Below are positions 1-42,250 of a DNA stretch of 42,250 bases, piece by piece. A program made the position numbers and the translations under genes. The stretch's first letter is position 1, and each line of letters starts with the position of its first letter. The notes beneath the pieces are model-generated. The model did no database searches. It was given only the letters and a program-made list of their open reading frames with translations, and was not told the DNA's origin. The DNA comes from a virus: IMG/VR virus record IMGVR_UViG_3300043395_002155, positions 1 to 42,250 of that record; one strand, given 5' to 3'.

Positions 1-1243
1 TTGTAGAACCAGCCACTGTATTATATGATAGTGGTGCGAACATTGTAAATATTTGTGGTGATACTGATAACTTTTTACTATACTGATATGGTTTAGTCCA
101 AAATGCTACAACGGATGTAGACATATTGTAATCATACTTCTTTTGCTCATTTTGTATAAGTAAATTAATCAATCCCAAATTATATCCGAATACACCTCTT
201 TTTTCTGTTGGCTTAATCCAAGTATATCCCAATAAGTTCATATATGTACCATTCAAATATGCGAATGATGATGAATATGAATTTATAGCATTTAGTTTAC
301 CATTTTGAAAATCCATTTTTGTGTATCCACCGCTAACTATAAACGTTTTCAAATCACTCATTATAACAGCGTTTGCTGAATAACTTTCATCGCCCGCCAT
401 AGATGCTTTAGATATACCAAAGGTTGCGGATTGTAACCATCTACCATCTGGCGATTCTATTGTGGATAAGTCGGATGATAGTAACATCGGATTTGATGCT
501 GCTGCTTTTGTTTTTTTCTTATCCTCTTTCTTTTCTTCCTTTTTTTCCTCTTTCTTTTCTTCTTTAGATTCTTCTTTTTTTTCTTCTGATTTAGATTCTT
601 CTTTCTTTTCCTCACTCTTACTTTCCGATTTAGATTCCTCTTTTGATTCGGATTTAGTTTCAGATTTTGATTCGGACTTTGTTTCCGTTTTGGTTTCAGT
701 TTTACTTTCCGAAGATGATGAAGAACTGCTTGATGAAGATGAACCACTTCCGCTTGAAGATGAACCTCCACTTGCTGGTGGTGGAGTTGAACTACTATTT
801 GAAGGTGGTGGAGTGGTTGGTGGTGGAGTTGATGCGGCCGATGAAGCGGCTGCTGAACTCGCACTACTACTTGCTGCTGATGAAGCGGATGATGATGCTG
901 CTGAACTTGCCGCAGATGCGGCTGCATTTGCTGCTTGTTGTGCTGCAGCATTTGTTACCGCTTGTTGTACAACGGGATTATTGATTACGGGGCAAGTAAG
1001 TGCTTCGTATGTAGCTTTGGTTGTAACCAACCAACTTTGTACTACACCCGTTTGTACCTCCTGTGGAGTAAACGTTCTAATCTGATTATAGAATGATACC
1101 GTAGCGTATCCATTAAACATTGTAGTGGTTGCTATCTTTTTTTCCCCACTACACTTATCTATAAAAGTTTGGGTATAGGTTTGTCCGTTAGCTTTTAAAG
1201 CAAACGTTAACAATATAGCAATACCAATTACCCATTTTTTCAT
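1..1243 (-). CDS. Partial secreted outer-membrane-like protein with long Ser/Ala, Pro and Lys/Glu-rich region
   Basis: The start ATG (1243-1241) overlaps the stop of the upstream lipoprotein gene (TAATG); the C-terminus runs off the left edge, leaving about 414 visible residues. Residues 1-20 form a type-I signal peptide with the cleavage region ANG/Q. A cysteine-containing N-domain follows, up to about residue 90. Residues 95-250 are low complexity: Ala/Ser, then PPP/Thr, poly-Ser, Glu/Ser/Lys repeats and a Lys/Glu tract. From about 265 on the pattern alternates like a beta-barrel. The stretch around SVSPQIFTMF resembles NISPQIFAMS in the protein at 8586-9485, so the C-domains are probably paralogous. 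The low-complexity part could be a flexible spacer or a wall- or polysaccharide-binding stalk. Function unknown; outer-membrane location is inferred. Confidence 0.75.
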   Translation of the reverse strand, partial: MKKWVIGIAILLTFALKANGQTYTQTFIDKCSGEKKIATTTMFNGYATVSFYNQIRTFTPQEVQTGVVQSWLVTTKATYEALTCPVINNPVVQQAVTNAAAQQAANAAASAASSAASSSASSAASSSASSAAASSAASTPPPTTPPPSNSSSTPPPASGGSSSSGSGSSSSSSSSSSSESKTETKTETKSESKSETKSESKEESKSESKSEEKKEESKSEEKKEESKEEKKEEKKEEKKEDKKKTKAAASNPMLLSSDLSTIESPDGRWLQSATFGISKASMAGDESYSANAVIMSDLKTFIVSGGYTKMDFQNGKLNAINSYSSSFAYLNGTYMNLLGYTWIKPTEKRGVFGYNLGLINLLIQNEQKKYDYNMSTSVVAFWTKPYQYSKKLSVSPQIFTMFAPLSYNTVAGST

Positions 1244-1557
1244 TATTTATTTCTCGGTGCTCTTGGTGGCATTGATGGTCTGTGCCAATTTGGTTGAGGT
1301 CTTACCGGTCTTTGTGGTTGAACTACTATTGGTTGTCTTTTTTGAATGATGATTCTAGGTGAATAAATTGGTGCGTTGTATAACCACCAATTATTATATC
1401 TAAAAGATGGCATTGGGTCTAAATAAAAATCATCATATATAATTCTTTTTCTAACTTCTACCAACTTAGTAGAATCTTTAGGGTCAACCATTACATATCT
1501 AACTGGGGTGCATCCTACCATCACTAATAGTAGTAATGCTGATAATATCTTTTTCAT
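1243..1557 (-). CDS. Small lipoprotein, Pro/Arg-rich C-terminus
   Basis: 104 residues. A hydrophobic N-terminus ends in VMVGC, with the putative lipidated Cys at residue 16, so this is a predicted lipoprotein. The mature part has many Tyr, Trp, Pro and Arg residues, and its last 30 residues are rich in Pro, Arg and Gln with little predicted fold. Its start overlaps the stop of the CsgG-like gene and its stop overlaps the start of the next gene (TAATG at both ends), so the three are translated as a unit. By position it could be an accessory lipoprotein of the CsgG-like pore, but I recognise no CsgE or CsgF signature. Function unknown. Confidence 0.75.
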   Translation of the reverse strand: MKKILSALLLLVMVGCTPVRYVMVDPKDSTKLVEVRKRIIYDDFYLDPMPSFRYNNWWLYNAPIYSPRIIIQKRQPIVVQPQRPVRPQPNWHRPSMPPRAPRNK

Positions 1558-2276
1558 TATTTTGTAAATATTCCTTTTTTAATCATTCTATCTAAAATTC
1601 TAGCACAAGCTATATCCAATGCTTTTTTAGTTGCTATTGAAATAGTTGATTGATTGAATTTCATTTCATCTACAGTTGCATCTGATAAGAATGTTAATTC
1701 TCTTGTCGTTTTTGCTTCACCTAATCCACTTGCTCCGAATACTACACCTGTTTCTGCATCGGTAAATCTAACTTGTAAACCGATACGGGTTACCATCATA
1801 TTCTTAACACCATCTTTTAGGTTTACAGTTTCATCTTCTGATACTGAATAATCATAACATTCAATTGTTACAAAGTATTTTGCTAAGTTAATCTTTCCTC
1901 TACCATCTAATTTGTTTTCAGAAATGCCAGCTTGTGATGCTTGGAATTGCTTAACCATTCTATTCTTAATTTCCGTTTTATCTTCGGTAAATTTAAAACG
2001 ATTAAGGTTTTCCAAATATTCCATTGAAATATTAGCCACACCCAAACCTACTCTCTTTTCTTTCAATTCAGGGTACATCTCATACATCTCATCCGAAATA
2101 CCTGCTTTAAGTATTTGAATAGGAATTTGAGGTCCTTCATAATCTAAGAATTGTGAAATATCGATTGCGGTTTCAAATGATGCTTTATATTGTTCAGTCT
2201 TTGTGCTTCCCACAGTTTGGGCAACCACAGCATTGCTTAACAAAAAGCCAACGAATAATACGAATAATTTTTTCAT
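1557..2276 (-). CDS. CsgG-like secreted protein (curli-type secretion channel family)
   Basis: 239 residues from the ATG at 2276; an in-frame upstream ATG would put 23 extra residues before the signal peptide and inside the terminator, so it was rejected. A signal peptide ends at about VVA/Q (residues 19/20). The mature protein has the CsgG/HfaB layout: an N-terminal alpha/beta part with GISENKLDGRGKINLAKYFV, then a strand with LQVRFTDAETGVVFGASG like the VDLRLVDTRTGEV segment of CsgG, then a C-terminal helix of Ala and Lys. CsgG is a nonameric outer-membrane pore that exports amyloid subunits. The N-terminal lipobox Cys of classical CsgG is absent, because a type-I signal is used. No curlin repeat protein is visible nearby. 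Family call moderate; role as a pore is inference. Confidence 0.6.
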   Translation of the reverse strand: MKKLFVLFVGFLLSNAVVAQTVGSTKTEQYKASFETAIDISQFLDYEGPQIPIQILKAGISDEMYEMYPELKEKRVGLGVANISMEYLENLNRFKFTEDKTEIKNRMVKQFQASQAGISENKLDGRGKINLAKYFVTIECYDYSVSEDETVNLKDGVKNMMVTRIGLQVRFTDAETGVVFGASGLGEAKTTRELTFLSDATVDEMKFNQSTISIATKKALDIACARILDRMIKKGIFTK

Positions 2277-2299
2277 ACATAGTTTGTTTGTGTTATAGA

Positions 2300-2309
2300 T
2301 ATAAATATA
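2300..2309 (-). promoter_or_regulatory. Class-B promoter-like motif TATATTTATA upstream of CsgG-like gene
   Basis: The minus strand reads TATATTTATA 24 bases before the ATG at 2276 and directly after the terminator at 2312-2337. The same 10-mer occurs in four other intergenic gaps of this window. No TTG is visible at the expected -33 position, so if it is a promoter it may need only the -10-like box. Confidence 0.35.
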
Positions 2310-2337
2310 AAAAAAGGGAGTAATTAAACTCCCTTTT
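2305..2337 (-). terminator. Rho-independent terminator after the zinc-ribbon gene
   Basis: A perfect 9-bp stem (2312-2320 with 2329-2337, GGGAG core) and an 8-base loop are followed on the minus strand by a run of seven T. The hairpin overlaps the last codons and stop of the gene ending at 2324. It separates that transcript from the CsgG-like gene downstream. Confidence 0.8.
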
Positions 2338-2644
2338 CGTAACAATCCTTACATAATTGACCAGCTCCTTCTATATAACCAACTCTCCTATCAATATGAG
2401 TTGATTTTAAATATGGAACTGAATCTCCACACATAATACATACTTCGTATTCATCATTTCTTAAAATAGATGTAACGAACCCATCATCATCGATTACAAG
2501 TCCAACATGCTCATCATCGTAATGATTTTGAACCCAACCTCTTTGGTTTCTTTCTTCTTGCCAAAATTTGTTTCTTACTAATCTGCCTAACTCCATATCG
2601 TTTGGAGTTGCATAAATTTCTTCCTTAGTGATTGTAATATTCAT
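2324..2644 (-). CDS. Small zinc-ribbon protein
   Basis: 106 residues. The C-terminal third carries CIMCGD and CKDC, two CxxC knuckles about 30 residues apart, typical of a zinc ribbon; the N-terminal part is acidic and without a recognised domain. There is no signal peptide, unlike the genes on either side, so it acts in the cytoplasm, perhaps binding nucleic acid or protein. It ends inside a terminator. Its start codon lies in one arm of an 11-bp inverted repeat (2636-2674), and a TTTG-N20-TATATTAT element at 2659-2690 may be its promoter. Specific function unknown. Confidence 0.7.
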   Translation of the reverse strand: MNITITKEEIYATPNDMELGRLVRNKFWQEERNQRGWVQNHYDDEHVGLVIDDDGFVTSILRNDEYEVCIMCGDSVPYLKSTHIDRRVGYIEGAGQLCKDCYEKGV

Positions 2645-2674
2645 ATGATTTCTTTTATATAATATATGAATATT
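2636..2674. repeat. Perfect 11-bp inverted repeat over the start codon of the zinc-ribbon gene
   Basis: Arm AATATTCATAT (2636-2646) is the exact reverse complement of 2664-2674, with a 17-base spacer. The ATG at 2644-2642 lies in one arm. In RNA it would hide the start codon; as DNA it overlaps a possible -7 box at 2659-2666 and could be an operator. Confidence 0.65.
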
Positions 2675-2693
2675 TTAAGAAAAAAACAAATTT

Positions 2694-3890
2694 TTAATTA
2701 CCTTTTTCAGGAAATCTTGTCCAACCATTACTCCATATAGGTTTATCTAATTCAGGTATTACCACATCTATCTCTTTATTACTCTTTGAAAGTGCTAATG
2801 TTTTCAATTGTTCACTCGTCAAAATTGTAGTTGCTTTACTGATAAAGTTTAGTGTAGGATTAAACGTTCCTACTGAATTATTTTCAAATACTGAAACTCC
2901 ATCTTTTACAAATCCTGCAGTTTCATTACTTTCCAAACTTAAACCACCTTTCATCCAGCCCCACACAATACTATTTTTCATTGTGAATTGAGTTGCTCTT
3001 CTAAATCTTAAACCTAAATTATGGTTTGATAAAGCAGTAGATATATTCGGTCCAACTAAAATCATATTGTAAAGTTTTGGGTGTGTGTAAGGTTGTGCAG
3101 ATGAACCCGTTCCATCATTATCACATTCCACTCCATTTCCAGCATCACCATTATCTACGAATTGTGGGTCTCTCTTTGCTACACCATTTGTTACAGTTCC
3201 AGTGTATCCAAAATCAAAATCGTAATCATCATCTGCGGTTGCATATGCGTATAGATTTTTAGGTGATACAGTTCCACCAAAGAATTCAAATGCATCATCA
3301 TTAGCGTAGATAGTTTGAACATTCTCAATGATTGTTCCACTACCAACTCCACCTAATGTTAGTGCGTTGATTTCAGAATTTGGTAATGCAGCAACTCCCG
3401 CATATTCTATTCTTACATATTTTAATATACCACTATTATCGGTATCAATTGTTCCACCATATGGTCTACCAATACCACCTTCGATTGTTGGTTCTGATGT
3501 TCTATTTGTTTTAGCCATACCCAATATTACAACGCCACCCCAATCGCCAGGTGCTCTTTGACCTTCTGGTTTGCCTGAAGTGAATACGATTGGTTTTGTT
3601 GGAGTTCCTTCCGCAATAATTTGTGCACCTCTTTCAATTACCAATGCACCCTTTTCTGCAATATCAGATACGATTGTTGTGCCAGGCTGAATGATAAGAC
3701 GAGAACCATTTGTAATGTAAACATATCCTTTTAACGTCCACACTTTGTCTGCAGTTAAGGTTATAGTTTCGTAATAAGTTCCGTTAAGTGTTGTTGTAAG
3801 TGGAACATTGATTGGTTCTTCTATACCACCCAAATCTTTACTACAACTAAATAATCCTAATACTAAAATGATTGCTAATAACTTTCTCAT
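2694..3890 (-). CDS. Beta-helix lipoprotein, partner of the TonB-dependent receptor
   Basis: 398 residues. The lipobox LFSC puts the lipidated Cys at residue 16. It has the hallmarks of a widespread Bacteroidota surface-lipoprotein family: KVWTLKGYVYITNGSRLIIQPGT near the N-terminus (right-handed beta-helix start), GDWGGVVILG, GGIGRPYGG, IEYAGVAALPNSEINALTLGGVGSGTIIENVQ and DDAFEFFGGTVSPKNLYA. These proteins are usually encoded beside TonB-dependent receptors. Here its ATG overlaps the stop of the receptor gene (3887-3890, ATGA), so the pair is co-translated. Presumably it sits on the outer membrane and captures substrate or caps the receptor; the ligand is unknown. It appears complete and not decayed, which argues for use by the phage. 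Confidence 0.85.
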   Translation of the reverse strand: MRKLLAIILVLGLFSCSKDLGGIEEPINVPLTTTLNGTYYETITLTADKVWTLKGYVYITNGSRLIIQPGTTIVSDIAEKGALVIERGAQIIAEGTPTKPIVFTSGKPEGQRAPGDWGGVVILGMAKTNRTSEPTIEGGIGRPYGGTIDTDNSGILKYVRIEYAGVAALPNSEINALTLGGVGSGTIIENVQTIYANDDAFEFFGGTVSPKNLYAYATADDDYDFDFGYTGTVTNGVAKRDPQFVDNGDAGNGVECDNDGTGSSAQPYTHPKLYNMILVGPNISTALSNHNLGLRFRRATQFTMKNSIVWGWMKGGLSLESNETAGFVKDGVSVFENNSVGTFNPTLNFISKATTILTSEQLKTLALSKSNKEIDVVIPELDKPIWSNGWTRFPEKGN

Positions 3891-6364
3891 AATGATAAAT
3901 TTAATGTTAATGAAATTGTTTGTTCGTTGTTTGTTTTTATTAGATTTCGATTTTGTAACTTTTGATAATAGATTGATGGTTGCGCAAATACATCACCTAT
4001 TGCCAATTTTATTTCTCCTTTCGGAAGTTTATGTAAAAGAGTTATATCCAATACATCTCTACTATTTTCAAAGATGTTTGGGTAACCCTGAAATCCTACT
4101 GCTGATATTCTATCTCCCACTCTATTGTAAGTTATGTTGATAGTATTTTTCTTTTTGTGAATGTTTACTCCACTATTTAACACATAGTTTGATTGTCCCT
4201 GCAATTGTCTTTTCACACCATTCACTTCTACTTCTGAATTCATTACCGAAGCGTTTGTGTAGAAATCAAACCAACCATTTATCTTTTTACGAATTTCCAA
4301 TTCAACACCATATAGGATAGCTGAATTAGGATTTGTGTAAGTTAATAATAAGTTTGATGGAACTGAACCATCTGCTACAATTTGTTCAATTGGTTTAATG
4401 AAGTTCTTACCAAATAGAGAAAGTGAAATGTTCTCACCTGCTTTTGGATACCATTCGTATTTAAGGTCTACATTATATATGTCAGATTTTTCTAACTTTG
4501 AGTTTCCTAATATTTGTGCGTTTCTTACAAAATCATAATAAGCAAAATTAGCTACTTCTCTAAACTCTGGTCTTGCTAATGTTTTACTTAATGAAAATCT
4601 ATACTTTGTTTTTTCTTCGTTGTATGAAAGATTTAGTGATGGTAGTATATCCAAATACTCTCTATCCACATTTACTCTCTGTCCACTAAAATCTGCGGTT
4701 TGGACATCAAATAAATTATACTCACCTCTTAATCCGGTATTTAATTTCCATTTACCAAATTCAGTATCATACATTGTGTAAAGAGAACCTAAATCAAAAT
4801 CGGCTGTGTATTTATCCGTATTGTTTGTAATCTCATCCAACATATCAGTTGATAGGTTACGGAATATTCTAGCATTAAATCCTCTGATTCTTTTTAAGTA
4901 TCCGGCGCCTACTTTAATATCTCCCAATTGTTTGTTGATGTTACCATTAAAAGAGTTCTCATCCATTACACTCCAAAAACGATATGTATCTCTCCATGCA
5001 GTTTGATATGGTTCGTTTACTCCTAATGATTTGGTAATTGGATTGATTCGGTAATCTGGTTGCTCTCTAAAGGTGTATGTGTATCCTACATTAAAATCTA
5101 ATGTTTTAAGCTTACCATCAAATTGAGAACTAATTACAATATTGTTAATATGATTTGATGCAGTAGATAAAACATTCTGAACATTATCAAAGTTATCACC
5201 CTTACGAGTTAAGTATGTATCATCCTTTTGGTAGTTCACTAATGTTTTCCAACTATATCTATTCTCACCTAAATAAGTCAAATTCAATAAACCATTTGTG
5301 GAAAATCTTTTTGTAAATAAAACATCTTTGTAATCATACGCCAATTCAGTTGATGATTGGTAATCTTTTCTATCAATGTTATTAATTGTAAATGAATTTC
5401 GTATTGTAGAACTGAATAAAGAATTCCATTTACCTTTTGTATATCCGAATGATAATCCTCCGTTTAAGTTTGGTAACGATTGTAATTCTTCGGTTGATGG
5501 ATTACCAAATAGTTTAGTGTATGCTCTCTTATCGCCATTTCCACTAATTCGGTATTTGTATGTTGATGGGAATGTGGAAGGGAAATCGGTAGATTGAACT
5601 AACTTGAAATCTTTCGAAGTTGAAACCGAACCCCAACCACTTCCCAATGAGATATTGAAGAAATTATCGGATACTTCTTTTGTTGTTATTTGAACCAATC
5701 CACCTGCCCAATCACCTGGCTGATTTGCTGATGCTGATTTAGAAACTATGATGTTATCAATTAGAGATGTTGGAATTATATCAAATGAAAATGCTCTCCT
5801 ATCGGGTTCGGTTGATGGTAGTTGAGTTTTGTTAAGTAGAGCCGAGTTGTATCTATCTGCTAATCCTCTTACTAATACAAACTTATCGTTTTGTATAGTA
5901 ACTCCACTAACTCTTTTAAGCGCATCACCCACATTTCTATCGGGTGTTTTTTTAATAAAATCAATTGATAGTCCATCCGATACTACATTACTGTTTCGTA
6001 TCGTTCTTACAACTGCCGCTTCGGTTACCTTTTGAGAAACACTTCTTACAACAACTTCGGATAATTGTTTAGTATCTTCTGGAAATATGATATCAAATTC
6101 AGTATCCTTATCAAACACTACTTCGTTTGTATATTCAGTATATCCAACGAATGAAGATTTAATTTGGTATTTTCCTTCTTTTAAGACAATGGAGTATTTC
6201 CCATCCGTATCTGATATGGTTGTGAATACATCACCATTTTGGCTTTTGAAAGAAATGTGAGAGAAATAAAGTGTTTCCGATTTGGATTTTGTAACACCTT
6301 TAATAGTTACTTGCGAAAACAATAAGTTTGGTAGCAGTAACAGTAATAAAAAAAAACGATTCAT
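3887..6364 (-). CDS. TonB-dependent outer-membrane receptor
   Basis: 825 residues, full length for this family. Signal peptide 1-17 (LLFS/Q). Residues 20-95 form a carboxypeptidase-regulatory-like domain (DGKYSIVLKEGKYQIKSSFVGY). LSEVVVRSVS near 98-107 is a likely TonB box, followed by the plug (GDALKRVSGVTIQNDKFVLVRGLADRYN, then DWAGGLVQITTK ending near 230). The rest is a 22-strand-like barrel with typical patches such as LDILPSLNLSY and RFSLSKTLARPEFRE, ending in SLTLNLSL. Such receptors import siderophores, glycans, vitamins or peptides using TonB energy. It is shorter than SusC proteins. It is intact and paired with a beta-helix lipoprotein. It may serve uptake, surface display or decoy; the ligand cannot be read from sequence. 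A receptor of this kind in a phage is highly unusual. Confidence 0.92.
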   Translation of the reverse strand: MNRFFLLLLLLPNLLFSQVTIKGVTKSKSETLYFSHISFKSQNGDVFTTISDTDGKYSIVLKEGKYQIKSSFVGYTEYTNEVVFDKDTEFDIIFPEDTKQLSEVVVRSVSQKVTEAAVVRTIRNSNVVSDGLSIDFIKKTPDRNVGDALKRVSGVTIQNDKFVLVRGLADRYNSALLNKTQLPSTEPDRRAFSFDIIPTSLIDNIIVSKSASANQPGDWAGGLVQITTKEVSDNFFNISLGSGWGSVSTSKDFKLVQSTDFPSTFPSTYKYRISGNGDKRAYTKLFGNPSTEELQSLPNLNGGLSFGYTKGKWNSLFSSTIRNSFTINNIDRKDYQSSTELAYDYKDVLFTKRFSTNGLLNLTYLGENRYSWKTLVNYQKDDTYLTRKGDNFDNVQNVLSTASNHINNIVISSQFDGKLKTLDFNVGYTYTFREQPDYRINPITKSLGVNEPYQTAWRDTYRFWSVMDENSFNGNINKQLGDIKVGAGYLKRIRGFNARIFRNLSTDMLDEITNNTDKYTADFDLGSLYTMYDTEFGKWKLNTGLRGEYNLFDVQTADFSGQRVNVDREYLDILPSLNLSYNEEKTKYRFSLSKTLARPEFREVANFAYYDFVRNAQILGNSKLEKSDIYNVDLKYEWYPKAGENISLSLFGKNFIKPIEQIVADGSVPSNLLLTYTNPNSAILYGVELEIRKKINGWFDFYTNASVMNSEVEVNGVKRQLQGQSNYVLNSGVNIHKKKNTINITYNRVGDRISAVGFQGYPNIFENSRDVLDITLLHKLPKGEIKLAIGDVFAQPSIYYQKLQNRNLIKTNNEQTISLTLNLSL

Positions 6365-6395
6365 AATTATTAAGTTAGTTCCCCAATAATTATGA
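6361..6395. repeat. Perfect 11-bp inverted repeat at the start codon of the TonB receptor gene
   Basis: TCATAATTATT (6361-6371) and its exact reverse complement (6385-6395) flank a 13-base loop. The ATG (6364-6362) is in the 3' arm of the transcript, so a folded leader would bury the start codon. The remaining gap, 6396-6447, shows no convincing TTTG/TAnnTTTG promoter. Confidence 0.7.
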
Positions 6396-6447
6396 TATCG
6401 TTTTCTTTAATTTTACTTTTCTATATTAACTTTGTATTAAGATTAGA

Positions 6448-6726
6448 TTAACCCAATTCTTCTTCAGCACCGGCATCTAATTTGTTCTTATCGTGCTCTG
6501 CTTTTCTGTTGATGTATTTATCAACTGAAGCGATACCGAAAGAACCTAAAGTGATTACCAAAAATCCGTTGAAGATATATTCGTTAATCAAAAGTTCTTT
6601 ACCCATCCAACCTGTTACTAAATCTACTACCAATGCCAATACCATGCAAGCGAATGATAGGAAACCAACTACTGATTTTTCGTTGATATCATTGTTGTCT
6701 TTAAATAATTCTTTAATAAATCCCAT
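6448..6726 (-). CDS. Small two-helix membrane protein (holin-like topology)
   Basis: 92 residues with two hydrophobic helices (about 20-42 and 50-68) and charged ends, including a Lys/Glu/Asp-rich C-terminus. No signal-peptide cleavage site. The topology and size are those of class II holins, but the endolysin lies 9 kb upstream, so lysis function is only one possibility. It is the first of four small membrane-protein genes (6448-7840) between the TonB receptor and the lipoproteins. I do not recognise a family. Confidence 0.65.
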   Translation of the reverse strand: MGFIKELFKDNNDINEKSVVGFLSFACMVLALVVDLVTGWMGKELLINEYIFNGFLVITLGSFGIASVDKYINRKAEHDKNKLDAGAEEELG

Positions 6727-6762
6727 AGTTTTGTTTTTTAATTGTTATTAACTATGTAACCT

Positions 6763-7437
6763 TTATCCTGCCATTTCGGCATCATCATCTTTTATCTTTC
6801 CACATTTCAAACATTCCAAATCACCATCGTTATCGGAATCACCCCAAATGTGTTCACATTGTCTATGTGCGAAATATACATCAATCTTACCATCACCATC
6901 GAAATCAATACCATCCATAGTACCATCACCATCTTCATCTACTTCAACACCAGTTCTAGGTTGTGCTTTAGGTTTTATATCAACTACGTCAGCTTGAACC
7001 TTATTTTCGGTATATGAAACATCAGTTGGTTTGTTTGCTTCGATTAAGTTGATTTCGTGTGCATGATTTGCTGCCTGAACAAATGCATCTGGAATAAGTG
7101 GTGTTACAGGTTTGTTACTTTCTTTGATATCATTAACACTACCCAATGTTACACCATCTTCCTCATCCATTTTTTGAACTAACATCTTGTCCTTATCGGT
7201 ATCACTAAACCAATAGTCAATGATTTTACCATAAGAACCAATAAATGCTCCTAATAACAATAGTAAAAGTTCTTTCCACTCACCACTAATTGCCGTTTGT
7301 CCTAAAATAGCACCAAAAATTCCCATAATGATGACCATAAAGCCACCCAATACAATCGCAGTGATGAACCATCTTCTTTTCATCATTGCGTTTAATAAAT
7401 CTCTAAAACCACTCGGTGGTTGATTATTTTCTGCCAT
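6763..7437 (-). CDS. Two-TM protein with Ca-loop repeats and a zinc knuckle at the C-terminus
   Basis: 224 residues. Two transmembrane segments (about 22-48 and 56-72) are followed by a polar linker and a C-terminal region with tandem acidic loops: DEDGDGTMDG (167-176), DFDGDGKID (178-186) and DSDNDGD (200-206). These match the calcium-binding DxDGDGxxD loops of dockerins and thrombospondin type-3 repeats. C194, H196, C209 and C212 (CEHIW...CLKCG) could bind a metal. The calcium loops suggest that the tail faces a calcium-rich compartment, or contacts the dockerin-type proteins encoded 2-6 kb upstream in the block. Function unknown. Confidence 0.7.
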   Translation of the reverse strand: MAENNQPPSGFRDLLNAMMKRRWFITAIVLGGFMVIIMGIFGAILGQTAISGEWKELLLLLLGAFIGSYGKIIDYWFSDTDKDKMLVQKMDEEDGVTLGSVNDIKESNKPVTPLIPDAFVQAANHAHEINLIEANKPTDVSYTENKVQADVVDIKPKAQPRTGVEVDEDGDGTMDGIDFDGDGKIDVYFAHRQCEHIWGDSDNDGDLECLKCGKIKDDDAEMAG

Positions 7438-7519
7438 TTCTACTTTGTTTTTCAGCGTGTAACATAGCCCATATAAAGAAGGCTATGAAAAATAATGTAA
7501 CTCCTATTTTATACCCCAT
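7424..7519 (-). CDS. Tiny single-TM protein (31 aa)
   Basis: An ORF of 31 codons starts at ATG 7519, three bases after the stop of the upstream gene (7523), and overlaps the next start by 14 bases, matching the tight packing of the operon. The product is MGYKIGVTLFFIAFFIWAML followed by a short basic tail: one hydrophobic helix of about 17 residues. Without the ORF this would be an 85-base gap. Size and composition recall small phage membrane regulators, but no family is recognised. Confidence 0.45.
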   Translation of the reverse strand: MGYKIGVTLFFIAFFIWAMLHAEKQSRNGRK

Positions 7520-7522
7520 TTA

Positions 7523-7840
7523 TTACCACTTTGGAGCTTCTTCTTTAAACTCATCACCTTCTTTCTTCTTTTCAGGTTTAGCTTTTTCAGCTGCTGGCTT
7601 TTCTACTACTCTCTCTTTGATAATAGTATTAGTACCACCTGCTGCTTGAGATTGTTGATTTGAGTTTGTAATATTGATTACAGGAGCTGCTTGTTGTACT
7701 GGAGCTGGTTCATCACCACCTGTTAATTGTGTTACTCCCCATGTACCAACACCCATAACTGCTGTTGTAGCAACACCGATAATGGTCTTTTTTAAGCCTG
7801 ACCAAGTACCATCATTTGATTGTTCTAATTCTTCTGACAT
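7523..7840 (-). CDS. Single-TM protein with Lys/Glu/Pro-rich tail
   Basis: 105 residues. An acidic, Asn/Ser-containing N-terminus is followed by a hydrophobic segment (about 19-40, IIGVATTAVMGVGTWGVTQL), then a Pro/Gln/Asn linker and a highly charged Lys/Glu tail ending in PKW. It has no lipobox or cleavage site, so the C-terminal tail probably projects from the inner membrane. The layout is similar to inner-membrane spanin or anchor proteins, but a matching outer spanin is not obvious. It belongs to the small membrane-protein cluster 6448-7840. Confidence 0.6.
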   Translation of the reverse strand: MSEELEQSNDGTWSGLKKTIIGVATTAVMGVGTWGVTQLTGGDEPAPVQQAAPVINITNSNQQSQAAGGTNTIIKERVVEKPAAEKAKPEKKKEGDEFKEEAPKW

Positions 7841-7852
7841 GATTGATTTAAT

Positions 7853-8224
7853 TTATAATTTGTTAAAGTCTGTTATTCCTAATTCTTTGCCATTTGAATC
7901 GTATAATCCGATTCTATAAGCTGATGATGGTAATGCTGAAGTATATACTTTTAGTATATTATCTCCTGCTTTTACACTCATTGCTTCTTTTGATACTACT
8001 CTATTTGAGATATCAAATATTTTAATAGTAACAGTTCCAGCGGTTTCCAATTTAACGTTCATAGCCACCTCTGATGTTACAAAAGCTGATTCCAATTTAA
8101 TACCAACCGCAGATTTGATAGCTAGTGCTTCAGATGCTTTTGGTAGTTCTGGCAAAATATCATCATGCTTTGTACATGCTACTAATAGCATTCCACACAT
8201 AATTACTAATAATGATTTTTTCAT
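7853..8224 (-). CDS. Short lipoprotein with a T9SS-CTD-like beta-sandwich domain
   Basis: 123 residues; lipobox LVAC with Cys at residue 17. The mature part (about 40-123) has the pattern GTVTIKIFDISNRVV, then KAGDNILKVYTSALPSSAYRIGLYDSNGKEL, which closely follows the C-terminal sorting domain fold of Bacteroidota type IX secretion (V.I.I.D..G..V...G.N.I.I...L..G.Y.I.L....G). Here that fold is almost the whole mature protein and is lipid-anchored rather than attached to a cargo. It may mimic or bind the type IX machinery, or simply be a reused sandwich fold. It is adjacent to a related lipoprotein (8226-8582). Confidence 0.65.
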   Translation of the reverse strand: MKKSLLVIMCGMLLVACTKHDDILPELPKASEALAIKSAVGIKLESAFVTSEVAMNVKLETAGTVTIKIFDISNRVVSKEAMSVKAGDNILKVYTSALPSSAYRIGLYDSNGKELGITDFNKL

Positions 8225-8225
8225 T

Positions 8226-8582
8226 TTAATTTAGATTGATTGTTGTTTTTTTAATCTCTACTTTATTTACATTTTCCAAAACCAAATATAAATATCGATT
8301 TTGAATTGATTTCGTATATATCTTTAGTTTATTTTCTCCAACTTTACCTATTATTCTTTCCTTACTTATTGTTTGATTGGTGGTCTTATCTACTAACTTC
8401 AATATATAGGTACTATCGGATGTTAATTTGAACATAACTTCTTGTCCATCGGTAATGGATGATTCCGATACTGAAAACACATCCACTACTGGCTTTGGTT
8501 GAGGCATAGGTTCTATTTCCATTTTAGTACAGGATATTATAAAACCCATACAACACAATATTATAATTTTAATCCATTTCAT
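8226..8582 (-). CDS. Short lipoprotein, paralogue-like to 7853-8224
   Basis: 118 residues; lipobox IISC with Cys at residue 18, then a Pro-rich linker (EPMPQPKPV). The remaining 75 residues have the same strand order as the next lipoprotein: SESSITDGQEVMFKLTSDSTYILKLVDKTT, then GENKLKIYTKSIQNRYLYLVLEN. Both look like one T9SS-CTD-like sandwich behind a lipid anchor, so they probably arose by duplication, though identity is low. Only one base separates it from the downstream gene and three bases separate it from the upstream barrel gene, so all three are likely one operon. Function unknown. Confidence 0.6.
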   Translation of the reverse strand: MKWIKIIILCCMGFIISCTKMEIEPMPQPKPVVDVFSVSESSITDGQEVMFKLTSDSTYILKLVDKTTNQTISKERIIGKVGENKLKIYTKSIQNRYLYLVLENVNKVEIKKTTINLN

Positions 8583-8585
8583 GCT

Positions 8586-9485
8586 CTAAAATTGAAAGTT
8601 TGTTCCTATCATAAATAACAAAGGATTACTCTTTTTATATCCAACCGATTCACCTAATTTATCCCACGTTGTGTTATATCTGATATTAGTGTTTAATATA
8701 AATCTTTTAGTTATTTTCCAATCCATAGAGACCCCATAATATAGGTCTAAATTAAAATCATCCAGATATGCTAAATCTGAAGCCGTACCATTTTTGAATA
8801 CTTTGTAGATATCACTCATGGCGAATATTTGTGGTGATATATTAACCCTTTTTGTTTTTATTGTATATGTGTACATCACCATTCCCTTATAAGTTATTAG
8901 AGAAGATGCTGGTACTATTGGATATATGTTTTTTACCCAATTACCATTTTCATCAACAATAAACTTACCTTCCCAATTAAAAACATCTTCATATTCTCCC
9001 CAAAATGTTTTTGATGCCGTTAAACTATATCCAAATGTTCCGAATTTTTTAGTTCTAAATACATCAACGAATGATAAGTTAATATCCTTTTGAAAATCAA
9101 AATCAGTTGAATAAAATGTTTGTAGAGTTGTAGTTCTCTTTTCGGTATTTTTAGATAAACCATAACCCACACCATAATATTTCCATATTGGATTTATTGA
9201 TGCAGCAAATGAATGACCCCATTGTCCGTTTTTAGATGATTTACTATAACCTAAATTCAAAGTAGTGGATACTTGCTTTCCTATTATACCAATCGAAAGA
9301 TTTGAAGATGATAGAATATCTTTTGAAAAATCTATATAAGATTGTAATATACCCACATCATTCCAATCATCACTTTCACCAAACAATTCTTTTGGTGATA
9401 ATTGCAGTGTATCTGGTTTTGATATTTGTGCAGTTGAAATAAAACTGATGCAAAGTAGAGATAATATGATTATTATTTTTTTCAT
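8586..9485 (-). CDS. Outer-membrane beta-barrel-like protein
   Basis: 299 residues. Signal peptide 1-19 (FISTA/Q). The mature protein is a run of amphipathic strands (for example LSIGIIGKQVSTTLNLGYSKS, WKYYGVGYGLSK, KRFILNTNIRYNTTWD) and ends in TNFQF, a terminal Phe of the kind recognised by the BAM machinery. A segment SITYKG-like through KRVNISPQIFAMSDIYK resembles the C-terminal part of the partial protein at 1-1243. It is translationally linked to the lectin/dockerin/cohesin gene (TAATG at 9485). It could anchor or export those secreted proteins; there is no direct evidence for that. Confidence 0.7.
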   Translation of the reverse strand: MKKIIIILSLLCISFISTAQISKPDTLQLSPKELFGESDDWNDVGILQSYIDFSKDILSSSNLSIGIIGKQVSTTLNLGYSKSSKNGQWGHSFAASINPIWKYYGVGYGLSKNTEKRTTTLQTFYSTDFDFQKDINLSFVDVFRTKKFGTFGYSLTASKTFWGEYEDVFNWEGKFIVDENGNWVKNIYPIVPASSLITYKGMVMYTYTIKTKRVNISPQIFAMSDIYKVFKNGTASDLAYLDDFNLDLYYGVSMDWKITKRFILNTNIRYNTTWDKLGESVGYKKSNPLLFMIGTNFQF

Positions 9486-11773
9486 TATATTACCTTTACA
9501 TTTATTTTATTTAATGATGTATTAAGTGTTTCTACACTCTTTACCGAAATCAAACCTAATATGTTTGTTATTGTGGTTTTTGGCTTGAATACTACTTTGT
9601 ATCCCACATTTGATATCGAACCACCCGATGTACTCAATGAACCCAAACTAATAAATGAACCATTATTTCTACCAAAGTTTGTGGATTGAGTATTGTTAAA
9701 TTCAACTTTAGAAAATTCTAAAACTGAATTATCAAAATGAACATCAAATTGAGTTGCTCCAATCTGATTACCATTTGGATTCAATACAATAGTTGCAATA
9801 ATATTTTCTCCATCCTTTTCCATCATAATATCCGCCTCAACATCTCCTACTGAATTAGATGAAACCGCCATTGATTTAATTTGAGATACATCGCCGTTAT
9901 TTGCAGAAGGTATAAATCCGGTTGGTTGTGATGAATGAGAAAGATTTACATCACCTTTCCAAGATATATCTAAACTATAAGAATTAAGTGTACCATTTGT
10001 AAATGTGAATGGGTATCTATATCTCGTAATTCCGGTGTAAGTGTTCCAATTTTGTTTTGTGATATTATCGTATGCAGATGAATTTACAATCTTCATAATA
10101 TCACCTAATGCCGGTGGGTTTGGCCACAAAGAAGTTGTGCCCTGTAAATGTGTTAGTAATGCGTAACAATCTCTTTCATCAAACATTCCATCATCATTTA
10201 CATCTGCATTATGAAATTGAATACCTGATGTAAAATATTTGCTTTCATCTCCCAATATTCCTCTATCTGCAAATTCTTTAAATGCTAAATAAACATCACC
10301 AACAGTAACTGCACTTCCTAATAATGTAAGTAAATCACTTTGTTGAATATCCATAGAAATTTTATGGTATTTAAACATTGTGTTTTGTTGAAAGGTAAAT
10401 TCTGCTTTTGTACCATACCAACCATCTTGTAATCTCAATTGAGCTTGATATGCTGATGATGTGATTTTATCTGTAAGATTACCCGGCATCACATATATTT
10501 TCCACCAACCACTTATATTGTTTACTGTCACCGGCCCATTGTAAATATCAAACAATTGAATCGATTTTACATCGTTTGGTGATACACCCGTACCATCGAA
10601 TTCTCTTTGGTCTATTAGTAATTGGTGTCCACCTAAACTTGCATTATAAGGATTTATAATTGCCCATTCTACTTGACCAGCGGTTGTAGATGCTTTATAT
10701 CCTGTTCCGCTGATTTGTGCGGTATCTATCTGATTAGTTAAATCTACTCTACCAATACCATTAAGAGTAACTAAAGCGTTATTTGTATTATATGTAATAT
10801 CATCCGTAGAAGTTATAATCTTTGATTTGAATTTTGTTTCATCTACATTGTTTCCAAAATTAAAATTGAATTGTGCTCTTAATGTGTTTCCATTTGAATG
10901 TATAACACTATTAGAAACGAATTCAGTAAATGTTTGGTCATCAGGGTTTGTCCAAGTTCCAAATTCAACTACATATGGATTTACAAATGAATTAGGTAAA
11001 TCATTCCATTGAGTTCCACCACCCCATTTAGTTACAGGGTAATCTTCGTTACCACTATTGTTTGGTTCACCTGGTGCCCAGTTGTTATATTGTCCTTGTA
11101 TGTTACCTGCGGTTTGACCATTGGATGTTTTAATTAAAGTTCCTGATTCAGGACCAGCATCAATTATCCATCTACCTTCGGTTACTTCATCGGTACATGC
11201 AAACCATATATTTGATTGTGGTACATTAGCAAGAATAAAGGCATCTTCATCTGCCGATGTTAATGTTACCAAATATCCCATCTGTCCTTTGAATGTTTGT
11301 TGTGATGAAAGTAGTTTAGCATTTGAATATGTTGCACCTGTTGAAACGGGTCTATAAAAGTGGCCATTAGAGGGATTATAATAATATCCACTTGGATTTA
11401 CAGTTGCCGATATCGATATTTGAATATTACCCGCCGTTCCGGTTGTGTTTATCTTTAAGGTTGCCAATGCTATGTTTATATTAGCCATTGTACCTGTAAA
11501 CACTAAACGAGTTTTATTTCCACTAAAGTTAAATCCCGAAGCTGGCGTCAATCCATCGAAACGAGTCATATAAAACGTTGTTCCAGATGGTGATTGTGGT
11601 AAACCAATAGCACAAAGTAAAGTTGCGGTTGAATTGAATCCACTCAAAGAGAATCCACTAGCATCTTGCCCAGCGGTGTTTATTGTAAATGATTTAGGGT
11701 CTGGTGCAGTTACACTCTGACCAAACCCTAAATTACTTAATAATATTAAAAATATAACTAATAATTTTTTCAT
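9485..11773 (-). CDS. Secreted multidomain protein: C-type lectin + dockerin-like + cohesin-like
   Basis: 762 residues. Signal peptide 1-18 (GFG/Q). Residues 20-125 look like a beta-sandwich. Residues 133-272 form a C-type-lectin-like domain: GHFYRPVSTGATYSNAKLL, a long-loop EPNN (236-239), WND (256-258) and a closing VVEF; EPN in this motif usually marks Ca-dependent mannose-type sugar binding. Residues 489-546 are dockerin-like: TVGDVYLAFKEF and a calcium loop DVNDDGMFDERD (524-535). A WKGDVNLSHSS element follows (605-613). Residues 642-762 look like a cohesin (GATQFDVHFDNSVLEFSKVEF, then YKVVFKPK). Carrying both dockerin and cohesin would allow chains or pairing with the paralogue at 11775-13430. 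It is probably a surface or matrix adhesin. Confidence 0.8.
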   Translation of the reverse strand: MKKLLVIFLILLSNLGFGQSVTAPDPKSFTINTAGQDASGFSLSGFNSTATLLCAIGLPQSPSGTTFYMTRFDGLTPASGFNFSGNKTRLVFTGTMANINIALATLKINTTGTAGNIQISISATVNPSGYYYNPSNGHFYRPVSTGATYSNAKLLSSQQTFKGQMGYLVTLTSADEDAFILANVPQSNIWFACTDEVTEGRWIIDAGPESGTLIKTSNGQTAGNIQGQYNNWAPGEPNNSGNEDYPVTKWGGGTQWNDLPNSFVNPYVVEFGTWTNPDDQTFTEFVSNSVIHSNGNTLRAQFNFNFGNNVDETKFKSKIITSTDDITYNTNNALVTLNGIGRVDLTNQIDTAQISGTGYKASTTAGQVEWAIINPYNASLGGHQLLIDQREFDGTGVSPNDVKSIQLFDIYNGPVTVNNISGWWKIYVMPGNLTDKITSSAYQAQLRLQDGWYGTKAEFTFQQNTMFKYHKISMDIQQSDLLTLLGSAVTVGDVYLAFKEFADRGILGDESKYFTSGIQFHNADVNDDGMFDERDCYALLTHLQGTTSLWPNPPALGDIMKIVNSSAYDNITKQNWNTYTGITRYRYPFTFTNGTLNSYSLDISWKGDVNLSHSSQPTGFIPSANNGDVSQIKSMAVSSNSVGDVEADIMMEKDGENIIATIVLNPNGNQIGATQFDVHFDNSVLEFSKVEFNNTQSTNFGRNNGSFISLGSLSTSGGSISNVGYKVVFKPKTTITNILGLISVKSVETLNTSLNKINVKVI

Positions 11774-11774
11774 A

Positions 11775-13430
11775 TTATTCTATCGTTAGTTCTACTTTAT
11801 TTCCGGCACCATCAACTGCATCTGCTAATACGAAATAGAATAATCCAGCAGTATTTGTTAAATTTACTTTCGGAGTAAATATTAACTTATATGGAGTGCC
11901 GGTTTTAATTCTAGCAGTTTTTAATTGGTCGATTGAACCGAATGTTAATCTACCATCATCTTTTGTTGAGAAGTTAGTGATTGTAGAGCCAGAATCAAAT
12001 ATTATGTTATCTAATGTTAATTTTGTAGAATCGTAGTTCATAATTACTTCTAAACCAGCCAATCCTTCTTTTGTTAAAGATGCTGATAATACAACTTTAC
12101 CATTTTCCAAAGTGGAAACAACTGATAATGATGCTTTTTCTGCTACTCTTTGTTCGTATGCTAATGAACCAACACTCATTGTTCTTATACCACTTTCAGT
12201 TTTATTGTTAGCAGAATTTGTATATACGCCATTGTTTATACTTGCTAATATTGCTGCTGGGTCTGATGAGTGTGACCAGTTTAAATCTCCACCCCATGCA
12301 AACACTGCGTTTACAGTTTGGTTTGGTGAAGTAATGTTTACTTTGTTTTTGATATTACCATCTAACCAACTCTGATTTAATAAACCACTAAACCATCTCC
12401 AAGAAGTTGCTGTTTGAGTTGGAATAAATGCAGCTGCGGAAACATCTTGTCCCATTACATATGCAAATGCATAATATGAATCTGATTCATTAAATACCGC
12501 ATCGTTCTTTGTGATATTACCAACTTTCTTTTCTAAATTAGGATATGTAAAGAAATTACCATTACCACTAATATCAGTTTGAGCATGTCCTAAAAATGCT
12601 TTATACGCATCGGATACAGTAATTACGTTATTCATCCACGCTTTTTGTGAAGCAGGTGAAACGAATACACCCAAACTATCACCCACTTTAACTTGTGTTG
12701 TGAATAAGGCTTCCCCACTTGCATCTATTGGTAATTGTGCAATTGGTGGTTTACTCCAATCAATTTCGCCACTACCATCGGTTTTAAGTTGCATTAATTG
12801 AACGTTGTGGTCAGTAATTGTATATCCTTGTGGGAATAAAACTTTTACTTTAAATTGTGAAGTATTACCCGTTACATTTGCTAATGAAAATTTGCCAGGT
12901 GATGTGGTAATGGGTGATATGTTTGCAGATGTATCATTGATTGAATATGATAAGTCCAATTTGTGAATATCAGTATATGTGTTCTTATCTTTGATTACAT
13001 ACTTTTGAGTTGCCAAAACACCATCTATAAAAGCATCAGTTCTTTGAACAGTCAATTGTCCAACATTATAATCAGCATTTGCTGCGTATCCCCAAGGAGT
13101 TGCCGTATATTGTGCATATAATTGTGTATCTGCTACATTAGCTGATGGTGTGAATTTATAGTTATTCCAATGCGTATAGAATGTTTGTGTAGATGCACCC
13201 TGTCCAAATGTTGTTGAGTTTGGCACCATTACCAATGCTTTATTATCATAGGAATATCTCAACCAAAAATATCTTGGTTTTGTAGTTCCTCTAACAACAT
13301 TATAGCTTACAGTAAGAGTATCTCCTACTTTATATGGACCAGCTGGCGTTACAGTTTGATTTACTGTCATCTGGCCATACGATGAAATGGATACTAATAG
13401 TACCCCTAAAAAAAATAAGATTTTTTTCAT
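11775..13430 (-). CDS. Secreted dockerin-like/cohesin-like protein, paralogue of 9485-11773
   Basis: 551 residues from the ATG at 13430; a start 15 bases upstream is possible but would precede the signal peptide and overlap the previous stop. Signal peptide 1-19 (SSYG/Q). N-terminal Ig-like region (VGDTLTVSYNVVRG). Residues 269-330 repeat the paralogue's dockerin-like helix (ITVSDAYKAFLGH), but the calcium loop is degenerate (KNDAVFNESD in place of DVNDDGMFDERD). GGDLNWSHSS (380-389) matches the paralogue's KGDVNLSHSS. Residues 438-551 are cohesin-like (GLEVIMNYDSTKLTLDNIIF, then YKLIFTPKVN). It has no lectin domain. The two genes are one base apart and probably arose by duplication, with the lectin gained or lost. 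Confidence 0.75.
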   Translation of the reverse strand: MKKILFFLGVLLVSISSYGQMTVNQTVTPAGPYKVGDTLTVSYNVVRGTTKPRYFWLRYSYDNKALVMVPNSTTFGQGASTQTFYTHWNNYKFTPSANVADTQLYAQYTATPWGYAANADYNVGQLTVQRTDAFIDGVLATQKYVIKDKNTYTDIHKLDLSYSINDTSANISPITTSPGKFSLANVTGNTSQFKVKVLFPQGYTITDHNVQLMQLKTDGSGEIDWSKPPIAQLPIDASGEALFTTQVKVGDSLGVFVSPASQKAWMNNVITVSDAYKAFLGHAQTDISGNGNFFTYPNLEKKVGNITKNDAVFNESDSYYAFAYVMGQDVSAAAFIPTQTATSWRWFSGLLNQSWLDGNIKNKVNITSPNQTVNAVFAWGGDLNWSHSSDPAAILASINNGVYTNSANNKTESGIRTMSVGSLAYEQRVAEKASLSVVSTLENGKVVLSASLTKEGLAGLEVIMNYDSTKLTLDNIIFDSGSTITNFSTKDDGRLTFGSIDQLKTARIKTGTPYKLIFTPKVNLTNTAGLFYFVLADAVDGAGNKVELTIE

Positions 13431-13431
13431 T

Positions 13432-14094
13432 TTATTTTCCCTCAAATAGTTTGGTTATAAGTTTTTCCGATGCTTTCTTTAATGCGTTGCTTAAAGATGT
13501 TTGGTTGAACTTACCACCTTCATCTACTATGAGAGTTGACATTGAGATTTCAGATGAAGATTCTTCAACCATAACCTCTTTAGCCTTTTTGCCATCTTTA
13601 TAAAGGATACCCTTCATTCTGATGACAACTTCTTCTTCGTTTTTGTGAAATACTGAAATGTTTTTCTTCGTTGTTAAAACATCTAAGTAAACGATTTGAA
13701 CTTGTAATTTGTTTGGTGCAGATGGAGTTAAATCCAATCCCTTTTCTTGTAGGTATTCTTCTAATACGTTTTTAACACCAAACTCCAATTGTCTGTTTCC
13801 AGCCAATTTTCCAATTTTTACATTATTTGTTACTGATTCCACCCAAATATGCTCATCGGCATCGTACATAATGTTGCCTGGATGATTTTTGAATGTACCA
13901 TCAAATTTTAGATTAAATGCAGTTACTGCTTTTTGGATTAATTCATCCTTACCCAATGCGGTAAGAACTACAAAAGTCATTTGCGTTAAGAACGCTAAGA
14001 TTACAAACGCAACTGCTGCGTATAAAAAGCTCTTAAAGAGCTTCTCTTTAAGCCACTCTATCGGGCTTATCGAATAGACATTTTTTGTGACCAT
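13432..14094 (-). CDS. Inner-membrane-anchored periplasmic protein
   Basis: 220 residues. One hydrophobic segment (about 22-45, LYAAVAFVILAFLTQMTFVVLTAL) near the N-terminus without a cleavage motif, so it is a membrane anchor. The rest is soluble: LEFGVKNVLEEYLQEKGLDL, PNKLQVQIVYLDVL, EVVIRMKGILYKDGKKA and a C-terminal helix with ALKKASEKLITKLF. This strand/helix layout resembles small periplasmic families such as YajG or the alpha/beta part of CsgG, but the match is weak. It is the first gene of the envelope block after a promoter (14159-14189) and a 10-bp inverted repeat covering its start. Exact function unknown. Confidence 0.65.
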   Translation of the reverse strand: MVTKNVYSISPIEWLKEKLFKSFLYAAVAFVILAFLTQMTFVVLTALGKDELIQKAVTAFNLKFDGTFKNHPGNIMYDADEHIWVESVTNNVKIGKLAGNRQLEFGVKNVLEEYLQEKGLDLTPSAPNKLQVQIVYLDVLTTKKNISVFHKNEEEVVIRMKGILYKDGKKAKEVMVEESSSEISMSTLIVDEGGKFNQTSLSNALKKASEKLITKLFEGK

Positions 14095-14132
14095 CGGTTA
14101 TGCTTTTTAATATTAACTTATACATAACCGAT
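14093..14132. repeat. Perfect 10-bp inverted repeat ending in the start codon at 14094
   Basis: ATCGGTTATG (14093-14102) pairs with CATAACCGAT (14123-14132) across a 20-base spacer. The ATG is 14094-14092, so two of its three bases are in the 3' arm. The repeat lies about 25 bases downstream of the predicted -7 box and would be transcribed, which favours an RNA hairpin. Confidence 0.7.
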
Positions 14133-14156
14133 TGATTTAATTTACTAATTTACATC

Positions 14157-14189
14157 TATAAATATAGTTTTTTTGATTAACCTTCCAAA
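14157..14189 (-). promoter_or_regulatory. Promoter for the membrane-anchored protein gene and envelope block
   Basis: The minus strand has TTTG (14189-14186), 19 bases, then TATATTTATA (14166-14157). This fits the Bacteroidota primary-sigma pattern TTG-N19/20-TAnnTTTG with A for the last G. The predicted leader is about 55-60 bases and contains the inverted repeat at 14093-14132. The -33 element lies in the end of the cupin gene. Confidence 0.6.
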
Positions 14190-14551
14190 TCGTTCCAAGT
14201 ATTTCTATAAATTCTATAAGAATCCGAATCAAAGTGTTGTGTACTAACTTCTATTATGGTCGCATTGTCATCTAATGCTATTAATTTATGTGGAAATCCT
14301 TTTTCTATATAAACACAATCTCCTTGCTTTAAGGTAGTAAAATGTCTTTTACCATTTTCAGTATCAATCCAATCAAATTGGAATTCTCCACTCTGAACAT
14401 ACCACGTTTCATTTTTAATCATATGGTAGTGCATTGAGAAATGGTTTCCTGCTTTAGTAAATACTAATAGCTTTCCGCAGTATTGTGAATCGTTATGAAT
14501 CCATAATTCATAACCCCACGTTTTTTCTATTTTTATTGGTTGATATATCAT
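14177..14551 (-). CDS. Cupin-fold protein, sugar-phosphate isomerase-like
   Basis: 124 residues, a single cupin. Motif 1 is seen as HFSMHYHMIKNETWYVQSGEFQF (two His and a Glu), motif 2 as GDCVYIEKGFPHKLIAL, followed by IIEVST. This is the form of the C-terminal cupin of mannose-6-phosphate isomerase/ManC and of WbuC-like proteins, so it probably acts on a nucleotide sugar or sugar phosphate, fitting the sugar cassette at 26-38 kb. Metal binding by the three His and one Glu is likely. It overlaps its upstream neighbour by four bases (14548-14551). Confidence 0.75.
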   Translation of the reverse strand: MIYQPIKIEKTWGYELWIHNDSQYCGKLLVFTKAGNHFSMHYHMIKNETWYVQSGEFQFDWIDTENGKRHFTTLKQGDCVYIEKGFPHKLIALDDNATIIEVSTQHFDSDSYRIYRNTWNDLEG

Positions 14552-14787
14552 TTTTTTTCTATTTTTATGGTTATACCTGCTTTTCCAGTTGAAATTTCAT
14601 ATGAGTTGTATCTATTATCATGTATAAATCCATAATCTTTAAATCTAAATATAATTACATTTTTACCTTCGAATAATGCCCAAATTGCATTATCTGCATA
14701 ATCAATAGATGGTTGTGTTATAAATCCCATCTTCCAACTATTTCTGAATTCTTCTTCTAATTCATCAGGTGTTATATGAATTATCAT
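14548..14787 (-). CDS. Small hypothetical protein
   Basis: 79 residues, no signal peptide or TM segment. Starts MIIHITPDELEEEF, with an acidic N-terminal helix, and ends in a strand-rich half (AGITIKIEKK). It sits one base downstream of thyA and overlaps the cupin gene, so it is co-translated with both. I recognise no family; the size and charge are typical of phage accessory proteins. Confidence 0.6.
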   Translation of the reverse strand: MIIHITPDELEEEFRNSWKMGFITQPSIDYADNAIWALFEGKNVIIFRFKDYGFIHDNRYNSYEISTGKAGITIKIEKK

Positions 14788-14788
14788 A

Positions 14789-15703
14789 TCAATTACTTAA
14801 AGGTGCTTTAATAGATGGATGTGATATATAATTTTCTAAGATAATATCACCTGGCATAAATGATTCCATTCCATCTCTAATATGAACATTTGGTAATCTA
14901 AATGGTTCTCTTTTTATTTGCTCTTTTGCTTGTTCAATATGATTTAAATACAAATGTGTATCCCCTAAATTACCAATCAATTCTTCAGCATACATTCCTA
15001 CTTCATCAGCAATCATCAATAATAGCAAACCATAAGATGCGATATTAAATGGTAATCCTAAAAATGTATCTACACTTCGTTGATTCCACATTAAAGATAT
15101 TGCTCGTTTAGGTGTTAATTCATAATACTTGTCATCAAAATCAGGTATAAGTTCATCGTTGAATTCCATACCAGTTTCATAGTTCTTATTGAACCAAATT
15201 CTATATCGTTCTTTATTACTTAATTCTCTTGTATAAATTTGAAATCCATAATGACAAGGAGGTAATACCATTTGGTCTAACTCACCAACATTCCAAGCAT
15301 TCACCATTAATCTTCTACTATCTGGATTTGCTTTGAGTTCGTTGATTAGGTTTGAGATTTGGTCTATGCCATTCCAATTTCTCCATTGCTTACCATATAT
15401 AGGTCCCAGTTCACCATCTGTTCTTCCACTCTTTTCATAATCACCATCCCAAATATGACAATTATTATCATGTAAAAATTTAATATTAGTATCGCCTCTT
15501 AAAAACCATAATAATTCTGTTACCATAGTTTTCCATGCCATCTTCTTTGTAGTAAGTAAAGGGAAACCCTCACTCATCTTATGTCTGATTTGTCTACCGA
15601 ATACCGATATAGTACCCGTTCCGGTTCTATCTCCTTTCTGAATACCATTATCTAAAATATCTTGTAGTAATAGTTGATATGATTTATCCAAATTATTCTT
15701 CAT
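14789..15703 (-). CDS. thyA: Thymidylate synthase (ThyA type)
   Basis: 304 residues. Makes dTMP from dUMP using methylene-tetrahydrofolate. N-terminal DRTGTGTISVFGRQIRHKM carries the phosphate-binding Arg; TELLWFLRGDTNI and IWD follow. The catalytic Cys is C150 in LPPCHYGFQ; the RSVDTFLGLPFNIASYG and GDTHLYLNH blocks complete the active site. Compared with the E. coli enzyme there is an insert of roughly 40 residues (about 160-203) between the Cys block and the QRSVD block, as seen in some bacterial and phage forms. It supplies thymidine for phage DNA. It overlaps the small membrane-protein gene before it. Confidence 0.97.
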   Translation of the reverse strand: MKNNLDKSYQLLLQDILDNGIQKGDRTGTGTISVFGRQIRHKMSEGFPLLTTKKMAWKTMVTELLWFLRGDTNIKFLHDNNCHIWDGDYEKSGRTDGELGPIYGKQWRNWNGIDQISNLINELKANPDSRRLMVNAWNVGELDQMVLPPCHYGFQIYTRELSNKERYRIWFNKNYETGMEFNDELIPDFDDKYYELTPKRAISLMWNQRSVDTFLGLPFNIASYGLLLLMIADEVGMYAEELIGNLGDTHLYLNHIEQAKEQIKREPFRLPNVHIRDGMESFMPGDIILENYISHPSIKAPLSN

Positions 15704-15875
15704 CTCTTCTCATTAATAAATTATGAATAGGTGTCCAAATACAATATACACCACATGCTTCTAAAAAATTTAGTTTTGGAAAATATGGAACGATTTGAGT
15801 AACATATGATAATGCTAACCCTACTACACAAGTTACAATGGTAACATTTAAAATTAACTGAATTCTTTCTTTCAT
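15693..15875 (-). CDS. Small membrane protein
   Basis: 60 residues. A hydrophobic segment at about 8-30 (LNVTIVTCVVGLALSYVTQIV) and a weaker one near 38-55; ends in RRDEE. The start at 15875 follows a strong promoter (15898-15929) by about 23 bases and the stop overlaps thyA, so it leads the thyA operon. Function unknown. Confidence 0.6.
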   Translation of the reverse strand: MKERIQLILNVTIVTCVVGLALSYVTQIVPYFPKLNFLEACGVYCIWTPIHNLLMRRDEE

Positions 15876-15891
15876 TTTATTTTGATTATAA

Positions 15892-15922
15892 TTGTAACAA
15901 ATATACGAAAAGTTTGTTACAA
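15892..15922. promoter_or_regulatory. Palindromic operator over the thyA-operon promoter
   Basis: TTGTAACAAA (15892-15901) and TTTGTTACAA (15913-15922) form a perfect 10-bp dyad with an 11-base spacer. It spans the -7 box and part of the spacer of the promoter at 15898-15929, the usual place for a repressor site. Most of it should lie upstream of the transcription start, so a DNA operator fits better than an RNA hairpin. Confidence 0.6.
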
Positions 15923-15929
15923 AACCAAA
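15898..15929 (-). promoter_or_regulatory. Bacteroidota-type promoter for the thyA operon
   Basis: The minus strand reads TTTGG (15929-15925), 19 bases, TATATTTG (15905-15898): a full match to TTG/TAnnTTTG. It lies directly after the terminator of the endolysin gene, so the junction ends one transcript and starts the next. Confidence 0.8.
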
Positions 15930-15930
15930 T

Positions 15931-15956
15931 AAAAAAGGGAGAATTTCTTCTCCCTT
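15931..15956 (-). terminator. Rho-independent terminator after the endolysin gene
   Basis: A perfect 9-bp stem, 15935-15943 with 15948-15956 (AAGGGAGAA type), and a 4-base loop, followed on the minus strand by six T. It lies seven bases after the endolysin stop codon. Confidence 0.85.
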
Positions 15957-15962
15957 AATTTT

Positions 15963-16802
15963 TTATGCCAATAAATGGTAATATTCTTTAAAGTGTTTGA
16001 TACGGTCTGCCAATCCAATTGTACCACCATTTACTCTTTTCGTAATTGATGTTACTACTGCATCGGTTGCACCACCATCAGCCATCTTATGTAATCCGTT
16101 TTTAGAGAAGAACCACGCTGCTGATAATAAAGCGTATTGAGATGCCACCTTATCAGGGTTTGCACATATATCTTCACCAATTGCTTTACCAAATGCGGTA
16201 TAGTTATCCTTTCCTGTCAATTGAATATATCCTCTACCTCTAAATTTGTAGCCATCACCACTTGCTTCCAATCCGTTACCCATTCTACCGCCATATACTT
16301 TATTTGCAATCTTTTGTGGGTTTCTAGCGTAAGCCGCAGCCGCTGCTTCAGTTGGGAAATACTTTTTAAATATACCATTCAAACCTTTTGCTGAATAGTT
16401 TAAGTTTTCTTGTGTTGCTCTGAATCCACCACTCTCATGTCCACATTGTGCTAAAAAGTGTGCTAATCTTAATGGTGTGTTGATTTGGAATTTTGCTGCC
16501 GTATCAGGAATCATTGCGATTACTGCATCTGGAATATGTCCTTTTAATTTATCCAACTTCAGTCCACCAACAGGTGCTATTGGAGCAGGTTCTACTGGTG
16601 CTATTGATACACCACTTTGACCCATAATCATTTCCCAAGTTTTAGGCCCAACTACACCATCGGCAGTAAGTCCGTGCTTTGCTTGAAACTCTTTTACTGC
16701 TGCTTCGGTTTTAGGTCCGAAGTTAGTTACTGCGGGTGAAATACCTAATTTCTCCTGCATTAATTTTACATTCTCGTTGTTATCTCCTTTTTTAAGTAGC
16801 AT
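15963..16802 (-). CDS. Endolysin: peptidoglycan-binding domain + GH19 muramidase/chitinase-like domain
   Basis: 279 residues. Residues 1-60 are a PG_binding_1 domain (NVKLMQEKLG, FGPKTEAAVKEFQAKHGLTADGVVGPKTW). A Pro/Ala linker (65-80) leads to a GH19 domain. The catalytic Glu is likely E123 in GHESGGF with a second Glu near E132 (ENLNYSA), then KVYGGRMGNG and GYKFRGRGYIQLTGKDNY, which are hallmark GH19 lysozyme blocks. It cuts peptidoglycan at lysis. No signal peptide, so export needs a holin or membrane disruption. It is the last gene before a terminator. Confidence 0.95.
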   Translation of the reverse strand: MLLKKGDNNENVKLMQEKLGISPAVTNFGPKTEAAVKEFQAKHGLTADGVVGPKTWEMIMGQSGVSIAPVEPAPIAPVGGLKLDKLKGHIPDAVIAMIPDTAAKFQINTPLRLAHFLAQCGHESGGFRATQENLNYSAKGLNGIFKKYFPTEAAAAAYARNPQKIANKVYGGRMGNGLEASGDGYKFRGRGYIQLTGKDNYTAFGKAIGEDICANPDKVASQYALLSAAWFFSKNGLHKMADGGATDAVVTSITKRVNGGTIGLADRIKHFKEYYHLLA

Positions 16803-16812
16803 AGTTATTTAT

Positions 16813-17583
16813 TTAATATTTGGTTACAACTTTATAATCAATTATAGATATTGGTTTAACAATGATTTCGTTCCATAAAGAAGTTTTATTTTCTTTACAT
16901 TTTTCCCAATTTCTACAAAGATTGTTCTCATTATCAGGATAAGAGAAACGGAATAAATTAGCCGCTCTATTTCCTTTATCAGTTGCGAATGATTTCACAT
17001 CTGATTGAAATGCTGCTACCAACTTACCTTTTAGTTTAACCAAAACATTACTTTCTTTTCTAAAGAACTCCTTTTGTTGTACAGTGAAAGTTGATAGTGC
17101 GTAAGTGTAACCTGATTGTAAACTATCTACCAAATTTTTCATACCTTCGGCCGATGTCCAATGCATCGTTATAACCTCCGTATCGGAGTTCCCATAAGTA
17201 TCTTCAGTAAATTGTTTATCTAATAAAATATAAGGTTCTATACCACCTCTACTTTGAAAAAATGCTATCTTATCATTTTCTATATTAGTAATATATTCTG
17301 CAAATTCATCGGATAACCCCCAAACTCTATGGTTTATAAAATCTTCGATGAAATCTAATACATTCTTTTTTGTAAGGTCTGAATATAATTCAGTTTCAAC
17401 GTATAATTGGTATCCGAAATATTTGTTTATTAAGGTAACTAATTCAGCGTTATCATCAATCATACCACCTCTAACATCGTATCCCTGCTTTTGTAGTTTA
17501 AGGAATTCATTGGCAATACTTTCCCACTCACTTATAGTGTGGAAAGTTGCTTCTGGTTTCTGATATCCTCTAACTGGGTACAT
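16813..17583 (-). CDS. Phage protein with possible ADP-ribosyltransferase-like fold
   Basis: 256 residues from ATG 17583, one base after the ParB-like gene's stop; a longer reading to 17661 would overlap that gene by 77 bases and was rejected. The C-terminal half has HWTSAEGM, YALSTFTV, NVLVKLKGKLVAAFQSDV and LWNEIIVKPISIIDYKVV. An STF-like strand and an E-rich last strand followed by a YKV ending are compatible with the S and E motifs of ADP-ribosyltransferases, such as T4 Alt/Mod, but a clear Arg motif is not visible. The reading is therefore tentative. It lies between the ParB-like gene and the endolysin. Confidence 0.7.
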   Translation of the reverse strand: MYPVRGYQKPEATFHTISEWESIANEFLKLQKQGYDVRGGMIDDNAELVTLINKYFGYQLYVETELYSDLTKKNVLDFIEDFINHRVWGLSDEFAEYITNIENDKIAFFQSRGGIEPYILLDKQFTEDTYGNSDTEVITMHWTSAEGMKNLVDSLQSGYTYALSTFTVQQKEFFRKESNVLVKLKGKLVAAFQSDVKSFATDKGNRAANLFRFSYPDNENNLCRNWEKCKENKTSLWNEIIVKPISIIDYKVVTKY

Positions 17584-17584
17584 A

Positions 17585-18580
17585 TTATTTTGTGATTGGT
17601 TGTGGTCCTCCAGCTGCGCCCGTATCGGCTTTCTTAGCTCTAATACCCATTTTTTCTGCAAATGAATTTGAACGTTTTACTAAAGGTTCGATTGGTTCAT
17701 CGATTACCCTAACATTCATTGGGATTTGATTCTTTGGATTAGAAGCGTTGTGTGCTACAACTGCCGCCCATCTATGATGTCCATCCAATACATATCCATC
17801 ATTGGAAACGTATATAGGTGCAGTTATCTTCTCATATGCCGGGTGGTTTTTATCAGCTAACACTTTACTCATTCCTGCTACCTTAACCCCTACAAGCTCA
17901 CTTTGTGTTGCTTTTAAACGGTCTGGAGGAACTGATGTAGGTTCTGAAACTTTAATACCATCTTTCTCTAACATTTGTTTAAAGAATTCTTCGGTATCCG
18001 CTTCACCATTATTATCTTTTGGAAGTTTATCGGCAGGTGAACCTGGTACAGGCGTTCCTTTGAATTGTGGCATATCCTCTCTCGGAATGCCTTTGTTACC
18101 ATCACAATATAAGTTCGTACCTGGAATTGAAACCTGACATAAATTGAAGTTTGGTGCTTTTTCACCTTTCTCCTTTGCCTGATTACCTAATTCTGCCAAC
18201 TTATCTACAATAGTAGAAATTTGTTGTCTTTCAATTGGAGATACCTGTGATAGAGATTTATTTGAAAAATCTGCATTCGGCATTAAATCTTTCAACTTAG
18301 GTACGCCACCACTATTGCCCTTTTCAGCTGATGATTTGAAATCAGAACCACTTAGTTTCTGTCCTTGTGGTTTTTGTTGTTGAGGTTTTTGTGGAGTTGG
18401 TGTAGATGGTTTATCGCTTGTTGGTAGTTTACCACCATTAGCTGATTTTGCTTTATCAATTTCCGCAGGAGTAGGTTTGTCATGTTTAGATGGGTCAAAA
18501 TTTTTAACCACATAAACATTACCCGTTTTTTTGTTTTTTACAACATCTTCCTCCCTTAGTAGTGATTTAAGTCTTATCAT
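17585..18580 (-). CDS. ParB/sulfiredoxin-fold protein with Pro/Gln linker
   Basis: 331 residues from ATG 18580. A start at 18697 would overlap the tiny basic-protein gene along its whole length, so the shorter start is preferred; it lies one base after that gene's stop. N-terminal MIRLKSLLREEDV, then a low-complexity linker (TPTPQKPQQQKPQ). Residues 251-300 hold ITAPIYVSNDGYVLDGHHRWAA, the ParB-like motif with DGHHRW at 266-271, which binds nucleotide or DNA and in some relatives cuts DNA. Cys residues stand near 148 and 159. The role in the phage is unknown; such proteins are common in Bacteroidota phage genomes. Confidence 0.75.
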   Translation of the reverse strand: MIRLKSLLREEDVVKNKKTGNVYVVKNFDPSKHDKPTPAEIDKAKSANGGKLPTSDKPSTPTPQKPQQQKPQGQKLSGSDFKSSAEKGNSGGVPKLKDLMPNADFSNKSLSQVSPIERQQISTIVDKLAELGNQAKEKGEKAPNFNLCQVSIPGTNLYCDGNKGIPREDMPQFKGTPVPGSPADKLPKDNNGEADTEEFFKQMLEKDGIKVSEPTSVPPDRLKATQSELVGVKVAGMSKVLADKNHPAYEKITAPIYVSNDGYVLDGHHRWAAVVAHNASNPKNQIPMNVRVIDEPIEPLVKRSNSFAEKMGIRAKKADTGAAGGPQPITK

Positions 18581-18581
18581 T

Positions 18582-18713
18582 TTATCTACCTTGTCCTCTA
18601 TATCTTTTTGGTTTTTGGTCTTTAGGTCCGTAAGATTTCCTAGCCTTACCGGTAACTTTTTTACCAAAAGAAACTTTTTGGGAGCTTGAAGCTCCACCTT
18701 TAGCCTTTGCCAT
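18582..18713 (-). CDS. Tiny basic protein (43 aa)
   Basis: ATG 18713 to TAA 18582 gives 43 residues: MAKAKGGASSSQKVSFGKKV then a Lys/Arg-rich tail with SYGPKDQKPKRYRGQGR. It is almost entirely Lys, Arg, Gly and Ser, so it probably binds nucleic acid or a ribosome or capsid surface. It ends one base before the ATG of the ParB-like gene (TAA-A-ATG), a spacing used repeatedly in this window, which supports both this gene and the shorter start of its neighbour. Confidence 0.6.
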   Translation of the reverse strand: MAKAKGGASSSQKVSFGKKVTGKARKSYGPKDQKPKRYRGQGR

Positions 18714-18747
18714 GTAAAAATTTAGTTATTCTCTGATGAATGATTGA

Positions 18748-19002
18748 TTACTTCTTAGTTGCTTTCTTAGCTGCAGGTTTTTTAACCTTTACTTCTTTTG
18801 CAACTTTCTCAGCTACTTCAGCTACTTTTTTAGCTTTAGCTGCCGTTTTCTTAACAACTTCTTTAACTTCCTCAATTGGTTTTTCAATTGCATCAGGAAT
18901 GTTGTTGTTGTTAGCGTCTTGAATTTTTCCTTTTTTCATTAGGAAGTAAGTAATTCCACCAGCTACAGCTAATACAATTACTACTAATAAAAGTGTACTC
19001 AT
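18748..19002 (-). CDS. Single-TM protein with Ca-loop-like motif and histone-like Ala/Lys tail
   Basis: 84 residues. TM helix at 4-21 (LLLVVIVLAVAGGITYFL), then KKGKIQDANNNNIPDAIE (the DANNNNIPD at 29-37 is like a calcium loop of thrombospondin/dockerin type with Asn in place of Asp), then a long Glu/Lys/Ala/Val helix ending in KKPAAKKATKK. The domain order is one I associate with small phage proteins of Bacteroidota. It could tether DNA or another acidic partner to the membrane. Preceded by a class-B motif at 19036-19045. Confidence 0.7.
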   Translation of the reverse strand: MSTLLLVVIVLAVAGGITYFLMKKGKIQDANNNNIPDAIEKPIEEVKEVVKKTAAKAKKVAEVAEKVAKEVKVKKPAAKKATKK

Positions 19003-19035
19003 TGTTTGTTTGTTTTAGTGAACGTTTTAAGTAAA

Positions 19036-19045
19036 TATAAATATA
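19036..19045 (-). promoter_or_regulatory. Class-B motif TATATTTATA before the TM/AK-tail gene
   Basis: The 10-mer lies 34 bases before the ATG at 19002, in a 50-base gap after the ferredoxin stop. No TTG is found at the usual -33 distance, as at 2300-2309. Confidence 0.35.
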
Positions 19046-19052
19046 AAAAATT

Positions 19053-19361
19053 TTAGTTAAACTTTAGTCCGTAAAATTCATAGTTTTTATGAACTGATTC
19101 TTCATCATTCATAGCTATTGCTTCGGCTTCATCTCTATAAATTGCATCAACAGGACATTCTGGCACACAAGCGCCACAATCAATACACATTGATGGGTCT
19201 ATATAGACTTGCTTAGTTGCTTTTTCTTCATCACTCATTGAATATATTTCTTGTCCACGTTTATCTATATAAATAGGTCCGTTTATACAATCAACTGGGC
19301 ATACATTTATACATGCCATATCCAAACAACCAACGCAATTTTTACCAATAATAAAACTCAT
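19053..19361 (-). CDS. Ferredoxin with two Fe-S clusters
   Basis: 102 residues. Cys at 9, 12, 17, 21 and 25 (CVGC, AC, NVCPVDC) and at 59, 62, 65 and 69 (CIDCGACVPECP), with an acidic C-terminal extension. The second set is a classic 4Fe-4S site; the first resembles the N-terminal cluster of seven/eight-iron ferredoxins of the FdxA type (DxACxNVCPVDCI). It is an electron carrier in the cytoplasm. It shares an operon with the nucleotidyltransferase (TAATG at 19361) and lies 1.4 kb downstream of iscA/iscU, whose products could load its clusters. What it reduces is unknown; the ISC pathway itself uses a 2Fe-2S ferredoxin, so it may serve another enzyme. Confidence 0.9.
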   Translation of the reverse strand: MSFIIGKNCVGCLDMACINVCPVDCINGPIYIDKRGQEIYSMSDEEKATKQVYIDPSMCIDCGACVPECPVDAIYRDEAEAIAMNDEESVHKNYEFYGLKFN

Positions 19362-19795
19362 TATTTACCAATTAACCAAGATGATGATTGAATTTTATCC
19401 CCCAATCCGAAAACCAATTCTATACCTAACTTCTCACATATTTCTTTTTCTCCGATAGTATGGACAGTTTGGTCTCCACCATTAGTAAATATAACCCTAT
19501 CAAATTTTGAACCCATTTGATTATATATAAACTCAATAGATTTCTCAACTAATCTACTATTTTCATCAATGGATACCATTGCTTCATCTACTGCCTTTAT
19601 ATTCCTAACAACCAATAATCTTTCATCCTCATTCATAAATTCTTTCGAACCTTTCATCAATCTCTGATAATCATTATTGACTATTACAAATAGAAAATCC
19701 CCAACCGCTTTGGAGCGATTGAGGTATTCTATATGTCCTTTGTGAATCGGATTAAAATATCCACTAGCTATAACTAATGTTTTAATCTTCGCCAT
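19361..19795 (-). CDS. Cytidylyltransferase/adenylyltransferase-like nucleotidyltransferase
   Basis: 144 residues, a single Rossmann-like domain. ASGYFNPIHKGHIEYL carries the HxGH nucleotide-binding motif (as HKGH) and SSSWLIGK at the end stands for the ISSTxLR motif. Middle: FVIVNNDYQRLMKGSKEFMNEDERLLVV. It belongs with RfaE/HldE C-domain, TagD and GlmU-like CTP or ATP transferases and would activate a sugar- or alcohol-phosphate. With the HddA-like kinase (21505-22539) it could form part of an activated-heptose route. It ends overlapping the ferredoxin gene and starts inside the preceding small gene. Confidence 0.8.
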   Translation of the reverse strand: MAKIKTLVIASGYFNPIHKGHIEYLNRSKAVGDFLFVIVNNDYQRLMKGSKEFMNEDERLLVVRNIKAVDEAMVSIDENSRLVEKSIEFIYNQMGSKFDRVIFTNGGDQTVHTIGEKEICEKLGIELVFGLGDKIQSSSWLIGK

Positions 19796-20039
19796 AAAGT
19801 GAAAAACGTTTTACAGGAACTTCTACTTCTTCTTCTCTTATGATTTCAACAGTTCCTTTTCTTGCTTCAATATAAAAGTTGGTATCACCATTTACCTGAT
19901 ACCAAGCCTCTAACGCATCGGTGAGAGATGGATATACTACCGAATGTGTTAAATGTGCACTTGCAGCAAATATCCATCTATCGCCAGGCGGAACTCTTTT
20001 TAAGACTAATTCTTTTTCTTGCTTAATTTCTTTTTCCAT
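19782..20039 (-). CDS. Small hypothetical protein
   Basis: 85 residues, no TM segment. Contains RVPPGDRWIFAASAHLTHSV, then a helix (LTDALEAWYQVNGD) and a strand (NFYIEARKGTVEIIREEE). The acidic end overlaps the nucleotidyltransferase start by 14 bases. No family recognised; the alpha/beta layout may be compact. It lies in the same operon as the DUF4494-like gene, two bases upstream. Confidence 0.55.
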   Translation of the reverse strand: MEKEIKQEKELVLKRVPPGDRWIFAASAHLTHSVVYPSLTDALEAWYQVNGDTNFYIEARKGTVEIIREEEVEVPVKRFSLYGED

Positions 20040-20041
20040 TA

Positions 20042-20248
20042 TTAAAATACTTCAATGATTTTAGTTTCAGAAACTTTAACCACTTCATACTCTAAATTAA
20101 CACCCTCTGCTACGAACTTTTTAACTAACTTAGCTTCTGCTTCCGTTACCGATAGTGCATCTACCAAATAGTTTTCTTTGTTCTTTTTTACTTTACCTTT
20201 CGCATCTTCTACTTCTACTGCGACTAATACTGAATAATACTTTGCCAT
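20042..20248 (-). CDS. DUF4494-like small protein
   Basis: 68 residues. MAKYYSVLVAVEVED, then KENYLVDALSVTEAEAKLVKKF and IIEVF closely follow the Bacteroidota family DUF4494, whose core is YLVDAxSFTEAEARI followed by a terminal AEVF. It is shorter than the usual members. Function of the family is unknown. First gene after a promoter (20279-20310), so it probably leads the ferredoxin operon. Confidence 0.7.
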   Translation of the reverse strand: MAKYYSVLVAVEVEDAKGKVKKNKENYLVDALSVTEAEAKLVKKFVAEGVNLEYEVVKVSETKIIEVF

Positions 20249-20278
20249 AACTTTTGTTTTTTATTGTTTACGATAATA

Positions 20279-20310
20279 CAAATATAAGATTAATTTTTCA
20301 AATTACCAAA
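20279..20310 (-). promoter_or_regulatory. Bacteroidota-type promoter for the ferredoxin operon
   Basis: The minus strand has TTTGG (20310-20306), 19 bases, TATATTTG (20286-20279), identical boxes and spacing to the thyA and nuclease promoters. It follows a terminator-like hairpin by a few bases. The leader is about 25-30 bases long. Confidence 0.8.
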
Positions 20311-20312
20311 TG

Positions 20313-20339
20313 AAAATGGGAGAATTTATCTCCCATTTT
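20313..20339 (-). terminator. Terminator-like hairpin after the histone-H1-like gene
   Basis: AAAATGGGAGA (20313-20323) pairs fully with 20329-20339 across a 5-base loop; 11 bp stem with a GGGAG core like the two other terminators. The T-run after it on the minus strand is short and interrupted (TTTTCATTT), so efficiency may be modest. In the plus direction the T-run is longer, so it could also block antisense transcription. Confidence 0.7.
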
Positions 20340-20340
20340 T

Positions 20341-20514
20341 TTATTTTTTTGTTTCTTCAACTGAAGCCGTTCTATATTCGGTTACTAACTTTTTCAAGTC
20401 ACCAATCGCCGTACGGGCGTTCTTTTGAGATACCTTTGTTGTTTTGTTGTGCTCTTCTACAAATGTGTTCCATAACTTGTTCATTTGCTCAAACAACTCC
20501 TGCTTTTTGCTCAT
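20341..20514 (-). CDS. Small histone-H1-like protein (57 aa)
   Basis: ATG 20514 to TAA 20341: MSKKQELFEQMNKLWNTFVE, then EEHNKTTKVSQKNARTAIG, then a helix with DLKKLVTEYRTAS. Length and pattern (two helices around NKxxxxxQKNARxAIxDLKKL) resemble the 57-60-residue histone-H1/Hc1-like proteins of Bacteroidota (GNKAAGTRxRKxMQxLKxxAQEIR). These bind DNA in the cytoplasm. The gene is followed directly by a terminator hairpin. It is too short for most gene callers' thresholds. Similarity is moderate, so the DNA-binding role is tentative. Confidence 0.6.
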   Translation of the reverse strand: MSKKQELFEQMNKLWNTFVEEHNKTTKVSQKNARTAIGDLKKLVTEYRTASVEETKK

Positions 20515-20545
20515 AGTTTAATTTTTATTTGTTAATAATAAGGAA

Positions 20546-20740
20546 TTATCTTCCCCTTTTTCTCCTAAGTTCCATTTCCTTTATGTACTTAGCTGTGTAT
20601 TTGTTTTCAACCGAAATGGGCCCATTTGGTTGTTTATTCAAATCGTATTTCCAAATAGAAACACAATCTTCATCTTCAAATACATATTCGAATTTCTTCG
20701 GTTTTTCTGTTTTACTATTGTTTTCTTTAGTATTTCTCAT
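20546..20740 (-). CDS. Small charged hypothetical protein
   Basis: 64 residues from ATG 20740, which overlaps the iscA stop as ATGA; an upstream in-frame ATG would lie inside iscA. Lys/Glu-rich start, then KFEYVFEDEDCVSIWKYDLN and a basic tail (ELRRKRGR). No signal or TM. Translational coupling to iscA suggests linked expression; a role in Fe-S work is not shown (only one Cys). Confidence 0.55.
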   Translation of the reverse strand: MRNTKENNSKTEKPKKFEYVFEDEDCVSIWKYDLNKQPNGPISVENKYTAKYIKEMELRRKRGR

Positions 20741-21060
20741 ACTGCAAAACTTTCTCCACATCCGCAAGTTCGGCTAGCGTTTGGATTTATGAATTGAAAA
20801 CCTTTACCATTTAAACCATCTGAAAATTCTAATTCAGTACCGAATAGGTATAGTAACGATTTATTATCTACTAATATTTTTACACCTTTATCTTCCGCAA
20901 GTGTATCGTTTGGTTGTTGGTCAGTATCAAATGAAAGGTCATAAGATAAACCACTGCAACCTCCACCTTTAACTGATACTCTCAAATAAGGCGTTTTAAA
21001 ACCACTTTCTTCTATAAGTGATTGTACTTTTTTTGCTGCTGATTCTGATACGGTAAGCAT
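20737..21060 (-). CDS. iscA: IscA/HesB-type Fe-S cluster assembly protein
   Basis: 107 residues, the usual size. The three conserved cysteines are C35 (KGGGCSGLSY), C99 and C101 (RTCGCGESF). N-terminal LTVSESAAKKVQSLIEE and the middle VDNKSLLYLFGTELEFSDGLNGKGFQFINPNA match A-type carriers closely. It receives clusters from a scaffold and passes them to target proteins, or supplies iron. It directly follows iscU (TAATG at 21060). HesB-like single genes are known in some phages; the pairing with iscU is the notable part. Confidence 0.96.
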   Translation of the reverse strand: MLTVSESAAKKVQSLIEESGFKTPYLRVSVKGGGCSGLSYDLSFDTDQQPNDTLAEDKGVKILVDNKSLLYLFGTELEFSDGLNGKGFQFINPNASRTCGCGESFAV

Positions 21061-21470
21061 TATACATGAGTTTCTTCAAATACTATTGGAGTTTCACCAT
21101 TCTTTACTCTATAATCATTTATAGCGGATTTAATAGCATCTTCTGCTAATACACTACAATGTATCTTTACGGGTGGTAGAGCTAATTCCTCAACCAAATC
21201 CATATTATCAATTGTTACCGCTTCATCTAAACTCTTTCCTTTTAACCATTCAGTTGCTAAGGAAGATGCTGCGATTGCCGAACCACATCCAAAGGTTTTA
21301 AACTTAGCATCAGTTATGATACCTTCGTTCACCTCAATTTGTAATCTCATTACATCACCACACTCTGGAGCACCTACTAAACCCGTTCCTACATTGATTT
21401 TAGATTTGTCCAAAGTTCCTACATTTTTAGGATTTGCGTAATGGTCTAAAACTTTTTCACTATATGCCAT
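21060..21470 (-). CDS. iscU: IscU Fe-S cluster scaffold protein
   Basis: 136 residues. Very close to bacterial IscU: MAYSEKVLDHYANPKNVG, GAPECGDVM with C37 and D39, FGCGSAIAASSLATEW with C62, and LPPVKIHCSVLAEDAI with H104 and C105. LPPVK (98-102) is the motif read by the HscA chaperone. All cluster ligands are present, so it should be functional with host IscS (cysteine desulfurase) and HscA/HscB, none of which is encoded here. A short C-terminal extension (GETPIVFEETHV) follows. First gene after a promoter at 21490-21521. Confidence 0.97.
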   Translation of the reverse strand: MAYSEKVLDHYANPKNVGTLDKSKINVGTGLVGAPECGDVMRLQIEVNEGIITDAKFKTFGCGSAIAASSLATEWLKGKSLDEAVTIDNMDLVEELALPPVKIHCSVLAEDAIKSAINDYRVKNGETPIVFEETHV

Positions 21471-21487
21471 ATTATCTTATTTACTTT

Positions 21488-21521
21488 TATAAATATACGG
21501 AAAATTATCCAATTTGCCAAG
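21488..21521 (-). promoter_or_regulatory. Promoter for iscU-iscA
   Basis: TTGG (CTTGG, 21521-21517), 19 bases, then TATATTTATA (21497-21488) on the minus strand. The -33 box lies in the last codons of the sugar-kinase gene. The ATG is 17 bases downstream of the 10-mer, so the leader is very short. Confidence 0.6.
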
Positions 21522-22539
21522 TCCTCATACCAAATTTATTCCATGTAAATGGTTGATGGTATCCCATTTTCAATTCATCTAATGCTTTTATAACATCATA
21601 TTTTGTATTGTTTGGACAATAGAAAAACATAAATCCTCCACCACCGGCACCACTTATCTTACCACCTGTGGCTCCTGCTTTCAATGCGGTTTTATATAAT
21701 AGTTCTATTTCGGGCGTACTGATTCCCTTTGCTAATAACTTCTTTTGCTGAAATCCGTAATCTAATATCTCACCCAATTCATCTATATTTCCTTTGATAA
21801 GGCAATCTTTAATCATTTTTGCCTGTTCTACTAATGCATGTAATGATAATAGTGATGTAGTATTATTATCTGCCATTTTTTGTACCTGCTCCTCTAAAAC
21901 ATCTGAGCTATTACGGGTAAAATTGGTAAAATACAAAACTATATTGTTTTCAATTTCATCTTGCACTCTATCTCTAATTCTGATTGGGTTTACGATTACA
22001 TCATTTCCTCTAAACTCCATATAATTGAATCCACCAAATGCTGCTGCATATTGGTCTTGCTTACCACCATTCTCTTTTAACTCAACTCTCTCAATTTGAA
22101 TTGCCATTTCAGCTATATCGTACTCACCCAAAGGTAGATTGAATAATTCCATATAAACTCCAATAAGAGAAACTATAAGAGTAGATGAAGTGCCCAAACC
22201 ACTTCCAGTAGGTACATCCTGATTCGTAACTATATCATACCCAATAGGTTCTATTTTGAATCGTTTACAAATGTGATTGTGAGTTGCTTTAAACAACTTT
22301 AATCCATAAGAACAATCTAACTCACTACTAAATTCATGCTCTTCGTATTCATCCTTATTTACCCATTTAAACGTAACTTTGGTATCATCTCTTAATTGTA
22401 AAGATGTATGGGTGAATAAACGAATTGTTGTATTGATTACTGCACCAATATGTGATTTGGTATATTCTGGCATATCAGTACCACCCCCACCAAAAGAAAT
22501 TCTAAATGGAACTTTACTCCTGTATATTTTCTTCTTCAT
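21505..22539 (-). CDS. GHMP-family sugar kinase (HddA-like heptose-7-phosphate kinase)
   Basis: 344 residues. N-terminal SKVPFRISFGGGGTDMPEY, the ATP motif PTGSGLGTSSTLIVSLIG, RVELKENGGKQDQYAAAFGGFNYMEF and GGKISGAGGGGFMFFYCP are the blocks of D-glycero-alpha-D-manno-heptose-7-phosphate kinase and its relatives. It phosphorylates C1 of a sugar phosphate, the step before nucleotide activation. With the nucleotidyltransferase at 19361-19795 and the cupin at 14177-14551 it suggests that the phage makes part of an activated sugar for its glycosyltransferases. Substrate not provable from sequence. Starts inside the preceding HNH-like gene (26-base overlap). Confidence 0.88.
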   Translation of the reverse strand: MKKKIYRSKVPFRISFGGGGTDMPEYTKSHIGAVINTTIRLFTHTSLQLRDDTKVTFKWVNKDEYEEHEFSSELDCSYGLKLFKATHNHICKRFKIEPIGYDIVTNQDVPTGSGLGTSSTLIVSLIGVYMELFNLPLGEYDIAEMAIQIERVELKENGGKQDQYAAAFGGFNYMEFRGNDVIVNPIRIRDRVQDEIENNIVLYFTNFTRNSSDVLEEQVQKMADNNTTSLLSLHALVEQAKMIKDCLIKGNIDELGEILDYGFQQKKLLAKGISTPEIELLYKTALKAGATGGKISGAGGGGFMFFYCPNNTKYDVIKALDELKMGYHQPFTWNKFGMRTWQIG

Positions 22540-23089
22540 CTAAATGATATCTTAATGGGATTTTTTTAATTTTGATTCTATTATCTCCTGCTAATAAAAA
22601 ATAGCAGTTGTAACATAGTGGTCTCACATTATCTATATGTCTATTATCTATGTTACCATCTAAGAAATCTAAAATTATTGGAGCTTTATTGTCGGTAATC
22701 CTTCTTTCGGAATAACTACAACAGCTGCATATTTCAGGAACCAATCCACTTTGAAATATTTTGTTTTTATATTTCCAAAGTGGTATATGATTATGCATAC
22801 CTTCTAATAACTCTTCCGCAGGATATTTTTGTTTCCTCGCTCCAAACGTCTTTTTTATACCAACTCCGGTTGGGTTTTTTAAATCCTCAAATATGCCATA
22901 CAACTTTGCATATTTTTTGTAAGTATTATAAGATATCCCCAACACTCTAGCCGCTTCCATTGCTGAATTGGAGTTTTGCTGAGCTGCTTTGATTTGTGAT
23001 TCTAATATAGGTTTTGCCCCTAATCCTCTTTTTGTGATACTTTGCTTTAGATTCGGAAAGAATCCTTCTTCATTATTTTCTATGTCCAT
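22514..23089 (-). CDS. HNH-like zinc-finger protein with helix-turn-helix, catalytic His apparently lost
   Basis: 191 residues. Residues 35-75 form an HTH (SAMEAARVLGISYNTYKKYAKLYGIF). The C-terminal part has CSCC and CYNC knuckles around ILDFLDGNIDNRHIDNVRPL, the layout of HNH endonuclease zinc fingers (CxxC...HHIDGNxxNN...NLxxLCPNCH). However the HH dyad before DGN reads DF, and the final His after CxxC is Tyr. It probably binds DNA without cutting, or uses other residues. It could be a regulator or a decayed homing-type nuclease. It follows a promoter at 23108-23139. Confidence 0.7.
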   Translation of the reverse strand: MDIENNEEGFFPNLKQSITKRGLGAKPILESQIKAAQQNSNSAMEAARVLGISYNTYKKYAKLYGIFEDLKNPTGVGIKKTFGARKQKYPAEELLEGMHNHIPLWKYKNKIFQSGLVPEICSCCSYSERRITDNKAPIILDFLDGNIDNRHIDNVRPLCYNCYFLLAGDNRIKIKKIPLRYHLDEEENIQE

Positions 23090-23107
23090 AACATTATTTT
23101 GATATAC

Positions 23108-23139
23108 TATAAATATAAAAAAATAATATTTCTACACAA
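23108..23139 (-). promoter_or_regulatory. Promoter before the HNH-like gene
   Basis: TTG (23139-23137), 19 bases, TATATTTATA (23117-23108) on the minus strand; the -33 box lies at the end of the upstream kinase gene. The ATG is about 18 bases downstream. Confidence 0.55.
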
Positions 23140-23578
23140 TTATGGATATTAATTTTGAAAAAGTTTCATCGGGAGATGCTGATGTATCCAAATCTACATA
23201 AAACTGAATAGGTGGTTCATAATCCAAAGCGAAGAATGATTCTCTACCCCTCATTTTTTTAGTGTGGCAGTATATTTCTTGTACTTTACAATCAGATTTA
23301 AGTTTTTCTCGCATTTCTCTATATGGAGAAACTAAACTAATTACAACATCAGTATCACAACTATCTAAATATTTTGCGATATCAAATGCTTTTTGAATAT
23401 TTTTTTCTCTACCTTCTTTTGAGTAATCTTTATTTGGGAATAGTTCTCTTAATTGGTCGCCATCAATATGAAATACAGATTTACGCCAATTTTTTTTATC
23501 CGTTTGTAACCAATATTGTAACTTTTTAGCCAATGTAGTTTTTCCACTTCCCGGCTGACCTGTGAATAGGTAAATCAT
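23132..23578 (-). CDS. P-loop kinase of the APS-kinase (CysC) family
   Basis: 148 residues. Walker A GQPGSGKTTLAKKL (7-20), then HIDGDQLRELF, KDYSKEGREKNIQKAFDIAKYL and DVVISLVSPYREMREKL, which follow APS kinase closely (DGDxxR, FSxxDRxENIRR, ISPFRxxR). It is somewhat shorter than full APS kinases (about 180-200 aa), with the C-terminal lid reduced. In sugar clusters such proteins often phosphorylate a hydroxyl on a carbohydrate rather than APS. It lies two bases after the HAD phosphatase gene, a kinase/phosphatase pair that recalls a split T4 polynucleotide kinase/phosphatase. Confidence 0.8.
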   Translation of the reverse strand: MIYLFTGQPGSGKTTLAKKLQYWLQTDKKNWRKSVFHIDGDQLRELFPNKDYSKEGREKNIQKAFDIAKYLDSCDTDVVISLVSPYREMREKLKSDCKVQEIYCHTKKMRGRESFFALDYEPPIQFYVDLDTSASPDETFSKLISIIV

Positions 23579-23580
23579 AA

Positions 23581-24429
23581 CTATTTCTTTTTTAATGCAA
23601 ATTGTGCTGCTTTATATGCTTTTGTATCTTTATCGTATTTTAATGCTGAACCTAATTTAATCATTTTACCCGTTTCAGGATTTTTGATTTTCTTTTCTAA
23701 ATCCATTTTTGGTAATAAATTTTTTAGTTTCATATTTCTTTTTATATCACTTTTACCTTTTATAAAATCTTTTTCTTTTTTGTTACTCTTAGTATCATCT
23801 TGCTTTGGAGCTGCAGGTGTTTCATGTTGAACGTGTCTTACCTTTAGTGATATCTTTGGGTACTTTTTAGCCAACGCTTTTACAGCTGCTACGTTTTTAT
23901 GTGAATCATCTATAAAGAAAACATCATCTACTCCACTTTTTATCTTATCTTCAATCCAATCTGCTTTCTTTTGTGGGTCTGCATCTGCTAAAGCAACAAC
24001 GAATATATTATCTATTCCAACATCTTTTAAATAATCTTTAACAGGTCTATATGAACTTCTTGCTGTTAATATAACAACATCAGAACCACCCACTCTTATA
24101 ATATTTTTAAGTAAACGAGTTACTCCTTTAATTTCTTGAGGTCTTTTAACACTTTCAAAATCTGAAAAATCAAATTTATCACCTTCTTTTGGTTCATATA
24201 TAGCATATTCTCCAGGTGTTAACTTTGAGTTTTTTCCATCTTTATGAGTAATGTAAATATGTGATTTAGTCTTAACTAATGTATCATCAAAATCAAATAC
24301 TCTCAATTTCTTATCCCCCTTAGCTTCGTTCATAGGTATGAAAGCAGATAGCATTGGGTTGGAATATACTTTTCCAAACTCAACTTCAAATCCGTTATAC
24401 ACACCTTTTGTGAATCTATTTCTAACCAT
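23581..24429 (-). CDS. HAD-superfamily phosphatase with basic C-terminal extension
   Basis: 282 residues. Motif I is RVFDFDDTLVKT (about 43-54), motif II VVILTARSSY and motif IV VFFIDDSHKNVAAV. This is the arrangement of the 3'-phosphatase domain of T4 PseT and of other HAD acid-phosphatase-like enzymes. After residue 205 comes a Lys-rich linker and a tail with KNPETGKMIKLGSALKYDKDTKAYKAA, which looks like a small nucleic-acid- or protein-binding module. Substrate may be a 3'-phosphate in RNA/DNA or a sugar phosphate. It overlaps the upstream coiled-coil gene by 8 bases. Confidence 0.8.
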   Translation of the reverse strand: MVRNRFTKGVYNGFEVEFGKVYSNPMLSAFIPMNEAKGDKKLRVFDFDDTLVKTKSHIYITHKDGKNSKLTPGEYAIYEPKEGDKFDFSDFESVKRPQEIKGVTRLLKNIIRVGGSDVVILTARSSYRPVKDYLKDVGIDNIFVVALADADPQKKADWIEDKIKSGVDDVFFIDDSHKNVAAVKALAKKYPKISLKVRHVQHETPAAPKQDDTKSNKKEKDFIKGKSDIKRNMKLKNLLPKMDLEKKIKNPETGKMIKLGSALKYDKDTKAYKAAQFALKKK

Positions 24430-24736
24430 TTAATGTGGCCTTCTTTGGTTTAGCTTTTTTAGAAAGTTCTTCGTTTTCTCTTGTAAGAAATTCAACTTTA
24501 ACACTCAATGCTGCAACTTGCTTAGTCAAATCTAAAATCATACCTCTCATCTCATCTTTTTCTTTCGATGATTGAGCCAATAATGCTTCTAACTTTGCAA
24601 TGCGGTCTTTACAATCGTGTCTGATGAAATCATCATCTCTTTCTTTACGCATTGCTCTTTTTTCGTAAAATCTGAATGCAGTAGTACCACCTAATACAGT
24701 GATTGCAGTTATTAAAACTGAATAAATGTTTTCCAT
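24422..24736 (-). CDS. Small membrane-anchored coiled-coil protein
   Basis: 104 residues. Short TM helix (about 5-22, VLITAITVLGGTTAFRFY), then a basic stretch and a long coiled coil (RIAKLEALLAQSSKEKDEMRGMI and onwards to about residue 92), ending KPKKATLNG. Topology resembles inner-membrane spanins and holin-associated proteins, but also generic phage membrane proteins. Overlaps both neighbours (TAATG at 24736, 8-base overlap at 24422). Confidence 0.7.
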   Translation of the reverse strand: MENIYSVLITAITVLGGTTAFRFYEKRAMRKERDDDFIRHDCKDRIAKLEALLAQSSKEKDEMRGMILDLTKQVAALSVKVEFLTRENEELSKKAKPKKATLNG

Positions 24737-25110
24737 TATTCTCCGTCTAATTTATGAAAGCCGGTATTGGCTTGATTAATAAAATTTTGTGCTTGTGAAA
24801 TATGGTCTTGAATCCAACCAGGTAAATTCGTTTCTTGTTCACCAACTTTACCTTTAAGTTCGGTTGCGTTTCTTATGATATCATCCAATTGACCATTAGC
24901 CATACCAACTTCGTGGTCAGTAGTTTCAGGTCCTTCGCTTATTTTGTGTCTAAGTAATTCAGTCATTTTATTGAATACTTGCTCACCACCCGATTCTCCT
25001 AATCTGTATGCGCCGCCTAATTTTTCGTAAATTTGTATTTTATTTTTCATTGGCAATTCTTTTTCTGCCAATTTTTTCCAAATTTTTGGATGCGTTACTT
25101 CAAATTTCAT
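24736..25110 (-). CDS. Conserved-looking phage helical protein
   Basis: 124 residues, mainly helical, no TM. Ends with LPGWIQDHISQAQNFINQAN, a motif (LPxWIQxxIxxAxxxI) that I associate with small helical proteins in T4-like phages of marine and freshwater bacteria. Function unknown. Coupled by overlap to both the SGNH-like gene (ATGA at 25107-25110) and the coiled-coil gene. Confidence 0.65.
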   Translation of the reverse strand: MKFEVTHPKIWKKLAEKELPMKNKIQIYEKLGGAYRLGESGGEQVFNKMTELLRHKISEGPETTDHEVGMANGQLDDIIRNATELKGKVGEQETNLPGWIQDHISQAQNFINQANTGFHKLDGE

Positions 25111-25778
25111 ATTTTTTCTTTTTGTATATACGAATATAAATATTGAAAAAATTCAGAATGTCCAAATTTTGAGAAATGTCTATCACTATTTTTCTGCCAC
25201 CATTCTGTTTTTTTATCAATATATGGTTTGAACCACGCATCACCACCATTTGGATTTGGTATAAAATGCTCTTTATATTGATTTTTCATAGTATCAAATG
25301 CATGAACTCCTTGTATAGAATCTAAGCACCAAAAATTAAAATTTATATTCATTTGCTTCATTATTTTGAATATAAACAAATATTGTTCTAATAATTGCTG
25401 AATATATCTTTTATATCCATCTTCATCTTCTAAACGTTTAGTATAAAAATCTATCTCATAATCAAATATACCTTTATCTAATAGTTGCTCCTTCGTATTA
25501 TGTAATATATCTACTCCACCATTTTTATAAAAGTCATATGTTCTATTAAAAAATGTTAACCCTATAATTACAGTATGTGCATCATTTGGATTAAAGTTTC
25601 TATAAATCATTTGTAATAGCCCTTGATTTGATATTCCAGCGTGTCCTTGGTCAAATATTTCTAATTGTAATTCATCTCTAAGTAAATAGGGCCAAGAGAA
25701 TTCTTTTTCAACATTTGAACCATCTGTTGAATAATTTGTAGAAAATGAATCCCCATAAATGTATAACTTATTTTTCAT
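25107..25778 (-). CDS. SGNH-hydrolase-like protein
   Basis: 223 residues. Block I is IYGDSFSTNY (Ser at about 11), block II DQGHAGISNQGLLQMI (Gly), block III VIIGLTFFNR (usual GxN Asn is weak), and block V SDRHFSKFGHSEFF (His near the C-terminus). These blocks mark SGNH/GDSL esterases, but the Asp-x-x-His spacing is not classical, so activity is uncertain. In sugar clusters they remove or transfer O-acetyl groups on glycans. First gene at the left end of the sugar/surface cassette. Confidence 0.75.
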   Translation of the reverse strand: MKNKLYIYGDSFSTNYSTDGSNVEKEFSWPYLLRDELQLEIFDQGHAGISNQGLLQMIYRNFNPNDAHTVIIGLTFFNRTYDFYKNGGVDILHNTKEQLLDKGIFDYEIDFYTKRLEDEDGYKRYIQQLLEQYLFIFKIMKQMNINFNFWCLDSIQGVHAFDTMKNQYKEHFIPNPNGGDAWFKPYIDKKTEWWQKNSDRHFSKFGHSEFFQYLYSYIQKEKI

Positions 25779-26481
25779 TTGGATATCCTATAAATGATAA
25801 TATACAATATCTATTTTTGTCTCCGATTACTTCTGTAACAGTGTGTTCTATATCAAATTCTTTTAAATCTAAAATAGCTATATTTCCAATTTTTGGTATA
25901 ACTTTTTCAGATTTATTTAATATAAGAATTCCACCATTTTCTTCATCGTATTCTTCATTCAAATAAATTAAAACAACACACAACCTACCATCTACTTTTC
26001 CATCTTTATGGCTTTGTAAAAAACAACCATTACCATACATTGTAAATTGTGAGTTGAATTTTAATGGCTGTGTATCATCTACATCGTAGAAATATCTGGC
26101 AATCTTATTAAAATATGGTTTAAAATAATTTTGTACATCCATTTTTTTATCAGCTGCATTCCAATACCAAATCTGAAATAAATCTTCTTTCAAATACGAA
26201 TTTCTTATATAGTTTTTTATTTTTTCAGCTTCTTCGTGTGTATCAGCATCGTGCATTGACCCTCCCGTTCCATTAAAAATATCTGATATCACAATATCAT
26301 CCATTAAATCTCTGTTGGTTATATCAAGCCTAATACCTGACATCATTTTTTTGTATTCAGAATCATCCGAACCTATCATATGTTTTTTTATACCCGATTC
26401 CATTTTTTCATCAAAATCTGAAATATGGAAATGACAATATCCTTCTGTTTTTAATTTATTTTTTAATTCTTCTTTAGTCAT
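25768..26481 (-). CDS. 2-oxoglutarate/Fe(II) oxygenase (prolyl-hydroxylase-like) A
   Basis: 237 residues. The double-stranded beta-helix carries HKD (H158, D160), the distal H213 in DIEHTV and R224 in NRYCILSF, which are the iron and 2OG ligands of P4H-type enzymes. Also seen: FTMYGNGCFLQSHKDG and LIYLNEEYDEENGGILIL. Oxidises a peptide, nucleotide or sugar side chain using O2. The next gene encodes a homologue with the same motifs. Overlaps it by 8 bases. The target might be a glycan, virion protein or host translation factor; sequence does not tell. Confidence 0.85.
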   Translation of the reverse strand: MTKEELKNKLKTEGYCHFHISDFDEKMESGIKKHMIGSDDSEYKKMMSGIRLDITNRDLMDDIVISDIFNGTGGSMHDADTHEEAEKIKNYIRNSYLKEDLFQIWYWNAADKKMDVQNYFKPYFNKIARYFYDVDDTQPLKFNSQFTMYGNGCFLQSHKDGKVDGRLCVVLIYLNEEYDEENGGILILNKSEKVIPKIGNIAILDLKEFDIEHTVTEVIGDKNRYCILSFIGYPNEK

Positions 26482-27166
26482 TTTTTACTAAATTTTTTTT
26501 ATCAAATGGAAAACAAATTATAGTATATCTTTCTACATCGTTTACTACTTGCTCAACTTGATGGTAGATATCAAAATTTTGTAAGTCTATAATAGCCACA
26601 GTTCCAAATTCAGGAATTACTTTATAATCAATACCATCATCTCCTCTTAAAATTAAATTACCACCATCTTCTTCCTTCCAATCTTCATTAAGATACACTA
26701 ACATAGATGCATAATTTTTAACAGGACTTTTACCATCAATATGGTCATTTAAAAAGCATCCCTTATTATATAAAGAAATACTTATATCTAAGTTTAAATC
26801 GGTATCATCATCTATATCATAAAAATATTTGGTAAGTTCTTTGAATAGTTTTCTCAAACTATTACTTCCATGTGTTGGATACCCATATAACCATATTTGA
26901 ACTATATCATCTTTTTTTAAAGATAAAATTTTTTCATCTTTGAGTTTATTAGCTTCTTCGAATGTTTTACAATCTCCATTTATACCTTGCTCTTCTACTG
27001 ATTGGACAAAATCGGCCCTAAGATAAGTCATATTTTCTCTTTGAGATTCTATTTTATTACATTTGTATTTACTTACAATATCATATAATTCTGAACTCAA
27101 TTCGGCAATATTAAAACTACAATATCCATTTTTATGGAGATGTTCTTTTGCTTCTAAAATATTCAT
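26474..27166 (-). CDS. 2-oxoglutarate/Fe(II) oxygenase (prolyl-hydroxylase-like) B
   Basis: 230 residues. Ligands H142 and D144 (NDHIDG), H202 (DIYHQV) and R213 (VERYTIICF). Shares with oxygenase A the start (KxxLxxxGYCxFxI), GCFLxxHxDGK, YLNExxxEExGGxLIL and IxDLxxFDIxH, so the pair arose by tandem duplication and then diverged. The acidic insert differs, suggesting different substrates. Coupled by ATGA to the glycosyltransferase upstream (27163-27166). Confidence 0.85.
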   Translation of the reverse strand: MNILEAKEHLHKNGYCSFNIAELSSELYDIVSKYKCNKIESQRENMTYLRADFVQSVEEQGINGDCKTFEEANKLKDEKILSLKKDDIVQIWLYGYPTHGSNSLRKLFKELTKYFYDIDDDTDLNLDISISLYNKGCFLNDHIDGKSPVKNYASMLVYLNEDWKEEDGGNLILRGDDGIDYKVIPEFGTVAIIDLQNFDIYHQVEQVVNDVERYTIICFPFDKKNLVKND

Positions 27167-28065
27167 ATTAATTTATCTAATTCGGATTGAAAATTATCAA
27201 ATGCTTTCTTTTTAAATTCTTCTTTTCTATCAATTCTATTTATGATAGAGTCGTAATGTTTTCTATTTCTATAAATATAGTTCTCACAAACAATATAATT
27301 TTTTAATTTAAATTGATATATGTTTGCACCGCTTTGGTTTAATTTTTCAATACCCCACATCAAAAATGTATCATCCGGTCCGTATGCGCCCATTGATTCT
27401 GGTAAAGGTATTCTATCTAATAAAGGTTTTGATAAAAGAGTGAACCAACCTGCTCCAAATTTTGTCTTTGGTTGACCAGGTACATTATTAAACATAGTTT
27501 CTAATTCAACATCACCTACTTCACCACTTTCTGCAAATGGATTATTTGTTTTACAATAATCTAATGGTTTATCCATATAGTTTTGATTAACTAAACAATC
27601 CCAAGTAGTATCCCAATATTTAACTATTTCGGGAGTTATGAAGTATTTATCAACAATAGGGTCAGTTTCTTTTAATCTATCAATACTTGCTTCCAAATAA
27701 TAAAGAATTTTATCATCAAAACAAATATCAGTATCTAACCAAATGAAGTGAGTTGCATCTTTGCATTCCGTATGTGCATATCTTTTAGTTTGGAATGCAC
27801 CAAAGATTTCATCTCTAATTTGATAAGTTGATTTCCCCGCCCAATCGGTTAGTGGCTTTAATGAATTAAATCTATCAATAAAAAATTGTTTGTCTACTTT
27901 TGAATTTTCCCAATCGAATAGGTAATCGGAAACTGAAAATGAAATATAAAATTCATAATTGTTTCCATCTACGAATTTAGATGCTTTATTCAAATCTACC
28001 AATACTCTTTCTAAATCATCCAACTCATGTGGCATTACGAAAGATGTAATAACTATTTTTTTCAT
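27163..28065 (-). CDS. Glycosyltransferase-like protein (GT-A fold)
   Basis: 300 residues. Starts with a strand (KKIVITSFVMPHELDDLERVL), has FIWLDTDICFDD (a DxD-like DTD that would hold metal and nucleotide sugar) and GAYGPDDTFLMWGIEKL. The layout is that of GT-A enzymes with a C-terminal GxDDxxL motif as in GT2/GT27-like families. Probably transfers a sugar in phage or cell-surface glycan assembly. Part of the unbroken operon 25107-35412. Confidence 0.7.
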   Translation of the reverse strand: MKKIVITSFVMPHELDDLERVLVDLNKASKFVDGNNYEFYISFSVSDYLFDWENSKVDKQFFIDRFNSLKPLTDWAGKSTYQIRDEIFGAFQTKRYAHTECKDATHFIWLDTDICFDDKILYYLEASIDRLKETDPIVDKYFITPEIVKYWDTTWDCLVNQNYMDKPLDYCKTNNPFAESGEVGDVELETMFNNVPGQPKTKFGAGWFTLLSKPLLDRIPLPESMGAYGPDDTFLMWGIEKLNQSGANIYQFKLKNYIVCENYIYRNRKHYDSIINRIDRKEEFKKKAFDNFQSELDKLI

Positions 28066-28838
28066 TTGTATTTGTTTTCTATTAAATATTTCAATTCTTC
28101 ATTTCTATCATATTGATGAACTAATACATATGGTACTTCTCCATTCATAACAATTTCATTTTTGATAGAATATGTTTTCTTTTCAAATCTAGTATCTTTT
28201 GTTAATGTATCTACTTGTAATGCAAAATCGGAATTTAATTCAATTTTGTTTGATAATAAACTATTATTGATTATTAAGTTTAATGCACTTTGGTCTGTAA
28301 AATGTCTTGTATCTCCAGCTTGTGATACCAACCATACTAATTGTAATAAATCTTTTACTGATTGATATTTTCCTGCAATTACACCCACATTTGCTACTAC
28401 GTTTTCTTTTATCAAATCCCAAAATATAGGGCCGTATCCTTCGTGAATATTTTTATGTGCCCAAGGCTCATCTTCATTTTTAATACATTCGGATGCTACT
28501 ATAATTTCAGAATTCAAATTATCGGATAACCAATTAGATGGATTCGTTTGCCATACTATATCTCTGACATCAGTTGTTATAATGCGATTCCATTCTCTTT
28601 CATCGTTTTGTAAAAACCACCACATATCAATTAATCTTTTCATATGCGGATGCCCTTGCAATTCTGCACCATAACATTCCCAACCTTTTGAGGAAAGATA
28701 TTCAATAGTTTCTTGTGGTAAGTTATAACATATCATTATTTTATCACCTTCAAATCCACTATCATTTAAGGATTCCACATATATCTTAATCTTTTCTGGC
28801 AGATAGTTTGCTATTGCTGATATAACTAAATCTTTCAT
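28062..28838 (-). CDS. Glycosyltransferase-like protein (GT8-like)
   Basis: 258 residues from ATG 28838 (TAATG with the upstream stop; a start seven codons earlier lies inside the upstream gene). MKDLVISAIANYLPEKIKIY, then IITTDVRDIVWQTNP: DVRDIVWQ stands where GT8 and related enzymes have their DxD-like motif. NVGVIAGKYQSVKDLLQLVW and FTDQSALNLII follow a nucleotide-diphospho-sugar transferase layout. Acceptor unknown. Confidence 0.7.
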   Translation of the reverse strand: MKDLVISAIANYLPEKIKIYVESLNDSGFEGDKIMICYNLPQETIEYLSSKGWECYGAELQGHPHMKRLIDMWWFLQNDEREWNRIITTDVRDIVWQTNPSNWLSDNLNSEIIVASECIKNEDEPWAHKNIHEGYGPIFWDLIKENVVANVGVIAGKYQSVKDLLQLVWLVSQAGDTRHFTDQSALNLIINNSLLSNKIELNSDFALQVDTLTKDTRFEKKTYSIKNEIVMNGEVPYVLVHQYDRNEELKYLIENKYK

Positions 28839-29578
28839 TATCTTCCGTATTTTTGCCAATCGTTATGCATAAATAATCCTTCATTATGTCCTACTTTATA
28901 ATTTTGTTGAACCCACCATTTACCTATATTTCCTTCTAATGCAATCCCTTCTCCTGCAAATGGTTTAACAACATCCAAATAAAATTGTTTCTTATAAAGA
29001 CATGGATTGTTTGTCCAATTACCATATCGAGAAGTAGTCCAAAACATATCTTCTGATTTTTTAATAAACTCTGGAAACTCAATATCAGGTTCACACCAAT
29101 GTAGTGAATCTAATAAGTGTGGCGATTGAGCACCAATCTCATCATCATAATAAGTTAATTCCTGTCCTTTATGTCTAAATGAAAAATGTGGGTTACCTGG
29201 ATTCTTTCTGTGTCTTAGACGAACTACATCCATCCCCAATTCAATTGCTGATATACTTCTCTTTAATGTGGTGTATGTAGTTTCTTTATCTTCAATCAAA
29301 TTCCAATCATGTTCTAAAACCAAAACATAATCCGATTGTGCATTTTCAGTAAGTCTTATGAATCCCTTACCAATTCCAATGTTAGATTGTAAAGCAATGA
29401 AATCTAATCCAAAGTGTCTAGCTATTTCAATATCTTGCATAGTTGATTCTTGAAATAAAATAGTTACATCATTTACTATATCAAATAATCCATTATTATG
29501 ATATGTTGTTAAGGTATCTACTAATACTTGTCCGCTATGCCACGAAAGTATTCCGATACTAATTGGTAATTTATCCAT
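28838..29578 (-). CDS. Glycosyltransferase-like protein (GT2-like)
   Basis: 246 residues from ATG 29578; the ATG overlaps the upstream stop as ATGGATAA. LPISIGILSWHSGQVLVDTL is a GT2-type start, VLVLEHDWNLI takes the DxD position as EHD, and AGEGIALEGNIGKWWVQQNYKVGH lies where an acceptor/catalytic region is expected. Absence of a true DxD makes the exact family uncertain, but position among glycosyltransferases supports the call. Confidence 0.65.
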   Translation of the reverse strand: MDKLPISIGILSWHSGQVLVDTLTTYHNNGLFDIVNDVTILFQESTMQDIEIARHFGLDFIALQSNIGIGKGFIRLTENAQSDYVLVLEHDWNLIEDKETTYTTLKRSISAIELGMDVVRLRHRKNPGNPHFSFRHKGQELTYYDDEIGAQSPHLLDSLHWCEPDIEFPEFIKKSEDMFWTTSRYGNWTNNPCLYKKQFYLDVVKPFAGEGIALEGNIGKWWVQQNYKVGHNEGLFMHNDWQKYGR

Positions 29579-30209
29579 GTACAAATAATTTTAAAAAGTT
29601 AACTTGGTCTTTTTGCTTTCTTTCATCCCATTGTTTTTCATCCGAAGTTGTACTCATTTCGGTTTCCACTTTAAAATTTCTTAAAATACCTTTTGGTGTG
29701 GGGTTTATATCTTTAATAAAATTATCTCCATACCATATTTTAATATTTTCAGGAATATCAATCCAATGTTTTTTATATAACATAATAAAACATCCCCAAC
29801 CCCAATCGTTTATGCCAGGTCTCCATACATCAATATATGGTCCTCTATCTTCATCGATAGGTTCTTTATAGTTTCCTTCGCCCATACCAATAATTCCGAA
29901 TTGAGAAAGAACATCTTCGGTAATTACTCCAAAAATATTTGCATCAAAATTAATATCATCGTTTAATAATGCTATACAATTATTTTTAGAAAGTTTAACT
30001 CCTAAATTCCAAGCTGGGTTTACATATATGTTTTCATTCGTTTGAACTAATTTTACTTTATCCAATGCTTCAAAGTATTCGAAGAATTTACCACCATTAT
30101 CTATTAGTATAATCTCATCAACATATTCACATTTTATTAAATCAAACAATAATTTATTAATTCTGTTTGATTTCCAAAGCGTTGGTATTACGATTGTGTA
30201 TTTATCCAT
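29571..30209 (-). CDS. Glycosyltransferase, GT2-like
   Basis: 212 residues from ATG 30209; a longer start would lie wholly inside the methyltransferase gene. MDKYTIVIPTLWKSNRINKL, IILIDNGGKFFEYF and CIALLNDDINFD (DD at the metal site) form a GT-A family 2 core, then WGWGCFIMLYKKHW in the acceptor region. Short for GT2, a single domain. Overlaps the methyltransferase end by 22 bases. Confidence 0.8.
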   Translation of the reverse strand: MDKYTIVIPTLWKSNRINKLLFDLIKCEYVDEIILIDNGGKFFEYFEALDKVKLVQTNENIYVNPAWNLGVKLSKNNCIALLNDDINFDANIFGVITEDVLSQFGIIGMGEGNYKEPIDEDRGPYIDVWRPGINDWGWGCFIMLYKKHWIDIPENIKIWYGDNFIKDINPTPKGILRNFKVETEMSTTSDEKQWDERKQKDQVNFLKLFVHG

Positions 30210-30787
30210 TCTATAAATCTTTGTGGTGTTATAATATTCATCATTGTCCATTGATTTAGTCTGAAATATGAATATGTTTTATAATTTTCAGTTAGTGGAT
30301 GATATGGGATATTTGTACCTCTACGAATAATTGCACAGCCATAATCAGTATTAACTACTTTTATATCTAAATCTATTCTTTCAACTCTTAATTCTGCAAT
30401 TGCTTTCCACACATCTCCTGTCCATTCTCTTCCGTGGTCATCTCTTGCTTGCATATCTTCGGTAGATGGTAAACAATCGTGACAAACTATTGTACCATTA
30501 TCTGATAAATGATTAAGTGAATTTTCAATGTCCTTCAAAACCTGGTCATCGTGATGCAATCCATCTATAAAAATTATATCGAACTTTACATCATCTGAAA
30601 TTGAATCAAAGTATTCATCGGATGTTCCAACGAATGTTACCTCACCTCTAGGAAATGGGTCAATAGAAACTTTACATTCCGCATTTACTTTATCAAAATT
30701 AGATGATGGGTCTTGTGTTCCGACTTCTAAGTACGATTTGTATCCGTATTTTGATATTAAAACGTTAATAATATCTGTTCTTTTCAT
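30188..30787 (-). CDS. SAM-dependent methyltransferase (class I, Methyltransf_24-like)
   Basis: 199 residues. Motif I YLEVGTQDPSSNF, acidic loop VSIDPFPRG, motif IV FDIIFIDGLHHDDQVLKDI, and post-motif GTIVCHDCLPS. This is the arrangement of small class-I methyltransferases often found in polysaccharide clusters, where they methylate a sugar hydroxyl or an amide. The substrate is not visible. The C-terminal WTMMNIITPQRFIEW overlaps the next gene. Confidence 0.85.
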   Translation of the reverse strand: MKRTDIINVLISKYGYKSYLEVGTQDPSSNFDKVNAECKVSIDPFPRGEVTFVGTSDEYFDSISDDVKFDIIFIDGLHHDDQVLKDIENSLNHLSDNGTIVCHDCLPSTEDMQARDDHGREWTGDVWKAIAELRVERIDLDIKVVNTDYGCAIIRRGTNIPYHPLTENYKTYSYFRLNQWTMMNIITPQRFIEWINTQS

Positions 30788-31305
30788 TATAAATTATTTA
30801 ATTTTTCTAAATCATTTGAGCAAAGTATATCTGAAATTTCGTTTATTTCATTTTCGGATTTGTCCCACCACTTTAATTCCAAAAGTTTGTTAATAACTTC
30901 ATCACTAAATCTTTTACGAATTTGTTTTGCCGGATTTCCTGCTACTATTGTATATGGTGGAACATCTTTTGTTACTACACTATATGCCCCAACAGCTGCC
31001 CCATCACCTATTTTAACTCCGCTCATTATAACTGCATTAGTTCCCAACCATACATCGTTTCCAATCGTAACATCACCTTTTGTTGCGGGATGTCCGTGGT
31101 TTTTTTTAACTTTTGGAAATTCGTTTTCTCTAATATGCCCAAATGGATAGGTTGTAAACCAATCCACTCTATGGTTTGCTCCTAAAAATACAGTTACACC
31201 TTCTGCGATAGAGCAAAATTTACCTATTCTTAAAGTTTTACCTTCACCTCCATGTATTATTTTTATACCATCATGCCCATATGTGTTACTTCCTACTTCT
31301 TTCAT
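30787..31305 (-). CDS. Left-handed beta-helix acyltransferase (CatB/Vat-like)
   Basis: 172 residues. Hexapeptide repeats: LRIGKFCSIAEGVTVFLGANHRVDW (with the His of the family), GDVTIGNDVWLGTNAVIMSGVKIGDGAAVGAYSVVTKDVPPYTIVAGNPAKQIRKRF. A trimeric acetyltransferase of the xenobiotic/sugar O-acetyltransferase group; in this setting it most likely O-acetylates a sugar, or N-acetylates an amino sugar. The TAATG junction at 30787 couples it to the methyltransferase. Confidence 0.9.
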   Translation of the reverse strand: MKEVGSNTYGHDGIKIIHGGEGKTLRIGKFCSIAEGVTVFLGANHRVDWFTTYPFGHIRENEFPKVKKNHGHPATKGDVTIGNDVWLGTNAVIMSGVKIGDGAAVGAYSVVTKDVPPYTIVAGNPAKQIRKRFSDEVINKLLELKWWDKSENEINEISDILCSNDLEKLNNL

Positions 31306-32152
31306 ATGCTGCTATTAATTTATCTACGACTTGTATTTGTGTATAATTATGTAATACCTTCATCATACCATTGTGTGCGATTCTTTCTCTCTCCTCTTCG
31401 TTTTCATTGTAATAGTTCATCTTTTCTATACAATCAAACATATCATCATAATACACAATATCTTCACCATCTATAAACATATCTCTTAATCCGGTTTCAG
31501 GCGATAAGTTATCAGTTAGTACCATTTTACCACAAGCCATTCCTTCAAAAATTCTACGAGTGATTTCTTTCCATCTACTATTCTGAATAACCATCATACC
31601 ACTATTTAGGAATTCTGTATGTTCCTTTGGTCCTAATCCATTTCTATTACCAACTGCTCCCTCTGCCCAATGTGTAAGATAATCTAAAAATTCCGAATTA
31701 CCAATTCCTCTCGTAGTCACTGCAACATACTTAGGTTCTAAATTCATAGGAAATTGAACTTTGGTATCAGCGAAGTGATTTATCCATTCCGCATTTATAC
31801 CTTTTTTAATATACTCATCCGCGCATCTTTTATCGGGTGTGATTGTGTAATGGAATCTATCTGCTTTTGGAGAGTTTCTTTCAAAGTTTTGTGGGTCATC
31901 TCCACTTTCTTGTATCCAAAATGCCGGAACTAAATCCTTATTAAGATATTGCGAATCAAATCTACCCCAATCCATAAACAATACTATATCCGTTTGTGGT
32001 TTAGAATCTACCCAATTCTTTAAATCCGTATCATTTGTTTTGATTATATTAACTTGCCAATTTCTTTCTTTGAATTCATTTACCAAAGCCATCGGGGTTG
32101 ACCATATCTCACCATCTTTGTAATCGTATATGAATGTTATCTTATTTTGCAT
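31286..32152 (-). CDS. Glycosyltransferase with CgeB-like/GT1 C-domain
   Basis: 288 residues. N-terminal half is a variable Rossmann region (ITFIYDYKDGEIWSTPMALV, DIVLFMDWGRFDSQYL). The C-terminal half has EITRRIFEGMACGKMVLTDNLSPETGLRDMFIDGEDIVYYDD, the pattern of Glyco_trans_1_2 domains in CgeB-like proteins (R.FE..ACG...). Transfers a sugar using a GT-B fold. The start overlaps the gene before it. Confidence 0.8.
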   Translation of the reverse strand: MQNKITFIYDYKDGEIWSTPMALVNEFKERNWQVNIIKTNDTDLKNWVDSKPQTDIVLFMDWGRFDSQYLNKDLVPAFWIQESGDDPQNFERNSPKADRFHYTITPDKRCADEYIKKGINAEWINHFADTKVQFPMNLEPKYVAVTTRGIGNSEFLDYLTHWAEGAVGNRNGLGPKEHTEFLNSGMMVIQNSRWKEITRRIFEGMACGKMVLTDNLSPETGLRDMFIDGEDIVYYDDMFDCIEKMNYYNENEEERERIAHNGMMKVLHNYTQIQVVDKLIAAYERSRK

Positions 32153-32771
32153 ATTCTTCTCTTTTAAATTGGATTAAATAATGGTTCTCACCTTCTCTAT
32201 TATATGGTGAATATGGTTTCCAATTAATTCCATTTTGTATATACTCAACTTCTGCATTAAATCGATTATCTTTATTTTTTTCTATTTTTATTGTTTTAGC
32301 ATATTCGGATTTCATCCACCAAAAGTTGCCTGAATATATTCTCCATTTTCCAGCTCTACCTAATAAAACACCATATGTATTAAAATCAGTTTTTTCAAAT
32401 ATTTTAAATACATCTATTACCCTTTCTATATTAAAGTAATTCATCAGGTGTCTCCAATTTTTAACATTTTCATTGGATTGTTTAGATGCGCCTTTTGTGT
32501 GAAGATACAAAATATAATCAGAATCTCCAAATTTATCTTTATCTTTTTCTATCAAATCCAATGTAACAAATTCATTTCCTCGTACACGAACATCTCTTAT
32601 ATTATCAAATTTTTCAAATAAATGAGATATAGAATGGTTATCTTCACCAATAGAAATTCCTATATTTAAATTATAAGGAAATTCAAAATGTTTTTTTATT
32701 AGATTGTACTGCTCATCTATTATGGATTCAACCCCATCTATTGCATATATGTGATAATATATGTGAACCAT
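32142..32771 (-). CDS. Glycosyltransferase-like hypothetical protein
   Basis: 209 residues. DYILYLHTKGASKQSNENVKNW, then RIYSGNFWWMKSEYAKTI; these recall the HxKG and SGNFWWxxxxY motifs of RgpF/rhamnan-type and other putative sugar transferases. No complete DxD is visible. It lies between two clear glycosyltransferases in the same operon, and no signal peptide is present. I call it a putative transferase only. Confidence 0.55.
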   Translation of the reverse strand: MVHIYYHIYAIDGVESIIDEQYNLIKKHFEFPYNLNIGISIGEDNHSISHLFEKFDNIRDVRVRGNEFVTLDLIEKDKDKFGDSDYILYLHTKGASKQSNENVKNWRHLMNYFNIERVIDVFKIFEKTDFNTYGVLLGRAGKWRIYSGNFWWMKSEYAKTIKIEKNKDNRFNAEVEYIQNGINWKPYSPYNREGENHYLIQFKREEYAK

Positions 32772-33394
32772 TATAACGTATCGTAATAGTTATTTTGTTT
32801 TTCTTGTCTTTCTATTGTTTTTGGATGCTTAATACAATAAATTTCGTCTGTAGGAAATGCAGTATAGTTTTCAAAACCACCTATTCTTTCGTGCACTTTA
32901 CCAACCCACCCAATAGTTTTTTTATTTTTATAGATACGGGTCTGAACATCAGGAAAGTTAACCCAACCTTTTTCATTTACATTCCATCCCCATTTCTGAA
33001 TATGTGTATCAGTCAATCCTTCTACTGTATTTATTCGAGGAACTACTATTAAATCTTTATCTGTATTTGAATCTAATAACATTTCCATATTTACAATTAA
33101 ATCCGGCGTAAGATATTCATCCGCATCTAATTGAAATATCCACTCACCCTTGCATTGTGAGTTTAATAAATTTTTCCATTGTGCAAAATCATTATCAAAT
33201 TCGGATTCAATCAATGTAATATGGTCTGCGTTTGCTTGCAACTCTAAATACTCTACTAATTCAGTAGGTGCTTTAGGAGTATCTAATAGGACTACGATTT
33301 CTGAATTTTCTTCTTTATAATTTAGTAATTGATTTACTAAACGAATTGTTTCTTCGACTTCATTACAAGCCGTTATTGCGTAACTTAATTTCAT
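32771..33394 (-). CDS. GT2 glycosyltransferase (WaaE/KdtX-like)
   Basis: 207 residues. KLSYAITACNEVEETIRLVN, SEIVVLLDTPKAP and GEWIFQLDADEYLTPDLI: the DAD metal motif and the surrounding QLDADEYL match LPS-core glucosyl/heptosyltransferases of the WaaE family. C-terminal WVGKVHERIGGF is also typical of that family. Starts 32 bases inside the epimerase gene. Confidence 0.85.
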   Translation of the reverse strand: MKLSYAITACNEVEETIRLVNQLLNYKEENSEIVVLLDTPKAPTELVEYLELQANADHITLIESEFDNDFAQWKNLLNSQCKGEWIFQLDADEYLTPDLIVNMEMLLDSNTDKDLIVVPRINTVEGLTDTHIQKWGWNVNEKGWVNFPDVQTRIYKNKKTIGWVGKVHERIGGFENYTAFPTDEIYCIKHPKTIERQEKQNNYYDTL

Positions 33395-34226
33395 CTATAT
33401 AACTTTTTAATTTATCAGTTGGTTGCCATCCTAATCTTTCAATGGCATCGTTATTAATTCTTAATGTTTCTCTATAATTACCTCTCACATCATCTACATA
33501 TTCTTTTTTGATATCACCAAACATATTAGCGACTTCATTTAAAGAATAGTTTTTGCCTGTTCCTAATTCCCAAGCATCTTCGTGCTTCTCATCACTTTCT
33601 GCAATCCTAATCAATCCATCAACTATATCATCGATGTGTGTAAAATCTCTACGTTGCTCACCATCACCATGTATTTTGATTGGTTCTCCTTTTTTAATTG
33701 CTGCTCTCCATAAACCAATTACAGCTGCCATATGCGAATCTACTAACTCACCAGGTCCATATACATTATAGAATCTTACTATCTCCGCATTCAATTCATA
33801 TACCCCCTTAAACATCTTTATCCATTCTTCCCCCATATGTTTACTCATAGCATATGGTGATAACATTGGATTATGATGTCTGGATGATGAACCAGCATAA
33901 ATTAATTTAGATTTATTGTGATATGCGTATTCGGTAACTTGCTTTGTACCATCTACATTACAACTAAAAGTTAAAGTTGGGTTTTTAAATGATGGTTGAA
34001 TTCTACTCAATGCTGCCAAATGGAAAATATAATCATATGATTTATTTTTAACATTATCCATAGCTCTAACATCACCACCAATAAAATTTACAAATGGATG
34101 AATCTTAGCTTCCTTTCCAATAGATAAGTTATCAATAACATCTACATCATATCCTCTTTTAAGTAACTCTGATGAAAGTGCGTTACCAACAAAACCTGCT
34201 CCGCCTGTAACTAATGCCGTTTTCAT
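33363..34226 (-). CDS. NAD-dependent sugar epimerase/dehydratase (short-chain extended SDR)
   Basis: 287 residues. TGGAGFVGNAL NAD-binding loop (about 7-17), DNLSIGKEA, IFHLAALSR, catalytic SPYAMSKHMGEEW (Y-x3-K) with an upstream GSSSRH Ser, and VRFYNVYGPGELV. Substrate-side RDFTHIDDIVDGLIR is typical of UDP-glucose 4-epimerase and related GalE/WbpP enzymes. It would provide or modify a nucleotide sugar for the transferases on either side. It ends inside the next gene. Confidence 0.9.
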   Translation of the reverse strand: MKTALVTGGAGFVGNALSSELLKRGYDVDVIDNLSIGKEAKIHPFVNFIGGDVRAMDNVKNKSYDYIFHLAALSRIQPSFKNPTLTFSCNVDGTKQVTEYAYHNKSKLIYAGSSSRHHNPMLSPYAMSKHMGEEWIKMFKGVYELNAEIVRFYNVYGPGELVDSHMAAVIGLWRAAIKKGEPIKIHGDGEQRRDFTHIDDIVDGLIRIAESDEKHEDAWELGTGKNYSLNEVANMFGDIKKEYVDDVRGNYRETLRINNDAIERLGWQPTDKLKSYIDEIKLRNNGL

Positions 34227-34636
34227 TAATCTTCGTTGTGTGGTTTATTATTTGTATAACTCCAAGCACTACCACTTGGGTATCCATAAGTAGTTGATGT
34301 ACTTCCAAATCCAAATGGTGGATTAGCGTATGTAATAGAACCATATCCAGGCGTAGCTATAATAGTTCCACCACTACCAGATGATACTGTTAGTGTTGTA
34401 CCTGGTTGAGCCGTTATTTTATATGGATTATACGGGTCTACATGATGTGGGTGTTGCCAAGTTGGAAATTGTTGTATGTTTGGAACTCCTATGCCTGGTC
34501 CAATTGGTGTACCAATCGTATCATTTACTTCTGCTAATTTATCTTTCAATGCATCCCATTGCTTTGGTGTGGGTGCGTATTCGTGGCAAGCTTCTACAAA
34601 ACCTTTAAGCCAAATAACATATTCTTTTGAGGTCAT
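34226..34636 (-). CDS. Small phage protein with helical head and Gly/Pro/Thr-rich tail
   Basis: 136 residues. SKEYVIWLKGFVEACHEYAP and WDALKDKLAEV form an N-terminal helical hairpin of a type I associate with T4-like Bacteroidota phage proteins; the second half (from about 60) is rich in Gly, Pro, Ser, Thr and Tyr and looks unstructured or fibrous (PGYGSITYANPPFGFG). The head may dock to a virion or host component. Function unknown. Overlaps both neighbours. Confidence 0.65.
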   Translation of the reverse strand: MTSKEYVIWLKGFVEACHEYAPTPKQWDALKDKLAEVNDTIGTPIGPGIGVPNIQQFPTWQHPHHVDPYNPYKITAQPGTTLTVSSGSGGTIIATPGYGSITYANPPFGFGSTSTTYGYPSGSAWSYTNNKPHNED

Positions 34637-35412
34637 ACTAATTTATTTTTAATTATATATTCTTCTATCTTTTTTGCTACAACTATGTTACCATATTTAC
34701 TTATATGGTTATCATCTATTACACCATTTGTTTCTTCATGTATTTGCAATTTTTCTTTTATACAAAAATGCTTTAATGATAAACCATCGAACAATAGACA
34801 ATTTTCTGCAACTGAATTTATATCTTCTAATTTTCTTTGGTAATCACCCATTTCCCAAGCTGACCAAATTATTTTTGAACTTTTAGATTTAGCAAAAGAA
34901 TCAAATAACTTTATGTTTCTAATTAATTGTTTTAATTCATCATTAAAATTATATATGTATTTCAAATAATTTTCAAATAGATTATATAATGGTCTATAAG
35001 ATTCTTTATTTTCAAATGGTTGTGCTGAAAATTCTGGCATATTTAAATTGTGTTTTTTATTATCAACTTCATAATACCAATATCTACGATGTGATAGTGA
35101 TAATATTACAAAATAAATTTCGTTAGAATTATTATCAATTTCTTTAAATAAAGTTTCTAATATACAATCGTTTGATGATTGTGATTTGGCTAAATTAATT
35201 ATTGGAATATTTAAAGAACGTTCTAATATGGATGTGAATCTATTGTACTCTCTGTATGAGTTCAAAAAATTAATAATATCTCTTCTTTGTTCCGGTGTGG
35301 AATTTTTTGGCCAATACGTCAAAGGAACTTCAGTATTTTCTATGTAATTATAATAATCAATATTATCTAATCCGCCACCTTGTGTAAAACTACAACCAAA
35401 AAACTTTATCAT
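34633..35412 (-). CDS. SGNH-hydrolase-like protein
   Basis: 259 residues. Block I FFGCSFTQGGGL (Ser in GCSF), block II NLAKSQSSNDCI, block III-like FVILSLSHRRYW, and the C-terminal block GVIDDNHISKYG (D-x-x-H: DNH). Resembles the SGNH proteins in marine phages. Probably acts on acyl groups of a sugar. A different, longer homologue of the one at 25107-25778, so the cassette is flanked by two such genes. Confidence 0.75.
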   Translation of the reverse strand: MIKFFGCSFTQGGGLDNIDYYNYIENTEVPLTYWPKNSTPEQRRDIINFLNSYREYNRFTSILERSLNIPIINLAKSQSSNDCILETLFKEIDNNSNEIYFVILSLSHRRYWYYEVDNKKHNLNMPEFSAQPFENKESYRPLYNLFENYLKYIYNFNDELKQLIRNIKLFDSFAKSKSSKIIWSAWEMGDYQRKLEDINSVAENCLLFDGLSLKHFCIKEKLQIHEETNGVIDDNHISKYGNIVVAKKIEEYIIKNKLV

Positions 35413-35418
35413 AACCTA

Positions 35419-35892
35419 CTATACGTTTCCTTTTTGTGATGCTTTATCTATACCAATTACGTTTACATTTTTAGGAGTCAATTCATTTACATCCATATTC
35501 AATTCTATAACCTTTCCAAAGCCACTTATTTTATAAGTTCTATAAGCTTCGTTTGTTATTATAGGTACTTTGGAAACTACGGATGAATAAAACTTTTTAG
35601 CCCCTCCTTTCATTTGTAATTTTTCTTCATCTTCGTTTACAAATTTACCAAAAAATCTTTTTATTAAATTTGGATTCACATTTGATACTTTTACTGCATG
35701 TACTATATCTTTTGCTTTAGATACAAACAATGTATAAATTATTGGAGCAGTTGTTTCACTAAATCTACCTTTTGTACCATCCACATATTCGTATTCTTTT
35801 ATAAGATAAAACTTAGCTCTAACCATTTTTAATGGCGATATGAAATTCCTACTATCTATAAATTTTCTATATATTGGATTATAATTACTCAT
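35419..35892 (-). CDS. Hypothetical phage protein
   Basis: 157 residues, no TM or signal. YNPIYRKFIDSRNFISPLKM, FYLIKEYEYVDGTKGRFSET, LFVSKAKDIVHAVKVS and KVPIITNEAYRTYKISGFGKV. A compact alpha/beta protein that I cannot assign. It is in the middle of the sugar region but has no transferase motif, so it may be a structural or accessory phage protein. Its ATG overlaps the stop of the upstream transferase (35892). Confidence 0.6.
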   Translation of the reverse strand: MSNYNPIYRKFIDSRNFISPLKMVRAKFYLIKEYEYVDGTKGRFSETTAPIIYTLFVSKAKDIVHAVKVSNVNPNLIKRFFGKFVNEDEEKLQMKGGAKKFYSSVVSKVPIITNEAYRTYKISGFGKVIELNMDVNELTPKNVNVIGIDKASQKGNV

Positions 35893-37160
35893 TATTTATT
35901 CAAAGGTTTTAATTTAGGTAATTGTAGTTGTTGGAATTTTGGTTGTATTTTAGTATAAATACCATAACCATTCAAAATACCATCGAACAATTTAGTCATT
36001 TTTTCTAAACTGAAATTTTGTTTGTTTTGCTTTCCTAATTGGAATGATGCTACTTTGTATTTATCATAATTCTTATAAACATCCTTAATTACAGGTAATG
36101 CTTTTGAAACATTAACATTAAACCATTGTGATTCTTTTAATAAGAATTGGTCAGCGGCAGATTCGTGTACGGGTTTTAATTCACCTTCTAATAATACCGC
36201 ACCACTCTTTAAGAAATCCAAATGTCCACTCCAATTTGAAACAATTACAGGTTTACCTGTTAAACTAAATTCTAATAATGGTCTACCAAATCCTTCACCT
36301 TTAGTAAAGTTTAACATTGCTTTTACTTTTGGATGTTCGTATAATCCATTCATTTGTGCAGGTGTTAAGTCGCCATGCAACAAATAAATTGGAACTTGTC
36401 CATAATCTTTACCCAATGCTTGTTTTATTTTTTTGATAGTAGCTTCTCTATCCATTACACTAAATCCAGCTGATGATGTTTTTAGAATTAATGCAGGCTT
36501 TACTTTTTCATTTTTAAAAGCCATTGCGAATGTTTTAATCATCATTCCAACATTTTTTCTATCTTCTCCTAAATCACCTCTCAACCAATGTCCTACGAAT
36601 AAAAATGTAAAATCTTCTTTTATTTCATCTAATTCGGAAATATTAGCAACAACTTCAGTTCCGAAATCTGCTTCATCAAAACCTTCAAAAAGAACCTCAA
36701 CAGGTTTTTGAATCTTATGTTGAGCTATTAATTGTCCTGTTCTCTTATCTTGCTCATTATACACAGTATCTACTAAACTTTTTTTAGAATGCTCCGATGG
36801 AACTATGATTAAATCCATTCGATTACATCCATGTATCCAATCTAATGCACAATGTGTAGTTTCAATTGCTGCGGTGATTCCTATATTGTAAAAACCTAAT
36901 GGTTGAAATTCGTTTGGAACAGTAACCTGTATGTATATATCTGGCTTTTGCTGCAGTGTTGGTATAATGTTATCTATAATCCATTTGTGAAATGGTTTAT
37001 CGTAATTAAGTGCATCCATTGGAGTATTTCCCCAACGAGTACTGATTACTTTGATATCAAATTTATCTAATTTATATAGTGAATGCAACAAATCTCTAGC
37101 GTGGTCACCATATCCACTTCTCGTTGCAATTGGTGCTTGAAATACTAATGTTGGTTTCAT
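35892..37160 (-). CDS. Glycosyltransferase, GT4-like (GT-B fold)
   Basis: 422 residues. LVFQAPIATRSGYGDHARDLLHSL is the N-terminal glycine-rich loop, IIVPSEHSKKSLVD and FTFLFVGHWLRGDLGEDRKN the hinge and second-domain start, and AMLNFTKGEGFGRPLLEFSLTGKPVIVSNWSGH the E-x7-E-like nucleotide-sugar site. Retaining GT4 family in form. Located one base after the next transferase, so the two are a pair. Confidence 0.88.
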   Translation of the reverse strand: MKPTLVFQAPIATRSGYGDHARDLLHSLYKLDKFDIKVISTRWGNTPMDALNYDKPFHKWIIDNIIPTLQQKPDIYIQVTVPNEFQPLGFYNIGITAAIETTHCALDWIHGCNRMDLIIVPSEHSKKSLVDTVYNEQDKRTGQLIAQHKIQKPVEVLFEGFDEADFGTEVVANISELDEIKEDFTFLFVGHWLRGDLGEDRKNVGMMIKTFAMAFKNEKVKPALILKTSSAGFSVMDREATIKKIKQALGKDYGQVPIYLLHGDLTPAQMNGLYEHPKVKAMLNFTKGEGFGRPLLEFSLTGKPVIVSNWSGHLDFLKSGAVLLEGELKPVHESAADQFLLKESQWFNVNVSKALPVIKDVYKNYDKYKVASFQLGKQNKQNFSLEKMTKLFDGILNGYGIYTKIQPKFQQLQLPKLKPLNK

Positions 37161-37161
37161 A

Positions 37162-38541
37162 TTATAACTCTATTAACTTAAATTTTTGTTTTGGTTTCCA
37201 ATTTGCAAATGCGCCTTCCATACCTTCTACTAATGCATCACACATTGCTTCTAAACTTAATTTGCCTTCTCCTAAAAAGTGCTTTCTACCTTTTAATCCC
37301 GCTGCTTTTCTTTCTTCTCTACCCATTTGATAGAATTCCATAATTAATGGAGCTACATCCTGAAAATCAATCCTATCATCAAAAATATATGGAGTAGGAA
37401 CTGAACCCGTTGTTGAACGAACTGGCCAAATTGGTCTTACCCAATCTCCCCAAACGTGTGTGTTCTTTTTGTAACGGTCATGTAATGAACCAATCTCTAC
37501 ATAATCTTCTGCAGTTAGTAGTTTACCATTACCTTTTTCTCTGAATCCACATTGGTCTTGTAATCCACCTGTAACCGTTACAATGATAGGAGTTCCAGCC
37601 ATTACCGATTCTGCAGTTGCTAATCCAAATCCTTCATTAGATGCTACGTTGATTGTTACATCTGCCAAATTATAAAGATAGTTGAGTTCTGCTTCACTAA
37701 ATTTATCGGGAACAAATATAACCTTTGAATCCGGCATACAATGTTCTATGAATGTAGGTAAATCAGTACCATGTTCTTGTACGGGTTCGGTGTGCATTAA
37801 CATACATACCTTATCCCATTTATCTTCTGATAAATTTTTTCTAAACTCATCGAATGCCAACATAGCATCCATAGGTTGTTTTCTGCGAATATTTCTATTA
37901 TTCCAATATAGAATAAATTCATATTCTTTATCACCAAATATTCTTTGTTTGAAATCAGTAGGAACATCTACTGGCTTATACAATTCGGAATTGATGCCAT
38001 GTGGTACATAACTTACTTGCCAATCTTCTGGCTTCTTCCAATGTTTTTCTTTATCCCAACCCCAAACTCTACGGGTAATACCATAGGTTTGCTTTGAGAT
38101 ACAACCAATCCAATCACAACTTTCATAATAATCTCTATTGTACTTTGGGTCTGGCAAATCATCCCAAATGTGATAAAAGAATAGTGGAACTGATTGGCGG
38201 ATTTCATGCTCAATATCGTACAGCCATAGCCAATATCTTGGGTCAGTAAAGTGTAGAATAGCATCCGGCTTTTCTGTCATCAATAATTGTCTGATTACAT
38301 CAGCATTACCATATCCATCGAATGGATATACTTTTACATTAGCATCAGCTACGCCAGTTTGCTCCCTAACGCTTTCATTTAAATCTAATATTTTTCCAGC
38401 ATCTGGATGTTTAATTGCTGCTCCTAATTGAACCCAATCGTATTTATCTACCGTGCCTAACACCAATTGTTTAGATACATTGGCTATACCACTTGTCATA
38501 CGAAGGTCATCCGAAAGTAATAGGATTTTCTTTTTTGCCAT
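37162..38541 (-). CDS. Glycosyltransferase, GT4 family
   Basis: 459 residues. KKKILLLSDDLRMTSGIANVSKQLV at the N-terminus, VSYVPHGINSELYKPVDVPT, FILYWNNRNIRRKQPMDAMLAF and INVASNEGFGLATAESVMAGTPIIVTVTGGLQDQCGF: the last is the GT4 EGFGLxxxES signature. Contains an unusual long tail after residue 370 with many aromatic and charged residues. Immediately upstream of its GT4 neighbour (one base), and likely the first transferase of the operon. Confidence 0.92.
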   Translation of the reverse strand: MAKKKILLLSDDLRMTSGIANVSKQLVLGTVDKYDWVQLGAAIKHPDAGKILDLNESVREQTGVADANVKVYPFDGYGNADVIRQLLMTEKPDAILHFTDPRYWLWLYDIEHEIRQSVPLFFYHIWDDLPDPKYNRDYYESCDWIGCISKQTYGITRRVWGWDKEKHWKKPEDWQVSYVPHGINSELYKPVDVPTDFKQRIFGDKEYEFILYWNNRNIRRKQPMDAMLAFDEFRKNLSEDKWDKVCMLMHTEPVQEHGTDLPTFIEHCMPDSKVIFVPDKFSEAELNYLYNLADVTINVASNEGFGLATAESVMAGTPIIVTVTGGLQDQCGFREKGNGKLLTAEDYVEIGSLHDRYKKNTHVWGDWVRPIWPVRSTTGSVPTPYIFDDRIDFQDVAPLIMEFYQMGREERKAAGLKGRKHFLGEGKLSLEAMCDALVEGMEGAFANWKPKQKFKLIEL

Positions 38542-38557
38542 AACTTATTTTGTTCTC

Positions 38558-38755
38558 TTAAAATTGTGAACCACTAATTTGTAATATAGTGTATTCGTTT
38601 AATTGTTTTCTAAATTCTTCGTTTTTTGTGTAAAGGTCTAAAGTTCTATTAACAAGTCTTTGAAAATTTAATCCACCTTGAATTGTGGTTATTTTAAAAT
38701 CCTCATCATATAACTTTTTTATAACCTTAACCGTAGTTAATTTTAAATCTGCCAT
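38558..38755 (-). CDS. Small ribbon-helix-helix-like protein
   Basis: 65 residues from ATG 38755; an earlier start at 38809 would lie partly inside the nuclease gene and read through the promoter region, so it was rejected. ADLKLTTVKVIKKLYDEDFK is a strand then helix, followed by LNFQRLVNRTLDLYTKNEEF, the second helix of an RHH-like DNA binder. A palindrome sits just upstream of its own start (38767-38790), so self-repression is plausible. Confidence 0.6.
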   Translation of the reverse strand: MADLKLTTVKVIKKLYDEDFKITTIQGGLNFQRLVNRTLDLYTKNEEFRKQLNEYTILQISGSQF

Positions 38756-38766
38756 AGTTAATAATA

Positions 38767-38809
38767 TTTGTATATACATATATATACAAAAAATTATTTT
38801 CCATCGCAA
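38767..38809 (-). promoter_or_regulatory. Promoter with palindromic operator before the RHH-like gene
   Basis: TTG (38809-38807), 20 bases, TATATATA (38786-38779) on the minus strand. TTTGTATATA and TATATACAAA (38767-38776 and 38781-38790) form a perfect 10-bp palindrome around a 4-base centre, covering the -7 box and probable transcription start. This is a typical repressor-site position. Confidence 0.6.
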
Positions 38810-39654
38810 TGTGTTCCATAAAATTCACACCAACCACATAACTTCGATGGTTTCTTAGGAAATTGAACATCGGTTCTATAAGTACCATCTGGGTTAAATA
38901 CATTATCTACAAATGTATTAAACTCATTCCAAGCTTTATTAATAGATGGTTTACCATTAGCAGGAACGTGTCTACTAATACGTGGAATATGGTAATCAGT
39001 ATTTTCGGAAACTTTTCTTTTTAGAATGATAAACTCAACATCTATCATATCCATAGAAACTCCTAACATTTCTGAATAAAACTTTTTGTAAAGAAGTATT
39101 TGTGCGTTTTTGGTTGGGTCTTTCTTTTGGTATTTACTCCAACCCGATGTAGATGTTTTGAAATCTATAATTCTATATTTACCATCGAAAGTACTTCTAA
39201 CAACCAAATCTATAAATCCTAAAAAATTAATGTGCTCTCTGATTTTAGTATTGATTGGTTGTTCGATAGCAACCAACTCATCATATTTTAAAGAAAAGAA
39301 GTTGTTGAAATTTTTAGATTTTTGAAAGTAATCTAAAATAAGATTACCATCTTCTAAAAATTCTACTAATTCTTCTTTAGTACAAATGGGGTCTTTACCT
39401 TCGTTAGATTCTTTGAGAAAGATTTCTCTCATTTTTTCTTTAAGAAATGCTTTCGTATCCATTCCCTTATCAGCTTGTGATTTGGAGATACGAAGGCATC
39501 TACTTAAATATTCTTGCAACGTTTCGTGCATTGCTGAACCAAATACTGAATGTATATTGGATGTGGATTGTGATAATCCATCTATGTAACTTAGTTTATA
39601 TTGTTGTGGGCAACTGCTCCACATACTATATTGTGAAAATGATACTCTAGCCAT
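38794..39654 (-). CDS. PD-(D/E)XK nuclease with AddB/Cas4-type Fe-S cysteines
   Basis: 286 residues. SFSQYSMWSSCPQQYKLSYI, GSAMHETLQEYL (His), FLGFIDLVV with D149, IIDFKTS with D164 and K166, and QILLYKKFY (Q185) form the RecB/PD-(D/E)XK active site. C15 near the N-terminus and C273, C276, C283 (LCGWCEFYGTHC) are spaced as in the iron-staple nucleases AddB and Cas4 (one Cys before the fold, CxxCx6C after). Probably a 4Fe-4S exonuclease used in phage recombination or replication. The 4Fe-4S need links it to the phage iscU/iscA. It follows a TATATTTG promoter only four bases ahead of its ATG. Confidence 0.93.
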   Translation of the reverse strand: MARVSFSQYSMWSSCPQQYKLSYIDGLSQSTSNIHSVFGSAMHETLQEYLSRCLRISKSQADKGMDTKAFLKEKMREIFLKESNEGKDPICTKEELVEFLEDGNLILDYFQKSKNFNNFFSLKYDELVAIEQPINTKIREHINFLGFIDLVVRSTFDGKYRIIDFKTSTSGWSKYQKKDPTKNAQILLYKKFYSEMLGVSMDMIDVEFIILKRKVSENTDYHIPRISRHVPANGKPSINKAWNEFNTFVDNVFNPDGTYRTDVQFPKKPSKLCGWCEFYGTHCDGK

Positions 39655-39658
39655 ATAA

Positions 39659-39690
39659 CAAATATACGAAATTTATTTAAATAAACCAAA
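39659..39690 (-). promoter_or_regulatory. Bacteroidota-type promoter giving a near-leaderless nuclease transcript
   Basis: TTTGG (39690-39686), 19 bases, TATATTTG (39666-39659), then four bases and the ATG of the nuclease gene. With the usual start point about 5 bases after the -7 box, the mRNA would begin at or next to the ATG, i.e. almost without leader. Same box sequence and spacing as at 15898 and 20279. Confidence 0.75.
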
Positions 39691-39693
39691 GAT

Positions 39694-40146
39694 TTATATC
39701 TTTAATTTCAGTTTCGTAATTTGTTTTTTCTCTATTCCGTACTTTTCACAAATGTATTTAATATTCTCTCTACCTTCTCTAGTAGAGTATAAAATATCAA
39801 TGTATTCTACTGCCTGTGATTCTGGCACTGTAAACTCTTTTTTGATTAACTCAACTAAAAATTCTTCATATTTTTCATCGGATTTCCCCTTTGTATATTT
39901 TAGATACTGCTTTCCTTTTGGAAGAACATTAATATACAATTTGTACATATCCTTTGGTTCTAAGGTTTGAGTTAATGGTAATAACGATGCAACAAGCTCA
40001 ACCCATTCCGGCTTCATAGAAAGAAAACGATTAATCATAAAGTTACTCCACGATTTCTTATCTTCTTCCGAAAGTTTATCGAAGTAGTTTGGGTCTTGCT
40101 CTGCAGTTATTGCATTTAAATGGTCAAATAACTTTTTAGCTGCCAT
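39694..40146 (-). CDS. 62: Clamp-loader small subunit (T4 gp62-like)
   Basis: 150 residues. WSNFMINRFLSMKPEWVELV, LYINVLPKGKQYLKYTKG and EEFLVELIKKEFTVPESQAVEYIDIL align with T4 gp62 (YSKFMVENALSQFPE..., YLMAAVPRGKRYGKWAK, ...LAKRYQVNTNDAINY). It forms the clamp-loader complex with the gp44-like ATPase and helps open the sliding clamp. Shorter than T4 gp62 (187 aa). Coupled by TAATG at 40146 to the zinc-ribbon gene. Order clamp - 44 - 62 as in T4. Confidence 0.8.
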   Translation of the reverse strand: MAAKKLFDHLNAITAEQDPNYFDKLSEEDKKSWSNFMINRFLSMKPEWVELVASLLPLTQTLEPKDMYKLYINVLPKGKQYLKYTKGKSDEKYEEFLVELIKKEFTVPESQAVEYIDILYSTREGRENIKYICEKYGIEKKQITKLKLKI

Positions 40147-40382
40147 TATTTTTCTTCTTTTGAACTTCTTAATTCTTCGGGTAAAAATTCATCCATTGGT
40201 TTGCCACAATTAGTACATAAAGGTACTTCGAATGGCATTACAGTATCTCTATCACCACCAGTTAATAATTTAGATGCTTTACGGAATCTATAACCCAACA
40301 TAAAAAGTAAATTACCACACTCACACGGAATATCTCGTGTATCTTTTAAATCAATTTGTGGTTGTTGAAATTGGTCTATCAT
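40146..40382 (-). CDS. Small zinc-ribbon protein between clamp-loader genes
   Basis: 78 residues. CECG (C20, C22) and CTNCG (C56, C59) with about 30 residues between form a zinc-ribbon-like site; the tail is acidic (DEFLPEELRSSKEEK). Sits between gp44 and gp62 with overlap at both ends (40379-40382 ATGA; TAATG at 40146), so it is made with the clamp loader. A role as a loader- or transcription-associated factor is possible but not shown. Confidence 0.65.
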   Translation of the reverse strand: MIDQFQQPQIDLKDTRDIPCECGNLLFMLGYRFRKASKLLTGGDRDTVMPFEVPLCTNCGKPMDEFLPEELRSSKEEK

Positions 40383-41326
40383 TTTATAATATTTAAAATT
40401 TGAATAATTGTGCTCATAAACACTATTTCTTTATCTACTACTAACGCATCCTTAGATAATCCATCTGCGATTGTTAGAATTACGTTTGCTGTATTTCCAG
40501 CTGCGTACTCATCCACTTTATCATACAACATCGAATACATTTCCGAATAATCGTTTAATCGATTATCTGCTACCGCCTGTCTGATTTTCATAAATAGATT
40601 ACGTTTATCATCGGATGATTTCAGTAAATCAATCAATTTGGTTTGGAAGTTTGATTCCACCATAATTGCATGGTCTACTTTTAATTCACCTTTAGCGGAT
40701 TGTAGTTGACAGGTATTTAAGATTCTACGAATATCAGGGTAATATGAGTTGATAATATCAGCCATATTCTTTGGTTCGTATTTAATCTTTTCTGCATCCA
40801 AAATTTTAGCAACCTGAACGGCTACATCCTTTTTAGTTGGTGGCGTAATTGCGAATGATTGACATCTACTTTGAATTGGGTCGATAATCTTCTCAATATA
40901 ATTACACGTTAAAATGAAACGGCAGTGTTTACTAAACGTTTCCATTAAGTTTCTAAGGATTGCCTGTGCATTTGGAGTCATATAATCAAACTCATCCAAA
41001 ATAATCACTTTGAATCCTGCGAATCCTACCGATGATGCGAAGTTCTTTACTTTGTTACGAACTGTATCCACATTGTTCTCATCCGATGCGTTGATAATCA
41101 TATGGTCACATTTGATTGTGTTTACGATTAACTTTGCTAATGTGGTTTTACCTGTTCCCGCTTTACCATACAACAATAGATGTGGAATATCATTATTCTC
41201 TAAATATTGCTGAATAGTTTCTTTGATGGTTTCATTACCAACATAGTCAGCAAGCGTTTGTGGGCGATATTTCTCCACCCACAAACTATGCTCTCGTTTG
41301 TTTATATCGTTTGCGAAAAAACTCAT
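40379..41326 (-). CDS. 44: Clamp-loader ATPase large subunit (T4 gp44-like, RFC small-subunit type)
   Basis: 315 residues, close to the 319 of T4 gp44. VEKYRPQTLADYVGNE at the N-terminus, Walker A GKAGTGKTT (54-62), Walker B VIILDEFD (107-114), sensor 1 CRFILTCNY and the SRC motif (153-155). AAA+ ATPase that loads the sliding clamp onto primer-template DNA with gp62. It is preceded by MazG and the clamp gene and followed by the zinc ribbon and gp62. Confidence 0.97.
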   Translation of the reverse strand: MSFFANDINKREHSLWVEKYRPQTLADYVGNETIKETIQQYLENNDIPHLLLYGKAGTGKTTLAKLIVNTIKCDHMIINASDENNVDTVRNKVKNFASSVGFAGFKVIILDEFDYMTPNAQAILRNLMETFSKHCRFILTCNYIEKIIDPIQSRCQSFAITPPTKKDVAVQVAKILDAEKIKYEPKNMADIINSYYPDIRRILNTCQLQSAKGELKVDHAIMVESNFQTKLIDLLKSSDDKRNLFMKIRQAVADNRLNDYSEMYSMLYDKVDEYAAGNTANVILTIADGLSKDALVVDKEIVFMSTIIQILNIIK

Positions 41327-41328
41327 AA

Positions 41329-41628
41329 TTAATTTTTTATGAAAACTCCGTTTTCGGTTTTACCTTTTCTATCTTTGATTTCATTCCAAGCTGCCTCTAA
41401 ACATTCAGCCGGCTCTAAACCCAATTGCTTTGATAAAATAATCAGAGTTACAAACGAATCACCAATACCATCTTTTATTTCCTCATCTTTAGATTTCAAT
41501 AAAGCACCTGCGGTTTCACCTACTTCTTCTAACACTTTTAACATTTGCTTTGGTGCATTATCTGCAACTAAAATACCTTTATCGTGTGCCCATTGGGTCA
41601 CATTTTCTATTAAATTATCAAACGTCAT
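41329..41628 (-). CDS. MazG-like nucleotide pyrophosphohydrolase
   Basis: 99 residues, one MazG-type helix bundle. LKVLEEVGETAGALLK (the E-E-x-x-E metal motif) and KDGIGDSFVTLIILSKQLGL (the second acidic motif with D) match phage MazG-like proteins. It would hydrolyse nucleoside triphosphates (such as dNTPs or aberrant nucleotides), or lower the host's alarmone level as suggested for cyanophage MazG. Here it separates clamp and clamp-loader genes. Its start overlaps the neighbour's end by 11 bases. Confidence 0.9.
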   Translation of the reverse strand: MTFDNLIENVTQWAHDKGILVADNAPKQMLKVLEEVGETAGALLKSKDEEIKDGIGDSFVTLIILSKQLGLEPAECLEAAWNEIKDRKGKTENGVFIKN

Positions 41629-41923
41629 TTTCTTTTTGTTTTGCTCTTTCTAATTTTGTTTCTTCTGAAATTGGTCTTGGAAATACTCTAAATATCATCC
41701 CATTTTGTTGGAACGTCAATCCATCGCCTTCTACGGGCTGAACTGTTAGTGTTAATGCACTTGCAATTTCTCCTTCATCAGAATATGCAAATACGATTGG
41801 TTCATTGTTAAAAAACTGAAAACACCATTCGGCATCTAATATTTGTTCTTTTTGAGGAAGATTTACGCTACCTTGTTCCTGTGGAAACAATTCCAATTGT
41901 TCTAATTCTGCCTTCTTTGCCAT
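41618..41923 (-). CDS. Hypothetical protein with QLELF clamp-binding motif
   Basis: 101 residues. Near the N-terminus stands LEQLELFPQEQG; QLELF fits the QL[SD]LF-type clamp-binding consensus of bacterial beta-clamp partners (T4 partners of gp45 use related hydrophobic motifs). The middle (WCFQFFNNEPIVFAYSDEGEIASALTLTV) is a beta-rich domain of unknown family. It lies four bases after the clamp gene. A clamp-linked accessory or coactivator role is inferred from motif and position only. Confidence 0.6.
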   Translation of the reverse strand: MAKKAELEQLELFPQEQGSVNLPQKEQILDAEWCFQFFNNEPIVFAYSDEGEIASALTLTVQPVEGDGLTFQQNGMIFRVFPRPISEETKLERAKQKENDV

Positions 41924-41927
41924 TTTA

Positions 41928-42250
41928 TTAATTTTGAATTTCTACTAAATAATATTTACAAACGAACTCATCGATAACGAATTCAACGTGTGCCAATCCA
42001 TCAGCTGATACTTTAAGTTTAGCTGCAGTTGCTTCTTTGTTAGCCGTTAAGATTTCTTTCAAATACTTAGCAGAGAATGAGATTGGTTTAACTTCGCCAG
42101 CGTAACCTTTTTCACAAGTGAACGTTACTCTATTGGTAGAAATAGTTGAATAACCAATAGCCATTTTCAAATCACCACCTTCGGTAAATACAGTGAATGT
42201 ATCGATATCACTCAATGCACCTTTTGCTTTGATAAACTTATCAATCATAG
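41928..42250 (-). CDS. 45: Sliding clamp, C-terminal half (T4 gp45-like), partial
   Basis: Runs off the right edge; 107 residues visible. TFTVFTEGGDLKMAIGYS, then KPISFSAKYLKEILTAN, KLKVSADGLAHVEFVIDE and the final CKYYLVEIQN show the beta-sheet repeat of the PCNA/gp45 last domain, ending about where T4 gp45 (228 aa) does. The ATG at 42248 is probably an internal Met; the real start is beyond 42250. A processivity ring for phage DNA polymerase and, in T4, the coactivator of late transcription. Clamp, loader and partners form one cluster. Confidence 0.85.
   Translation of the reverse strand, partial: MIDKFIKAKGALSDIDTFTVFTEGGDLKMAIGYSTISTNRVTFTCEKGYAGEVKPISFSAKYLKEILTANKEATAAKLKVSADGLAHVEFVIDEFVCKYYLVEIQN

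Follow-up and report, generated by a model that had tools for sequence, protein, structure and literature searches.

A phage-encoded exported protein with C-type lectin, dockerin-like and cohesin modules, and the conserved operon to which it belongs

The locus and its conserved operon

The DNA analysed here (the window) is a stretch of 42,250 nucleotides from the IMG/VR virus record IMGVR_UViG_3300043395_002155. Its minus strand encodes LEC, an exported protein in which a C-type lectin head is followed by a variable spacer, a dockerin-like module and a C-terminal cohesin (Table 1). LEC lies within an operon with the conserved order IM220 – P556 – LEC – (299-aa barrel-like) – lp118 – lp123 – tm105 – tm224 – (tm92) – ~240-aa exported protein. 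P556, which has a signal peptide of its own, adjoins LEC directly upstream; its likely start is the ATG at 13430, the listed start being a TTG at 13445. The order of these two genes is very stable. Among 106 distinct copies of P556 with enough downstream sequence, the next gene is LEC in 91 and a version of LEC with a PA14-type head in place of the lectin in 14, together 105 of the 106, and the gap between P556 and the next gene is 50 nt or less in 103 cases.

Table 1. Positions of LEC, its parts and the neighbouring operon genes in the window.
Feature	Positions	Strand	Basis
LEC, exported lectin / dockerin-like / cohesin protein, 762 aa	9485..11773	-	ORF, signal peptide, 49-member family
LEC Sec signal peptide, residues 1-18, then invariant Gln19	11720..11773	-	sequence
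LEC N-terminal beta domain, residues 20-130, common to giant flavobacterial surface adhesins	11384..11716	-	identity to L114, L115
LEC C-type lectin domain, residues 131-275	10949..11383	-	Lectin_C profile, PDB profile matches, CD23 fold match
LEC EPN sugar/Ca2+ motif, residues 236-238	11060..11068	-	49/49 members
LEC WND sugar/Ca2+ motif, residues 256-258	11000..11008	-	49/49 members
LEC variable spacer, residues 316-470	10364..10828	-	column identity, indels
LEC dockerin-like module with a degenerate loop 1, residues 478-545	10139..10342	-	A4 model, dockerin fold matches
LEC canonical Ca2+ loop, residues 524-535	10169..10204	-	conservation
LEC GDVNLSHS motif (residues 607-614), C-terminal to the dockerin-like module, common to P556	9932..9955	-	A4 alignment, hhalign
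LEC C-terminal cohesin, residues 645-762	9488..9841	-	Pfam, Foldseek
P556, exported LEC paralogue with dockerin-like + cohesin tail, 556 aa	11775..13430	-	hhalign
IM220, membrane-anchored, first gene of the conserved operon	13432..14094	-	homologues in 107 loci
Exported beta-barrel-like protein, 299 aa, C-terminal Phe	8586..9485	-	present in 44 loci
lp118, lipoprotein with surface-export signal (C-T-K-M-E)	8226..8582	-	family conservation
lp123, lipoprotein, surface-export signal C-T-K-H-D-D, C-terminal domain similar to Por_Secre_tail	7853..8224	-	family conservation, weak Por_Secre_tail match
tm105, small membrane protein, operon-conserved, related to immuto gp16	7523..7840	-	
tm224, small membrane protein, operon-conserved	6763..7437	-	
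Exported protein, ~240 aa, operon-conserved, related to immuto gp17 (54% identity)	1557..2273	-	

Several of the neighbouring genes were characterized further. IM220 matches Lipoprotein_16 in Pfam (9.6e-5, below the cut-off). The 299-aa barrel was considered as a PorP/SprF partner, an idea that came from the synteny of a host protein (L115, below), and was rejected after hhalign gave a probability of 1.2 and a PDB profile search offered no support; CsgG was likewise rejected as an identity for the exported protein at 1557–2273, for which there was no Pfam or PDB profile match. An endolysin gene is often found near the operon, several small membrane proteins belong to it or are encoded close by, and in the window it is accompanied by glycosyltransferases.

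The two small lipoproteins bear on how the operon products might reach the cell surface. The lipoprotein export signal (LES) of Bacteroidota has been defined experimentally as C-X-K-(D/E)2-X (PMC5080379). Counting from the lipid-modified cysteine, 83 of the 88 distinct lp123 sequences have K at +3 and 71 of the 88 have D/E at +5, the corresponding counts for the lp118 family being 58 and 46 of 61. Judged from their sequences, both families resemble the LES rule, lp118 more weakly with mostly one acidic residue, at +5; LEC itself has no LES signal. Similarity to a sorting domain of the type IX secretion system (T9SS), weak but recurrent, was found at E<=0.01 in 15 of the 22 records searched. 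The Por_Secre_tail-like match lies in gp15 in immuto, a cultured Flavobacterium phage, and falls by its coordinates in lp123 in the window. No T9SS sorting domain scored above the cut-off in any related IMG/VR record searched, and the type A T9SS C-terminal domain (CTD; PF18962) is absent from the window-type LEC and P556. Since both are without a sorting domain, these two proteins have no evident route across the outer membrane.

The carriers of the operon are real tailed phages, large viruses of Bacteroidota. A terminase is encoded in 13 of 17 records that have a LEC-type operon, on contigs of up to 336 kb, and contamination with host DNA was ruled out by these terminases together with the endolysin and clamp loader genes of the window.

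Modules of the exported lectin protein

The LEC family was aligned as 49 members, the homologues being 48–79% identical to the window protein. LEC starts with a signal peptide, MKKLLVIFLILLSNLGFGQ; a Sec signal peptide is kept family-wide, and the glutamine that follows it (Q19) is invariant in 49 of 49. The first-pass annotation, made from the window sequence, had read LEC as a single secreted phage protein joining a lectin with dockerin-like and cohesin modules, and this reading was upheld by the signal peptide, the motifs, the profiles and the fold models. The structure prediction that it had called for as a check yielded models which, with Foldseek, support all three folds, the dockerin being the weakest; taken together, support is good for the cohesin and the lectin and moderate for the dockerin. 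The AlphaFold2 model of the whole of LEC has a pLDDT of 76 and an overall pTM of 0.49.

The lectin head carries the two motifs first noted there, EPNN (residues 236–239) and WND, of which EPN and WND are invariant throughout the alignment. In the window protein, the Pfam match to Lectin_C (residues 162–268, E=0.0019) is below the cut-off, and when the members were scanned singly 45 of the 49 were matched, the best at 1.6e-8. A PDB profile search with the lectin found mincle and mannose-binding protein (MBP), and Foldseek of the AlphaFold2 model against the PDB found the C-type lectin CD23 (4.6e-3, probability 1.00). By fold and motifs, the head is a calcium-type, mannose-type (EPN/WND) C-type lectin, with predicted calcium-dependent sugar binding. 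It is among the most conserved regions of LEC and is not hypervariable, with a mean column identity of 0.83 versus 0.58 for the spacer, where relatives have gained or lost around 100 aa near residues 359–466 and one has an LCCL insert.

This conservation bears on a further suggestion of the first-pass annotation, a kinship with the lectins of Mtd type and, with it, diversity-generating features nearby, which was not borne out. No reverse transcriptase (RT) was found in 17 phage records, LEC has a signal peptide, and another C-type lectin, such as one encoded by a tail gene, was not detected in any of the 17. Detectable C-type lectins numbered one each in 12 of these records and none in the other five, where "none detected" does not mean absent, as the window's own lectin is below that detection threshold. 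An identity of LEC as an Mtd or diversity-generating retroelement (DGR) lectin was rejected for its conserved lectin and the lack of an RT in these records.

Part of LEC also has cellular relatives. The N-terminal and lectin part of LEC (residues 21/41–292) is 45% and 39% identical to L114 and L115, respectively, giant surface proteins, some 2000 aa long or longer, in Flavobacteriaceae assemblies. The C-terminal domain of L115 reads as a T9SS sorting signal of type B, and the gene after it reads as PorP/SprF. In the cellular genomes scanned for LEC, this N-terminal and lectin part was found alone, and no homologue with the dockerin–cohesin tail was returned.

At the other end of the protein, the cohesin proposed at the outset was confirmed by Pfam and by fold. 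The Pfam match to Cohesin (PF00963) covers residues 653–744 at E=3.6e-5, with 24.4 bits against a curated cut-off of 24.1, and 26 of the 49 members are matched when scanned singly, the best at 7e-6. In the Foldseek search with the AlphaFold2 model, the first 25 PDB matches are all cohesins (1e-5 to 4e-4, probability 1.00), led by 2vn5 at 1.2e-5.

The dockerin-like module required closer inspection. Classic type I dockerins have two Ca2+ loops. The duplicated pair of Ca2+ F-hand repeats of such a dockerin (PF00404) was not found in LEC, where loop 2 is canonical and loop 1 has lost its Ca2+ ligands across the 49-member alignment. The canonical loop, DVNDDGMFDERD, is the calcium loop pointed out from the sequence at first, and its key positions are kept in 48–49 of 49 members: D at position 1 in 49, D/N at position 3 in 49, D or N at position 5 in 48 and D at position 12 in 49. 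The second Ca2+ loop of P556 is also degenerate. Pfam gives Dockerin_1 in the window LEC only at E=0.073 (residues 514–539) and in three of the 49 members scanned singly, the best at 5e-4. The A4 model of the region, made from 123 diverse sequences, has a pLDDT of 88.6 and a pTM of 0.83; dockerins are its top eight PDB matches in Foldseek, with weak E values of 0.4–2.1 and a TM to target of 0.48–0.62, and 14 of the 28 PDB matches listed, at E 0.4 or worse. In a relative with fused genes, L259, the corresponding region matches Dockerin_1 above the cut-off (2.5e-6) and, along some 57 residues, dockerins of known structure (E=0.005). Beyond the module, D608 of the GDVNLSHS motif is invariant in the 123 sequences (A4). 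In an annotated phage collection, the dockerin region matched tail sheath genes alone, and these matches were dismissed as chance.

Two observations extend the first-pass annotation: the degeneracy of loop 1 in the dockerin-like module, and the place of LEC in a conserved operon of secreted proteins.

Separate and fused versions in other phages

The dockerin-like and cohesin modules recur in several arrangements. P556 aligns by hhalign with residues 468–762 of LEC (99.5%, E=1e-22), and 12 of 49 P556 members match Cohesin. Immutovirus was reportedly described by Hoetzinger et al. in 2021. The phage immuto has the LEC-type modules on separate genes: gp13 has Lectin_C (3e-15) and a dockerin-like tail, gp14 has a tail of this kind behind a weak cohesin (0.005), and gp15 has a Cohesin (5.9e-9) and a Por_Secre_tail, the T9SS sorting domain (2.4e-8). 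The dockerin calls for gp13 and gp14 come from reading of the sequence and from relatives, such as the gp13-like protein of L257 with Dockerin_1 at 0.00059. Relatives of tm105 and of the 240-aa exported protein follow after gp13–gp15.

In L250, L251 and L259, the gp14 and gp15 parts form one protein with Dockerin_1, Cohesin and Por_Secre_tail; the L251 protein matches them at 0.0014, 5.7e-11 and 1.9e-9, respectively, and L259 aligns across gp14 and gp15 of immuto over 94% of its length, with E down to 2e-69. It is this fusion, with an iterated profile, that links gp14 to the system, as gp14, when compared by hhalign with the families of LEC and P556, was matched in the signal peptide alone. 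The gp13 slot in other phages holds PA14, GEVED, or a Lectin_C interrupted by Laminin_G_3. Such splitting and fusion, with exchange of heads and conserved joints, is what a modular complex would show, as seen through comparative anatomy. The joining of cohesin and dockerin proposed in the first-pass annotation gained ground from these modules on separate or fused proteins and from the paralogue P556 with the same tail directly upstream of LEC.

Proposed role and related systems

The preferred reading, with a probability of about 0.6, is that LEC is the glycan-binding subunit of a phage-encoded complex jointed by cohesin and dockerin, exported and carried on the surface of the infected Bacteroidota cell. 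The infected cell would export the proteins of the operon via Sec, and the dockerin of one protein would bind the cohesin of the other to form short chains or a network. What holds the complex at the outer membrane may be the LES lipoproteins in the window type and the T9SS-anchored cohesin in the immuto type, with the exchangeable head binding a glycan of the host surface. Its most likely use would be to cap the phage's own glycan receptor, leading to superinfection exclusion and sparing the progeny from debris; alternatively, infected cells might stick to their neighbours. The Llp lipoprotein of phage T5 works on the periplasmic side and binds a protein, FhuA, whereas the lipoproteins here look surface-exposed and the binder would be a lectin for glycan. 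Receptor capping fits the glycosyltransferases in the window, and Llp, a phage-encoded superinfection-exclusion lipoprotein of the outer membrane that acts on the host's phage receptor (PMC9586334), is a precedent for the same proposed logic.

Several points count against the complex: the dockerin-like module of LEC has one canonical Ca2+ loop and fold matches at E ~0.4 or worse, the second loop of P556 is degenerate too, the window-type LEC and P556 have no T9SS CTD to take them across the outer membrane, and a dockerin might fold onto the cohesin of its own chain. The latter would make a rigid stalk of each protein, with no joining between proteins; it would agree with the presence of both modules in one chain in LEC and in P556 and is compatible with the monomer model (overall pTM 0.49). 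This is unlikely, however, as the immuto-type modules are on different proteins (dockerin-like on gp13 and gp14, cohesin on gp15), two of which are fused elsewhere, an arrangement that fits joining between proteins better. Rather improbable is a function in the lysis phase, whereby the operon would help to break up the outer membrane at a late stage, with the lectin and cohesin proteins as scaffolds rather than surface adhesins; the endolysin, the small membrane proteins and the exported barrel-like proteins that accompany the operon are in keeping with it, but the sugar-binding head, its exchange for PA14, GEVED or Laminin_G_3 and the surface-export signals point outward and not to the peptidoglycan or periplasm, and no holin or spanin family was matched. 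Least probable of all is a lectin on the phage particle, as a decoration or receptor-binding protein that finds host or particle glycans in the manner of Mtd or tail-fibre lectins, since C-type lectin folds known on phage tails and an operon often near an endolysin gene are outweighed by the family-wide Sec signal peptide, the T9SS CTD or LES signals on partner proteins, the position of the immuto operon (about 11–14 kb) more than 100 kb from the terminase (119 kb), and the lack of an RT/DGR and of a second C-type lectin in the records scanned.

The surface complex can be compared with several known systems. Most known cohesin–dockerin joints come from cellulose-degrading bacteria. The phage system shares with the cellulosome a cohesin fold, a dockerin-like module of the F-hand kind whose Ca2+ loop is conserved, and complementary modules on separate proteins, with the cohesin probably surface-anchored in the immuto type. 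It differs in its glycan-binding heads, its single canonical Ca2+ loop, its encoding by phages and its anchoring by T9SS or lipoprotein in a Gram-negative host; cellulosomal dockerins are borne by enzymes, and no enzyme domain was found in LEC, P556 or immuto gp13–gp15. The giant flavobacterial adhesins (L114, L115; SprB-like) are likewise exported surface proteins of Bacteroidota and share the N-terminal and C-type lectin module, but they are host proteins in which no dockerin/cohesin tail was matched, and L115 has a CTD resembling type B and lies next to a PorP/SprF-like gene, whereas the 299-aa barrel of the phage is not SprF by sequence. Mtd and DGR lectins have the C-type lectin fold in a phage protein in common with LEC, which in contrast is exported, has a calcium-type EPN/WND sugar site and is without RT or a variable lectin.

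A related phage case is Cryophage, for which phage-encoded T9SS cargo with type-A sorting domains, including a PA14-domain protein, is described in Bellas et al. 2020 (PMC7468147), export to the host surface being presumed. The account of this cargo mentions no cohesin/dockerin assembly, and the window-type proteins differ in having no CTD. No report of phage-encoded cohesin/dockerin assemblies was found in the literature searched, which left most subscription journals outside. Phage T9SS cargo is thus already known, and it is the cohesin–dockerin assembly in a phage setting that appears to be new.

A wider reading, held only tentatively, is that LEC represents a widespread virus-encoded, cellulosome-like adhesion system in which exchangeable glycan-binding heads are joined to surface-anchored partners, perhaps crossing the outer membrane by hitchhiking on a partner exported by T9SS or LES. 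If true, phages would have a new class of system for surface remodelling or superinfection exclusion. Proof of binding and of display on the surface would make it more than a known kind of assembly found in a new place. Such a system, conserved, modular and exported, with swappable sugar-binding heads in more than 100 Bacteroidota phage contigs, would mean that jointed lectin structures are built by phages on the surface of the infected cell and would suggest piggyback export, approachable in the cultured pair of immuto and Flavobacterium sp. LMO8, and it would supply new natural cohesin–dockerin pairs.

Possible glycan-synthesis and Fe-S-type genes

The two glycosyltransferases, the GHMP sugar kinase, the nucleotidyltransferase-like protein and the sugar cupin, all carried by one phage, possibly make up a set for surface-glycan synthesis. 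Judged by eye from their translations alone, two small proteins and a ferredoxin-like protein look like Fe-S-type proteins.

Additional features of the window
Feature	Position	Strand	Remark
Exported protein, truncated by window end	1-1246	(-)	Compare gp18 of the cultured Flavobacterium phage immuto
Beta-helix-type lipoprotein	2694-3890	(-)	Adjoins the receptor-like barrel
TonB-dependent-receptor-like outer-membrane barrel	3887-6364	(-)	OMP_b-brl_3, 8e-27
Surface-type lipoprotein lp123	7853-8224	(-)
Exported 299-aa barrel-like protein	8586-9485	(-)
Two glycosyltransferases; GHMP sugar kinase; nucleotidyltransferase-like protein; sugar cupin	35892-38541; 21505-22539; 19361-19795; 14177-14551 (-)
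Ferredoxin-like protein	19053-19361		Translation read by eye only
Two small proteins, one resembling an IscA-like carrier of Fe-S clusters, the other an IscU/NifU scaffold	20737-21470	(-)	Translations read by eye only

Other exported proteins

The C-terminal domain of lp123 resembles the sorting domain of the type IX secretion system, without its usual C-terminal end. The truncated protein at the window start consists of an N-terminal domain, a long low-complexity linker rich in Ser, Ala, Glu and Lys, and a barrel-like C-terminal part, which by eye is similar to the 299-aa protein.

The receptor-like barrel

At least 80 viral contigs encode relatives of the TonB-dependent-receptor-like barrel, which share 64-96% identity with it, and in LR745206, a 635-kb phage that is uncultured, relatives of the barrel and of the beta-helix-type lipoprotein likewise adjoin each other. 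Such a phage-encoded barrel could serve as a decoy or as a nutrient channel.
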